Of a stretch of 64,000 bases of DNA, positions 1 through 64,000 are shown piece after piece (position 1 is the stretch's first letter; each line of letters begins with the position of its first letter). The DNA is from Hysterangium stoloniferum. Lineage: Eukaryota > Basidiomycota > Agaricomycetes > Hysterangiales > Hysterangiaceae. The position numbers were made by a program, and so were the translations under genes. The notes under the pieces were generated by a model. It made no database searches. It was not told the DNA's origin and worked only from the letters and a program-made list of their open reading frames with translations. The DNA lies in NCBI GenBank assembly GCA_015178975.1, contig WHVD01000071.1, forward strand, positions 1 through 64,000, given 5' to 3'.

Positions 1-2055
1 AGCAACGCTGTCACAGGCATATCTGCAATTATCGCGGATTTTGATGAGTTTTTATAGATCCGGGAAAAGGGATGAAGTGTACGAACCAAATGCTGGAGAC
101 AAGTCTGTCTGCGCGCCCGTACTGGCGAACACTTTCTGATCAGTGGCTTCATCGTGGTGGTGGATAAGGGAAGATTCTGTGAAAAGTAGGACAGTTAAGT
201 AATATATTATGAAAAGTAAAAATAAACCACACGAACCCGGTACCATATACTCCGATCCATCATGACCGGCAGTTTGTGACTTTGGGCGGATGGTGGTATT
301 CGCCTTGGGAACGATGTGAGGATGGAACGTGCCAGCATTGGGTCCTGCTCAAATTAAGTCAGTATATGATGACATTAATTACACGCGTCGGACAAACCTT
401 GCAAGTGCTGGGAATATGAGCCTGTGAACAGAGATCCATCCAGCATAAGGGGCCCATACTCAGTGTACGAACCAAATGCTGGAGACAAGTCTGTCTGCGT
501 GCCTGTACTGGCGAACACTTTCTGATCAGTGGCTTCATCGTCGTGGTGGAGGAGGGAAGATTCTGTGAATGATACGACAGTTAAGTAATATATTATGAAA
601 AGTAAAAATAAACCACACGAACCCGGTACCATATACTCCGATCCATCATCACCGCAGTTTGTGACTTGGGTATTGGTCTTGGGACTGATGTGGAGATGGA
701 GCGTCTCATCGTTAGGTCCTGTTTAAATTACGTCAAATAAATATACGATTACATTAATTAAACGATATCGGACAAACCTTGCAAAATGCTCTGCGCAAAT
801 GATCCTGTGAACAGGGATCCATCCAGCATGAGAGGGCCGTACTCTCCAAGGTCGACCCCCCTTCCCTTTGTCTTCCCACGCGATACGTGGGGTATAGTCC
901 GAATCTTCATCGGAGCCTTTGATGTGACCGTCCACATCCACGATTTCATGACCGGCAGTTTGTGACTTGGGGCGGATGGTGGTATTCGCCTTGGGAACGA
1001 TGTGAGGATGGAACGTGCCAGCATTGGGTCCTGCTCAAATTAAGTCAGTATATGATGACATTAATTACACGCGTCGGACAAACCTTGCAAGTGCTGGGAA
1101 TACGAGCCTGTGAACAACGACCCATCCAGCATAAGGGGCCCATACTCTGTGGGATCGACCCCCTTCCCTTTGTCTTCCCACGAGATACGTGGGGTATAGT
1201 CCGAATCTTCATCGGAGCCTTTGATGTGACCGTCATCCACATCCACGATTTCATGACCGGCAGTTTGTGACTTGGGGCGGATGGTGGTATTCGCCTTGGG
1301 AACGATGTGGGGATGGAACGTGCCAGCATTGGGTCCTGCTCAAATTAAGTCAGTATATGATGACATTAATTACACGCGTCGGACAAACCTTGCAAGTGCT
1401 GGGAATACGAGCCTGTGAACAACGACCCATCCAGCATAAGGGGCCCATACTCTGTGGGATTGACTCCCTTTCCCTTGTCTTCCCACGAGATACGAGGGGT
1501 AGGGTCGGAATCGGCGTGGGTGCCCTCGACGTCCCCGTCATGCACAGCAGATGATTTATAGGCCGGGTCGTTGCCCTCGACATTCCTGTCATCCACAGCG
1601 GGTGGGTGATCATCCGGGATGCCCTCGACATGACCCGCATCCACAGCGGGTGGGTGATCAGCCGGGTCGATGCCCTCGACATTCCCGTCATCCACCGCCG
1701 GTGCGCGATCAGCCACGTGCGCGTGTTGAAAACGAGAGTATATGAAATAGACGATGGCGCAGAATAGCGTGAATACCAGAGCGATGTATATCAAGGCAAT
1801 ACACGCATCGCCGATCACCGCAGCATGTCTATGAAAATCATTGTCAAGTATCTCACTATTGATCGCTGCATATAACACTGACCGTTGCTTGAGCTCACGA
1901 CAGATCGTCTCCTCGACGTGTACACGCAGGGCGTGTGGCAGGTGCGCGACGCTGCTAGGTTCGCCTTTGAATGCCTTGCTCATCAACACCGTGGCAAGGC
2001 TGCCTTTTGAGAATGGATGCAATCTAACGGGAACGTAACCGGTAAGTGACAACAT
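1..2055 (-). pseudogene. Gene X, mirror copy; truncated by window and frameshifted
   Basis: The inverted copy of gene X starts at 2055. Exon 1 is 2055-1389, exon 2 is 1335-1084, and exon 3 is about 1030-778. The extra C in the run 856-861 lies inside exon 3 and shifts the frame, so this copy cannot make the right-arm protein. The remaining exons run to base 1, where the window cuts the gene. If the extra C is a sequencing error the copy would be intact as far as seen. Confidence 0.6.
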
Positions 2056-2752
2056 CACAGGCAACAAATAATAGCCACCGCCACTCACACATCGTTGTAG
2101 CAAACCGAATATAAGGAGTGTTTTATGTCACTCACTGGAAGCAAACCAAACAACCTTGCAGCCTGCTCTAGGTTTAACTCGATGTTTGCCAATAGCTTGA
2201 ATCCTGTGACGGCAGCCGCGACGGGCCTGAAACCTTGGTTGAAACGCGGGAGCTGGTAGCCAAGTAATATGGATATATCCGTCAGTATATCCAACACCTT
2301 GAACTGCGTATCCGAGACGCAGTGGTGAAGGATTACTGATAATATTCTTTGCAAGGCGGTGTTGACATTGGTGCTGTGGCAGTAATATGAGTATGGTGGA
2401 ATGGGAGAAAGAAGGGCAGATACACGTACAAACACAGGAACATTTCTAGGATTATCACGGCCGTCAGAGTGATTCCGCTCCGGACCACAATAGTTTTGGT
2501 AAAGCTGAGGGGCTTCATCGTTGTTGTGAAAGTTATGATTTTTGGATTCGGTGGTGGTGTGGTAAGGAACAAGGCTATACCAATGGGCAATATTAGAGCG
2601 CCAAAAATATCAATTGATAGCATTAGGAACCATGCATCCAAACTTGGAAGATCAAGAAATGCGGGGCAGTTTGTATAGATATTTATCAAGGCAATGAATA
2701 GTGATTGCCAAGTGTCCCGCACAGCCTGACGCGTTTTCTTAAGATAGATCAA
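2024..2752 (-). CDS. Gene Y, mirror copy in the left arm
   Basis: Inverted copy of 4301-5029, with the same exons and the same two candidate introns (mirrored to 2374-2429 and 2084-2135). I saw no differences from the right-arm copy, which is unusual for two independent genes and fits very recent duplication or an assembly artefact. Confidence 0.45.
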
Positions 2753-3271
2753 GCTATAAAATTCCGTTGATTATGTATTAAAAAAAAAGTATGGGTTGGG
2801 TTAATGTCAATGCACAAACTACAATGGTTCAATAAGCTTGTAATGAAGTACTTGTACGAATCAATGTGTCAGTCAGTGCATGGTGATAGTTTGGGTATAC
2901 ATGGGTTAAATCAGGGATCACCCCACTGAGTATGGACAAAGTACAAATCGGTAAACTATTTTTTTTTCCTTTTGACATCAGCGGAATGACGATAATTCAG
3001 AATTATTTATGGACAAAAATAAGGGTATTTATCTTTATTGTTTTAGATGTAATTAAACCATATAGGCCGATACCCTACACAACTTCTATTTGGCCATAGA
3101 CGCAGAAAGACCAGACGGTTGAGAAACGAAGCAACGATGTGTGATCGGGATCGCCTGTTTTAAGCGGTGGAAGGATGCTTCTTGATGGCGCTTAATCTGA
3201 CATGGGTGCCTTTGGGACATGATAAGCTAGTCGCTAATGTTCATGTCGGTCATGGGAGGCCGTGGGCTGTG

Positions 3272-3502
3272 CTACGTGACTCGTGTATAGTATTTGAGCC
3301 GATTTTCGGACGTCTCGGGGATCAAATTCTTTATTTGCCCCTGCTTTTTGAATTGTGGATTTAATACGGAGACATCGACTCTATTTTTAGCTTGGCTTCT
3401 TTCTCCACTACGAGTGGTCACACTGGTCACAATCACACGAGGCTTGGAGCACCCATCAAATGGTGGAGGATCGCCAGGAGGGCTGAAACAGCCGAAATAC
3501 AT
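3272..3502 (-). CDS. Mirror copy of the 76-aa ORF
   Basis: Exact inverted copy of the ORF at 3551-3781, in the left palindrome arm. It has the same uncertainty and no independent evidence for function. Confidence 0.2.
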   Translation of the reverse strand: MYFGCFSPPGDPPPFDGCSKPRVIVTSVTTRSGERSQAKNRVDVSVLNPQFKKQGQIKNLIPETSENRLKYYTRVT

Positions 3503-3511
3503 GGCTCAAGT

Positions 3512-3541
3512 ACCCTTGCGTGGATTCCCCGTTTCCTCCGC
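3512..3541. other. 30-bp spacer at the palindrome centre
   Basis: The unpaired centre between the two arms. It starts right after ATGGCTCAAGT (3501-3511) and ends before its complement at 3542-3552. No gene or known site was recognised in it. A spacer this short next to arms of 3.5 kb is typical both of fold-back rearrangements and of chimeric fold-back reads. Confidence 0.9.
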
Positions 3542-3550
3542 ACTTGAGCC

Positions 3551-3781
3551 ATGTATTTCGGCTGTTTCAGCCCTCCTGGCGATCCTCCACCATTTGATGG
3601 GTGCTCCAAGCCTCGTGTGATTGTGACCAGTGTGACCACTCGTAGTGGAGAAAGAAGCCAAGCTAAAAATAGAGTCGATGTCTCCGTATTAAATCCACAA
3701 TTCAAAAAGCAGGGGCAAATAAAGAATTTGATCCCCGAGACGTCCGAAAATCGGCTCAAATACTATACACGAGTCACGTAG
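3551..3781 (+). CDS. Unrecognised 76-aa ORF next to the palindrome centre
   Basis: An ATG-started ORF of 76 codons beginning 10 bases after the spacer. It has a Pro/Gly-rich start (FSPPGDPPPFDG), a Ser/Thr/Arg-rich middle and a basic C-terminus. The identical ORF lies at 3272-3502 on the minus strand in the other arm. No family was recognised and no promoter or intron signals were found. It may be chance. Confidence 0.25.
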   Translation: MYFGCFSPPGDPPPFDGCSKPRVIVTSVTTRSGERSQAKNRVDVSVLNPQFKKQGQIKNLIPETSENRLKYYTRVT

Positions 3782-4300
3782 CACAGCCCACGGCCTCCCA
3801 TGACCGACATGAACATTAGCGACTAGCTTATCATGTCCCAAAGGCACCCATGTCAGATTAAGCGCCATCAAGAAGCATCCTTCCACCGCTTAAAACAGGC
3901 GATCCCGATCACACATCGTTGCTTCGTTTCTCAACCGTCTGGTCTTTCTGCGTCTATGGCCAAATAGAAGTTGTGTAGGGTATCGGCCTATATGGTTTAA
4001 TTACATCTAAAACAATAAAGATAAATACCCTTATTTTTGTCCATAAATAATTCTGAATTATCGTCATTCCGCTGATGTCAAAAGGAAAAAAAAATAGTTT
4101 ACCGATTTGTACTTTGTCCATACTCAGTGGGGTGATCCCTGATTTAACCCATGTATACCCAAACTATCACCATGCACTGACTGACACATTGATTCGTACA
4201 AGTACTTCATTACAAGCTTATTGAACCATTGTAGTTTGTGCATTGACATTAACCCAACCCATACTTTTTTTTTAATACATAATCAACGGAATTTTATAGC

Positions 4301-5029
4301 TTGATCTATCTTAAGAAAACGCGTCAGGCTGTGCGGGACACTTGGCAATCACTATTCATTGCCTTGATAAATATCTATACAAACTGCCCCGCATTTCTTG
4401 ATCTTCCAAGTTTGGATGCATGGTTCCTAATGCTATCAATTGATATTTTTGGCGCTCTAATATTGCCCATTGGTATAGCCTTGTTCCTTACCACACCACC
4501 ACCGAATCCAAAAATCATAACTTTCACAACAACGATGAAGCCCCTCAGCTTTACCAAAACTATTGTGGTCCGGAGCGGAATCACTCTGACGGCCGTGATA
4601 ATCCTAGAAATGTTCCTGTGTTTGTACGTGTATCTGCCCTTCTTTCTCCCATTCCACCATACTCATATTACTGCCACAGCACCAATGTCAACACCGCCTT
4701 GCAAAGAATATTATCAGTAATCCTTCACCACTGCGTCTCGGATACGCAGTTCAAGGTGTTGGATATACTGACGGATATATCCATATTACTTGGCTACCAG
4801 CTCCCGCGTTTCAACCAAGGTTTCAGGCCCGTCGCGGCTGCCGTCACAGGATTCAAGCTATTGGCAAACATCGAGTTAAACCTAGAGCAGGCTGCAAGGT
4901 TGTTTGGTTTGCTTCCAGTGAGTGACATAAAACACTCCTTATATTCGGTTTGCTACAACGATGTGTGAGTGGCGGTGGCTATTATTTGTTGCCTGTGATG
5001 TTGTCACTTACCGGTTACGTTCCCGTTAG
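4301..5029 (+). CDS. Gene Y: hypothetical multi-pass membrane protein (exons, 5' end not fixed)
   Basis: Open sequence from 4301 is strongly hydrophobic with three likely membrane segments (SLFIALINIY region, FLMLSIDIFGALILPIGIAL, and ITLTAVIILEMFLC). A good intron lies at 4624-4679 (GTACGT to CACAG, 56 bp). Splicing it keeps the frame into a soluble stretch of about 80 residues. A second GTGAGT intron (4918-4969) leads to a short hydrophobic exon ending at TAG 5027-5029, which overlaps the gene X start at 4998. No ATG was found at the front; 4301 follows an acceptor-like TTTATAG, so an upstream exon is probable. It could instead be the 5' part of gene X, but I found no convincing acceptor that joins them in frame. 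A diverged copy of the membrane exon lies at 44134-44440 (minus). Function unknown. Confidence 0.5.
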
Positions 5030-7993
5030 ATTGCATCCATTCTCAAAAGGCAGCCTTGCCACGGTGTTGATGAGCAAGGCATTCAAAGGCGAACCTAGCA
5101 GCGTCGCGCACCTGCCACACGCCCTGCGTGTACACGTCGAGGAGACGATCTGTCGTGAGCTCAAGCAACGGTCAGTGTTATATGCAGCGATCAATAGTGA
5201 GATACTTGACAATGATTTTCATAGACATGCTGCGGTGATCGGCGATGCGTGTATTGCCTTGATATACATCGCTCTGGTATTCACGCTATTCTGCGCCATC
5301 GTCTATTTCATATACTCTCGTTTTCAACACGCGCACGTGGCTGATCGCGCACCGGCGGTGGATGACGGGAATGTCGAGGGCATCGACCCGGCTGATCACC
5401 CACCCGCTGTGGATGCGGGTCATGTCGAGGGCATCCCGGATGATCACCCACCCGCTGTGGATGACAGGAATGTCGAGGGCAACGACCCGGCCTATAAATC
5501 ATCTGCTGTGCATGACGGGGACGTCGAGGGCACCCACGCCGATTCCGACCCTACCCCTCGTATCTCGTGGGAAGACAAGGGAAAGGGAGTCAATCCCACA
5601 GAGTATGGGCCCCTTATGCTGGATGGGTCGTTGTTCACAGGCTCGTATTCCCAGCACTTGCAAGGTTTGTCCGACGCGTGTAATTAATGTCATCATATAC
5701 TGACTTAATTTGAGCAGGACCCAATGCTGGCACGTTCCATCCCCACATCGTTCCCAAGGCGAATACCACCATCCGCCCCAAGTCACAAACTGCCGGTCAT
5801 GAAATCGTGGATGTGGATGACGGTCACATCAAAGGCTCCGATGAAGATTCGGACTATACCCCACGTATCTCGTGGGAAGACAAAGGGAAGGGGGTCGATC
5901 CCACAGAGTATGGGCCCCTTATGCTGGATGGGTCGTTGTTCACAGGCTCGTATTCCCAGCACTTGCAAGGTTTGTCCGACGCGTGTAATTAATGTCATCA
6001 TATACTGACTTAATTTGAGCAGGACCCAATGCTGGCACGTTCCATCCTCACATCGTTCCCAAGGCGAATACCACCATCCGCCCCAAGTCACAAACTGCCG
6101 GTCATGAAATCGTGGATGTGGACGGTCACATCAAAGGCTCCGATGAAGATTCGGACTATACCCCACGTATCGCGTGGGAAGACAAAGGGAAGGGGGTCGA
6201 CCTTGGAGAGTACGGCCCTCTCATGCTGGATGGATCCCTGTTCACAGGATCATTTGCGCAGAGCATTTTGCAAGGTTTGTCCGATATCGTTTAATTAATG
6301 TAATCGTATATTTATTTGACGTAATTTAAACAGGACCTAACGATGAGACGCTCCATCTCCACATCAGTCCCAAGACCAATACCCAAGTCACAAACTGCGG
6401 TGATGATGGATCGGAGTATATGGTACCGGGTTCGTGTGGTTTATTTTTACTTTTCATAATATATTACTTAACTGTCGTATCATTCACAGAATCTTCCCTC
6501 CTCCACCACGACGATGAAGCCACTGATCAGAAAGTGTTCGCCAGTACAGGCACGCAGACAGACTTGTCTCCAGCATTTGGTTCGTACACTGAGTATGGGC
6601 CCCTTATGCTGGATGGATCTCTGTTCACAGGCTCATATTCCCAGCACTTGCAAGGTTTGTCCGACGCGTGTAATTAATGTCATCATATACTGACTTAATT
6701 TGAGCAGGACCCAATGCTGGCACGTTCCATCCTCACATCGTTCCCAAGGCGAATACCACCATCCGCCCAAAGTCACAAACTGCCGGTCATGATGGATCGG
6801 AGTATATGGTACCGGGTTCGTGTGGTTTATTTTTACTTTTCATAATATATTACTTAACTGTCCTACTTTTCACAGAATCTTCCCTTATCCACCACCACGA
6901 TGAAGCCACTGATCAGAAAGTGTTCGCCAGTACGGGCGCGCAGACAGACTTGTCTCCAGCATTTGGTTCGTACACTTCATCCCTTTTCCCGGATCTATAA
7001 AAACTCATCAAAATCCGCGATAATTGCAGATATGCCTGTGACAGCGTTGCTCCCGGTTGTCCCATTCGCTCACCATGCTGTGTCTTGCCAACTCGACCCC
7101 CCGCACGCTAGCGCTACCCCCACCGCGATGGTCAGTGAAGGGATAAATAATCATGGATACGGACAAGGTAGTTACTCCTTAATTCTAATGTGTCATTGAC
7201 TAAATTGATATTTTGTGCAAATATAGAAGTTTATGCAGACACGTCGTCTAGGGGCATCTGGGGCGGCTCATCATCTAGTACGCAGTACGTTGCACCACTC
7301 TTTTTTCTCATACGTCCTTAACTCTCATTAAATTCAGGAACTGCCCTCACACGACGGTTCTTGGCACGGTGTGCTTGCCGGACGAGCTTCTGAGCAGCCC
7401 GGATCCTGTGCCGAGGCCAAGGTCTTCACCTCCTGACTTCCCTGACTTCAAATATCAGGAAATACTTCGTTAGTTGTGACTTATTTTAATACCAAATTAA
7501 ACACAAAAGTGACGACCACCCTAGCAGTCGCAGCTCCTAAAGTGACACCAAGCACAAGCTCTCCGACTGATGGACATCCCAGGCGTCCTTACCGGGACGA
7601 AGCCGAATCTGACGGGTCGCCTGCATCAATGCGCGACCCTAAGAACCAGCGCCGGTATAAAGGACATGGTGATAGTTCGCATGTCTCACACAATCCGTCC
7701 TCCGGGGCGGGAACGTCTTTGGGTTCCAGGTGAATCCCGTCGGCTATATTTCTGACACCAACTAACATTGATTTCTTAGCAGAAAAAAGCGTTTCAAACA
7801 TAAGTCGTTAACACCTCAGCCCCATTACGATAGAAAGAGAAAAGAGAGGCGAGACAAGGCCTTTAATAACAGAGGAGAACCGCCAACACGGTTAGACAAG
7901 TATGATTTCGTGTCATTAATATTGGCGATTATACTTACCTGTTACCATATAGGCACGTGGCTAATGCCTCAGTGCGACAGCACTTACGCCTGA
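4998..7993 (+). CDS. Gene X: 12-exon gene for a two-span membrane protein with repeated exons
   Basis: Spliced by eye: 4998-5664, 5718-5969, 6023-6274, 6334-6429, 6490-6654, 6708-6815, 6876-6965, 7030-7167, 7227-7284, 7338-7468, 7510-7729, 7783-7993. Every junction is GT-AG and the phases agree, giving 2,388 nt, or 795 aa plus no leftover bases. Residues about 84-107 form a strong membrane helix. Four acidic 16-residue repeats (PAVDDGNVEG type) follow, then three related exons ending GPLMLDGSLFTGS, then a Ser/Pro/Arg-rich region and a second membrane helix near the C-terminus (FVSLILAIILTCYHIGTW). Weak points are the 41-bp intron 7469-7509 and the 60-bp intron 6430-6489, which could be retained in frame. 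No known domain was recognised; the topology suggests an integral membrane protein. Partial copies occur near 21360, 48095, 49859 and in the left arm. Confidence 0.7.
5351..5545 (+). repeat. In-frame minisatellite in gene X exon 1
   Basis: Four tandem units of about 48 bp, each containing a GTCGAGGGC core. They encode acidic repeats (AVDDGNVEGIDPADHPP and variants). The unit length is a multiple of three, so copy number can change without breaking the frame. The mirror copy lies at about 1508-1702. Confidence 0.85.
5665..6707 (+). repeat. Tandem intron-exon duplication in gene X
   Basis: Units of intron plus exon repeat with a period of 305 bp (5665-5969 and 5970-6274), followed by a diverged third unit (6275-6654). 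Introns begin GTTTGTCCGA and end GAGCAG or AAACAG. All exons are bounded by phase-1 introns, so each unit can be gained or lost without a frameshift. The first two 252-bp exons are near-identical; the third has gained a different N-terminal half and kept the GPLMLDGSLFTGS end. Confidence 0.9.
6430..6489 (+). other. 60-bp in-frame intron that reads as a membrane helix if retained
   Basis: Begins GTTCGT and ends TTCACAG with a CTTAACTG branch-like site. It has no stop and is a multiple of three. If kept it codes for a hydrophobic run (LFLLFIIYYLTV). The same arrangement is repeated at 6816-6875, in copy X2 (near 21425) and in copy X4 (near 50060). T-rich introns often read as hydrophobic, so chance is a real alternative. 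Confidence 0.5.
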
Positions 7994-9640
7994 ACTGAGG
8001 TGGCAACAGGTTGGAAAACCAGTCCCGCATGTCCAACGACCCACTGCAACGTTCGTCAAAGACATTTGGCGGACCTCTAGCTGCTCGGATGGAACCATTG
8101 CCTCGGGCTGCGCCTCCACCACAACGTAACCGACGGCGGAAAGAGAAGAAAGCCGATTAAGCAGGGGCAGAAGCAAAAGCAGGGGTAAGAGGGGCAACGG
8201 CGGACGAATAGTAGGGGCAGCGGCGGACGAGGAGTAGTGGCAGCGGGCAGACATAATTCTTTTTTTTCCAGTTCTCCTCCTTTTTCTTCTTTCTTTGGAT
8301 ATTTCTACTTCTTTCTTTTCATCCATTTCTCTGGTTAATGGGCTAGTGGGGTCACTCGGTTGGTTCTGGCTCGTATCTTTGAGAACGGGGTGCGTTGTTT
8401 TATCACCTTTCTCGATATGTCGACCCATTCATTATCGTTCAGCTGTGTCTGTTTGTGAGTACTGTGTCTTTGGAGTTTCCTAGGCCGAATACCTGCCGTG
8501 AAAGCACCTGAGACGTCACTGAGGAGGTTCTGCGTGGTGGATAATTAAACGTACGTCCATCTCTCAAACCGCCGTAGTCCTTTCTAACGTTATCTTGGTC
8601 TTTCAGCGGCTTGGTACCGGGGCATCCACTCAAGGCCTGGTTGGAAATTCCTGAGTGCTGAAGTACGCCGCATTCTCATTTGTTTTCGTCTCGTGTAACG
8701 CAAATGTTTCAGTACCGTAACCGAGGCACGGCTGCGTCAGCACCCACTTCTGCCAATTCGACATAGTACTGAGCCGACTCAAGATTGGCTGGTGGACCTG
8801 AGACAATGTTCAAAATTATCACCCAGTGAGTTGTTTATTATCCTATATATTGCGTAAGTTAGACACTAACACCTCTATACACCTATATATTTCTTTGCAG
8901 GAAGTCAATATCGGGTTACTAACTCAGATTTCGTAGGGTTTTCTTGGCTTCGACCCCGCCCTCCCGCGACAGCTCTGTTAGCGGCCTACCTCGGACTGTA
9001 TCAGCTGGGATGCGTGAAATCCGGCGAATCGCGGCCCTGAAACGATGTAACTGTAAGTTCCTCTCGCTCCCGTACAGTGATTTTTTCGTCCTGAGCTCAT
9101 CCGATCTGCAGCGGTCCCAACTAACGGTTTGGTTGTCCATCGCCAGCACTCCCCCTCTGTGGCCGTCTCAGAGTGTAACATGGTTATCAGCCCTCTCGAA
9201 ACTCTGGTAAGCTTCCGTTCATGATAAACATTTTGAGACTGCATTCTGACATCTTGTTTAGATGCCACATAAGTACTAACAAACAGACCTTTAGATCCAG
9301 CCATGTTCTTGAAGTTAACGAGTTGAACCAAGCCGCGTTTCACCCTTGTCCAAACCAAATATTTTCATTCTTTTTGTTGACTTTCTCTGATTGCATCATT
9401 TTTTGTTCGGTTTCTTTTGGGTTTGGTTCCGATTACTTGCCACTTGCTCTGCCGCCGACTGCTCTCAGACTATCAAGCTTATCGTGCTTGAAACATAAAA
9501 TGTACTGTATGTAATTTGTGAATAATTCAATGCAACTTGACACGGTCTGATAAGGAGACACCTGATTAAATACAAAATTGTGACGCACAATTGTTCGTAC
9601 GTAAGTTAAGCGGCAAATAGTCACAAATGCCTTCAAGCTT
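7994..9640. repeat. Downstream part of the X locus, copy A1
   Basis: About 1.65 kb present in related form at 22442-24107 (same orientation), 46470-48094 (inverted), 51600-52590 (partial) and 44465-44700 (fragment). It contains a TATATA-rich segment near 8840-8900 and several moderately conserved minus-strand open stretches (8919-9149 and 8978-9358, overlapping in different frames). Neither has a recognisable domain or a secure start, so I do not call a gene. The rest shows nothing I can name. Confidence 0.75.
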
Positions 9641-9775
9641 TTTTCTCACTGAAATCCACGTACATACTCGTTATGATGTAGAACGTAGTGATTATTTCAC
9701 GAAGATACGTTTGATGTCGCAAGGGTGCATGAAGAAACCACATTGCTTGCCATTACCCTCACTAGACTATCATTC

Positions 9776-10593
9776 AGTCGGGTTTCTTCTTATTACAAAT
9801 TTTGATACAATTAACCGGGAAGCACGGAATCTCGCCGGATAAATGCACGCCATAAGTGGCAGTGTGAATGACCCCTCAATAACGAGTATAAATATCACCC
9901 ACGATGTCCCTCGCGAAAGTCACCGAGGGCGAGGCTGAGTTTTATGTCGTAGCTGCAGGCAAACCTTGCAAGATAGGGAGAAGCTTCAAAAGAACGATGG
10001 GGTACAACTGTCTGTAAACCATATAGAGATTTGGGTTGACGCATAGGTGACCCACCCACCGTTGTTAAGATATCCACCAACAAGATGTCCGACGTCAGCC
10101 TGTTCGCAGTCATGTCGAGGACTGGGGAATTATCTCACGGAGTGATGGGACATCTTCAAGTGTTGGAAAAGGCCCCGGGTGTTACTGTGGACTCTGTTTG
10201 GAAAGGATGAATGAAAGTCCTCCATAGTGCAAAAAAAGCTTCGCTGATGGCCAAGCTGACAATATACAGGTAAATCATAAGTCGGTTATCTCAAGATGCT
10301 GCCTTGAGCAATTTTCTACGCAGCCGTCTAACGCTACCAAGACTGGAAAGAATACTCCAACAAGAGACTGTCTATTTAACGAAGTAAGGATAACTCAGCG
10401 TCAATGTTGAATGCACTCGAAATTCCGACATCTTTGTAGACCCACATATCCACTTCAAATTGAACGAAGAGCCTCAATGGTGTTAAATGATTGGTTCCCA
10501 ATGCCTTTACTTTGTATACGGTAGCAAAGGTCACATTACTTGCGTTATGCTATCTTTGGCTTCGGCCTTCATATGGTGTTCCGGTGTCTATTG
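9776..10593. repeat. 818-bp tandem duplication, first unit
   Basis: Direct repeat with 10594-11411 at an offset of 818 bp, starting at AGTCGGGTTTCTTC. The two units differ by scattered substitutions and a few small indels. The first unit contains a TATAAATA box at 9887-9894 and a damaged copy of the small ORF found intact in the second unit (TGG to TAG and frameshifts). Confidence 0.9.
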
Positions 10594-11411
10594 AGTCGGG
10601 TTTCTTCTTATTACAAATTTTGATACAATTAAACGGGAAGCACGGAATCTCGCCGAATAAATGCACGCTATAAGTGGCAGTGTGAATGACCCTCAATAAC
10701 GAGTATAAATATCACCCACGATGTCACTCGCGAAAGTCACCGAGGGCGAGGCTGAGTTTTATGTCGTAGCTTCAGGCAAACCTTGCAAGACAGGGAGAAG
10801 CTTCAAGAAGGATGGGGTACAACTGTCTGTAAACCATATAGAGATTTGGGTTGACGCGTGGGTGACCCACCCACCGTTGTTAAGATATCCACCAACAAGA
10901 TGTCCGACGTCGGCCCGTATCGCAGTCATGTCGAGGACTGGGGGGAATTATCTCACGGAGTGATGGGACATCTTCAAGTGTTGGAAAAGGCCCCGGGTGT
11001 TACTGTGGACTCTGTTTGGAAAGGATGAATGAAAGTCTTCCATAGTGCAAAGAAAGCTTCGCCGATGGCCAAGCTGACAATATACAGGTAAATCATAAGT
11101 CGGTTTTCTCAAGATGCTGCCTTGAGCAAGTTTCTACGCAGCCGTCTAACGCCACCAAGACTGGAAAGAATACTCCAAGAGACTGTCGATTTAATGAAGT
11201 AAGGATAACTCAGCGTCAATGTTGAATACACTCGAAATTCCGACATCTTTGTAGACCCACATATCCACTTCAATTTGAACGAAGAGCCCCAATGGTGTTA
11301 CATGATTGGTTCCCGGTGACTTTACTTTGTATACGGTAGCAAAGGTCACACTACTTGCGTTATGCCATCTTTGGCTTTGGCCTTCACATGGTTTTCCGGT
11401 GGCTATTGATT
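10594..11411. repeat. 818-bp tandem duplication, second unit
   Basis: Partner of 9776-10593. A shorter relative (33894-34085) lies after the gypsy element, showing that this promoter-like region was part of the duplicated X locus. Confidence 0.9.
10721..10963 (+). CDS. Small unrecognised ORF (80 aa) after a TATA box
   Basis: ATG-started ORF of 80 codons with no recognised domain. A TATAAATA box lies at 10704-10711, only 10 bases before the ATG, which is too close for this ATG to be downstream of a normal transcription start. A second ATG at 10900 opens another frame of 42 codons (from MSDVGPYR) that is also kept in the first duplicate through compensating indels. Either reading could be the real one, or neither. 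Confidence 0.25.
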   Translation: MSLAKVTEGEAEFYVVASGKPCKTGRSFKKDGVQLSVNHIEIWVDAWVTHPPLLRYPPTRCPTSARIAVMSRTGGNYLTE

Positions 11412-11913
11412 AGATAGGAATAGGTCAACTGCGATTAAGCCATCACGTTACAACATTTTAGTCAAGTCACCGCTACACACTAATTTTGATGAGGTTGCAT
11501 CAACATTTACCATATACATCGCACATTATCTAATCAGAATTTCGTCACTGCTTTCCCATGTATATATCGTGGAAGCAATCTGCCACGTGCGTCAGCTCTC
11601 TGTAGAGGAGCTCATGGCGATCGGTGGATGCATTGAATTCGGTTACAACCGTGCGTCGCGACATCACAACATTTCATCTATCCCACGAAAATCATAACTG
11701 ACTACATCACCCACAACCACCTTCCATTTATAAATATCATATGCGGCTTCTCGTGTGTTGTATCCACCAAGATGCATGGTTTCGAGATATTGCTAGAGCT
11801 ATATTGAAGGTTTAGTGGACAACACAAATATGCAGATGGCGTCATTGTCACGTCATATTGATTGGAGGACAGCACATTCCCTATTTTGGAGTATTTACTG
11901 CTTGAAAACCTTC

Positions 11914-12117
11914 TTAGATGACAGCACGCTTCTCACCTATCACATCAACCAGCTGAATGCGGTTTCTTCGCTCATTTGCCCATCGTAAGGTATGTTCACA
12001 ATATTTTACCTGCCAGCACCGTCTTACATCCGCCACGTAAGGGTCTAACTTGCAATATCTTCCATTGCTGCGTGTCCATTCAAAATTTGTATTAATAAAT
12101 TGAACACATAATGCCAT
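11914..12117 (-). CDS. Conserved 67-aa ORF (B1 copy)
   Basis: 67 codons from an ATG on the minus strand, beginning MALCVQFINTNFEW and rich in Arg and Cys. The matching ORF at 39100-39303 is open over the full length with only a handful of substitutions, most changing single residues. No domain was recognised. Conservation may only reflect recent segmental duplication. Confidence 0.35.
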   Translation of the reverse strand: MALCVQFINTNFEWTRSNGRYCKLDPYVADVRRCWQVKYCEHTLRWANERRNRIQLVDVIGEKRAVI

Positions 12118-12799
12118 GTCAGGTAATCCTTGCTTCCACTAGCCGTGTTATTATCTATCTTGTTGAGTGGAATGTTTCGCCCCAGGCTCACACTAGTGAT
12201 GCGTGGATATGGCTCTTCAATGCAACGACAATGGAGATCCATGATTGTGACCCACCCGCAGCGTGATCGCAGGCGGAGTTCGTCTGGTACGTACAGAATC
12301 ACCATTCTGGTAATACTTACATGTCCCTGTTTTCTGCCTTCTTACCGGCCCCTTTGATACTGGCCATCCCACTGTTCCTTTTGGGCTTCACAAAGGTGGC
12401 CATGACAGTCCTCTTCTTTCCCACCCGATGGTCATCCATCGCAGCTCTGATTTTCATGCCTCAATCCATCCTTCATGTTCTCGTTTTAAATTATTGTCAT
12501 TCAGGGAATTAATGATGTACTGTGAGTTGATTCGAATTTCTCAGTGGATGATCGGCCACTGGCAACACCCAGTGGGCATCGCAGCGACAGTAAAAAAAGA
12601 ATTATATGCGCTCTTACATTGGCTCAAACTATATAGCTGTGTAAATTTGGTAAATACAGCTCCCAAGTGAGTGATGAAAGGGCGACGGTATTGAACTGCC
12701 CCTGCTTTGGTTGAGATGTGTCGGCATTATCCCAGAGAAATGAATAAGAATTGTGTCCAATTGATGGTGCAAGACCTCTGTCATGGCAACCATTTTCTC

Positions 12800-13145
12800 C
12801 AACAAGTATATGGAGTTCTAATTACACGCTATCGATACACCAGTGGAAGGTGTGACGACAACGCAGGGGAAGGAACGCGCGGTGAAATAAAGGCACATGA
12901 GCCAAGAACGGATGGAATGTTCGTTGATCGAGCTGCGCATAGGGTCATTGAACGAGAGAAACAAGAATGGCGATGGAGTAGAGCTTGTGCACTTTGGTAC
13001 ACGCGGATTCGGGGTCTGAAGGTCTATCGGCTTCAGAGTCAACTCCATTATTCCATCACCAGACGTCAGGAGAGCCCGACCTAGCCTTGTGTGTCGCACA
13101 ATGAGACTGGTAGGACAATCCTTTGTACAACAGATTGGGGATTGA
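12800..13145 (+). pseudogene. Gene C fragment (unrecognised)
   Basis: Homologous to the C-terminal half of the ORF at 40514-41053 and, in part, to 44700-44990 (inverted). The shared C-terminal reading frame contains a stretch like RVNSIIPSPDVRRARP ending QQIGD and a stop. In this copy the frame is broken by indels relative to 40514-41053. No function is suggested by the residues. Confidence 0.4.
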
Positions 13146-13575
13146 AGCATGAGGTTAAAGTCATCAGATGAAGTGGAGTGATCACTTGTTGTGCGGCTTG
13201 ATCATGTCACAAGCAAAATAAATATAACAATTGGGCTCACCTCTTTTTGGAAACACCACGAGTAATATCGTACCCGTACTTGTATATCCTAGGGCAGCAT
13301 GGATTGGCGGTAAAATAGTTGAGCCTTGGTAAAAAAAAACAACTATTCCTGATCAATCCGGATTAAAGTACAATATACACAACTGGATGTCGTAATTTGA
13401 CTATACCCTGCAGAACATGCACAAACGGCATCCGGCCGGACATGAGTACATTACAGTAAATTTGATTACCTGTTGAATGATTACCTCTCCTTTAGTTTCA
13501 ATTACCCCCGCAGATGCTCGGCTCAATAGAACCGTATGGCTGGTGGGAGATGTGTTCTTAAACAACGCCTACTTT

Positions 13576-13767
13576 TCAACAAACGTCAGCCACACACAAG
13601 AGGTCCCACATAGAACACTCCTTGATACATTTACATCGATCAGAAGTTAGGTCGCAAATTGGTTCTTTGTACCTACGGACATCAGGGTGAAACAATATTG
13701 TATAATTCTTTCTGGACGCGACGTCGAGGCTGCAGACTGATATGTGTGACGCGTCGCCTTCGTCCAA
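13576..13767 (-). CDS. Conserved Cys-rich C-terminal exon (B1 copy)
   Basis: Open minus-strand stretch ending in a Cys-rich tail with five Cys in the last 25 residues (DRCKCIKEC, then LLC and VC). It reappears at 41501-41740 with the tail unchanged apart from one residue. It has no ATG, so it may be a 3' exon. Function unknown. Confidence 0.3.
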   Translation of the reverse strand: MDEGDASHISVCSLDVASRKNYTILFHPDVRRYKEPICDLTSDRCKCIKECSMWDLLCVADVC

Positions 13768-14045
13768 CCTTTTTTAAAACCCCGCTTAAACAAATTATCA
13801 CCTGACGCCTCTTCTGAAACAACATTCTTCTCTTTCCAAATGGGACAGTATTGGCATATGTGTGTAGATAATTTCAATAATTGTTACTCTAGTTGCCATC
13901 GCTAACGTCACCTTTAAGCGCTGATATAGATGCACAACGACTCATCCCGCTCAACCGTTCCGGGTTAAAATTAGGCGAATTCTTTTGGAACGAACAACCT
14001 AACATAATAGTATTACTATGCTGGCCTGTAACGTGTGATGTTTTA

Positions 14046-14870
14046 ATGAAAAATATCGAAAGGAATTGGTCTATCGTTCGGCCTAGGGATGGCAGGTATG
14101 TTTACACTCTCTCAAAAATAATCACATGTAGTTCCAAATACCCAAAAAGTAAAATTGAACAGCTCCCATATGATATTCATCTCTCCATCTTTAATGCCCT
14201 CCAAGTCGAAGACGCCGTCTCCCTCGCAATAACCTGCTGGGTGATGTGGGATGCTATTAAAAAGATTCTACCAGCGGCAATGGAAACTGTCCTCTTTCCT
14301 CTTGTGGCCCACCATAGCATTATTTGTGTCGGAAATTATGTTTTGAATGATGACTACCCCCGTGGAATGCTTACTGAGGAAGAGCTTGCCGAAGTTTCTA
14401 AAGCAGAACGTCTGTATTCGTGGATACGTGAATTTGAAGACTGGGACGAAGACAATGGTATATTTCCTCCAGCGGCAATGGTACCAGGGTCACATGATTT
14501 GCGCATTTTTCAAGAGATTGTCGATAAAAAGTTCCCTCTGGTACGAGTCGTTCGTAATATGTCTAAGAAAGAGTATATCTGCGAAAGTGGCATAACTGCG
14601 GAAGCCGGTCTGGAAGAGATGGGTGTCACACAGGCTATATTATCGCGAATTTGCTGGTCTCATGGTCCCTCTTCGTCTATGGCCTATCAAGGAGATATTC
14701 ACCGTGGTACCTGGGCGGGAGATCGTATCGACATCATGTGTGAGGATCGACATGATGCCGTCTTGATGGCAGAATCGAAGGATCCTTCCAAAGCACCCTG
14801 GAAGGACGTCACAGAAGCGTGTGTCCAGATGCTCCTTTATATCCGGAGTGCTGAGATCTCGGCGTACTAG
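14046..14870 (+). CDS. F-box-like protein, locus B1
   Basis: ATG 14046 was chosen because it matches the start kept in B2 and B3. An F-box-like motif lies just after the first intron site (IEQLPYDIHLSIFNALQ followed by SLAITC), which in known F-box proteins binds Skp1 in SCF ubiquitin ligases. The rest (about 220 residues) is acidic and then GDIHRGTWAGDRIDIMCEDRHDAV-like, not a recognised substrate domain. The intron at 14096-14131 (GTATGT to TGTAG) is only 36 bp and has lost a segment containing the CTAAC branch site seen in B2 and B3; it is a multiple of three, so the ORF stays open either way (274 or 262 aa). Possible 3' exons with the sequence FIILAPHVLWMY lie after 14870. This is the only copy of the three with the body still open. 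Confidence 0.65.
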   Translation: MKNIERNWSIVRPRDGRYVYTLSKIITCSSKYPKSKIEQLPYDIHLSIFNALQVEDAVSLAITCWVMWDAIKKILPAAMETVLFPLVAHHSIICVGNYVLNDDYPRGMLTEEELAEVSKAERLYSWIREFEDWDEDNGIFPPAAMVPGSHDLRIFQEIVDKKFPLVRVVRNMSKKEYICESGITAEAGLEEMGVTQAILSRICWSHGPSSSMAYQGDIHRGTWAGDRIDIMCEDRHDAVLMAESKDPSKAPWKDVTEACVQMLLYIRSAEISAY

Positions 14871-15260
14871 CTCAGTATTCATTATTCTGGCCCCCCATGT
14901 TCTGTGGATGTATATTACTATGAAATTAGACAAGCGCTTTGCAACGGTTTGAATTTTTTGTCATTCCTGAGTTTCAAACTGGAAGATTGGTTAGACATTT
15001 TTTACTCCAGTACCGAGAGCGACACAATTCCTAGTTAATTACAGTTATATAATTGCTAATATATACGTTAGAAGAAACGTTGAGGAATTATCACTATTGA
15101 ATACGCTGTCAAACACAAAAGGAGTCATTCCCATCAACAACCCCGTATATACTGTGAGCTGCATGTGAAACCACATGCACACTCAACCGTTTTGATGAAC
15201 ACATTCCCACATTGGAATCGTACAGAAATTTTTCATTGATGGTCAAAATAGATATCGGCT
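14871..15260 (+). other. Possible 3' exons of the F-box gene
   Basis: The stretch 14871-14945 and then about 15005-15165 read open in one frame if an intron from GTTTGAATTT to ACTCCAG is removed. The same blocks are kept in B2 (37728-38030, minus). They would add a hydrophobic segment and a conserved tail. This splice is not proven, and the B1 ORF has a stop at 14868-14870 before it. Confidence 0.3.
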
Positions 15261-15282
15261 TTTCTCCGCCACCGATTGTAGC

Positions 15283-15579
15283 ATGTCAAGTCCTCCTGAA
15301 AACGGTGTGTGGATCAGAACAAGGCTGAAGAGTACGTGTTATTATTTGAAACTATTATAAAAAGAATGTTCAGTGACACAGCTACCCAGGCAATTAATGG
15401 GCCTCCGTGAACGAAGATTGAACTGCATAGAACTGGAAAGGATCGTGTCTAATCGCCGAAGCATTGATTACACTCATTCGCAATCTTTCGTTAGAAATAC
15501 TACAAGAGCTTCTCACTATTCCCGCCACACTCGCAGAACCGTGACCACACGAATAAACTCAGTCTCTTATAACGGGTAA
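15283..15579 (+). pseudogene. Broken copy of a 98-aa ORF (B1)
   Basis: Starts with ATGTCAAGTCCTCC and matches the open ORF at 37263-37559, but a TAA replaces CAA near codon 27. It has no recognised domain. It sits downstream of the F-box gene in both copies, in the same orientation. Confidence 0.4.
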
Positions 15580-17183
15580 GACGGACCGGTAAATAGCGTG
15601 CTAGATCTATGATTTGTTGGTCGAAGACAATGCAGAGTCTTAGTAAGGAGTTAAACAAAGAGGAGGATGGTGGAGACAATGGTGAGAATGAGGACAATGC
15701 GCAGGAGATTGTTCAATTCTAGTAGTCTCCAATAGAACAATAACAGACGGGATCACGTGATCAGGACAATAGAAGCGCAGTGTGGCAGGTCCACAATTGG
15801 CATGTTTTTTCTTATAAAAAGTAGACAGAAGTATCTACATTTCTCTAATAACACTTTTACCTCTACTTCAAACAACAGGTTATGGGCCCCAGCTGTACAT
15901 AATTATCACCATCTACTATCACATCTAAAAAAAAAAACTACCTGTAACAATCACTTACAATGTCAAACACCAACACCATCTTCAAGATCGATCCGCTCAA
16001 TGGAGATAACTACACAGCATGGAGACGATACCTCATGGTGATCCTGGATGATCTAGAACTATGGGAGATAGCCAATGGCAGCGAGATGAAACCAATCTTG
16101 ACCAATGTCAATGATGCCCAGGAACAACAGGAAATCGCAGATTGGATCAAGAAAGACAAGAAAATGAGAAAATAGATTTTCTTATGCATATCTGATGAAC
16201 ATCAAGTTTATATTGACGATGGGATGACTGGACACAAAATTTGGACTAGACTACAAGACATATTTGAGTCTAGGGGGGCAGTTGGTGTTGTCAACTTAAG
16301 TTGAGAATTTTTCAGGACATTTGCGGAAGATGGCACTAATATGGCTAAGTGCACGAGGACAATCAATCACTAACTTGGACTTCACAAATACATTGCTTAC
16401 ATCACTTCCAGACTCTTGGTTGACATTCATCACAGTAGTTAATGCTGGTGCAGTAGCTGTGTCATTGAATATACTCATATCTAGGATCCTAGATGAGGAT
16501 CGGGCTTGACAGGCTGGAGCAGTGCAACAAACAGCACTCAAAGCCAGTGAAAGACCAGGAGCCACAAAAGGCACATGCCACAACTGTCGCAAGAAAGGAC
16601 ACTATCTTGCAGATTGTTGGGGAAAAGGGGGTGGCAAAGAAGGCCAGACACCCAAATGGTTCAAACCTAGAGACACGGACACAGCTGAACAACCAAATTT
16701 TGCATTCATGGCTAATATAGCATTAACATCGACCTCAATGTCTGACTGCTTGGCTGATACTGCAGCCTCAACACACATAGCACAGAACAAACAGGACTTC
16801 ATTACCTACTCTGAGGAATCTTCAGAAATCACAGGGATTACACCTGGCACATCACTAAAAACAAAAGGATGAGGATCAGTCACATTAGAGTTCAAGGTTG
16901 GCGAAAAAATCTATTCCATTATACTCAGAAACATCAAACATGCACCTGAAGCCCCAAACAACCTCATCAGTATAGGATGACTTACTGTAATGGACATTCG
17001 GCACTCTTCACTCCAGTTGGTGTACAATTTAAAGGGAAATCAGGAACTATCTTTGGCATGGGATGGAAAGTTGGTAGCATGTATCAGATGAGAGCGCATG
17101 TCAAGAAAACCAGTCAGAAGCAGGACTTTGTCACTGTAGTACATGGACGCACCTGGGACAAATGGCACCATATTCTTGGACAC

Positions 17184-17761
17184 TGTTACGACCCGTTCCC
17201 AGATGTTTCAATATCCGACTTCCGATCTCCGACTTCTGACTTCTGACCTCTGACTACGGAACATCATAGTTACCATATCATCTGCATTCTTCCCTTGTTC
17301 CGCATTTGGTAATTTGTCTGTTGACAAATATTCACTTGTTTGTCTATTGTATTCCTGTTTCAGAATATTGTATTCCTGTTTCAGAATATTGTATTCCTGT
17401 TTCAGAATATTGTGTTCCCAATACATCTTATTGTATTTCCATTTTAAGATTACTTCCATTTCCATCTTATTATGGTCTTAGTTTGTAGTACAATAACAAG
17501 AAGACTTATATTAGTTTCCGCGAATTTGTACTTTACCTTAGATCTGATATCGACTTAGTTTCTTATTCCTTCTCCCATCTTTCTGTACGCTCGATATTCG
17601 GAACTCTTCGGAACTCTGAATATCCGTATCTTCCATCGTAAGTCTCACCTCCAAAATTAAGGACATTGAGCGTTTGCGTAGAGGTGCAGCACATAAGCTG
17701 AAGCCGACGTCCTGACCCTATCTGATAGTTCCGGAATAAGTTCCCGACATGGCACTTAACA
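17184..17761 (+). mobile_element. Solo Ty3/gypsy LTR (element-1 family), 578 bp
   Basis: Begins TGTTACGACCCG and ends GCACTTAACA, matching the LTRs of the element at 26215-33893 in that element's sense direction. It is flanked by the 5-bp target duplication GACAC (17179-17183 and 17762-17766). It contains a short tandem array of about 18-19 bp (TATTGTATTCCTGTTTCAGA type, 17344-17410). It is a recombination remnant with no coding capacity. Confidence 0.93.
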
Positions 17762-17783
17762 GACACATCAATTACTGGACAAT

Positions 17784-18566
17784 TGTTAGGATACATACAG
17801 GGCAGGTCTCCGGAGAAACCTGCAGAATATCCGGTAGGACCTGGCTTCAGCTTATAGGCTGTGCCCTCACTAGATCGTGTTGTCCAATTTCAGATGGACG
17901 GACGGGAATCCTGGGGAGTCCAGGTGAGGGTTGTGGGTCGAGGGGTCGAGATTGGTGAGAGAGATAGATGCGCCAGAGCCTGTGGGCTCTGACTAGTGTA
18001 AGGGGTGTGATTCAAGTAGGGTTTAGAGTGGAAAATGTATTAGATTACTGGGGGGAATCTAAGCTGATTTTCTGACTGGATTGTATGTACAACATCTGCC
18101 AGTTTAAATAGACCGTGGAGTGAATGTCATACCAAATCCAGTAATAATGAAACAAAATGAGCAAAACATAAAACAGGAATAGTAAACACTGAATTGGTGT
18201 TAGGAACAGGACATAATGGAGCAGAGTCCAAATAGTGACAAATCATAAACCATGACAGGAAACAGAGTGGAGGTGGAGTCCGAATCATGACAGGTCATTT
18301 GACTAAAATGGGAATGGGGCTCTGTGAGAGGGAAGATGGGTTTACTGAGTGGGGTCCAGCGACTGACGTGCGGGACAAGGTTGGACATATACATAGATGG
18401 AGTCTGGTGGGATTTCCGGTGACTGAAACACAATGTAATTAAGTTGAACCTAGACGAGTCTGACATACGGAGTCCAGCGGGAATTCCAGTAAACTGATAA
18501 TGGGTGCATATAGGGTGCTGGTGCATATAAGTTAGTGTCTGGAGTCCGATGGGATTTCCGGTTGTA
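17784..18566 (-). mobile_element. Solo LTR, family 2, 783 bp
   Basis: Begins TGTTAGGATACATAC and ends at TTCCGGTTGTA, flanked by ACAAT on both sides (17779-17783 and 18567-18571). Other copies suggest the true end is TGTAACA, so three bases of an ACA repeat were probably lost at the junction. Related pieces lie at 21038-21354 and 53858-54571. It lies 22 bp from the other solo LTR. Confidence 0.85.
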
Positions 18567-18988
18567 ACAATGATCAAAACGCTCAAAAAGAATAACTTGG
18601 TTATAGGCTTGGAAATTGATGAATCACAAGTGCCAACTCAATGTACAGCTTGCATTCAAGGTAAACAACATGTTGAGCCATTTCCACAGCAGGCAACCCA
18701 AAATGCCGAGCAGATTAGTGACCTTGTTGTGTCAGATGTATGGGGGCCAGCACAGGTTGAAGGGCCAGCACGCGAAAAGTATTTCTACTCATACACTGAT
18801 GCTAAATTCAGGTATTCAGCAGTTTATTTTGGAAATACGAAGGATAAAGCATTAAAACACCCCAAAACCTTCAAAGCATTCCTCAAGACCCAAACTGGTA
18901 ACAAACTCAAACATTTTTGCTTGGATAATGGTGGAGAATATGTCAACAAACCATTCAAGGATTTCTGTGCTAAAAATGGCATTATCAT

Positions 18989-20317
18989 TGTAATGTATTC
19001 AGGGGATTCTCTTAGATAGCTCAATATATGCTATAGTGTCACAGAGCTTCAATAATAAAACAAGCAAAGGTCCAGTAATTTAAATACTGATAGATTAATG
19101 AGCTGCGCTATTAAGCTTAAACAACTCAAATCAATGCTTACTTTGATTATTGGAAGATTCAATAGAACTGTGTATGACTCTTTTAGCAAATAAAAGAACT
19201 ATTCCTTGAGAATAGGGGCTGGAAGCTGAATATATGCGCAGTAACTTGGCAGAGACTTGATATAAAGCTTCGGATTCTTGTGTGCTTATTTGTAACTATT
19301 AACAGTTATTTACCAAGGTGTTAAATAATTTATTACTAGAGAAAATAATTTGTATTGGATTATCTGAGTGCTTGTACTTGATTAATTCAATAAACTTAGG
19401 GCTGGGCCTTGAGTAATCTAGTATTGGCAGGGATTTCAGTAAGGATACTTAGATACTTATTAGGTTTATTATCTAATTAATAAGCCTAAAGGGTAGCTGT
19501 GAGGCTGGGGGGAACTTAGATGATTAGCTAAGTCCAAGAGTTGCTGACAAAGATTCAAGATGCTGCAAGTGTAGGTGCTTGCAGTGAGTGTATCAGACTA
19601 AGGCTATTATTGTCCTTAGGATGATGAGGTAAGCTTCTGTGCTGTACTGTAAAATATGAGTGTGATAGATTGGTTTTATTGGAAATTTGGCCCTCCTTAT
19701 ATACATTTTGATAACACAATGATTAGCTAACTATTTAGTTTATGAGGTCATTAGTGAGATCATAATGACCTCATATTCTACTCATTATTTATCCTTTGTT
19801 TAACATGTGATTCCCTTCTCTGAGACAAGGGTTCTAACCTCTTGCTTGAAGATGAAGGTTCAAGGCCGCGGTCCCGGGACGGAAGCAAACGATGAGTCGG
19901 TGGAACCTAATAATGACTCGGGTAGTCACGTTCGTGACTTGTGTGACTCGGGTAGTCACATTCGTGACTTGTGTGACTCGGGTAGTCACACTCGTGACCT
20001 TTGTGACATCCCGACACCGGAGGCTTATCTAATAGGTCACATGACTTCAAAAATGCGCAAACTAGGCTGCAGCAAGTGCCGAAAGGTAATAACTAAGTAA
20101 ATAAAATATAAATAATTAGTTAAAAATTATAATAAATTAACTAAGATATAATAGCATAATATGAGTTCATATATGCTATTATTATGCAAAGTTAAAAGGA
20201 ATAGAGCCTATATTTCACAATAAAAATATAATAAAAATACAATAAATTCAAGAAAATATTAATAAATTCAAAGAAAATTAAGAGAAAATTATGAGATAAA
20301 GCTGATACCTCACATGT
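18989..20317 (+). mobile_element. LTR family 3, near full copy
   Basis: Begins TGTAATGTATTCAGGGG and ends ACCTCACA, the same ends as the inverted copy at 24108-26084. AT-rich. It contains a 30-bp tandem array at about 19915-20005 (three units with GACTCGGGTAGTCAC). Its insertion truncates the copia integrase. No target duplication was found because the right side is rearranged. Confidence 0.8.
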
Positions 20318-21037
20318 CCTTAGGATGATGAGGTAAGCTTCTGTGCTGTACTGTAAAATATGTGTGTGATAGATGATTTTATTGGAAACTGAGCCTTCCT
20401 TATATACATTTTGATAACTCAATGATTAGCTAACTATTTAATTTATGAGGTCATTAGTTAGATCATAATGACCTCATATTCTACTCATTATTTACCCTTT
20501 ATTTATCATGTGATTCCCTTCTCTGAGACAAGGGTTCTAACCTCTTGCTTGAACATGAAGGTTCAAGGCTGCGGTCCCGGGACGGAAGCTAACGATGAGT
20601 CGGCAGAATCAATTAATGACTCAGGTAGTCACATCCGTGACCTGTGTGACATCCCGACATCAGACTGTGACTTGTGTGACATCCCGACACCAGACTGTGA
20701 CTTGTGTGACATCCCGACACCGGACTGTGACTTGTGTGACATCCGGACACTGAACGCTTATCTAATAAGTCACATGACTTCAAAAATGCGCAAACAAGGT
20801 GCCGAAAGGCAATAACTAAGTAAATAAAATATAAATAATTAGTTAAAAATTATAATAAATAAATTAAGTAATAATAGCACAATATGAGTCCATATATGCT
20901 ATTATTTATGTGAAGTCAAAAGGAATAAGGCCTATTTTTCACAATAAACATAGTAAAAAATACAATAAATTCGAAAGAATATTAAATAATCCACAGAAAA
21001 TTAAGAGAATATAATGAGATGATGCTGATACATCACA
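20318..21037 (+). repeat. Tandem partial copy of LTR family 3
   Basis: Repeats the 3' half of 18989-20317 (from TGTCCTTAGGATGATGAGG, first seen at 19613). It carries a different 30-bp array (about 20640-20755, four units of GTGACATCCCGACAC type) at the place where the first copy has its own array. It ends CATCACA at 21037. Confidence 0.85.
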
Positions 21038-21354
21038 GCATCTATCTCTCTCAACGATCTCAACTCATGACCCACGACCTCTAACTTACAACCCATGACC
21101 TCTGACTTACAACCCACGACCTCCGACTTACAACCCATGACCTCTGACTTACAATCCACGACCTCCAACTTACAACCCACGATCTCTGACTTACAACCTA
21201 TGACCCATGAACCCTGCCCGGACTCCCTGGGATTCCCATCTGTCTGTTTGAAATTGGACAACACGATCTAGTAAGGGCGCTGCCTATAAGGTGAAGCCAA
21301 GTCCTACTGGATATCCCATGGGTTTCTCTGGAGACCCGCCCTGTGTGTATATCC
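21038..21354 (+). mobile_element. Partial LTR family 2 with a 20-21-bp array
   Basis: Reverse complement of the first part of 17784-18566, ending ATATCCTAACA at 21354. An array of about seven units of 20-21 bp (CGACCTCTGACTTACAACCC type) lies at 21064-21206. The unit is far less regular in the other family members, so the array expanded in this copy. Confidence 0.75.
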
Positions 21355-22442
21355 TAACAAATACCACCACCCACCCCAAGTCACAAACTGCTGGTGATGA
21401 TGGATCAGAGTATATGGTACCCGGTTCGTGTGGTTTATTTTTATCTTCACAATATTTTGCTTAACTATCCTACTATTCACAGAATCTTCCCTTATCCACC
21501 ACGACGATGAAGCCACTGATCAGGAAGGGTTGGCCAGTAAAATCATGCAGACAAACTTGTCTCCAGCATTTGGTTTGTACACTTCATCCCTTTTCCCAGA
21601 TCTATAAAAACTCATCAAAGTCCGCAATAATTGCAGATATCCCTGTGACAGCCTTGTTCCCAGTTGTCCATACTGTGCCTTGCCAGCTCAGAAGCTCATC
21701 TGGCAAGTGCACTGTGCCAAGTACGTGTTGAAACAGTTGAATAACTCTTGACAAACACCCTGTGAGTATGAGGAAAGTAAACACTAAGGAGACTTGCCCA
21801 CACCCACAGTGGAGTATGCTACAGGGTGCTTACCTAAGCACCTGCACATCAATTACCTTACTAGGTAACTCACTCAATACTGCACCTACAGTGCTGTGAA
21901 AAATACTACAAATATCAGAAAAATATAAAAACCATGTAGGAGCTGTAATATCATACTATAACCACATGTAACACAAAAGCGACGACCACCCTCGCAGCTC
22001 CTAAAGTGACACCAAGCACAAGGTCTCCGACCGATGGACATCCCAGGGTCCTTGCCGGGACGAAGCCGAATCTGACGAGTCACCTGCATCAATGCGCAAC
22101 CCTAAGAACCAGTGCCGGTATAAAGGACATGGTGATAGTTCGCATGTCTCACACAATCCGTCCTCCGGGGTGGGAATGTCTTCGGGTTACAGGTGAATCC
22201 CGTCGGCTATATTTCTGACACCAACTAACATTGATTTCTTAGCAGAAAAAATCGTTTCAAACATAAGTCGTTAACACCTCAGCCCCATTACGATAGAAAG
22301 AGAAAAGAGAGGCGAGACAAGGCTTTTAATAACAGAGGAGAACCGCCAACACGGTTAGATAAGTATGATTTCGTGTCATTAATCTTGGCGATTATACTTA
22401 CCTGTTACCATCTAGCCAAGTGGCTAGTGTCTCAGTGCGACA
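21355..22442 (+). pseudogene. Gene X copy X2 (broken)
   Basis: Matches gene X from the exon before 6815 to about 7080, then jumps. The exon piece that should read forward (GGCACGGTGTGCTTGCCGG type) is present inverted at 21683-21724. About 245 bases of unrelated sequence follow, and then the last two coding exons (about 21985-22440) with the usual 53-bp intron. Frame and exon order are lost, so no functional product is expected. Confidence 0.75.
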
Positions 22443-24107
22443 GCACTTACGCCTGAACTGAGGTGGCAACAGGTTGGAAAGCCAGTCCCGCATGTCCAAC
22501 CACCCATCGCAACATTCGGCAAAGACACTTGGGGGACTTCTAGCTGCTCGGATGGAACCATTGCCTCGGGCTGCGCCTCCACCACAATGTAACCGACAAC
22601 GGAAAGACAAGGCCGATTAAACAGGGGCAGAAGCGAGAGCAGGGGGAAGAGGGGTAGCGGCGGACGAATAGTAGGAGCAACGGTGGACGAGGAGTAGTGG
22701 CAGCAGGCAGACATAATTCTTTCTTTTCCAGTTCTCCTCATTCTCCCTCTTTCTTTGGATATTTCTACTTCGTTATTTTGATCCATTTCTCCGGTTAATG
22801 GGCTAGTGGGGTCACTCGGTTGGGTCTGGCTCGAATCTTTGAGAACGGGGTGCGTTGTTTGATAACCTTTCTCGACATACTGACCCATTCATTATCGTTC
22901 AGCTGTGTCTGTTTGTGAGTACTGTGTCTTCAGAGTTTCCTAGGCCAAATACCTGCTGTGCAACCACTTCAGACATCACTGAGGAGGTCCTGCGTGGTGG
23001 ATAATTAAACGTACATCCATCTCTTAAACCGTCGTAGTCCTTTCTAATCTCATGTTCCCTCTTTCTTTGTCTTTCAGCGGCTTGGTAACGGGGCGTCCAC
23101 GCAAGGCCTTCCTTGCAATTCCTGACTGCTGAAGTACGTAGCATTTCATTTGTTTTGGTCTCGTGTAATGCAGTTTCTTCAGTCCCGTAACCGAGGCATG
23201 ACTGCGTCGGCACCCACTTCTGCCAATTCGATATAGTACTGAGCCGACTCAAGATTGACTGGTGGACCTGAGGCAATGTTCAAAATTAACACCCAGTGAG
23301 TTGTCTATTATCCTATATATTGCATAAGTTAGAGACTAACACCTCCTCTATACACCTATATATTTCTGTGCAGGAAGTCAATATCGGGGGGGTAACTCCG
23401 ACTTCATCGGGCTTTCTTGGCTTCGACCCCGCCCTCCTGCGACAGCTCTGTTAGCAGCCTACCTCAGACTGTATCAGCTGGGATGTGTAAAATACGGAGA
23501 ATGGGGGCCCTGAAACGATGTAACTGTATGTTCCTCTCGGTCCCATGCAGTGGTTTTTTCGTCCTGAGCTGATCTGATCTGCAGCGGTCCCAACTCACAC
23601 TTTGGTTGTCCATCGCCAGCACTCCCCCTCTGTGGCCATCTCAGAGTGTAACATGGTTATCAGCCCTACCGAAACTCTGGTAAGCTTCCGTTCATGATAA
23701 AGATTTTGAGACTGCATTCTGCCATCTTGTTTAGATGACACATAAGTACTAACAAACAGACCTTTAGATCCAGCCATGTTCTTGAAGTTAACGAGTTGAA
23801 CTAAGCCGCGTTTCACCATTGTCCAAACCAAATATTTTCACTCTTTTTGTTGACTTTCTCTGATTGCATCATTTTTTGTTCTATTTCTTTTAAGTTTGGT
23901 TCCAATTACTTGCCACTTGCTCTGCTGCCGACTGCTCTCAGACCATCAAGCTTATCGTGCTTAAAGCATAAAATGTACTATATGTAATTTGTGAATAATT
24001 CAATGCAACTTGACACAGTCTGATAAGGAGACATCTGAATAAATAGAAAATTGGGACACATAATTGTTCATACGTAAGTTAAGTGCCAAGTAGTCACAAA
24101 CGCCTGG
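22443..24107. repeat. Downstream part of the X locus, copy A2
   Basis: Same order as 7994-9640, with point changes. It is interrupted at 24107 by the solo LTR; the locus resumes at 26085-26214 and again at 33894-34085. The block contains no recognisable gene. Confidence 0.8.
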
Positions 24108-26084
24108 TGTGAGGTATCAACCTCATCTCATAATATTCTCTTAATCTTTTGTGGATTATTTAATATTTCTTTCGAATTTATTGTATTTTTATTATATTTT
24201 TATTGTGAAATATAAGCCCTTATTCCTTTTAACCTCCCAAAATAATAGTAGATATGAGCTCATATAATCCTATTATATCTTATTTATTTTATTATAATTT
24301 TAACTAATTATTTATATTTTATTTACTTAGTTATTGCTTTTCGGCACTTGTCTGTGCATTTTTGGAGTCACGTGACCTATTAGATAAGACTCCGGGATAT
24401 CACACAAGTCACGAATGTGACTGTAACGACTTACTTGAGTCATAATTTGATTCCGCCGACTCATCAAATGCTTCTGTTCCGGGACCGCATGTTAAGAACT
24501 GGAAACTGACTAATGTCGGTGGCCGACAGGGACCGATCGGAAGGACTTGGCTTCAGCTTATGGGCTGCGCCCTCGCAAATATCCACAGGATGTCCTTATA
24601 TTTCGGGCGGGCGAAGACTAGTCCTAGTGAGTACCTTTCGGCGTGATACCGATCGGAATCGAAGGACAAGTCGAGCGTCAGGCCAAGGGGTCGGGGCCGG
24701 GAGTGGGCGAGCGCACGCGAAGGCGGATGGGGGAAGTCTTAGTATGAGACTGATACAGGTGTATGAGGGTATTCTGAGTCGATATTCTGATTGTCTAGTA
24801 ACTACAATTACAGCGGGTTCATATACAAGTAACAGGCGTCTGGAAAATACTAATGGGGAGAAGGGCGGAACACGGTATTAACAATAAGCTTGACTAGGAA
24901 CGGGAAGTTTATGATTAGTTCGGAGGCCGATGATAACCGAGAGCGGAATTACGATAAAAGGAAATGGTTCGAGGACTACAAATATAGATAGACATATGCG
25001 AAACATAAGATTGAACGGATCAACATAATAAAGGGGACGTATCAAAGTTTGACCAGACAATACGAGTTATTTGACGTAGGCGTAAATGGAGTTTGATCTT
25101 CGCGAAACATTCGTCAGCTTCGGGGCCGATGGTTTCCGAGGGGATGACTTGAAACGTTGACAAGTGGCGATAACCTCGGGGCCGATAGGGTTGCGACACG
25201 GTCGTAACACCGCAACCTTGAACCTTCATGTTCAAGCCAAAGGTTGGAACCCTTGTCTCAGAGAGGGGAATCACATGGTAAATAAAGGGTAAAATATAAG
25301 TAGAATATGAGGTCATTATGACCTAAATAATGACCTCATAAAATAAATAAATGGTTAAATATTTAGTTATTAAAATGTATATAAGGAGGGCCAAGTTTCC
25401 AATAAAATCAATCTATCACACACATATTTTACTGCACAGCTCAGAAGCCTATCTAATCATCCTAAGGACAATAATAACCTTAGTCTGATACACTAACTGC
25501 AAGCACCTACACTTGCAGAATCTTGAATCTTTGTCCGCAACTCTTGACCTTAGCTAATCATTTAAGTTCCCCCAGCCTCACAGCTACCCTTAGGCTTACT
25601 AAATACACAGTAAACCTAAAATAAGTATCCTTACTGAATTCCCTTCCAATACTAGATTATTCAAGGCCCAGCCTTAAGTTTATTGAATTAATCAAATACA
25701 AGCACTCAGATAATCCAATACAAATTATTTTATTTACTAATAAATTATTTAACACCTTGTTAAATAACTATTAATAGTTACAAATAATAATACAAGAATA
25801 CGAAGCTTTATATCAAGTCTCTGCTAAGTTACTATGTATATATTCAGCTTCTAGCCTCTATTCTCAAAGAATAGTTGTTTTATTTGCTAAAAGAGTCATA
25901 TATTGTTCTATTGAACCTTTAAATAATCAAAATAAGCATTGATTTGAGTTGTTTAAGCTTCATAGTGCAGCTCATTAATCTATCAGTATTTAAATTACTG
26001 GACCTTTCCTTATTTTATTGTTGAAGCTCTGTGACACTATAGCATATATTGAGCTATCTAAGAGAATCCCCTGAATACATTACA
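24108..26084 (-). mobile_element. Solo LTR family 3 with a nested solo LTR
   Basis: Begins TGTGAGGTATC and ends CATTACA, inverted relative to 18989-20317. The perfect target duplication CCTGG lies at 24103-24107 and 26085-26089. Without the nested LTR at 24490-25209 and its duplicated target, this copy is about 1.25 kb. No coding capacity. Confidence 0.92.
24490..25209 (-). mobile_element. Solo LTR family 4, 720 bp, nested
   Basis: Begins TGTTAAGAACTGG and ends GGTCGTAACA, flanked by the 5-bp duplication CCGCA (24485-24489 and 25210-25214). It is the inverted relative of the 3' LTR of the third gypsy element (62794-63538), so that lineage has been active in this locus too. Confidence 0.93.
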
Positions 26085-26214
26085 CCTGGACCTTTCCTAA
26101 TGCTTTGGTTACCTGAGCTCCTTCAAGGTTTTTCCTCACTGAAATCCACATACATAATCGTTCTGATGTACAACATAGTGATTATTTTATGAAGATAGGT
26201 TTGATGTGGCAAAG
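26085..26214. repeat. Short bridge of the A2 locus between two insertions
   Basis: Continues the duplicated X locus after the LTR and ends at the gypsy target site CAAAG (26210-26214). It retains a piece (ACCTTTCCTAATGCTTTGGT) that is also present in A3 (inverted, near 46465) but missing from A1. Confidence 0.8.
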
Positions 26215-26779
26215 TGTTAAGTGCCGTGTTGGGAACTTATTCCGGAACTATCGGAAAGTCGCCGGGAACTCAGGAACTGTCCGGTAGGGTCAGGATGTTG
26301 GCTTTAGCTTATGTGCTGCGCCTCTACGCAAACACTCGAAGTCCTTAATTTCAAAGGTGAGATTTACAATGGAAGATACGGATATTCAGAGTTCCGAAGA
26401 GTTCCGAATATCGAGCGTACAGAAAGACGGGAGGAGGAATACAAAACTAAGTCGATATCAGATCTAAAGTAAAGTACAAATTCGCGGAAACTAATATAAG
26501 TCTACTCGTTATTGTACTACAAACTAAGACCATAATAAGATGGAAACGGAAATGTTCTTAAAACGGAAATACAATAAGACATATTAGGGAGACAATATTC
26601 CGAAACGGGAATACAACAAACAAATGAGTGAATACTTGTCAACGGACAAATTACCAAATGCGGAACAAAGAGAGAATGCGGATGATACAGTAACTATGAT
26701 ATTCCGTAATCGGATATCGGAAGTCGGAAGTTGGAGATCGGAAGTTGGATATTGAAACATCCGGGAACGGGTCGTAACA
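26215..26779 (-). repeat. 3' LTR of gypsy element 1 (left side)
   Basis: 565 bp with TG...CA ends, paired with 33329-33893. In element sense this is the 3' LTR, since Gag-Pol runs leftward. Confidence 0.95.
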
Positions 26780-26907
26780 GTACCCCCCTGTTAGGCCGAA
26801 ATCCCATAGAGGCGATTAGGTACTGAGTGATTGAAACGACGGCTGATTGTTATGTGTCATGGAATTTACACAAATATGAAGGTGAGAGTATCGGCTGATG
26901 TGCTGAG

Positions 26908-26915
26908 TATAAAAA
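26908..26915 (+). promoter_or_regulatory. TATA box of the antisense gene
   Basis: TATAAAAA, 56 bases before ATG 26964 and about 130 bases inside the element from the LTR. It is kept in the second copy (55307-55314), and an equally spaced TATAAA is present in the third element (62670-62675, minus). This supports independent transcription of the extra gene. Confidence 0.65.
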
Positions 26916-26963
26916 CCTCCAGATATTCGAATTAATGTTTTTGTTTCTTTATCCACGACTTGT

Positions 26964-28106
26964 ATGTCGATTCGTCAGCCATTATTCATCACTACCCCGG
27001 AAGACTCAGATACTGAATTATCCGTACTTCAAAAGATGTCGAAGGTCGCAGAACTTCAACAAAAATGACAGAGGGTGGAGGAGTTGAAGCGATGACAGGA
27101 GGACGAGGAAAGGGCGTTGATGCAGGAGTTGAAAGATGCGGAAGAGGCGGAAAAGCGGGAAATGGAGCGGGTGAAGGCGGAAAAGGAGAAGGAGTTGACG
27201 AGGTTACGGAAAGTAATAGAGGATCGGAGGTCGAAGGAAGAAGAAGAGAAGAAGCAACGAGAGGCTGAGGCAGCGGAAAAATGCAAGGAGGTAAGGGAAG
27301 GAAAGGTAAGTTCAATTCCATAAATTTCCATGATTCCAACCTATAACTGTTGCGTACAGCGAAAAGCCGTGGAGGTGGAAGTAGAGGGAGAAGCTGGGCC
27401 TTCGAGTCCTAAAGTAAGTGCATTTACAAAATATCGGTAATTGACTAATCTTCCGAAACAGAAACAAAAGGTCAAGGCTCCGGAACAGATGGAAATCGTC
27501 CATGAAACTCCATGCTATCGATGTTCCATACGGAACATGACGTGTGGGAAGCAGAAGGTAAAATGGGGCGGAACTTGCTATCCCTGCACAGTCCTCAAAC
27601 TTCCATGCACTCTTGCTGCAAAAAGGGTTCCAAAAGGTGAGAAGACTCCGAAAGTTAACGATGCGGGAAGTTCAGGAGCGGCCAAAGCTGCGGACACTGA
27701 GACGCCGAACATGGATACTACGGGCATTGAACTCCTAAAGGAAACTGTCGACGCGTTGGTTTTTATCGGGACGGAAGTCATGAAGATGTGGGACACAATG
27801 GATCACCATAATGATATCCAGGAGAAAGGTTTCTGTTCGTTGATCCGGAATTTCCGGAGGCAAAATGACTTCCTGGAGAAGATAATGGTTAGCATTGGTG
27901 TTATCGCAGTATCCGAGAGGTTTTCCGATAAGGCACAGGAAAAGCCTAATGATCCGTTGGCGGAAAGTGTTGAAAAAAGGTGGGCATCGGGAAATGGACC
28001 GGAGAAATCGGAGAGTGAGGATGAAGAGGTGCAGGATATGGTGGAAAGTGCGGAAATTGCTGAAGAGCCGGAAGGTGGATTTGGAGTATCAGAGACTTTA
28101 AAATAG
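26964..28106 (+). CDS. Antisense accessory gene of gypsy element 1: coiled coil plus Zn2Cys6-type cluster
   Basis: Proposed exons: 26964-27044, 27099-27305, 27360-27413 and 27462-28106, all GT-AG and phase 0, giving 328 aa. Exon 2 is a long Glu/Lys-rich coiled coil (EEAEKREMERVKAEKEKE). Exon 3 is short and acidic and ends GPSSPK. Exon 4 carries C-YR-C-x6-C-x10-C-YP-C-x6-C, exactly the Zn2Cys6 pattern, then a helical region and an acidic tail. In known proteins this cluster binds DNA as fungal transcription factors; here it lies mid-protein and lacks the usual basic loop, so DNA binding is inference. Two TGA codons (27066, 27093) lie in the proposed first intron (54 bp, weak donor GTCGCA); if that intron is not real, translation would start downstream. 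It lies opposite in strand to gag-pol. Confidence 0.75.
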
Positions 28107-28198
28107 CCCTAATAATAATAATTTTTTAACTTGCGAAACCTAAAAATGATTGTGATAATGGAAGTGTCGGAAACTGAACAGAAAAAGAACAGAAAGGA

Positions 28199-31100
28199 TT
28201 AGAGTAATGATAAAGGTCCGGGTTTACTTGGATAAGCCATGTGGAAGTCGGTAACGATTTCTATAGCGTGTCCAAGTTCCGTGGCCAATATCCATGAAGT
28301 TTCCTCGTCGGTACCTTCATAGCCTGCCCATTTGACTAAATAGAGCAATTTACAAGTACGTCGGCGATTGTCGATTTTAGAATCCAAAATTTCGGAAACT
28401 TCAAATTCGGGTTCTCCGTCAATAATGACCGGAGGGGACGGGGGTTGAATACGTTCCAGGATTGAGTTAGGAACACAAGGTTCTAACATGGAAACGTGGA
28501 AAACGGGGTGGACTGCTCGCATACTGTCGGGAAGACGGAGAGTCCATGAAAGTGAACCAGCTTGTGCTATAATTTCAAAAGGTCCTAAGAATTTCTCAGC
28601 GAGTTTTTTAGAAGGTCGGGTAGTACGGAAGAATTGAGCTTTTACAAAAACCTGATCACCGATTTTAAAATTAGGAGGCAGGATCCTGTTTTTGTCCACG
28701 GAACGTTGATAATATTCCTGTGCAGAAGAAATAGCTTTCCGAAGTTCTTGATGTAATTCATCGAGGTCGGTAATAAATTCTTGAGCACGGACAGAAGCCA
28801 AATCTCGTTCGGAATGTACGGTGAGATTCAGATTAAAGCCTTTGTTGGCGAAAAAAGGAGATATGCCGGTAGTTGCATTCGGAGAGTTATTGTAGGCGAA
28901 TTCCGCGATCGGGAGAAGGGATTTCCAGTTGTCCTGTTGATAATTACAATAGATGTGGAGATATTGTTCCAATGTTTGATTTACGCGTTCCGTTTGTCCA
29001 TCACCTTCCGGATTAAAGCCTTTGTTGGTGAAAAAAGGAGATATGCCAGTAGTTGCATTCGGAGAGTTATTGTAGGCGAATTCCGCAATCGGGAGAAGGG
29101 ATTTCCAGTTGTCCTGTTGATAATTACAATAGATGCGGAGATATTGTTCCAATGTTTGATTTACACGTTCCATTTGTCCATCACCTTCCAGGTGATATCC
29201 TGAGGTGAAGTGTAGTTTCATATTGAGGGCTTTTCCAAGAGCCTGGAAGAAATGGGAGATGAACTTGGAGCCTCAATCGGAGGTTACGTGAGATGGAACT
29301 CCGTGTTTGGAAAATACGTGAATAATGAAAAGTTCCGCTAATTGTAAGGACGTGATTGTGTCATGAGTGGGTATGAAAATGCCTTGTTTCGAGAATCGAT
29401 CCACAACAACTAGAATGGATGTAAAGCCTTCGGAAGTCAGGAGTTGTTCGATAAAATCCATGGAAATTGAATTCCAGGGTTTTTCTGGTATCGGGAGTTG
29501 CTTGAGAAGGCAGTACGCCTTATGCCTCTGGGTTTTGGAGCGTAAGCAGGTGGTGCATGACTTACAGAACTGGGTTACGAAATCTCGGAGGTTGGGCCAA
29601 GTATATTCTCTACAGATTAAACCAAGAGTATTGTTAATGCCGTAATGTCCAGAGATTGGATGATTGTGTTTATACTGAAGTACACGGTGTCGGAGATTGT
29701 TGGAATCTGGAACGTAGATACGTCCATCGAGACGGATGAAACCTTGAGAGTCTTGTGACCATCGGGGTTGATCCGGATTGTCGGGAACTTCTAGGTGTGG
29801 CTTAAGAGCCGGATCGGAAGTGAGGGCGGAAAGGATATCTTGATGTAATTGTTCAATGTCCATAATCATGACGCTACGCATAATTGGATAGTAGAGGGAA
29901 GTTGCTCGGATAGATGCGGAAAGTTGTTGCATTGTAAAAACCGGTTTTAAGTTATGCGGATTAACAACTGCATAGTTACTTTCCCCCTCTTTAGGATAGA
30001 CGTCCCATCGTCGAGTCATGGCATCTGGTTTTCCACCAAGACGTCCAGGTCGGAAACGGATAATCATATTGAAAGCAGAGAGGAATTCGGACCAGCGGGC
30101 CTGCCGGCAGGTTAAAAGTTTAGTGGTAGAAAAATATTCGAGATTTTTGTAATCGGTAACGACATCAGTGGGAGTTGCGAAACCTTCGAGATAGTGGCGC
30201 CAATGTTTGAAAGCTTCAAAAATTGCCAAAAGTTCCTTATCATGAACGTCATAGTTGAGTTCAGACACTGAAAGTGTTTGAGAAAGGAATGCGACCAGAT
30301 GAATTTCACCGTCGAAATCTTGAATGGAAAGAATCATGGCAATTGCATAGTCGGAAGCATCGGTTTCCACAATAATCGGAACATCAGGTTTCCAATGGGA
30401 AAGGATCGGAGCAGAAGTGAAAGCATCTTTTAAAGTCTGGAAAGCGGAGCGGCATTTGTCGTCAAAGACCCATGGTTGAGTTTTACGGGTAAGACGAGTG
30501 AGCAGTACTGTAATATCCGAGTAGTTCCGAATAAAACGACGGTAAAAATTGGCGAAACCTAAAAATGACTGAATATCCTTGACTTTCCGTGGTTCAGGCC
30601 AATCACGGACAACTTGAACCTTGGCTTCATCCATCCGGAGACCATCAGGTCCGATAATGAAACCTAAGTATTCAATGGAATCCATGTCAAAGTAGCATTT
30701 TTTACCATTGGCGAAAAGACCATTTTTACGGAGTCGTCGGAAGACTTCACGCACTTGTTTGTCGTGGAGAGCGGGATCCTCAGAAAATACCAAAATGTCA
30801 TCCAAATAGACTATGACACATACATTAAGCATGTCGGAAAATATATCATTAACAAAACGTTGAAAAGCGGAAGGGGCGTTGGTAAGGCCGAACGGCATAA
30901 CCAACCATTCAAAGGATCCATAGCAAGTCCGAAAAGCAGTTTTCCATTCATCGCCCTCAGCAATTTGGACCAAATGATAGGCGTGTTTGAGGTCTATCTT
31001 GGTGTAAATCTGGGCTTTCCGTGGGGCGTTGAGTAGATCGGTAACGAGTGGAAGTGGGTACTTGTCTTTCCGTGTGATGGAATTTAATCCTCTGAAATCG

Positions 31101-32071
31101 ACACAGAGTCGAAGAGAACCATCCTTCTTTTGGACGAAAAGGACAGGTGCTCCATACGAAGACTTTGAGGGACGGATAAAACCTATTGACAGATGTTCAT
31201 CCAGGAACTCCCAAATAGACGAGAGTTCCGATTGGGATAATGGGTAAATAGGTCCTAACGGAGGGTTTGAACCGGGCTCAATATCAATTTTTAAGTCGTA
31301 AGGCCTATGTGGTGCAAGCCTGTCAGCTTTTTGCTTACTGAAAATATCCGCGAAATCATGGTATTTTTCGGGGACTCCTTCCAGGTCGGCTTTTAGCTCG
31401 GATAATTCTGGAGTTGCAAAACGTCCAGATGCTTCATCAACTTTTAAGCTGATCGAAAAACACTGCGAACCATCCAGTTTACTCACCCTAACAAATGCCG
31501 AAGCATTGATGAGAGAGATTTTTGGAGGCACGGAGGTTTCGGTAGAAGCCAGAGGTGCCGTAGATGCCAAAAAGGCGTTGGCCGGAAGAGACGCTGCAGG
31601 AGGAACCGAAGTGTCGGGAATCCGGAAATTAATACTGCCCAATACCCAGTCAATCAACGGATTATATCGGGTGAGCCAGTTGTATCCAAGAACTACCGAA
31701 CAGCTAGAGTCCAACTGTGTTACAAAAAAAGTAACCATCTGGGATGTTCCACAAGGGAACCGGATAGACATGTCGCAGGCTTGGGTAATTGCCGTATTGC
31801 TAGTGCCATCAAACAGATGCAAGGAAATTGCGGGAACAGAATGGAGTTTCAGATTATGTTTCGTGGCAAAGGTGGTATCTACAAAACAGTGTGTGGAGCC
31901 GGAATCTATCAGAGCTCGGAACACTAAATTTCCAAGAAAGTCAGAAACGAGTTTTACAAATAATGAGTCGGGATTAGAGAGAGTGGACGCGTTGAGACGG
32001 ATAACCTCGGAAACACGGAGAGAGTCAACGCAACCCTCTTTCCATGCAGATTTCGGAGGGTTGCTTACTCT
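28199..32071 (-). pseudogene. Ty3/gypsy Pol polyprotein with one TGA and an internal duplication
   Basis: In order: aspartic protease (ALIDSGSTH), reverse transcriptase (YLDD motif in VIVYLDDILVF), RNase H (VETDASDYA), integrase with an HHCC zinc region (HPISGH to CKSCTTC) and catalytic Asp residues in MDFIEQ and TSD, and a C-terminal chromodomain (LYLVKWAGY, TSWI). A TGA at 29275-29273 replaces the Arg after TSD, the expected product of CGA decay. The catalytic Glu region is present twice because of an in-frame 180-bp duplication (28831-29190). All other parts are open, so the element died recently or depended on readthrough. Confidence 0.93.
28831..29190 (-). repeat. 180-bp in-frame tandem duplication in integrase
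   Basis: Units 28831-29010 and 29011-29190, each 60 codons, including the EGDGQTERVNQTLEQ stretch with the catalytic Glu and the following helices. The units differ at about seven sites, mostly C/T or G/A at CpG, so the duplication is not very recent. Confidence 0.92.
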
Positions 32072-32080
32072 TTTTTCGAC
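32060..32080 (-). promoter_or_regulatory. Candidate -1 frameshift site between gag and pol
   Basis: Gag ends TCG AAA AAA GAG TAA. A slip of one base back on the six-A run moves translation into the pol frame, which is open from there through protease. Pol lies in exactly that frame. No pseudoknot was assessed. Confidence 0.5.
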
Positions 32081-33294
32081 TCCGTGGCGGGTTTTTCCTT
32101 GGACGTTGTAGTCGTAGTGGAAGTTGCCGCGCGGGCCTTGGAAGAGTTAGATTTAACAGTACAGTCAGAAACCTTGTGTCCGCCTTTCCCGCAGAAAAGG
32201 CAGAGGTCGTTGTCCATATGTTGTTGTTTCTCCTTCGGGGTGAGTTTACCGTCGGTACCCAACAAATGGGAAATGTCGGGTTTGTCGGAAGTTGACTGTT
32301 TTTCCTTGTTGGATTTCTTGTCTTTCTTCCGGTCGGAGTTAGATTTACCAGTATTAGTGCCAGAGTTGCCGGTGTTATTGCCTGAGTTGTTGCCGGAAGA
32401 CTTGCTAGTCGACGCCTTGGTGTTCTGAGAACGTTCCGTCGGGTTCTCTCGAGAAACCTCGGCTTTTCGTTCCCAATAACGGGCATCGGATGTTTGAGCT
32501 TTCATCCGCATGAGTTGGAGAGTTTTCGGCTTTCCATCTTTGCAGATTTTGTCTTTAAGGCGTGACGGAAGTCCCATATAGAAATGGTGTCTGAGGGCGG
32601 AATCATCCCATCCACATCGTGCGGCGAGGGTATTGAACTTGACGAGATAATCGGAAACTTGTTGATTGTCCTTCATCTTGAGCGTCATTAATTCATTTTC
32701 CGCTTCACCAGATTGATCGTAAGGTCCGAAATTGGTTTCCAGTTCTTCCACAAAAGCGTCCCAGTCGTCGAGCCATATGGGTGTCTCGTCAGATCTTCCA
32801 GATAGTCCGGGTTCGAACCAATCCTGAGCAGTATCCTTGAGATATGAGAGCGCAAAATTGACTTTTCGACTATCGGATTTGAATGCATTGGGTCGATCGC
32901 GGAAGCTGAAACGGCATTGGAGAAGGAAATTCTTCAATTTTTTCGGATCCTTGCCGGTAAATGGTTCGGGTTCTTTGACTCCGGTGCGGGATGATTCTTT
33001 ACTATCCTCAGCGGATTTCAAGTAGTCAGTGAATTTCACAATGGAGTTGATAAACAACATTTCAGTCAGTTCGTCGGGAGATTTCTTTTTCGATGTCTCC
33101 GGCTGATCTTCTGCCTCGTTGTCGGAAGTGTGGGGATCATTGGGATCCTTCGTTACCTCGGTAACCTCCTCAGTAACTTCTTCGACTGAAGCTGATGTTG
33201 TCAGCTGAATTGGGGTTTCGGGTTGAGTGGTGTAAAGTTGCAACGGGGATTGAAGTTGGGATGGTCCTTCAGCAGCTTTGCGTTTGGGACCCAT
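32065..33294 (-). CDS. Ty3/gypsy Gag, 409 aa
   Basis: Intact from ATG 33294 to TAA. Order: acidic N-terminal third, retrotransposon Gag domain (EPFTGKDPKKLKNFLLQC through YLKDTAQDWFEPGL), Ser/Asn-rich linker, and a CX2CX4HX4C zinc knuckle near residues 365-378 (CLFCGKGGHKVSDC) for RNA binding. It forms the virus-like particle in known relatives. It begins 35 bp from the 5' LTR. The ORF is undamaged although Pol carries a stop. Confidence 0.93.
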   Translation of the reverse strand: MGPKRKAAEGPSQLQSPLQLYTTQPETPIQLTTSASVEEVTEEVTEVTKDPNDPHTSDNEAEDQPETSKKKSPDELTEMLFINSIVKFTDYLKSAEDSKESSRTGVKEPEPFTGKDPKKLKNFLLQCRFSFRDRPNAFKSDSRKVNFALSYLKDTAQDWFEPGLSGRSDETPIWLDDWDAFVEELETNFGPYDQSGEAENELMTLKMKDNQQVSDYLVKFNTLAARCGWDDSALRHHFYMGLPSRLKDKICKDGKPKTLQLMRMKAQTSDARYWERKAEVSRENPTERSQNTKASTSKSSGNNSGNNTGNSGTNTGKSNSDRKKDKKSNKEKQSTSDKPDISHLLGTDGKLTPKEKQQHMDNDLCLFCGKGGHKVSDCTVKSNSSKARAATSTTTTTSKEKPATESKKE

Positions 33295-33328
33295 GATGAG
33301 CGAGTCGCAGAGTTGAGATCTGATATAC

Positions 33329-33893
33329 TGTTAAGTGCCGTGTCGGGAACTTATTCCGGAACTATCAGAAAGTTGCCAGGAACTCAGGAACTGTCCGGTA
33401 GGGTCAGGACGTTGGCTTCAGCTTATGTGCTGCACCTCTACGCAAACACTCGAAGTCCTTAATTTCAAAGGTGAGATTTACGATGGAAGATACGGATATT
33501 CACAGTTCCGAAGAGTTCCGAATATCGAGCGTACAGAAAGATGGGAGGAGGAATAAGAAACTAAGTCGATATCAGATCTAAAGTAAAGTACAAATTCGCG
33601 GAAACTAATATAAGTCTACTCGTTATTGTACTACAAACTAAGACCATAATAAGACGGAAACGGAAATGTTCTTAAAACGGAAATACAATAAGACATATTA
33701 GGGAGACAATATTCCGAAACGGGAATACAACAAACAAACGAGTGAATACTTGTCAACGGACAAATTACCAAATGCGGAACAAAGAGAGAATGCGGATGAT
33801 ACGGTAACTATGATGTTCCGTAATCGGATATCGGAAGTCGGAAGTCGGAGATCGGAAGTTGGATATTGAAACATCCGGGAATGGGTCGTAACA
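33329..33893 (-). repeat. 5' LTR of gypsy element 1 (right side)
   Basis: 565 bp, the same length as its partner. In the first 130 bases I count about seven differences from the partner, nearly all C/T or G/A at CpG positions. This points to age and methylation-type decay rather than random drift. Confidence 0.95.
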
Positions 33894-34085
33894 CAAGGGT
33901 GTATGAAGAAACCGCATTGCTTGCCATTATCCTGACTAGACTCTCATTGAGTTGGGTTTCTTCTTATTACAAATTTCAATACAATTAAACAGGAAGCATG
34001 GAAATCTCACCGGATATAATTAGCAGTGTGAATGAACCTCAATAGTGAGTATAAATATCACCCACGATGTCCCTCACAAAATATA
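33894..34085. repeat. A2 locus resumes after the gypsy element
   Basis: Begins with the target copy CAAGG and continues as 9719-9920 of the first locus, including the TATAAATA box region (about 34040-34050). Homology fades near 34085. Confidence 0.85.
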
Positions 34086-36350
34086 TTTTTGTGTACAGTT
34101 TTAACAGTGGAAAAGTGATTTAAACAAAGGCTACAACAATGATTTCTAGACTTTCACATCAGAAATTTGGAGATCTATGACCATTGTAGATGGTTCAGGT
34201 ATGTAGATTACCTAGAATCCTCTGTAAAACAATGAATTATGGTTAGTCTATGCCACTGATATGCACTTTGTAGGATTAAAATAAACTTGAAGAGAACCAA
34301 CTTGGATGTGAGCTGCCTTTGATTTACTTATGTGGCAAATCTGTTGCATCATTTGGTTTCCAGGATGAACAGTGAACGATTGAGATGAACCCTGGCACCC
34401 CTTCTTTTTAGCAGACAATGGATATAGATTTACAAGTATCAGATAAATCCGGTGTACAACCTGCATACTAAGTAATGGCCAGTCCCAGCCTACCAATGGA
34501 GAGGGACATTTGTAGACAAGGGTGAAGAACTGAGCCTATGAAAGTGAAAACAGCATAGGAAGCATGATGTCATAATGGAGAGTGACCATGGGGAAATCAA
34601 CCTGAGCTGCATGTCAATACGAGAGCTCTAGTCAATGACAGCCTACACACAAGAGCATGCACAGGAATATCCTCGATGACTTTTGTTATTATTCCTTTCT
34701 TCTTCATAAGCCATTTTAAGTGTGACATATTCCTCTTCAAGCCTCTCCTTCTTTTCCCTTTCATTCCCAGCTATCTACTGGAATAATTCATCATTATCCA
34801 ACAATATCTCACAATATGTACCTCTTCAAGTCTCTTCTGATCCTTCCTTTCATTCTCAGCACCCCCATTCTGAGATGCTCCACATGCTCCACAATGTCCA
34901 GGAGCGGGGGGATCTGCTCCAGGAGCCATCCAGGACAAATACCATTTTACTGATGCTAATGAGCTTTGATAAAGTGAATGGCTCTCTAATACTCCTCAGA
35001 TCCAATGAGTCGAGTATGTCAAACTCCAGCAAAGGCTCAAAGAAGGAATAGTATTGTCAGAACAAAATTGGAGCTTGTCTGAGACATCCTGGGAAGAGGA
35101 CAAGATGGAAACTTCGATGGATATATTGGTCAAAGAATGAGGTGGAGACTTTCTGCTCATTTTCATGGATCCTATGTTAGGGTTGGAAGCAATTTCCCAA
35201 AAAAGTAACTAAGAGGGAAATTAGGGGTAGGATGAACAGTGGTGGGAGGGTTAGATGCATGATGTTCCTTGTTCTTCTCCTTCTCAAGTCATTCCACAAG
35301 GCCATAGGACCTTCTAGGAGTTTCCTGGGGGCTTTCCCTTTGTTCAATGAGATTGCATAAAAGAAATTCATACTTTGGATAGGCACCATCTTGTTAAACT
35401 CAACATGCTCTACTGGAATCTTGTCAGATCCTTGTTTATCACGAGGCAGCTGGAGCATCTATAATTGGAACCTTAGTCACCTTCTGAGTATCTGTGAAGG
35501 TGCCACTCTCCCTGTAAAACAGGAATTTTCCATTGTTGCTACTCATGATGTAGTGGTGTAGATAAATGACGAACTGGGAGCTGAAATGAAGGGGATACAC
35601 TAACATTATCTTAGTGCCTGGTCAGTCTTAAATAGTGGATAAATATTCAAACATGAGGTTGGGTCTTACTATGGACAAAGTCCAAGGTTTTGACATGAAA
35701 GGAGGTAAATGTGAGGTGGTGCCTTGAGGAGAATGACACATTAGTATTCAAGATAGCCCTTGGGTTTTGGGAAGCAAGTAGTAAAGACACCCAGCTACTC
35801 TATTTTTGTTCAAAACCTTGATGGTGTGTTAGGGAAACTGATTGAAAACCATGTATTTCTGTTAGGAGCCACCTGTTCAGAACCCCATCTGTAGTATTCA
35901 CCTTACCAGCAATCTACCATTAAATGCCTCTGAGGCCATGTTCAGGGACAATGGTGTCACAACAACACATTTGTTGAGTGATTTCCTTTTAGAGTCACAC
36001 ATCACCATTTTCCTCATGATGGCCTTTTCCTATTCCTTGTACCATTTACTTGTGGTATTCACTTTCTTTTGAATTCCTATTGTTTTGTTTAATCTGTACA
36101 TTCATCATTTTGATCTGTTACCTGTTTGCCACGTTTCACTCTTCCAACTATGCTTGTAATTCCATTTTGAAACTCCATATGTCCTATACCATTTTGTGGG
36201 ACTAGGTAGTATAAACTCCTTTACCTATACTCTACTATTCCTCAGTTTGAATTTTGACTTTGGTCACCCTGTTCTAGTCTTCACACAAGCTTAACACAAG
36301 TACTCAGTCCTTTGGCCATTTAATGCACCTTCAACCTTAGAATTGGGCCC
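34086..36350. other. CpG-poor sequence with no recognised gene
   Basis: AT-leaning with almost no CpG, in contrast to flanks. The longest ATG-started minus ORF is 35177-35458 (93 aa, ends in a hydrophobic stretch); I do not recognise it. The composition fits an old mobile element decayed by CpG deamination, but I found no protein motif to name it. Confidence 0.5.
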
Positions 36351-36580
36351 TGTAAGGGAGTGAGACTCCCTACACTGTGATTTGGAAATAATTAGTTCTA
36401 TTGTAGTCCACATCCCATTGTAGTCCACATCCTATTGTAGTCCACATCCCATTGTTGCTTACATCCCATTGTTCTCCACTAGTATATATTATGTACATGT
36501 GGATTTCAATACAGTAGTCGTTTATTCCCCATCACTCATTCTAGTGTCTGTCTGCACCTGCATCAGATACTAGTCTTACA
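36351..36580. mobile_element. Short LTR-like element, 230 bp
   Basis: Begins TGTAAGGGAG and ends GTCTTACA. The flank GCCC occurs on both sides (36347-36350 and 36581-36584), so a 4-bp or degraded 5-bp target duplication is possible. It contains a 20-bp array at 36401-36480 (ATTGTAGTCCACATCCC, about 3.5 units). The length fits a copia LTR. Confidence 0.55.
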
Positions 36581-37200
36581 GCCCTCTAGTTACTAGCTAA
36601 GTGTTGATTGACTGATATTTTTGATATGTATGTACTTCTTGTTTGCTTGAAATACCAGAGCAACCAGACAATTTGGGTGGAAGTCAAGCCCCACTTGTTT
36701 TAGAACTGGAGCCCTGGTTAAGTACATATGTACAGACCTCCCAGTCTTCGACCTAGTATGCTCTGCATCCCAACCCCTTCCCAATTTCTACATAATCCTG
36801 TCCTTGAGAGAATTGAATGAAAACCGGGATTTTCTATGCAAAAAAAACCCTATGCCAAGACAAGGTTTTTCTTAAAGTTTTGTCAAAGGAAAAACTTTCA
36901 AGAAATGTCGAATCTAACTGTGTTTGAAATCATTGAAAAAGTTATATATTTCGACAAAGGTTTCCTTGGTCACAAACACTATGGAAATGTGTTTGTGAAA
37001 TATTGACAGTTTTCCCTGTATTTTCCTTGAAGGTCTTTCAAGGTGAAAAACTCTGCACCAATTTTTACAGATACAGCACAACAATCATCCCCAGTTGTCA
37101 CAAATCATTGGTGACAAATCGTGCAAATCAGTGTGAATGAGCGACCAATCGTCACTCATCACGCGTACAGCTCCCGTGACATTGTTTCACGCTCACACCG
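36581..37200. other. No recognisable gene
   Basis: CpG-poor to about 36800, then AT-rich to the edge of F-box locus B2. Only short open stretches without motifs were seen. Confidence 0.5.
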
Positions 37201-37262
37201 TTCTATCTCAGATCTATAAATCATAGATCTAGCACGCTATTTACCGGTCCGTTATACACCCA

Positions 37263-37559
37263 TTATAACAGACTGAGTTTATTCGTGTGGTCACGGTTCT
37301 GCCAGTGTGGCGGGAATAGTGAGAAGGTCCATGCTCTTGTAGGATTTCGAACGAAAGATTGCGAATTAGTGTAATCAATGTTTTGGCGATTAGATACGAT
37401 CCTTTCCAGTGCTATGCAGTTCAGTCTTCGTTCACGGAGCCCCATTAATTGCCTGGGTAGCTGTGTCACTGAACATCCTTTTTGTAATAATTTCAAATAA
37501 TAACACGTACTCTTCAGCCTTGTCCTGATCCACGCACCGTTTTCAGGAGGGCTTGACAT
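37263..37559 (-). CDS. Unrecognised 98-aa ORF beside F-box locus B2
   Basis: ATG-started, 98 codons, beginning MSSPPENGAWIRTRLK, with a basic centre (LRERRLNCIALERIV). It is the open version of the broken B1 copy at 15283-15579 and keeps the same place downstream of the F-box gene. No known domain. Confidence 0.4.
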   Translation of the reverse strand: MSSPPENGAWIRTRLKSTCYYLKLLQKGCSVTQLPRQLMGLRERRLNCIALERIVSNRQNIDYTNSQSFVRNPTRAWTFSLFPPHWQNRDHTNKLSLL

Positions 37560-38039
37560 GCTAAAATCGTTGTCAGAGAAGAGCCCGTATCTACTTTGAC
37601 CATCATGCCTGATTGTAATTCACCCGTAAGAGCTTTTAACCCAGTGATATGTGGGGCGAATGAAAACTTTCTGTACGATTCCAATGTGGGAATATGTTGA
37701 TCAAAACGGTTGAGTGCGCATGTGATTTCAAATGCAGCTCATAGTATATACGAGGTTGTCGATTGGGATGACTCCTTTTATGTTTGACAGGGTATTCAAT
37801 AATGATAATTCCTCAATGTTTCTTCCAACGTATATATTACCAATTATATAACTGTACTCCACGAAGAATTGTGTCGCTCTCGGCACTGGAGTAAAAATGT
37901 CTACCCAGTCTTCCAGTTTGAAACTCAGGAATGACAAAAATTTCAAACCGTTGCAAAGCGCTTGTCTAATTTCATAGTAATATACATTCACAGAACATGG
38001 GGGACAAGAATAATGAATTATGAGCTAGTACGCCGAGAT

Positions 38040-38837
38040 CTAAGTACTCCGGATACCAAGGAGCATCTGGACACACGCTTCTGTGACGTCCTTCCAGGGT
38101 GCTTTGGAAGGATCCTTTGATTTGGCCATCAAGACGGCATCGTGTCGATTCTCACACATGATGTAAATACGATCGCCCGCCCAGGTACCACGGTGGATGT
38201 CTCCTTGATAGGCCATAGACGAAGAGGGATCATGAGACCAGCAAATTCGCGATAATATCGCCTGTGTGACATACATCTCGTCCAGGCCGGCTTCCGCAGT
38301 TATGCGACTTTCGCGGATATACTCTTTCTTAGACATATTACGAATGACTCGTACCAGAGGCGACTTTTCATCAACAATCTCTTGAAAAATGCGCCAATCA
38401 TGTGACCCTGTTACCATTGCCGCTGGAGGAAATATACCATTGCCTTCGTCCCAGTCTTCAAACTCACGAATCCACGAATCCAGACCTTCTGCTTCCGAAA
38501 CTTCGGCAAGCTCTTCCTCAGTAAGAGTCATCATTCAAAACATAATTTCCAACAAAAATAATACGATGGTGGGCCGCAAGAGGAACGAGGACAGTTTCCA
38601 TTGCCTCTGGTAGAGCATCCCACATCACCCAGCAGGTTATTGCAAAGGAGACGGCGTCTTCGACTTGGAGGGCATTAAAGATGGAGAGTTGAATATCATA
38701 TGGGAGCTGTTCAATTTTAGTTTTTGGGTATTTGGGACTACATATTCTGTTAGGAATGTGATTATTTTTGAGAGAGTGTAAACATACCTGCCATCCCTAG
38801 GCCGAACAATAGACCACTTCCTTTCGATATTTTCCAT
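38040..38837 (-). pseudogene. F-box-like gene, locus B2 (frameshifted)
   Basis: Inverted relative of 14046-14870. It starts at ATG 38837 and has a 55-bp intron with the CTAAC branch site. The F-box follows, but a small deletion after GNYVLNDD (near 38530) shifts the frame to a stop. The remaining body (38534-38040) is still open in its own frame. The B2 and B3 introns show what B1 has lost. Confidence 0.65.
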
Positions 38838-39099
38838 TAAAACATCACACGTTACAGGCCAACATAGTAGTACTATTATGTTAGGTTGTTCGTTCCAAAA
38901 GAATTCGCCTAATTCTAACCCGGAACGGTTGAGCGGGATGAGTCGTTGTGCATCTATATCGGCTCTTAAAGGTGACGTTAGCGATGGGAACTTGAGTAAT
39001 TATTGAAATTATCTGCATCACTAGTGTGAGCCTGGGGCGAAACATTCCACTCAACAAGACAAATAATAACGCGGCTAGTGGAACCAAGGATTACATGGC

Positions 39100-39303
39100 A
39101 TGGCATTACGTGTTCAATTTATTAATACAAATTTTGAATGGACACGCAGCAATGGAAGATATTCCAAGTTCGACCCTTACGTGGCGGATGTAAGACGGTG
39201 CTGGCAGGTAAAATATTGTGAACATACCTTACGATGTGCAAATGAGCGAAGAAACCGCATTCAGCTGGTTGATGTGATAGGTGAGAAGCATGCTGTCATC
39301 TAA
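39100..39303 (+). CDS. Conserved 67-aa ORF (B2 copy)
   Basis: Same ORF as 11914-12117, begins MALRVQFINTNFEW. It faces away from the F-box gene of the same locus, as in B1. Function unknown. Confidence 0.35.
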   Translation: MALRVQFINTNFEWTRSNGRYSKFDPYVADVRRCWQVKYCEHTLRCANERRNRIQLVDVIGEKHAVI

Positions 39304-39309
39304 GAAGGT

Positions 39310-39945
39310 TTTCAAGCAGCAAATACTCCAAAATAGGGGATGTGATGTCCTCCAATCAACATGACGTGACAATGACGCCATATGCATATTTGTGTTGTCC
39401 ACTAAAACTTCAACACAGCTCTAGCAATATCAGCTCTAGCAATATCTCGAAACCATGCATCTTGGTGGATGCAACACACGAGAAGCCGTATCTGATATTC
39501 ATAAAAGGAAGGCGGTTGTGGGTGATTTATTCAGTTATGATTTTTGTGGGCTCAATGAAACGTTGTGATGTCGCGACGCACGGTTGTAATGGAGCCTCAA
39601 ATCGCCGTGAGCTCCTCTACAGAAAGCTGACGCACGTGGCAGATCGCTTCCACGATATATACAAGCCCGAACATGGCAAAGAAGTGACGAAATTCTGATA
39701 GATAACCTGCCATGTGTATGATAAATGTTGATACAACCTCATCAAAATGGTTAGACAAGTATGATTTCGTGTCATTAATCTTGGCGATTATACTTACCTG
39801 TTACCATCTAGGCAAGTGGCTAATGCCTCGGTGCGACAGCACTTACGCCTGAACTGAGGTGGCAACAGGTTGGAAAACGAGTCCCGCATGTCCAACGACC
39901 CACTGCAACGTTCGTCAAAAACACTTGGCGGACCTCTAGCTGCAC
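39310..39945. repeat. B2 flank and a 195-bp fragment of the X locus
   Basis: 39310-39740 is the inverted relative of about 11411-11920. 39748-39942 matches the last coding part of gene X and the following 100 bases (compare 7880-8090), then joins directly to the B3 locus. The junctions are blunt with no target duplication. Confidence 0.7.
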
Positions 39946-40303
39946 CGTCTTACATCCGCCACGTAAGGGTCGAACTTGGAATATCTTCCATTGCTGCGTG
40001 TCCATTCAAAATTTGTATTAATAAATTGAACACGTAATGCCATGTCAGGTAATCCTTGGTTCCACTAGCCGCGTTATTATCTGTCTTGTTGAGTGGAATG
40101 TTTCGCCCCAGGCTCACACTAGTGATGCAGATAATTTCAATAATTACTCAAGTTCCCATCGCTAACGTCACCTTTAAGAGCCGATATAGATGCACAACGA
40201 CTCATCCCGCTCAACTGTTCCGGGTTAAAATTAGGCGAATTATTTTGGAACGAACACCTAGCATCATAGTATTACTATGTTGGCCTGTAACCTGTGACGT
40301 TTT

Positions 40304-41053
40304 AATGGAAAATATCGAAAGGAATTGGTCTATCGTTCGGCCTAGGGATGGCAGGTATGTTTACACACTCTCAAAAATAATCACATCCCTAACAGCATAT
40401 GTAGCTCCAAATACCAAAAAGTAAACATTGAACAGCTCCCATATGATATTCATCTCTCCATCTTTAATGCCCTCCAAGTCGAAGACGCCGTCTCCCTTGC
40501 AATAACCTGCTGGGTGATGTGGGATGCTCTACCAGCGGCAATGGAAACTGTCCTCTTTCCTCTTGCGGCCCACCATCGCATTATTTGTGTCGGAAATTAT
40601 GTTTTGAATGATCTGAGGAAGAGTTTGCCGAAGTTTTGGAAGCAGAAGGTCTGTATTCGTGGATTCGTGAGTTTGAAGACTGGGACGAAGACAATGGTAT
40701 ATTTCCAACACGTGTCTGGAGTTCTAATTACACGCTACCGATGCACCAGTGGAAGGTGTGACGACAACGCAGGGGAAGGAACGCGCGGTGAAATCAAGAC
40801 ACATGAGCCAGGAACGGATAGAATGTTCGTTGATCGAGATGCGCATTGTGTCATAATGTTGAATGAGAGAGACAAGAATGGCGATGGAGTAGAGCTTGTG
40901 CACTGTGGTACACAGGGATTCGGGGTCGGACGGTCCAGCTTCAGAGTCAACTCCATTATTCCTTCGCCAGACGTCAGGAGAGCCCGACCTGGCCTCGTGT
41001 GTCACACAATGAGACTGGTAGAACAATCCCTTGCACAACAGATTGGTAATTGA
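40304..41053 (+). pseudogene. F-box/gene C chimera, locus B3
   Basis: Begins as the F-box gene (ATG 40304, intron with CTAAC branch site, F-box). A deletion after YVLND shifts the frame, and near 40708 the sequence jumps to the gene C segment known from 12800-13145. By luck the frame runs on, giving an open stretch 40514-41053 ending QQIGN. It is either a dead relic or a novel fusion ORF; the shifted part shares no residues with the B1 protein. Confidence 0.6.
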
Positions 41054-41500
41054 AGGATGAGGTTAAAGTAATCAGATGAAGTGGAGTGATCGCTGATTGT
41101 GCGGCTTGATCTTGTCACAAGCAAAATAAATATAAAAATTGGGCTCACCTTTTTTTGGAAACACCACGAGTAATATCGTACCCGTGCTTGTATATCCTAG
41201 GGTAGCATGGATTGGCGGTAAAATAGTGGAGCCCTTGGTAAAAAAAAAAAAAAACAACTATTCCTGATCAATCCGGTGGTTTTAAGAGGATTAAAGTACA
41301 ATATACACAACTGGATCGTAATTTGACTATACTCTGCAGAACATGCACAAACGGCATCCGGCCGGACATGAGTACATTACAGTAAATTCGATTACCTGTT
41401 GAATGATTACCTCTCCTTTAGTTTCAATTACCCCGTAGATGCTCGGATCAATAGAACCGCATGGCTGGTGGGAGATATGTTCTTAAACAACGCCTACTTT

Positions 41501-41740
41501 TCAACAAACGTCAGCCACACACAAGAGGTCCCACATGAAACACTCCTTGATACATTTACATCGATCAGAAGTTAGGTCACAAATTGGTTCTTTGTACATA
41601 CGGACATCAGGGTGAAACAATATTGTATAATTCTTTCTGGACGCGGCGCCGAGGCTGCAGACTGATATGTGTGACGCGTCGCTTCGTCCAACTTTTTTTT
41701 TAAAACCCCGCTTTCTCAATCTATACAAGATAGATCCCAA
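41501..41740 (-). CDS. Conserved Cys-rich C-terminal exon (B3 copy)
   Basis: 79 codons ending with the same tail as 13576-13767. The N-terminal part differs because of indels in a T/A run. It may be an exon of an unmapped gene. Confidence 0.3.
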   Translation of the reverse strand: MGSILYRLRKRGFKKKVGRSDASHISVCSLGAASRKNYTILFHPDVRMYKEPICDLTSDRCKCIKECFMWDLLCVADVC

Positions 41741-41982
41741 ACTTGTTTTTCGCCATCAACAACTTATCAACTGCCTCACCTGACGCCTCTTCTGAAACAA
41801 CATTCTTCTCTTACCAAATACGCTTCTGTCTGCTTGCTTTGCTCACTGATCATAACCTCCCTCACATCCACTGAAGTACGAATGAGGCCAATAATTGACT
41901 CGAGTGTGTCTTCACAGCGTTTTTTGCTCTTCGAAGTGTGTCAGCTTGTCAACATTGATATGCCAGAGCCAGAGGAGTCTTC

Positions 41983-42723
41983 CTATGCTATGTCAGAATG
42001 CCCTGTGGCCGAAAAAAGATTGTCCTGAGTGTGCTGCTTCAGGGATCGGTGTGAATGGCCCTTCATCATCGCATCACACAAGTTCAAGCCAGCAGTCTTC
42101 TGAGCTTCGGCTGCCTAAAAAAAGTGAGTAGAATAAAGATATAATATCAAGAACAACATACCAGTTTCACTTTCTTGTGATCAGATTCCCTTGTTTCCTC
42201 CTCCATTTCTTTGAGAGCTGCCACAGAATCCAAATGACCTGAGATGGTGGTGAAAAGATCTGCATCACGAGCAAGATAATTCCGTGTGCTAACACCTCGA
42301 GTCTAATAGAGTTGTTAAATAAAATACATAAAGAAAAAAGAAACGCACCTCAACCACTTTCAAGAGACTGTACACCCTGTTTTTCAGTATATCAGCTGAA
42401 CGTCCCTCACACGCATTAGCCTGTTTGACCAAACCTGACACCTCCTGCCACTTGTCCTTTGACTCCCCACACATGTACATCCAGGGGTTGACATTTAGAA
42501 CTGCACTCAAAAGTGCTTTGAGGTCATTGGTCGTGAACTCCTCCCTGGGCTTGCATCGTTGTGTCCTCTTCTTGGTGGGTGAAGAGGCATCCTTGCTGAC
42601 ATCAGTGAAAATGCCAGTGTCTGACTCACCTTCAAACACTCGTGGAGATAATGTGACTGAAGTGACCTGGCGATGGCGTGGAGATAACCTGACCGGAGTG
42701 ACCAGTTGAGGGGTGTTGACCAT
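41983..42723 (-). CDS. Three-exon gene, SANT/Myb-like candidate DNA-binding protein (215 aa)
   Basis: Exons 42723-42349, 42302-42162 and 42114-41983, phase-0 junctions, both introns GT-AG (46 and 47 bp), total 648 nt ending TAG. Start ATG 42723. The N-terminal third is Ser/Thr/Pro-rich with a basic patch (TKKRTQRCKPREEF). Residues about 64-125 form a helical block with spaced Trp (NPWMYM, KDKWQEVSGLV, ILKNRVYSLLKVV), resembling trihelix/SANT-like domains common in basidiomycete genomes and transposon-linked genes. The C-terminal half is helical and charged. The gene is undamaged, unlike most of its neighbours. No transposase is adjacent. Confidence 0.7.
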
Positions 42724-42958
42724 AGAAGAGGAGTTGGGGGGAAGATGGCATATCGGGTACCCACGTTCATGGGACTATGGGGGTGTGGGACCTGCATGTT
42801 GGATGCTTCAGATAAGTGTCTTGCACATTTTGAAGATGGGGGCATCACATGTGATGATGGGAGAGGAGGTGAGGGCGAGAGAAGAGAAGTGTGATAGAAG
42901 TCAGAAGGCAACACGGTCCTGAATTGGTAGGACATGGCACTCAGAATATGTGGACCTT

Positions 42959-43455
42959 GCAGACACGTGTTAGATTAGGGAGAAGGGATATGGTTTGGAT
43001 GGACTGAGAAACCTGGAAAATGTGATGATAGCCTTAGAAAAGAATATATATGTTAGCATAGAAACCAGAGGGGATGGGTTGAACTCACTGGGGACCACTG
43101 GAACATGAAGTGATGGCCTTGAGAACACGTGTGTTAGATTAGGAAGAAGGGATATGGTTTGAACGCACTGAGAAACCTGGAAAATGTGATGACAGCCTCA
43201 GAAAAGAGTCAGTTAGCATAGAAAACAGAGAGGATGGGTTGAACTTACTGGGGACCACTGGAACATGAAGTGATGGCCTTGAGAACACATGTGTTGGATT
43301 AGAAAGAAGGGATATGGTTTGGATGCACTGAGAAACCTGGAAAAAGTGATGACAGTCTCAGAAAAGAGTCAGTTAGCATAGAAAACAGAGGGGACAGGTT
43401 GAACTCACTGGGGAACACTGGAACACAAGGTGATGGCCTTGAGAACACATCTGTT
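42959..43455. repeat. Minisatellite with a 160-164-bp period
   Basis: About three copies, marked by GAGAAACCTGGAAAA at 43006, 43170 and 43330. Each unit also holds GTTGAACTCACTGGGG and a GAACACATGTGTTAG-like part. CpG-poor. No coding potential. 43456-44130 shows nothing I can name. Confidence 0.85.
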
Positions 43456-44133
43456 AGGGTAAAGAGCCAAGTTTGGAGACTCAGCTGTCACATTTTAGGT
43501 CACACATTGGGAAATATTTTGATCAACGATAAATAATAGGGGGAGTTGATGTCCAGATCATTCTGGAGCTGATAATTATTAGTTGCAAATACTCTCTATT
43601 ACAACAGAGTTCACCTATTTATGCGAGCAATAATCTAACAACAAGGTCTGAAACACGGTGATGATCAGAAAAATATAGTACCTTTTCTCTTACCCCTTAT
43701 CGTCTAAGACAATGGCGGTTGCCTGCCCGATTCCAAGTCCGCCACCACTTCTGCTCCCATTACACATAGGAGGCAAATGGATAGCGTAATTACAAGAGAC
43801 ATACCACCTATATATCTCTGCCTTGGGAATAATCCCCGTGTGGCAACAAAGGATTATGCTAAAATCAACGAACAAAGGGTGGGATATTGCCGGTGTAGAA
43901 CCTCGTGCATAGTCTCACAGCCCTATATTTTAATAACTTGAGTTACGTAAATGTCGGAATTAATGTCTCTGGCTGTGGCGGCTCGATCACGGTTTGGATT
44001 AATTCAATCCTTTCCGGCAGATAGCCTTATTATTATCTGTTTGTCTGATTGGAATATTTCCCCCTAGCATCACACTATTGATGTGTGGAGAATGCTTTTC
44101 GTGTTGAAAAGTAAGACCTAATTATAATATACC

Positions 44134-44440
44134 TCAGTCTCGTATATCGTAGAACGCATTGCCACATCCACTATCATACTCACAGCAGCAATGTGAGTAT
44201 GGTAGTGGATGTGGCAATGCGAGAAAAAATGGTAGATACACGTACTGAGCGTTTGAGATGCTGTCTGTGAATATCCAAGTATAAATCGAAATGATGCCAG
44301 GAAACATGGAGAAGTTCAACTGTGGAATCAACAGCAGCTGGCACAGGAACATCGATGGGAGTATCACGGCCGTCAGAGTGATCCCGCTTAGGACCGCGAT
44401 GGGTTTGGTGAAACCGCGGGGCTTTATCGTCGTTGTAGAG
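44134..44440 (-). pseudogene. Gene Y fragment
   Basis: Minus-strand relative of the membrane exon of gene Y: it keeps ITLTAVI followed by a hydrophobic run and YVYLPFFL. It is followed by an inverted duplication (44156-44220) where gene Y has its intron. The rest of the gene is missing. Confidence 0.55.
44156..44220. repeat. 29-bp inverted repeat with a 7-base loop
   Basis: Arms 44156-44184 and 44192-44220 are complementary except for one position, with loop GCAGCAA. One arm lies where gene Y has the intron end, so it looks like a small fold-back copy of that stretch. Confidence 0.9.
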
Positions 44441-44464
44441 TAATTATTTCATTCAAGTGCTTGG

Positions 44465-44990
44465 ATTCAGCGGCTTGGTGCAACAGGGAATCCACCCAAA
44501 GGTTTACTTACAATTCCTCACTGCTGAGGTATGGGAATATTCAGAATTAACGCCCAGGGAGTTGTCTATTATCCCAAGTTAGAGACTAACACCACTATAC
44601 ACCTATAAATTTGTTTTCAGGACTCAAGACAGGGTTACCATCTCCGATTTCGTATGGCTTTCCTCGCTTCGGCCCCGACCTGCCGCGACAAACTCCTTCC
44701 GACCAGCCTGATTCTGGGGCACACTATTCCAAATTCGGATGGCCTATTGTGTGGTCAGCGCATAATACTATTGAATCTGAAGCTGATAGGGGGATCTTCC
44801 GACCCCGAATCCGCGTGTACCAGTGTGCAGGCTCGATACCATCCCCATTCTCATTTTTCTGCTTCCACATTGTGCCACAATTCCCGGCTAGACCAATGAC
44901 GAATACATCAGTTACCACTTTCCTTTGTGTCATCTCGACACCTTCCACTCGTCTGTCGGTAGGGTCTAATCAGTCGCCCATATGAGTGTT
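44465..44990. repeat. Fragments of the A locus and gene C joined
   Basis: 44465-44700 matches about 8605-8990 with deletions; 44700-44990 is the inverted relative of 12840-13100. The open plus frame over this join (44611-44985) is therefore a mosaic, not a gene. 44990-46400 holds no gene I can support. Confidence 0.65.
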
Positions 44991-46399
44991 GGGGCAACAC
45001 GGTTGCCTTGACAAAGGTCTTGCACCATCGATTGAACACACGTCTTAATAATTTGTCTTCTATAATTCCAACACATCTCAACCAAAATAGGAGGATTCGA
45101 ATTGTGTCACCCTGTATTCAACCCACTTTGCAGCCGGCGTTCCAGATTGGATAAGGATATATGATTTGAGCCGAAGTAAGAAAGCACATAGTCACTTTGT
45201 ATTATCTCCGCGAGTTCTGAGGTTGTCCCATACATTTTTTTAATTCATTTAAGGGTACTAGTCATTCCTGTACCTCCCTGATCTTAGAACCGATGACCTT
45301 CACACCGTGAGAGGGGGAAATTCCTTAAACTAATTCTACTTCGTTGTTAACTTGACAAGAAAGCTCCCATAAGCCGCGAAATCCAAGAGCGCATGTCGTC
45401 ACCTTTCACTGTCGCCGCCAGATTTGCAGGGTCGACGCGTTAATGTCATACATCCGTTTAATACACTTGCGGGCACCACCAGTGGCTAGACTGACATCCT
45501 ATTTATAAAGACAATCATTTCAAACAGAGCGCAGATTAGAGAGTTGCATGAGGCTACAAAATTTCACTCAATTTACAGGCGAATATAGTCACTTTTAATG
45601 ATCACTGCGATGTTCCCTAGACTGATGATGAATATATTGCGAGCACTGACCGTGGCTGGAGTCACATCAGATTTACTAGCGATAACAATTTCAATGAAAT
45701 ACCCCACTAAGGACAATGTATTTTACTCGGGAAGCGGACATTGCCATCCTGCTCCTATTTCAATTGACTAGAAATCATTCTACCAATTGTCATGTTTGCT
45801 TTATTTCATTTCGAGTCTGAGAACGAGAGACAATATACGACTTAATTGTTTCACTAAGTGTACCCAAATATAAAGGTTTAGATACGCGGTTTACTAATAC
45901 GACCCTGGGGCCTAAGGATATCCAAGTTCGACCTTCAGACTTCCTGAGAAAATTTACTCTGAAATCCTCTTGGAGTTTCCAGCAGACTTTTCAACTCCAG
46001 TGATCTTCCTTGCGTTGATCAGACCTGCCAGACCATGCAAGTCGCCTGATATAGAAAGGGCACACGAGGAATTCAGTCCTCATTGGGGGGAAATAAAGAA
46101 TTGGTTAAACTGGGTGTCTCGTCGCAAAAATATTGATAGAATTAAATAAGGAGGTGAAGGCAGCCGATGAGGACTGGTGAAGATGGCATCTCTGTATTCA
46201 TACTTATTATCCATGCCGACGTCATTACTCACATAACAGCCCGATTGACTTTAATTCTAGAATTCATGACATCTATAGTGGTCGCAGTACGCAAAACGCT
46301 AAAAGACCGGTGTGATTGGGGTTTCACAGCGCTCCTTCTATCGGCCCCTTGAGATCTATAGAAGGAATGTCGCTACCTTCATAAAATAACCACTACGTT

Positions 46400-48094
46400 G
46401 GACATCAGAAGGATTATGTATGTGGATTTCAGTGAGAAAAAGGCTTTAAGGAGCTCTGATGACCAAAGCGTTAGGAAAGGTCCAGGCGTTTGTGACTACT
46501 TGCCGCTTAACTTCCGTACGGACAATTATGCGTCACAATCTTCTCTTTATTCAGGTGTCTCCTTATCAGACCGTTCCAAGTTGTGGCATTGAATTATTCA
46601 CAAATTACATATAGTACATTTTATGTTTCAAGCACGATAAGCTTGATAGTCTGAGAGCAGTCGGCGGCAGAGCAAGTGGCAAGTAATCGGAACCAAACCC
46701 AAAAGAAACAGAACAAAAAATGATGCAATCAGAGAAAGTCAAGACGCGGCTTGGTTCAACTCGTTAACTTCAAGAACGTCGCTGGATCTAAAGGTCTGTT
46801 TGTTAGTACTTATGTGTCATCTAAACAAGATGTCAGAATGCAGTCTCAAAATCTTTATCATGAACGGAAGCTTACCAGAGTTTCGGGAGGGCTGATAACT
46901 ATGTGACACTCTGAGACGGCGGGGGAGTGCTGGCGATGGACAACCAAACCGTTAGTTGGGACCGCTGCAGATCGGATGAGCTCAGGTGGAAAAAATCACT
47001 GTACGGGAGCGAGAGGAACTTACAGTTACATTGTTGCAGGGCCGCCATTCTCAGGATTTTACGCATCCCAGCTGATACAGTCCGAGGTAGGCCGCTAACA
47101 GAGCTGTCGCGGGAGGGCGGGGTCGCAGCCAAGAAAGCCCTACAAAATCGGAGTTAGTAACCCGAAATTGACTTCCTGCAAAGAAATATATAGGTGTATA
47201 GAGGTGTTAGTGTCTAACTTACGCAGTATATAGGACAATAGAGAACTCACTGGGTGTTAATTTTGACCATTGCCGAAGGTCCACCAGTCAGTCTTGAGTC
47301 GGCTCAGTACTATGTCGAATTGGCAGAAGTGGGTGCTGACGCAGCCGTGCCTCGGTTACGGTGCTGAAACATTTGCGTTAGACAGGACCAAAACAAATGA
47401 GAATGCTGCGTACTTCAGCAGTCAGGAATTGGCAGCAAGGCGTTGCGTGGATCCCCCGGTACCAAGCCGCTGAAAGACGAAGAAAGAGGGAAGATAACGT
47501 TAGAAAGGACTACGACGGTCTAAGGGATTGACGTACGTTTAATTATCCATCACGAAGGACCTCCTGAGTGACGTCTCAGGTGCTTTCACAGCCCGCATTC
47601 GGCCTCGGAAACTCCAAAGACACAGTACTCACAAAGAGACACAGCTGAACGATAATAAATGGGTCAACATATCGAGAAAGGTGATAAAGCAACGCACCCC
47701 GTTCTCAAAGATACGAGCCAGAGCCAACCGAGTGACCCCACTAGCCCATTAACCAGAGAAATGGAATGAAAAGAAAGAAGTATAAATATCCAAAGAAAGA
47801 AGGAGAAAGAGGAGAATTGGAAAAGAAAGAATTATGTCTGCCCGCTGCCACTACTCCTCGTCCGCCACTGCCCCTACTATTCGTCCGCCGCTGCGCCTCT
47901 TGGCCCTGCCTTTGCTTCTGCCCCTGCTTAACCGGCTTGCTTCTCTTTCCGCCGTCGGTTACGTTGTGGTAGAGGCGCAGCCCGACGCAATGGTTCCATC
48001 CGAGCAGCTGGAGGCCCGCCAAGTGTCTTTGCCGAACGTTGCGATGGGTCGTTGGACATGCGGGACTGGTTTTCCAACGAGTTGCCACCTCAGG
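46400..48094. repeat. Downstream part of the X locus, copy A3 (inverted)
   Basis: Inverted relative of 7994-9730, including the TATATA segment and the ORF-like stretch at 46927-47157. It keeps the ACCTTTCCTAA piece shared with A2. Confidence 0.8.
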
Positions 48095-48600
48095 TCAGGC
48101 GTAAGTGCTGTCGCACTGAGGTAGCCACTTTCCTATATGGTAACAGGTAAGTATAATCGCCAAGATTAATGCCACGAAATCATACTTGTCTAACCGTGTT
48201 GGCGGTTCTCCTCTGTTATTAAAGGCCTTGTCTCGCCTCTCTTTTCTCTTTCTATCGTAATGGGGCTGAGATGTCAACGACTTCTGTTTGAAACGCTTTT
48301 TTCTGCTAAGAAATCAATGTTAGTTGGTGTCAGAATAATACCCGACGGGATTCACCTGGAACCCGAAGACGATCCCGCCCCGGAGGACGGATTGTTTGAG
48401 ACATGCGAACTATCACCATGTCCTTTATACCGGCTCTGGTTCTCAGGGTTGTGAATTGATGCAGGCGACCCGTCAGATTCGGCTTCGTCCCGGTAAGGAC
48501 GGCTGGGATGTCCATCGGTCGGAGACCTTGTGCTTGGTGTCACTGTAGGAGCTGCGACCGCTAGGGTGGTCATCACTTTTTGTGTTTAATTTGGCATTAT
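48095..48600 (-). pseudogene. Gene X copy X3: last two exons only
   Basis: Minus-strand match to gene X 7500-7993, with the 53-bp intron kept and the stop at 48097-48095. The exons are still open (KVTPSTRSPTDGHP, and the C-terminal membrane helix). No upstream exons were found; the homology ends near 48600. 48601-49780 holds no recognisable gene. Confidence 0.7.
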
Positions 48601-49858
48601 CACCATTCTCTCGCCAGATTTATAAGGATTCCTTGTTAAGGAATGTTAAAAGCCCATGTCTGACGTAGCCGCCAAGTTTGGGCGAAGCGATGGCATCCAT
48701 TCACGTCAAACTTCGACTTATCTATTGTTTCCATTGTACAAGCCGAAACGGGCGAAAATGACACCTATTGGAATGACCGTCGATTTTTGATGGGTTGCTC
48801 CTGCGTAGCCTGACTTAGTTTTTAACCCAAACATAAGCAAAACTCATGCAAACTCGTAGAAACCGCAAAAGAGAGCTATGCCACCTTCCCAGGCACAGGT
48901 CGACATTAGGATGTAAGCCTTCAAGTGACACTCTTGTACGTTCTGTGACCACAATTTCCTCAACAAACTTCAGCGTCGTTTGCCTTGGAGCTGAATTTCG
49001 GCAAGGTAGCAAAACGCCACATTGGGCGCCCCGCCGGGATCGAAGCCCCACCTCCATATCTTGCCGATTCCACGCAAGCGCTCTCGTGATTGTACAGCCT
49101 TTGTTTGGCTTCCGCCAGCAGTTGCAACGAAATTAAAGATGCGCCCCGCCCATCGGGGCATCGTGCTATGCCAAAGTCGTGTTCCTACCATCCGCTGGGC
49201 ATGGCGTTTCCGGTGGTGAGTTACCCCCGGATTTTCCCAAAATTATCTACCATGAGGCTCTTTTGACATCTATTGCATCTAAACACCCAACAGATGTAAC
49301 CAATCCGGATAATTCCTTGCGACGAAGTTTCGACTATCAGCAGGACACATGATTCGCGAAGTTCACTTGTAAGCTTATGATTGGCGAAGAGAACCCAACT
49401 CTATAAACCATATTAATGATGAGATCACGTGCCATACAAAATATATTCCCCTTGTGAAATTTTGCGCGTGACTTGGTTGAGACACGACAAGATAAGCCGC
49501 AAGATCACAACAACATTGAGCTGGTTGTTATACCTGAGAGCTCTGTCTGGGGCTCTAGATAGCCTATTAGTCTCCAGTGAATAATACAGCGCATGTTATA
49601 CCCAAATGATGTGGGAGGAGCTGAGCTCCGCTTTTTGTCGAATCCGAAATGATCTCTCCACGTACCTGCGGTGCATTGGTAAGCAACATTTTATGAATTA
49701 TTTTTGGTGTCTATAAAGACTAGGAGTGTTTGGACTACCCATGCCATAACCCACATGCTTCTCACCCACGCGGCAAAGGCTTTATCATTTAATGAGGCAC
49801 ATGAGGCGGTTTGTTACAAATATGCGTGAGTGGCGATGGCTCTTGTTTGTTGCCTGCT

Positions 49859-51840
49859 ATGTTGTCATTTACTGATTGCGTTCTCGTTAGATTGCATCCA
49901 TTCCCGAAAGGAAACCTTGCGACGATATAGATGAACAGCCAACTTGAAGACAGAGCGAGCCGCGTCGCGCACCTGCTACACATGACAAACGGGCAGGAGA
50001 TATCGGCAGCAAGGAGGGAACTGACAATGACCGCGGATCGGAGTATATGGTACCGGGTTCGTGTGGTTTGTCTTTATTTTTTATAATATATCACTTAAAT
50101 ATCCTACTATTCACAGAATCTTCCCTCATAGACAACGACGATGAAACCACTGATCAGAAAGTGTTGGCCGGTACGAGCACGCAGACAGACCTGTCTGTAG
50201 TATTTGGTCCGTACACTTCATTACGTCGCGTGGGTCAATAAAAACTCACCCTAATCCGCAATAATTGCAGACATGCCTGTGACAGCGTTGCTCCCGGTTG
50301 TCTCATTCATTCTCCATGGTGTGTCATGCCACCCCGATCCACCCACGCCAGCGCTACCACCACCCCGATTGACAGTGAAGGGATCGATCATAAAGGATAC
50401 CGACAGGGTAATGACCCTTTCATCCTACTGTGTCATTGGGTAAATTAATAATTTGTGCACATATAGAAGTCTACGCAAACGTGTTGTATAGAGGCATCTG
50501 GGGGGGCTCATCATCTAGTATGCAGTACGTATTAAAAGGATAGAATAGATGGGGATCGATCCACCCACGCCAGCGCTACCACCACCCCGATTGACAGTGA
50601 AGGGATCGATCATAAAGGATACCGACAGGGTAATGACCCTTTCATCCTACTGTATCATTGGGTAAATTAATAATTTGTGCACATATAGAAGTCTACGCAA
50701 ACGTGTTGTATAGGGGCATCTGGGGGGGCTCATCATCTAGTATGCAGTACATATTAAAAGGATAGAATAGATGGGGATCGGGGCACATAATAGTGACCCT
50801 AGTGGACAAATAGACCACCACTCAGACACAGACACAGACTGGTTACCAGAAGTAACCGAACTCAGACGACCGCATACTGGACAGAGTCACAGATATGGAT
50901 AGGGACTATTATGGATACATGTGGGTACATAATGTTCTGAACCACAAATTCCAACAGTACGTTGCACCACTCGTTTCTCTCATATGTCATTAACCTTAAT
51001 TAAATTCACAATCTGCCCTCACACGACGGTATTAGTCATGGTGCGCTTGCCGGACAAGCTTTTGAGCAGCCCGGATCATTTGCCGAGGTCACAGTCCTCA
51101 CCTCCCGACTTCAATTGCAAGGAAATACCTCGTTAGTTGTGACTTATTTTAATACCAACAAGAAACAAAAAACTGACGTCACCTAGCGACGGCAGCTCCT
51201 AAAGTGACACCAAGCACAAGGTCTCCAACAAATGACCATCCCAGGCGTCTTTACCGGGACGAAGCCAAATCCGACGGGTCGCCTGCATCAATGCACAACC
51301 CGAAGAGTCAGCGTCGGTATAAAGGACATGGTGATGGTTCGCATGTCTCAAACAATCCGTCCTCCGGGGCGGGAACATCTTCGGCTTGCGGGTGAGTCCC
51401 ATCGCCTATATATCTTACACCAACTAACATTGACTTCTTAGCAGGACAAAGCGTTTCACACATAAAACCTCAACCCCATTATGAGAGAAAGAGGAAGGCG
51501 AGGCGAGACAAGGCCTTCAATGACAGAGGAGAACCGTTCGACACGTAATATTTCGTTTCTTTAATTTTGGCAATGACACTCACCTTTCATCATCTAGGCG
51601 GGCGGCGAATGCCTCAGTGGGGCAGCACTTAAGCCTGAACTTGGGTGGCAACAGGTTGGAAAACCAGTCCCGCACATCCAAATACCCACCGCAACGTTCG
51701 GCAAAGACATTTGGCGGACCTCTAGCTACTCGGATGAAACCATTGCCTCCGGCTGCGCATCCACCACAACGTAACCGACGGCGGAAAGAGAGGGAAAGAG
51801 GGGAGGAAGCCTTGGACGAAAGGTAGGGGCAGCGGCGGAC
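49859..51840 (+). pseudogene. Gene X copy X4 (deleted and duplicated)
   Basis: Begins at the ATG that matches 4998 and soon meets a stop. Most of exon 1 and all three repeated exons are deleted; it resumes at the GSEYMVPGS exon (50036). A 222-bp tandem duplication (50335-50778) doubles the exon with SEGID. The later exons are present; the splice acceptor equivalent to 7509 is lost (AAAAAACTG). The 3' region differs from other copies in reading on past the usual stop (ORF 51617-51826). Confidence 0.75.
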
Positions 51841-52590
51841 GAGTAGTAGTGTCAGAGGCCAGAAATACTTCTTTCTTTTCCAGTTCTCCTTCTCCTCCTT
51901 CTTCTTTCTTTTGATATTTCTACTTCTTTCGTTTTATCCATTTCTCTGGTTCATGGGCTAGTGGAGTCACTCGGTTGGTTCTGACTCGTATCTTTGACAA
52001 CGGGGTGCGTTTTTTATCACCTTTCTCGATATGCTGACCCATTCATTATCGTTCAGCTATGTCTTCGGAGTTTCCTAGGCCGAATACCTGCTGTGAAAGT
52101 ACTTGAGACGTCACTGAGGAGGTGCTGCGTGGTGGATGATTAAACGTACGACCATCTCTTAAACGGTCGTAGTCCTTTCTAATGTTATCTTCCCTCTTTC
52201 TTCGTCTTTCAGCGGCTTGGTGAAATGTGGCATCCACGCAAGGCCTTGCTTGCAATTCCTGACTGCTGAAGTACGTAGCATTCTCATTTGTTTTGGTCTC
52301 ATCTAACGCAATTTCTTCAGTCCCGTAACCGAGGTACGACTGCGTCAGCACCCACCCCCGGCAATTCGACATAGTACTGAGCCGACTCAAGATTGGATGG
52401 TGGACCTTCGGGAATGTTCAAAATTAGCACGCAATGAGTTGTCTAGTATCCTATATATCGCGCAAGTTAGAGACTAACACCTCTGTACATTTCTTTGCAG
52501 GACGTCAATATTGGGTTACTAACTCCGATGTCGTAGGGCTTACCTGGCTTCGACCCCGGCCTGCCGCGACGACACTGTTAGCGGCCTACC
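51841..52590. repeat. Downstream part of the X locus, copy A4 (truncated)
   Basis: Follows the order of 8230-9000, then stops abruptly near 52590 where CpG-poor sequence with the Tc1-like remnant begins. Confidence 0.75.
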
Positions 52591-52739
52591 CTTCGAAACT
52601 GGTCTGCGCATTTATCCAAAAACAACAACTTGCAAAATCAGAACTCACTCTCAGCATTGAACCAGAACAAATCCCTCACCTCCATAAAAGTGACCCAGTC
52701 ATCTCTTGGGAAAACTTGTGTCAGGTCCATGTTGTCCGA

Positions 52740-53330
52740 ATCTCATCTCCAACTCTATCACTTCCCAAACTGTCAGGAATGTACTCAATAAAAATGGTCT
52801 TTACTCTGCAATAAAGAAGAAAGTATCTACATTGAAGAAGACTAATCATCAGAAGTGACTTGAGTTTGCTCAGTACCATGAAAACTGGACTGTGGACAAC
52901 TTCAAAAGGGTGTTGTAGACAGATGAGACTAAGATTAACTGAATTGGATCCAATGGAAAGGTGTATGGTTGGAACGAATGGGGGGAACCAATATCTAACT
53001 GAACAACAACACCAACTGTCAAATATGGAGGAGGAAATAATCTCATAGTATGGGGCTGTATAGAGTGGAATGGTGTGGGAAGGTTTGTGGAGGTTCAGGG
53101 AATAATGGATGCTGGTCAGTATGTGGAGATTTTGGAGGATGGAGTGGTAGAAAACTTTGAAATGCTAGAAATGGAGAGGAACAAACATTACTTTCAACAG
53201 GACAATGATCCAAAACATATATCTAGGAAGGCCAAACAGTGGTTTTAAGACAATGACATTCAAGTACTACCCTGGCCTGCCTAGTCTCCTGATCTAAATC
53301 CCATTGAACACCATTGAGAACACCTCAAGC
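52740..53330 (+). pseudogene. Tc1/mariner (DD34E) transposase remnant
   Basis: One frame holds the typical order: KNGLYSAIKKK, then DETK with the first catalytic Asp (52922), then WGCIEWNGVG, then QQDNDPKH with the second Asp (53201) and SPDLNPIEH with the catalytic Glu (53306), exactly 34 residues after the second Asp. Several stops (52916, 52934, 52991, 53246 and others) replace Trp or Gln codons. CpG is nearly absent. Terminal inverted repeats were not found. 53331-53857 shows nothing else. Confidence 0.88.
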
Positions 53331-53857
53331 ATTACCTGCAACAATGTAGCTTTTATGGTGGTAGGAAAGGCTAAGTATTTTAATACTATCTTCTGAAAAA
53401 GGAATCCAATGCTCCGTCAAAATGTGAAAATACTGAATTCACTACAAGGTAAAATAATTTAAGTACTTGATATTAATCAGTGGCAGCCTGAATAGACTTA
53501 CATAGAACTCCTGAAGTGAAGAGTTTACTTGAATGTGTATATGCATCCTACTTTGCAAAGAAGGCTTTGGAAGCTGCTTTACAAGCTGTTCTTTTTCTGT
53601 AAAAAGAATCACTAAAATATGAATAACAATTGACTGATTCCAAAACACTATTTGGCTAATATATGCTTTATTTACACTAACCTACCAGATCTACTGTAAT
53701 ACTAACATATAAGGATCTTAATGTAGTATCAAATATTCTGCAATAATATTCTCACCCATTTATTTATGAGCAAAACTGGGGAGAAATTAGGAATGTATTC
53801 CTAATCTCAAGACAAAGGTAAACAAAGATATAGTAATTTATTAATTACTGATTAAAG

Positions 53858-54571
53858 CCAACAACTGTTATGACTGGAATTCCCGCTGGACTCCAGGCAC
53901 TAACTTATATGCACCCACACCCTATACACACCAATTGTCAGTTTACTGGAAGTCCTGCCAGACTCTGTACGTCAGACTTGTCTACGTTTGACTTCATTAC
54001 ATTGTGTTTCAGTCACTGGAATACCCACTGGACTCCCTCCCGACCTCATCCCACCCATCAGTCACTGGACCCCACTTGGAAAACCCGTCTTCCCTCTAAC
54101 AGAGCCCCGTTCCCATTTTAGTCAAATGACCTGTCACGATTTAAACTCCACTCCTGCTCCATTTCCCATTATGGTTTATGATTTGTCACGATTCAGACTC
54201 TGCTCCTGTCCTGTTCCTAACACCAAATTTGGTGTTTACTATTCTCATTTCATGTTTTGCTAGTTTTGTTTCATCATTACTGGATTTGGTATGTCATTCA
54301 TTCCATGGTCTATTTAGTCTGGCAGATGTTGTACATACATACAATCCAGTCAGAAAATCGGCTTAGATTCCCCCCAGTAATCTAATACATTTTCCACTCT
54401 AAACTCCTACTTGAATTACACTGCTCATGCTGGTCAGAGCCCATGGGCTCCGGCGCATCTATTTCGACTCCCGACCTCTTGACCCATGACCTCCGACCTA
54501 CGATCCCTCGACCCATGAACTCCCCCCAGACCCCCCGGGATTCCTGTCCACCTGTCTGAAATTGGACAACA
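53858..54571 (+). mobile_element. LTR family 2 remnant, CpG-depleted
   Basis: Inverted relative of 17784-18566: begins TGTTATGACTGG and runs to GAAATTGGACAACA, lacking the last 130 bases. Many CG sites of the other copies are TG or CA here. Confidence 0.75.
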
Positions 54572-55362
54572 TTGCTGTTTTTGAATCATTGCCCCTTTGA
54601 AACTATTTCTCCTTTTGTCACTGTTAAATATTGTGTTAGGAACTTTTTCTGGAACTATTGGAAAATGACTGGGAACTCAAAAACTTCCAAATAGGATTAG
54701 GACATCAGCTTCAGCTTATGTGCTGTGTCTCTACATAAATGCTCAGAAGTCCTTAACAGAGATGGGATTTATGCCAGAGGATATGGATATTCAGAGTTCT
54801 GAAGAGTTTGAATATTGAGCATGCAGAGAGAAGGAAGGAATAAGAAACTAAGTCAATATAGATCTAATGTAAAGTACAGATTCACAGAAACTAATATAAG
54901 TTCTCACATTATTGTACTAAAAACTAAGATCACAATAAGACAGACTAAGGAAAGTATTCTGAAACAGGAATATAATAAGGAAATCAGTGAATACTTGTGA
55001 ATCAACAAGTTACCAAATGTGGAACAAGGATGAGATCCAGAAGTATGGGAACTATAAATGTTTTGTAGTTGGAAGTTGGGATCAGATTTGAGATGGGAAG
55101 TTGGATCAGAGACTTGAGGCAGAGGTCAGATTTTTTGGATAATATCAGATATTGAAGTATCTGGGAATGGGTTGTAACAGTACCCCCCTGTTAGGCTGAA
55201 GTCCTATAGAGACAATTAGGTACTAAGGATTGAACTGTCAGTTATGCATTATGTGTCATGAAATTACACAAATTTGGAAGTGGAGAGTTTTGGCTGCTAA
55301 TCTGAGTATAAAAACTTCCAAATATTCAAAATAATAATTTTCTTTCTTTAACCATGACTTGC

Positions 55363-56527
55363 ATATCAATTCAGTATCCTTTGTTTGCCACCACTCTGGA
55401 AGATTCAAATGCCAAAGTTGCCATACTCACCAAACTGTCAAAAGTCAAAGAACTTCAATGTAAATGACAGAGGATGGAGGAGTTGAGGTGACAACAAGAG
55501 GAGGAGGAGAGAGAGTTGATGCAAGAATTGAAGGAGGTGAAAGAAGTGGAAAAACAGGAGTTGGAGTGGGTGAAGGTGGAGAAAGAAGTGGAGGAAAAGA
55601 GGAAGGAATGGGTGTGGAAGGTGGTGGAATATCAGAGGTTGTGGGAAGAGGTGGAGAAGAAATGGCAGGATGCTGAGGTAGAATAACAGCAGCTGAAATA
55701 GAAGCAGGACAGAAATGTAAGTGAGCTGGAAATGTTCTGTGTATCCCTGATAATGGTAGATAACAGCAGGAAGCTGATGAGGTGGATAAGGAGGAAGAGG
55801 CTGGGCCTTCAAGTCCAAAGGTAAATAACTTGGTAAAAGTTCTGGAATTTGACTATTTTCTGAAATAGAAACAAAAGACCAGGGCTCCGGAATGCATGGA
55901 GATTGCCTATGAAATTCCATGTCAGCATTGTGCAAGCTGGGGCATTATTTGTTGGAGACAGAAGGTAAAATGGGGTGGAACCTGTTTCCCTTCAGTGGTA
56001 AACAAAATCCCATACAGTGGACTCCAAAAAATGAAAAGGCTCAAAGGTGGAAAAAATAGAAAAAGTGGCAATTGCAGAAAATTCGGGAATGACAAAGTCT
56101 GTGGAAACTGAAGTGCCAAACATGGACAATGATACTAGCATTGGACTCCTCAGAAATACCATTAATGCAATGGTGTTTATTGGCATGGAGTTAATAAAGG
56201 TTCAAGAGATCTTAGAGTGTCATAATGTTGTCCAAGAGGAGGGTTTCTGGATGTTATGTAAATTGAAACTTCTGGAAACAAAATGAGTTTCTGGAAAGGG
56301 TAATCATCAGCATCAGTATTAATGTGGTTTCTGAAAGGTATGTTGATAAAGAAAGGGATGAGTCGAATGATATGTTGGTGGATATTGTTGAGAAAAGCTG
56401 GGTGTTGGGAGAAAAACTGGAAAGTGAAGATGGGAAAGTGCAGGAAATGGTTGAGAGTGCAAAAATTGCAAATGACATGGGAGTTGGAGTGGAGGAAGGA
56501 TTTGGAGTACTGGAAACACTACATTGA
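55363..56527 (+). pseudogene. Antisense accessory gene of gypsy element 2 (dead)
   Basis: Same order as 26964-28106: TATA box 55307-55314, start now ATA, Glu-rich coiled coil, then the cluster exon (about 55871-56520). Two of the six cluster Cys are lost (CFPS and KIPY where element 1 has CYPC and KLPC) and the frame is broken near 56030 and 56280. The C-terminal acidic part is still readable (56324-56527). Confidence 0.8.
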
Positions 56528-56662
56528 TTGTATCCTTATTTTTAACTTGCAAAATGATTATTATTATTATTATTTTGATGTGACTTAATTAAAGATTGTG
56601 AAAGAGTGTTGGATCAGAAGTGTTGGAAAACAGACAGGGAAAAAATGCAGGAAATCAGAGTG

Positions 56663-58009
56663 ACAATAAAGGTCCAGATTTACTAGGATAAGCAAGTTCT
56701 GTAATCAATATCCACGAAGTTTCTTCATTGGCACCTTTGTAGCGTGCCCATTTGACTAAATAAAGGATTTTCCAAGTATGTCAGCAATTGTTGATTTTAG
56801 AATCCAAAATCTCGGAAACTTTGAATTCAGGTTCTCCATCAATGATGACCAGAGGAGGTGGAGGTTGTTTGTATTCTGGGATGTTGCTAGGAACACAAAG
56901 TTCTAATATGGCAACATGGAAAATGGGATGAACTCCTTGCATACTTTCAGGAAGTCAGATCCACAGAACATTGATAATGTTCCTGAGTGGAAGTCAAATT
57001 CTATTTGGGATATACTGCAAGATTAGGATTATATCCTTTATTGGTGAAGAAGGGAGAGATGCCAGTAGTTGAATCCAGAGAGTTATTGTAAGCAAATTCT
57101 GTGAGTGGAAGAAGAGATTTCCAGTTGTCCTGTTGGTAGTTCAGTAAATATAGAGGTATTGTTCCAGGGTTTGGTTGACATGTTCCATTTGTCTGTCACC
57201 TTCCAGATGATATCCCAAAGTGAAGTGTAATTTCATATCAAGAGTTTTTCCAAGAGCCTTGAAAAAATAGGAAACAAACTTGGAACCTCAATTGGAAGTT
57301 ACATGAAATGGAACACCATGTTTGGAAAATACATGAATGATAAAAGGTTCCACTAATTGCAAGAATGTGATTGTATCATGAGTGGGTATGAAAATTCCTT
57401 GTTTTGAGAATCAGTCTACTGTACAACTAGAATGGATGTAAAGCCTTCAGAAGTTGGGAGTTGTTCAATAAAATCCATGGAAATTGAGTTCCAGGGTTTT
57501 TCCAGTATTGGGAGTTGCTTGAAAAGGCTGTACAGCATATGGCTCTGGGATTTAGAATGTAAGCAAGTGGTGCATGACTTACAGAACTGGATTATGAAAT
57601 CTCAGAGGTTCGGCCAAGTATATTCTTTTCAGATTAAACTGAGAGAGTTGTTAATGCTATAATATCTGGAAATTGGATGATCATGTTTTTACTAAAGTAC
57701 ACAGAGTCAGAGATTGTCAGAGTCTGGAACATAAATATGTTCAGCAAGATAGATGAAACCTTGAGAGTCTTGGGACCACTGGGGTTGATTGGGATCATTG
57801 GGAACTTCTATGTGTGACTTGAGAGCCAGATTGGAAGTAAGTGTAGAAAGGATATATTGATGTAATTGCTCAATGTCCATAATCAGAATGCTATGCATAA
57901 TTTGATGGTAGAGAGAAGTCACTTGGATAGATGCAGAAAGTTGCAGTGTTGTAAACACTGGTTTCATGTTGTGCAGATTAACAATGGCACATGCCTTTTT
58001 AAAATACAC
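56663..58009 (-). pseudogene. Pol C-terminal half of gypsy element 2
   Basis: Minus-strand remnants of the integrase core and chromodomain, with stops and indels. The best open part is 57707-58009 (before the integrase zinc region). A segment between the chromodomain and the integrase core is deleted near 56960-57020. Confidence 0.8.
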
Positions 58010-59151
58010 ACAAATGACATAGTTACATAAGATTATTTGGGTTAACCTAGATCATTTGGGTTAAACAAGATTATTTGGGTTATGACTTAATCTTTGGGTT
58101 ATGATGTATTCTGTTGTATAGAAGCAAACTTTCAAATATATTTCATATAATTTAAATTTAGTTGGTTTAGAGAGTTAACCAGAACTATCTGGGGTACCAA
58201 TCCCCATTGTGCAATTTATTCCAAAAGAATAATCTAAGATGATTGTTTGACTAAATTTTGTCAGATACATATAGGATAAATATTAATATTTTTGCATTCT
58301 TCAGAGTGATACCTAATCAACTGAATTTGATTAAATATTAATTTTACAACAAACGATATAAATATATATACTTTAGTGGATAAATAATTTTTAAAGTTTT
58401 GGGTTATCCTCCTATACATAATTATGTAGTTTGGCATGAAGTATTCTGGGACCCACAAATGTCATCATGTTGAGAATATACCTGAACAGCCAAAGCTGAA
58501 CCTTACACTATGAGGCACAGAGGTCAAACAGAAATTATATTTATCTTCCTCATGATTCTTATGAACTTCGAGAACTGATTTCAACATGATGAAATCAACT
58601 TTGAGAACTCTGGGATTCCTCCCTGTCTGCCTCAGGGATTCACAAAATTCAGGAATGGCAAGGGTGAATGAGGAATTTACATTGTCTACAATAAACCTGA
58701 AATAAACCCAACTAGACTATCACGTGACCTTGGTTTTTTTTTTAATACATTTATATACCGCATCGTATAACTAAGATACATAGTGGTTCCATAGCATCAT
58801 ATAGATCATAGCTACTATAGTATCTATGGGAGAATGAAGAGGAAGCAGGCCAGATGCATCAGAGTGAGTGGTGGTTGGCAGAATGGTCGAATAAAGAGAG
58901 ATGATTGCACTGAACTTGCCCAGTGAACAGCACATGCCATTTGGGCCGAAGCCCCAGGAAGAACCCGATATCCTGCTAACAGGCATCGATGACAGCTGCA
59001 GGCACACCAAAGTCTTTGCATTGCTAGTGCATAAGTGAATGCTGGAGTTGGAGGTGGGTAGGAAGAAAAGACCGCTGCCAGGCTGCAGTCATGGTTTAGG
59101 AGGTGCCAGTGACAGTCTGCAGGTGACACTGGTGTGCAGCTGAAGGCTGCC

Positions 59152-61426
59152 TGACGGTCTCCGCATGGATGACTCCAAAATTCAAGTCATTCAAGATTGG
59201 CCAGAACCCCAAAAGGTTAAGGATATTCAGTCCTTTTTAGGCTTCACCAATTTTTATCATTGTTTCATTCACAACTACTCAAAAATTACCATCCCACTCA
59301 CTTGTCTTACTCGAAAAGATGCCCAGTGGAATTTCTCCAAAGAATGCCAAATGGCATTCCAAGAATTGAAAAGTGCATTTACATCTGCCCCTATTTTGTC
59401 ACACTGGAAGCCCGACGTTAAACTCATTGTGGAAACTGATGCCTCGGATTATGCGCTTGCTGTGATTTTGTCCATTCTGGACATTGATGGTGAAGTACAC
59501 CCAGTAGCTTTTTTATCTCGCATGTTTTCAGCACCTGAACCCAACTACAATGTTCACGATAAGGAACTACTTGCAATATTTGAAGCTTTCAAGACATGGT
59601 GTCATTATTTGGAAGGATCGGCATACCCGATAGATGTTATTACCAACCACAAGAATTTTGTTTACTTTTCAACCACAAAACCTCTCACCCGTCGGCAAGC
59701 CCGATGGTCCGAATTCCTCTCTGCTTTCAATATGGTAATTCACTTCCGTCCTGGCTGCCTTGGTGGAAAACCCAACACTATGACTAGACAATGGGATGTC
59801 TATCCTAAAGAGGGGAGTAGCGACTACACCACAGTTAATCCGCATAATTTCAAGCCTATGTTTTCATTGGAACAACTGTCCGTGTCTATCCAAGCCACTT
59901 ACCTCATTCATCCAGTCTTGCGAAGTGTTATCCTTATGGATACCAAAAAGTTACATCAAGACATACTATCGGCAATTCCATGAGACCCAGTCACCAAAGC
60001 ACACCTCAATAACCCGTCTGACCCTGATCAACCCCGATGGTCATTAGACTCACAAGGTTTCATTAGATTTAACAATCACATCTATGTACTGGATTCCGAT
60101 ACCCTTCGGCTGCAAATCCTACAACATAAACACGATCACCCGATCTCAGGACATTTCGGCCTCAATAAGACTCTTTCACTCATTAGAAGAGAATATACAT
60201 GGCCCAGCATCCGAGATTTTGTTAAGCACTATTGTAAATCTTGTATTACGTGTTTACGCTCTAAATCACAGCAACACAAACCATATGGCCTACTCAAACA
60301 ATTACCGATACCGGAAAAACCCTGGAACTCGATTTCTATGGATTTCATCGAGCACCTACTGGCATCTGAAGGTCACACAGCAATCCTAGTTGTTGTGGAT
60401 CAGCTCACAAAGCAAAGTATTTTCATTCCAACATATGACACGATAACATCTGTACAGTTAGCCGAATTATTCATCACCCATGTATTTTCCAAGAATGGTG
60501 TTCCATTGCATGTCACATCCGATCGCGGATCCAAGTTTGTCTCTCACTTTTTCTTTTTTAGGTCACTTGGAAAAGCACTAGACATGAAGTTACATTTCAC
60601 TTCGGGCTATCACCCGGAAGGTGACGGCCAAACCGAACACATGAATCAAACTTTGGAACAGTACATCCGTGTCTATTGTAACTACCAACAAGACAATTGG
60701 AAATCACTACTACCGCTAGCCGAATTTGCATATAACAACACACCAAATGCCACTACTGGCATTTCACCTTTCTTTGCAAATAAAGGCTACAACCCCAATA
60801 TCGCAATCCACCCGGAACGTGATCTCACATCTGCCCGTGCTCAAGACTTTGTTACAAACCTTTATGAGCTACATCAAGAACTTTGTAAAACTATCGCAAT
60901 GGCCCAAGAACGATACCAACACTCTGTGGATAAGAATAGACTTCCACCTCCTGATTTCAAGATTGGAAACCAAGTATTCGTTAAAGCCGAGGTTTTCTGA
61001 ACTACTAGACCCTCTAAGAAGCTCTCTGAAAAATATTTAGGTCCTTTTGAAGTTATAGCACAAGCCAGCACACTTTCATGGATGCTTTGGCTCCCCGACA
61101 ACATGTGTGCAGTGCACCCAGTATTTCATGTATCTATGTTAGAACCCTGTGTTGCTAACAGTATACCAGATCACATACAACCACCACCTCCACTCATGAT
61201 CATTGATGGAGAACCCCAATTCGAGATATCAGAAATCCTAGACTTAAAAATTGACAATTGCCGACACTCATGCAAATTACTTTATTTGGTTAAATGGGCT
61301 GGCTATGAAGGAACAGACAAAGAAACTTCATGGATTCTAGCTACAGAACTCGGCAATACCTCGGAAATTGTTTTAGGTTTTCATCAAGCCTATCCAAATA
61401 AACCTGGTCCTCTAAATTCTTTATAA
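59152..61426 (+). pseudogene. Gypsy element 3 Pol: RT end, RNase H, integrase, chromodomain
   Basis: A single frame over 2.27 kb interrupted only by TGA at 59981 and 60998. It has RNase H (VETDASDYA), the integrase zinc region (HPISGH to CKSCITC), the integrase core with MDFIEH, TSDRGSKF and GDGQTEHMNQTLEQ (catalytic Glu), and the chromodomain (LYLVKWAGYEGTDKETSWI). Unlike element 1 there is no internal duplication and the Arg codon after TSD is intact. It diverges widely from element 1 in third positions while the protein is kept, so purifying selection acted before decay. Confidence 0.92.
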
Positions 61427-61472
61427 GTCTTTCATGTGGTATCCGACCTTTTTCCGACTATGCTTTATGAAA

Positions 61473-62618
61473 TCACACTTTGTTTGTTTGTTTTAAAATC
61501 ATTAAATTTTCTGGATATTTAAATGTCTCTTCTACCACCTCTCCCTCCTCTCTGGCCTCCGAACACTCTCCCTCACCAATGGCCACCAATACTTCTCCGC
61601 CGACCTTTTCCGATACCACAACTCCATCACAACTTGAAACTTCCAAATACTGCTCTAATTGCTCTCCGAGGGACTCTATGGTGCTGGTCTGTTTCTCCAG
61701 CCCGACGCCCAATAGTCGCAGTTGCTCAATAATCGAGCCTTGTTGTCACAGAGTCTCGAATCGGAACCTTGTCATCTCTGAGAAATAGGTCTGCATGAGG
61801 CAGTTTTGCTCTTCTAGAGCATCCACCTGTCACTCTTGGTACGACCCGTCAGCCTCCGGAAATACACATCTGAGCTTCTGATCGGCGCACTCTTGACAAG
61901 TGCAGCCTCAACTATTTGCCCAAGGGTGGCAAGTCCAACCCCGTTTAGTGCACAGGTTGCACTTAGGGTCATTTTTATGCCCTGCCTTGGGGACCTGCTT
62001 TTGTTTCTATAAGAAAAAATTGTTAGGAAAGGTTTTTTTAGGAAGTCAAGCCTATGTTGGGGCTCGACCGCCCTGGTACATCCTCCTCCTTGTCCTCCTC
62101 CTCCTTGTCATCGGACTCCGAAGGCATCGTGGCCTTGTGCTGAAAAAAAAATATATAAGCCAAGTTCGCAAGAGATACAGGAACTGACTTACCTTTCCCT
62201 CCCACTTCTTTTTCGCCACCTCCTCTCGCGCCCGATTGGCCTCCTGCTGCTTCATCTTCACAAGCACTGCATCCCAGTGCTTGTGTGCAGCCTCCTCTGC
62301 CACCAGCTTCTTCTCCTCAGCCTCGATGGCCGCCAACTCCTCCTTCTCTTTCCACTCCTCCTCCTTCTCTTTCCACTCCTCCTCCTTCTCTTTCCACTCC
62401 TCCTCCTTCTCTTTCCACTCCTCCTCCTTCTCTTTCCACTCCTCCTCCTTCTCTTTCCACTCCTCCTCCTTCTCTTTCCACTCCTCCTCCTCATGTGCTT
62501 TCCTCTTCTCCTCGAGATGGTGTCGACATTCCTGCGCACTAGTAGGTCCACTCGGAACCGACATGGGAGTGACCATCAACCGAACAGGAAAGGGTTTCGA
62601 CCCCGAACCTATGGTCAT
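61473..62618 (-). pseudogene. Antisense accessory gene of gypsy element 3
   Basis: Exon 1 is 62618-62193 (142 codons, ATG), with a charged coiled coil including seven perfect EEEWKEK heptads. The intron starts GTAAGT, and exon 2 begins at 62139 (acidic, ends RSSPN). The expected donor there reads AT instead of GT. Exon 3 is 62006-61473 and holds C-NL-C-x6-C-x10-C-QE-C-x6-C, the same spacing as element 1, with a TGA inside the x10 loop and three more stops after it. The exon order, phases and position between Pol and the LTR equal those of element 1. Confidence 0.75.
62344..62490 (-). repeat. 21-bp array coding coiled-coil heptads
   Basis: Seven perfect tandem copies of a 21-bp unit (TTCTCTTTCCAC plus CCTCCTCC part on the plus strand), each coding EEEWKEK. 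The period equals one heptad, so copy changes alter coiled-coil length without breaking register. Confidence 0.95.
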
Positions 62619-62669
62619 GGTGGTTAAGGGAAAAGAAGTGAAAATTCAAGCGCCAAGACCCCTGGAATG

Positions 62670-62675
62670 TTTATA
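62670..62675 (-). promoter_or_regulatory. TATA box of the antisense gene, element 3
   Basis: TATAAA on the minus strand with its first base 57 nt before ATG 62618, matching the 56-nt spacing in element 1. Confidence 0.5.
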
Positions 62676-62793
62676 TGTAAATTTTTTGCCAAGTCACATG
62701 ATGTTTTGACACACCCAACCATACCCGACGAGTTTTTACATACAGGATCTAGATTTTCGGCCTCCTTGGGATTTTGGCCAAATGGGGAGATAC

Positions 62794-63538
62794 TGTTATG
62801 ACCATGTCGCAACCCTATCAGTCCCTGAGGTTATTGCCACTTATTGATGATTCAAGTGACTGTTCAAGTCACCACATCGGAAACCATCGGCCTCCTGAAG
62901 CTGATGTGTGCTTTTGCGATGATCAAACTCCATTTACGCCCACGTCGAGATATACTCATACTATCTGGTTAAACTTTGATACGTCCCCTTTTTATTATGA
63001 TGATGCGTTTTATCCTATGTTTCACATATGTCTATATATATCTGTAGCCCTTGAACTATTTCCTTTTACCATAGTTCCGCTCTTGGTTATCATTGGCCTC
63101 CGAACTAATCATAAACTTCCCGTTCCTAGTCAAGTTTATTTGTCAATGCTGTGTTCTGCTCTTCTCCTAGTTAGTATTTTCTAGACACCTGTTACTTGTA
63201 TATGAACCCACTGTAGTTGTAGTTACTAGGCAATCAGAATATCAACTCAGCATACCCTCTTACGCCTCCAGAAGTCTCATACTAAGAATTCCGTCTTCCA
63301 CCTTTGTGTGCGCTTGCCTCCCTCCGGTCCCTGACCCCTTGGCCCAACACTCGACTTATCCCTCGGTTCTGATCGGTAGTTTTCACCGAGAGGTATTCAT
63401 TGGGACGAGTCTTTGCCCGCCCGAAATTTAAGGACACCTGAGGGATAACTGCGAGGGCGCAGCACAGAAGCTGAAGCCAAGTCCTTCCAATCGGTCCCCA
63501 TCAGTCCACCGACATTAGTCAGTTTCCAGTTCTTAACA
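62794..63538 (+). repeat. 3' LTR of gypsy element 3
   Basis: 745 bp, begins TGTTATGACC and ends TTCTTAACA, matching the solo LTR at 24490-25209 in inverse. The following bases (CTTGT) have no partner because the 5' end of the element is lost. Confidence 0.9.
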
Positions 63539-64000
63539 CTTGTTCTCAGACTCGAAATGAAATAAAGAAAACATGACAATTGGTAGAATGATTTCTAGTC
63601 AATTGAAATGGGAGGAGGAGGGCAATGTCTGCTTCGTGAATAAAATAAATTGTCCTTGCACATCGTGTGACGCGAACGGCTGAAATATTGAGACACAATA
63701 TAAACAAGATTTCCCTTGCATTGGGTGGTCCATGGGGCGGCTCGTCGTGGCTAGTTGTCAGCTCTGATTTAATCAGAACCACAAGCTACCTTTCTCTTAT
63801 CCCATGTGAAATTTAATGACTGATGAGAAGTGCTGGTATTTTGAGCATCGTCTTGTCCAATGGCTTGGCCCAGCTTCCTGTTCTCCCAAAGAAATAACAC
63901 AAGAATAAAGGTGGCACATCCTGCTTTGATATGCCATAGTGGGGTATTCCATTGCAATTGTTATGGCTAGTAAATCCAATACAACTACTAGCCATGGACA
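63539..64000. other. Flank related to 45730-45830, inverted; no gene
   Basis: 63546-63625 is the inverted relative of about 45755-45825, including AATTGACTAGAAATCATTC. The rest, to the window end, has no ORF with a recognisable motif. Confidence 0.5.

Follow-up and report, generated by a model that had tools for sequence, protein, structure and literature searches.

Evidence for a Spliced Antisense Gene under Selection, with a Zn2Cys6-like Cluster, in Ty3/gypsy Elements of Hysterangium stoloniferum

Introduction

Several plant gypsy elements carry an antisense open reading frame termed aORF-3R, represented by gene23 of Grande, by RIRE2 and by TRP28 of Retand (PMC11963269, PMC7264820). The frame is located between pol and the 3′ LTR, is present in most copies, has an upstream promoter of its own in the case of Grande, and has been proposed to play a DNA-binding or nuclear role, features which all recall the locus described below (PMC11963269, PMC7264820). 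The roles of antisense accessory genes in LTR retrotransposons are stated in the same texts as not known (PMC7264820, PMC11963269). In fungi, an extra antisense gene, brtn, is described for Boty of Botrytis cinerea, likewise a gypsy element with a chromodomain (Zhao et al. 2011, as cited in PMC7264820, PMC8365987 and PMC4227169).

Two more distant systems are instructive with regard to function. The VANC proteins recognise short motifs that occur densely in their own VANDAL families, and they bring about a loss of DNA methylation; they are element-encoded, their specificity changes fast, and the short family motif accumulates in the element's own DNA (PMC5735166). HBZ of HTLV-1, a regulator acting in the nucleus, is encoded antisense near the 3′ end of an element that likewise replicates by reverse transcription; it is also named in PMC11963269.

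Here, we describe a gene on the plus strand inside a minus-strand Ty3/gypsy element of Hysterangium stoloniferum, for which the presence of splicing, of selection and of a Zn2Cys6-like cluster appears well supported by comparison of copies. It differs from the plant frames in that Retand is a non-chromovirus, whereas the H. stoloniferum element is a chromovirus whose antisense gene encodes a cluster of six cysteines, has two introns conserved among copies and goes together with DNA words specific to each family; the TRP28 domain was absent among the Pfam matches of exon 3 (up to E 1) and of the alignment members and the related elements L081 and L082 (up to E 10). Boty differs in its ascomycete host, the comparison with brtn being one of descriptions. 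The VANC system belongs to a plant DNA transposon, with motifs mainly in non-coding tandem repeats, and its anti-silencing activity has only an inferred counterpart in H. stoloniferum (PMC5735166).

A first-pass annotation of this DNA had held that no fungal LTR element was described with an antisense Zn2Cys6 gene. That has to be narrowed, as an antisense gene as such is on record with brtn of Boty; for the zinc cluster, the statement agrees with our literature search, which mostly covered papers outside subscription journals, with most matches judged by their listing, and which found neither a retrotransposon-encoded Zn2Cys6-like antisense gene nor family words in such elements. Since brtn is already in print, what is new would be the zinc cluster, the conservation of the introns and the pairing of words and protein.

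The Host Element

The window, i.e., the whole stretch of 64,000 nucleotides that was analysed, comes from a 111-Mb genome assembly of H. stoloniferum (Hysterangiales) comprising 554 contigs. The species, a truffle-like basidiomycete, is termed ectomycorrhizal in PMC7550596.

A Ty3/gypsy chromovirus with matches to gag, protease, reverse transcriptase (RT), RNase H, integrase and chromodomain occupies the minus strand of the window from about 26203 to about 33894. In its pol, as recognised by Pfam, RT is followed by RNase H and integrase, and the C-terminus of integrase bears a chromodomain, in agreement with membership of the chromoviruses. The gag ORF (32065-33330, minus strand) matches Retrotrans_gag at 3e-15, together with a zinc-knuckle match under the cut-off. 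The main pol ORF (29273-32146, minus strand) covers protease, RT, RNase H and the start of integrase, and the 3′ part of pol (28199-29272, minus strand) covers the C-terminal part of integrase, an SH3-like domain and the chromodomain, all assigned by Pfam. Matches in pol include PF00078 (2.2e-36), PF17917, PF17921 (4.5e-16) and PF24626 (3.5e-20), and PF00385 reaches 26.9 bits against a cut-off of 25.1. This pol is damaged; an in-frame stop separates the two ORFs, which share a frame, and because the stop cuts the rve core, the latter is matched only at E 0.1. The integrase also carries a 180-base tandem duplication (28831-29190).

The element is bounded by a 3′ LTR (26203-26780) and a 5′ LTR (33317-33894), both on the minus strand and with approximate ends, which are 96.8% identical across 565 bases. 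Within the 3′ LTR, 14 CGGAA/TTCCG words are found.

Anatomy of the Antisense Gene

The antisense gene occupies positions 26964-28106 of the plus strand, in the interval between the pol stop and the 3′ LTR. Its placement inside a minus-strand gypsy element, as given in the first-pass annotation, is borne out by the ORF itself and by the Pfam-supported element around it. The TATA box assigned to the gene, AGTATAAA (26906-26913, plus strand), lies about 50 bases upstream of the ATG and is identical in all 50 aligned copies.

Three exons were found where four had been claimed. Exon 1 (26964-27305) encodes a stretch rich in E, K, R and A, exon 2 (27360-27413; RKA...PSSPK) is short, with RKA and SP kept across families, and exon 3 (27462-28106) encodes the Zn2Cys6-like cluster, a linker, a helix-like stretch recognised by eye and an acidic C-terminus, before ending in a TAG stop. 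Both introns on this strand are of phase 0 and of the form GTAAGT..ACAG, namely intron 1 (27306-27359, 54 bases) and intron 2 (27414-27461), and the GT-AG borders proposed for them are present in 50/50 copies in either case. The six-cysteine cluster, CX2CX6CX10CX2CX6C, spans positions 27513-27608 on the plus strand.

In the window copy, exon 1 is interrupted by two TGA codons in frame, and this copy is, for that reason, unable to make the full protein. By eye, these two sites are CGN in 17/30 and 26/30 aligned copies and TGA in 4/30 and 2/30, respectively.

Conservation and Selection among Copies

When the genome was searched with exon 3, 921 candidates emerged; the 150 that were scored all matched. 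By eye, 93 of these matches are without a stop and 57 have one, a figure to which the query adds some stops since it began 18 bases inside intron 2. For alignment, 50 copies were used, consisting of the 30 best matches and 20 hand-picked from lower down, 19 of the latter from rows without a listed stop. In this sample, the ATG is present in 49/50 copies and the TAG stop in 48/50; exon 3 is free of stops in 45/50, and the codons of the six cysteines are kept in 50, 49, 50, 50, 50 and 48 copies. Intron lengths vary by single bases (51-55 for intron 1 and 47-49 for intron 2), and length changes in exons are mostly in threes. A simple test for the three-exon structure is passed by 24/50 copies, but in at least one of these, L002, part of exon 1 is out of frame.

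For the three codon positions, variability in exon 1 is 0.100/0.118/0.204; exon 2 has 0.036/0.020/0.160, and exon 3 has 0.086/0.075/0.208. Counted in the same way, intron 2 shows 0.248/0.253/0.198, and the values of intron 1 are uneven at 0.168/0.083/0.205. The dN/dS check suggested in the first-pass annotation yielded a median of 0.222 for the antisense coding sequence (CDS) over the 50 copies, well below 1, with 0.21 for exon 1, 0.10 for exon 2 (the lowest of the three), 0.22 for exon 3 and 0.152 for the cluster. For comparison, the C-terminal stretch of pol has a median of 0.229, and its pooled pN/pS is 0.446 versus 0.273 for the antisense CDS. The other frames of exon 3 give dN/dS values of 1.13 to 1.63, except for the mirror frame (reverse frame 2). 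That frame, considered as a gene in its own right at 0.265, was rejected, as it has degenerate positions in common with the real frame and contains stops in 50/50 copies.

As judged from this comparison, the spliced antisense gene is conserved and under selection at the protein level. A chance ORF or an artefact of annotation, to which the two stops in exon 1 of the window copy would be no obstacle, has a negligible probability given the comparative tests and the fact that none of the five alternative frames of exon 3 is open in any of the 50 copies.

Linkage to the Element Lineage

In 75 of 80 loci, all of which were fetched via the gene, the C-terminal stretch of pol adjoins the gene on the opposite strand; of the remaining five, one has it on the same strand and four are without it within the fetched flank. 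Conversely, an antisense-gene match is seen by eye about 2-3 kb away and on the opposite strand at 8 of the 10 best RT matches among the matches listed.

Three other gypsy elements (L081, L082 and L083) were chosen by RT match. The conserved ORF which the first-pass annotation had anticipated in related elements was found in two of the three, L081 and L082, with the same three-exon plan and corresponding phase-0 introns. The first junction reads GK|RKA in the window family, L081 and L082 alike, and the three also share the six cysteines, one glycine and a lysine four residues past the fifth cysteine. The pol proteins of these three gene-bearing families are about 71-84% identical to one another, and the antisense proteins of L081 and L082 are about 31% identical to that of the window family over their full length (24 and 18% in exon 3). 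In L083, whose pol is about 40% identical, a 3.6-kb piece contains no cluster-bearing ORF of at least 90 residues. On the strength of this linkage, the antisense gene is best described as a feature of the element lineage.

A search for the L081 family gave 1376 candidates, 150 of which were scored; 19 of the 150, L081 included, are 100% identical, which is why L081 is regarded as young. By eye, about 30 of the 150 scored copies of this family start less than 6 kb from the first base of their contig, probably owing to assembly breaks at repeats and possibly to a subtelomeric location.

The window itself contains a second antisense gene, of the L082 type, at 61480-62645 on the minus strand, with a stop in the cluster region (by eye). 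It belongs to a plus-strand element at about 59144-63553 with pol at about 59144-61420, and its exon 1 includes a tandem repeat coding for WKEKEEE-like units (by eye). Further repeats in the window comprise an old, strongly decayed window-type element (54620-58009), LTRs or LTR fragments resembling those of the three families, some of them adjacent (17182-17762, 17856-18569, 24490-25059 and 53864-54571), and several tandem and interspersed repeats with spacings of 21, 30 and about 723 bases (20002-21230).

The two related elements also permit a comparison of rates. Between L081 and L082, 635/758 residues of pol (RT to integrase) are identical versus 85/264 aligned residues of the antisense proteins. 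The pS is 0.71, near saturation, for both genes, and pN is 0.099 in pol versus 0.494 in the antisense gene. By these figures, the antisense protein diverges five times faster than pol at equal synonymous divergence, with its cysteines kept, and the equality of pS suggests that the gene has probably travelled together with pol.

For a host gene captured once and carried as a passenger, nothing was found to speak in favour; the protein searches retrieved fragments from H. stoloniferum itself and, beyond these, a single metagenome protein without significance. With the gene present in three element families, with introns in common, synonymous divergence as deep as that of pol and purifying selection, such an origin is a very remote prospect. 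Somewhat less remote, and still very improbable, is the idea that the antisense RNA is what matters, through double-stranded RNA or interference with the sense transcript, the ORF being incidental. Convergent transcripts would indeed overlap, and an RNA role of this type is proposed for plant antisense ORFs (PMC7264820). However, the dN/dS of 0.22, the variability at third positions, the exon length changes mostly in threes and the retention of the cysteines across families at about 31% identity together show selection on the protein, and a role as regulatory RNA only was rejected on account of the codon pattern.

The Encoded Protein

Fungal Zn2Cys6 clusters have the family spacing CX2CX6CX5-12CX2CX6-8C. 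The spacing of the antisense-gene cluster falls within it; CX2CX6CX10CX2CX6C, as read in the first-pass annotation, is kept in 42/45 stop-free copies of exon 3, and the six cysteines are invariant in all rows of a six-row cross-family alignment. The assignment as Zn2Cys6-type holds for the spacing and fails for the profile and pattern tests. The gathering score of Pfam Zn_clus (PF00172, 21 bits) was not reached, with 10/25 alignment members matching at E up to 10 (best 0.32); L081 scored 10.1 bits, L082 gave no match, and the basic-residue pattern of PROSITE PS00463 fits 0/45 stop-free copies. As Pfam Zn_clus is hinted at far below its cut-off, we refer to the cluster as Zn2Cys6-like and not as a member of PF00172.

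Upstream of the cluster, the protein has a long charged stretch. After residue 30, the share of E, K, R, A and Q amounts to 0.79-0.85 in L027, L050, L081 and L082 and to 0.57 in L002, in which exon 1 is frame-shifted inside. The coiled coil previously assigned here is better described as an E/K/R/A/Q-rich stretch, a label that reflects composition. At the other end, the last 50 residues include 15-17 acidic ones in three window-family copies and L081. The protein thus resembles Gal4-type Zn2Cys6 factors (PF00172) in its six-cysteine spacing, its possible CGG recognition and its acidic tail, and differs from them in remaining below the Pfam cut-off, in the long charged stretch before the cluster and in being encoded by a retrotransposon.

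Protein searches with exon 3 alone found no homologues. With a 25-row alignment, one protein was retrieved, the hypothetical protein BU17DRAFT_62310 (P0001) of H. stoloniferum, and the six-row alignment added one further protein of this species and P0003, a metagenome protein of 325 aa. The latter has a similar six-cysteine spacing and charged stretches, at a non-significant E of 4.4, and is a hint that relatives may exist outside H. stoloniferum. Two scans of viral contigs found no relative. Sequence searches of solved structures gave no match for exon 3 of the window copy and four weak matches for L081 (E 0.068 to 1.1), talin included.

Family-Specific Words

Zn2Cys6 factors contact CGG triplets in DNA. 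In the LTRs of the three gene-bearing families, CGG- or CCG-containing 5-mers are in marked excess over dinucleotide shuffles (n=1000): CGGAA in the window family (14 vs 1.8 expected), CGGAC in L081 (10 vs 3.0) and CCGAC in L082 (10 vs 2.1), each count being reached in 0/1000 shuffles. As the words were picked from the LTRs, these LTR figures are selected; the tests in the antisense CDS and in pol, made with synonymous-codon shuffles (n=1000), are independent. The antisense CDS of each family is enriched in its own word, with CGGAA at 16 vs 7.3 (0/1000), CGGAC at 7 vs 3.6 (30/1000) and CCGAC at 8 vs 2.7 (3/1000). The same holds in pol for CGGAA (21 vs 11.7, 0/1000) and CGGAC (16 vs 7.3, 0/1000), and there is no enrichment of CCGAC in the pol of L082 (8 vs 6.6, 337/1000) or of CGGAA in the gag of the window element (10 vs 6.8, 112/1000). 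The comparison comprises one element each for L081 and L082 and one control gypsy family without the gene (L083), with no young LTRs among the controls; in L083, no excess of the three words was seen. The copia element L086 was discarded as a control, as its DNA is decayed (CpG observed/expected 0.04), and a count of 10 vs 3.3 in the C-terminal piece of pol was set aside since the tandem duplication inflates it.

For words belonging to another family, counts mostly stay near expectation, the exceptions above z 2 being CGGAA in the L082 LTR and in L081 pol (z 2.2 each) and CCGAC in the window gag (z 2.1). Enrichment of the own word, the VANC-like property, therefore extends to LTR and antisense CDS in 3/3 families and to pol in 2/3, set against three off-family excesses at z 2.1-2.2. 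In pol, the bare triplet CGG is in excess in each of the three gene-bearing families, with z values of 3.1, 5.2 and 3.4, and depleted in L083 (z -4.0); it has no clear excess in the three antisense CDS (z 0.2, 1.7 and 1.3) or in the L082 LTR (z 1.5). Among 71 clean window blocks of equal length, the top 5-mer contains CGG or CCG in two, and CGGAA reaches at most three occurrences; an earlier control of 95 blocks, 11 of them with such a top word, had included other elements of the same kind, and the 71 are those left after their removal. In the L081 LTR region, CGGAC ranks as the second or third 5-mer, not the first, and the top 6-mer, CCGGAC, contains it. By comparison between families, the word enrichment can be regarded as family-specific.

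Scans of all k-mers against synonymous shuffles (n=200) placed CGGAA third among the 5-mers of the window pol (z 3.0), and yielded TCGCA in L082 pol (1/200) and one 8-mer, CTCAAAAA, in the control L083 (0/200). Scans of this kind, which take one word at a time, are noisy in coding DNA; weight is therefore placed on the LTR-derived words. In L081 pol (1-2274), CCACGG/CACGGA is over-represented (CCACGG 10 vs 1.7, 0/200), a second word that the LTR word does not explain.

The observed/expected ratio of CpG in the three LTRs is 1.37-1.45. One old window-family LTR in the window has no CGG or CCG left, which points to CpG deamination of dead copies, and in comparisons with older LTRs, the word positions were kept worse than the rest in 4/6 cases, the direction expected from CpG decay and one that lends the words no support. 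Over the 50 copies, retention of the CpGs in LTR words is 0.68-0.82 at 13/13 sites, and 5/21 other CpGs are under 0.5, a difference that weakly favours the family words.

These CpG data also bear on a rather doubtful alternative, according to which a nuclear or VLP protein acts via protein or RNA contacts, for which integrase, chromatin and the pre-integration complex are possible partners. The cluster would then be structural, and the CGG words would have another cause, such as host-factor sites or CpG context. The failure of the cluster in Pfam and in the PROSITE pattern would fit such a protein, and the high CpG ratio of the LTRs, taken with the loss of CpG words from old copies, suggests CpG-linked mutation or selection on these elements in general. 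Against this, dinucleotide shuffles hold the CpG content, synonymous shuffles hold protein and codon usage, and the words in excess vary by family in step with the antisense protein.

Proposed Function

Our preferred reading, to which we assign a probability of roughly one half, is that an antisense promoter of the family drives a gene for a small nuclear, DNA-binding Zn2Cys6-like protein, which would read the family's CGG word in the LTRs and the element body and control transcription of its own family, activation or shielding being likelier than repression. The antisense promoter beside the 3′ LTR would give rise to a spliced mRNA, and the protein would enter the nucleus, bind the family words in LTRs and element body, and activate or shield the copies of its family. 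The genomic (sense) RNA, made from the other strand, would keep the introns, so that these would be copied intact by reverse transcription; they would survive because the gene is antisense and the introns remain unspliced in that RNA. The existence of the promoter and what becomes of the introns follow from the anatomy of the element; binding and effect are suggested by the CGG contacts of Zn2Cys6 proteins together with the VANC precedent. Expression, nuclear entry, DNA binding and the direction of the effect are what we infer from sequence. Regulation of the element's own promoter, a role considered in the first-pass annotation, is indirectly suggested by the family words in LTRs and coding sequence.

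The same evidence for DNA binding would serve a repressor that limits the copy number of its own family or of rivals, and self-limitation would be useful to elements as numerous as these (921 and 1376 candidates, 150 scored in either case). The acidic C-terminus (15-17 of the last 50 residues), however, resembles an activation region, and the fast change of the protein, together with the words spread along the element, is more in keeping with recognition of targets to counter silencing; neither point is decisive, and we consider a repressor unlikely.

The reading as an activator or shield has a wider form, which we advance more tentatively, namely a clade of fungal chromoviruses with self-recognition. 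In these, the fast-changing specificity of the zinc cluster would move in step with a CGG word that fills LTRs and synonymous sites, and each family would activate or shield its own copies only. In its logic, the protein would, in our opinion, best be compared with VANC or HBZ, as a DNA-binding regulator that recognises its own element. HBZ is a bZIP protein, and its likeness to the present gene implies no homology.

Implications

Genes of this kind can go unnoticed, as illustrated by the two fragments filed as hypothetical proteins of H. stoloniferum. With a DNA-binding-like cluster and candidate target words at hand, the function of antisense accessory genes becomes directly testable. Lying antisense, the gene illustrates a way for introns to persist in a gene that a retroelement carries, and the family words within coding sequence, if true, would mean that a selfish element marks its own genome.
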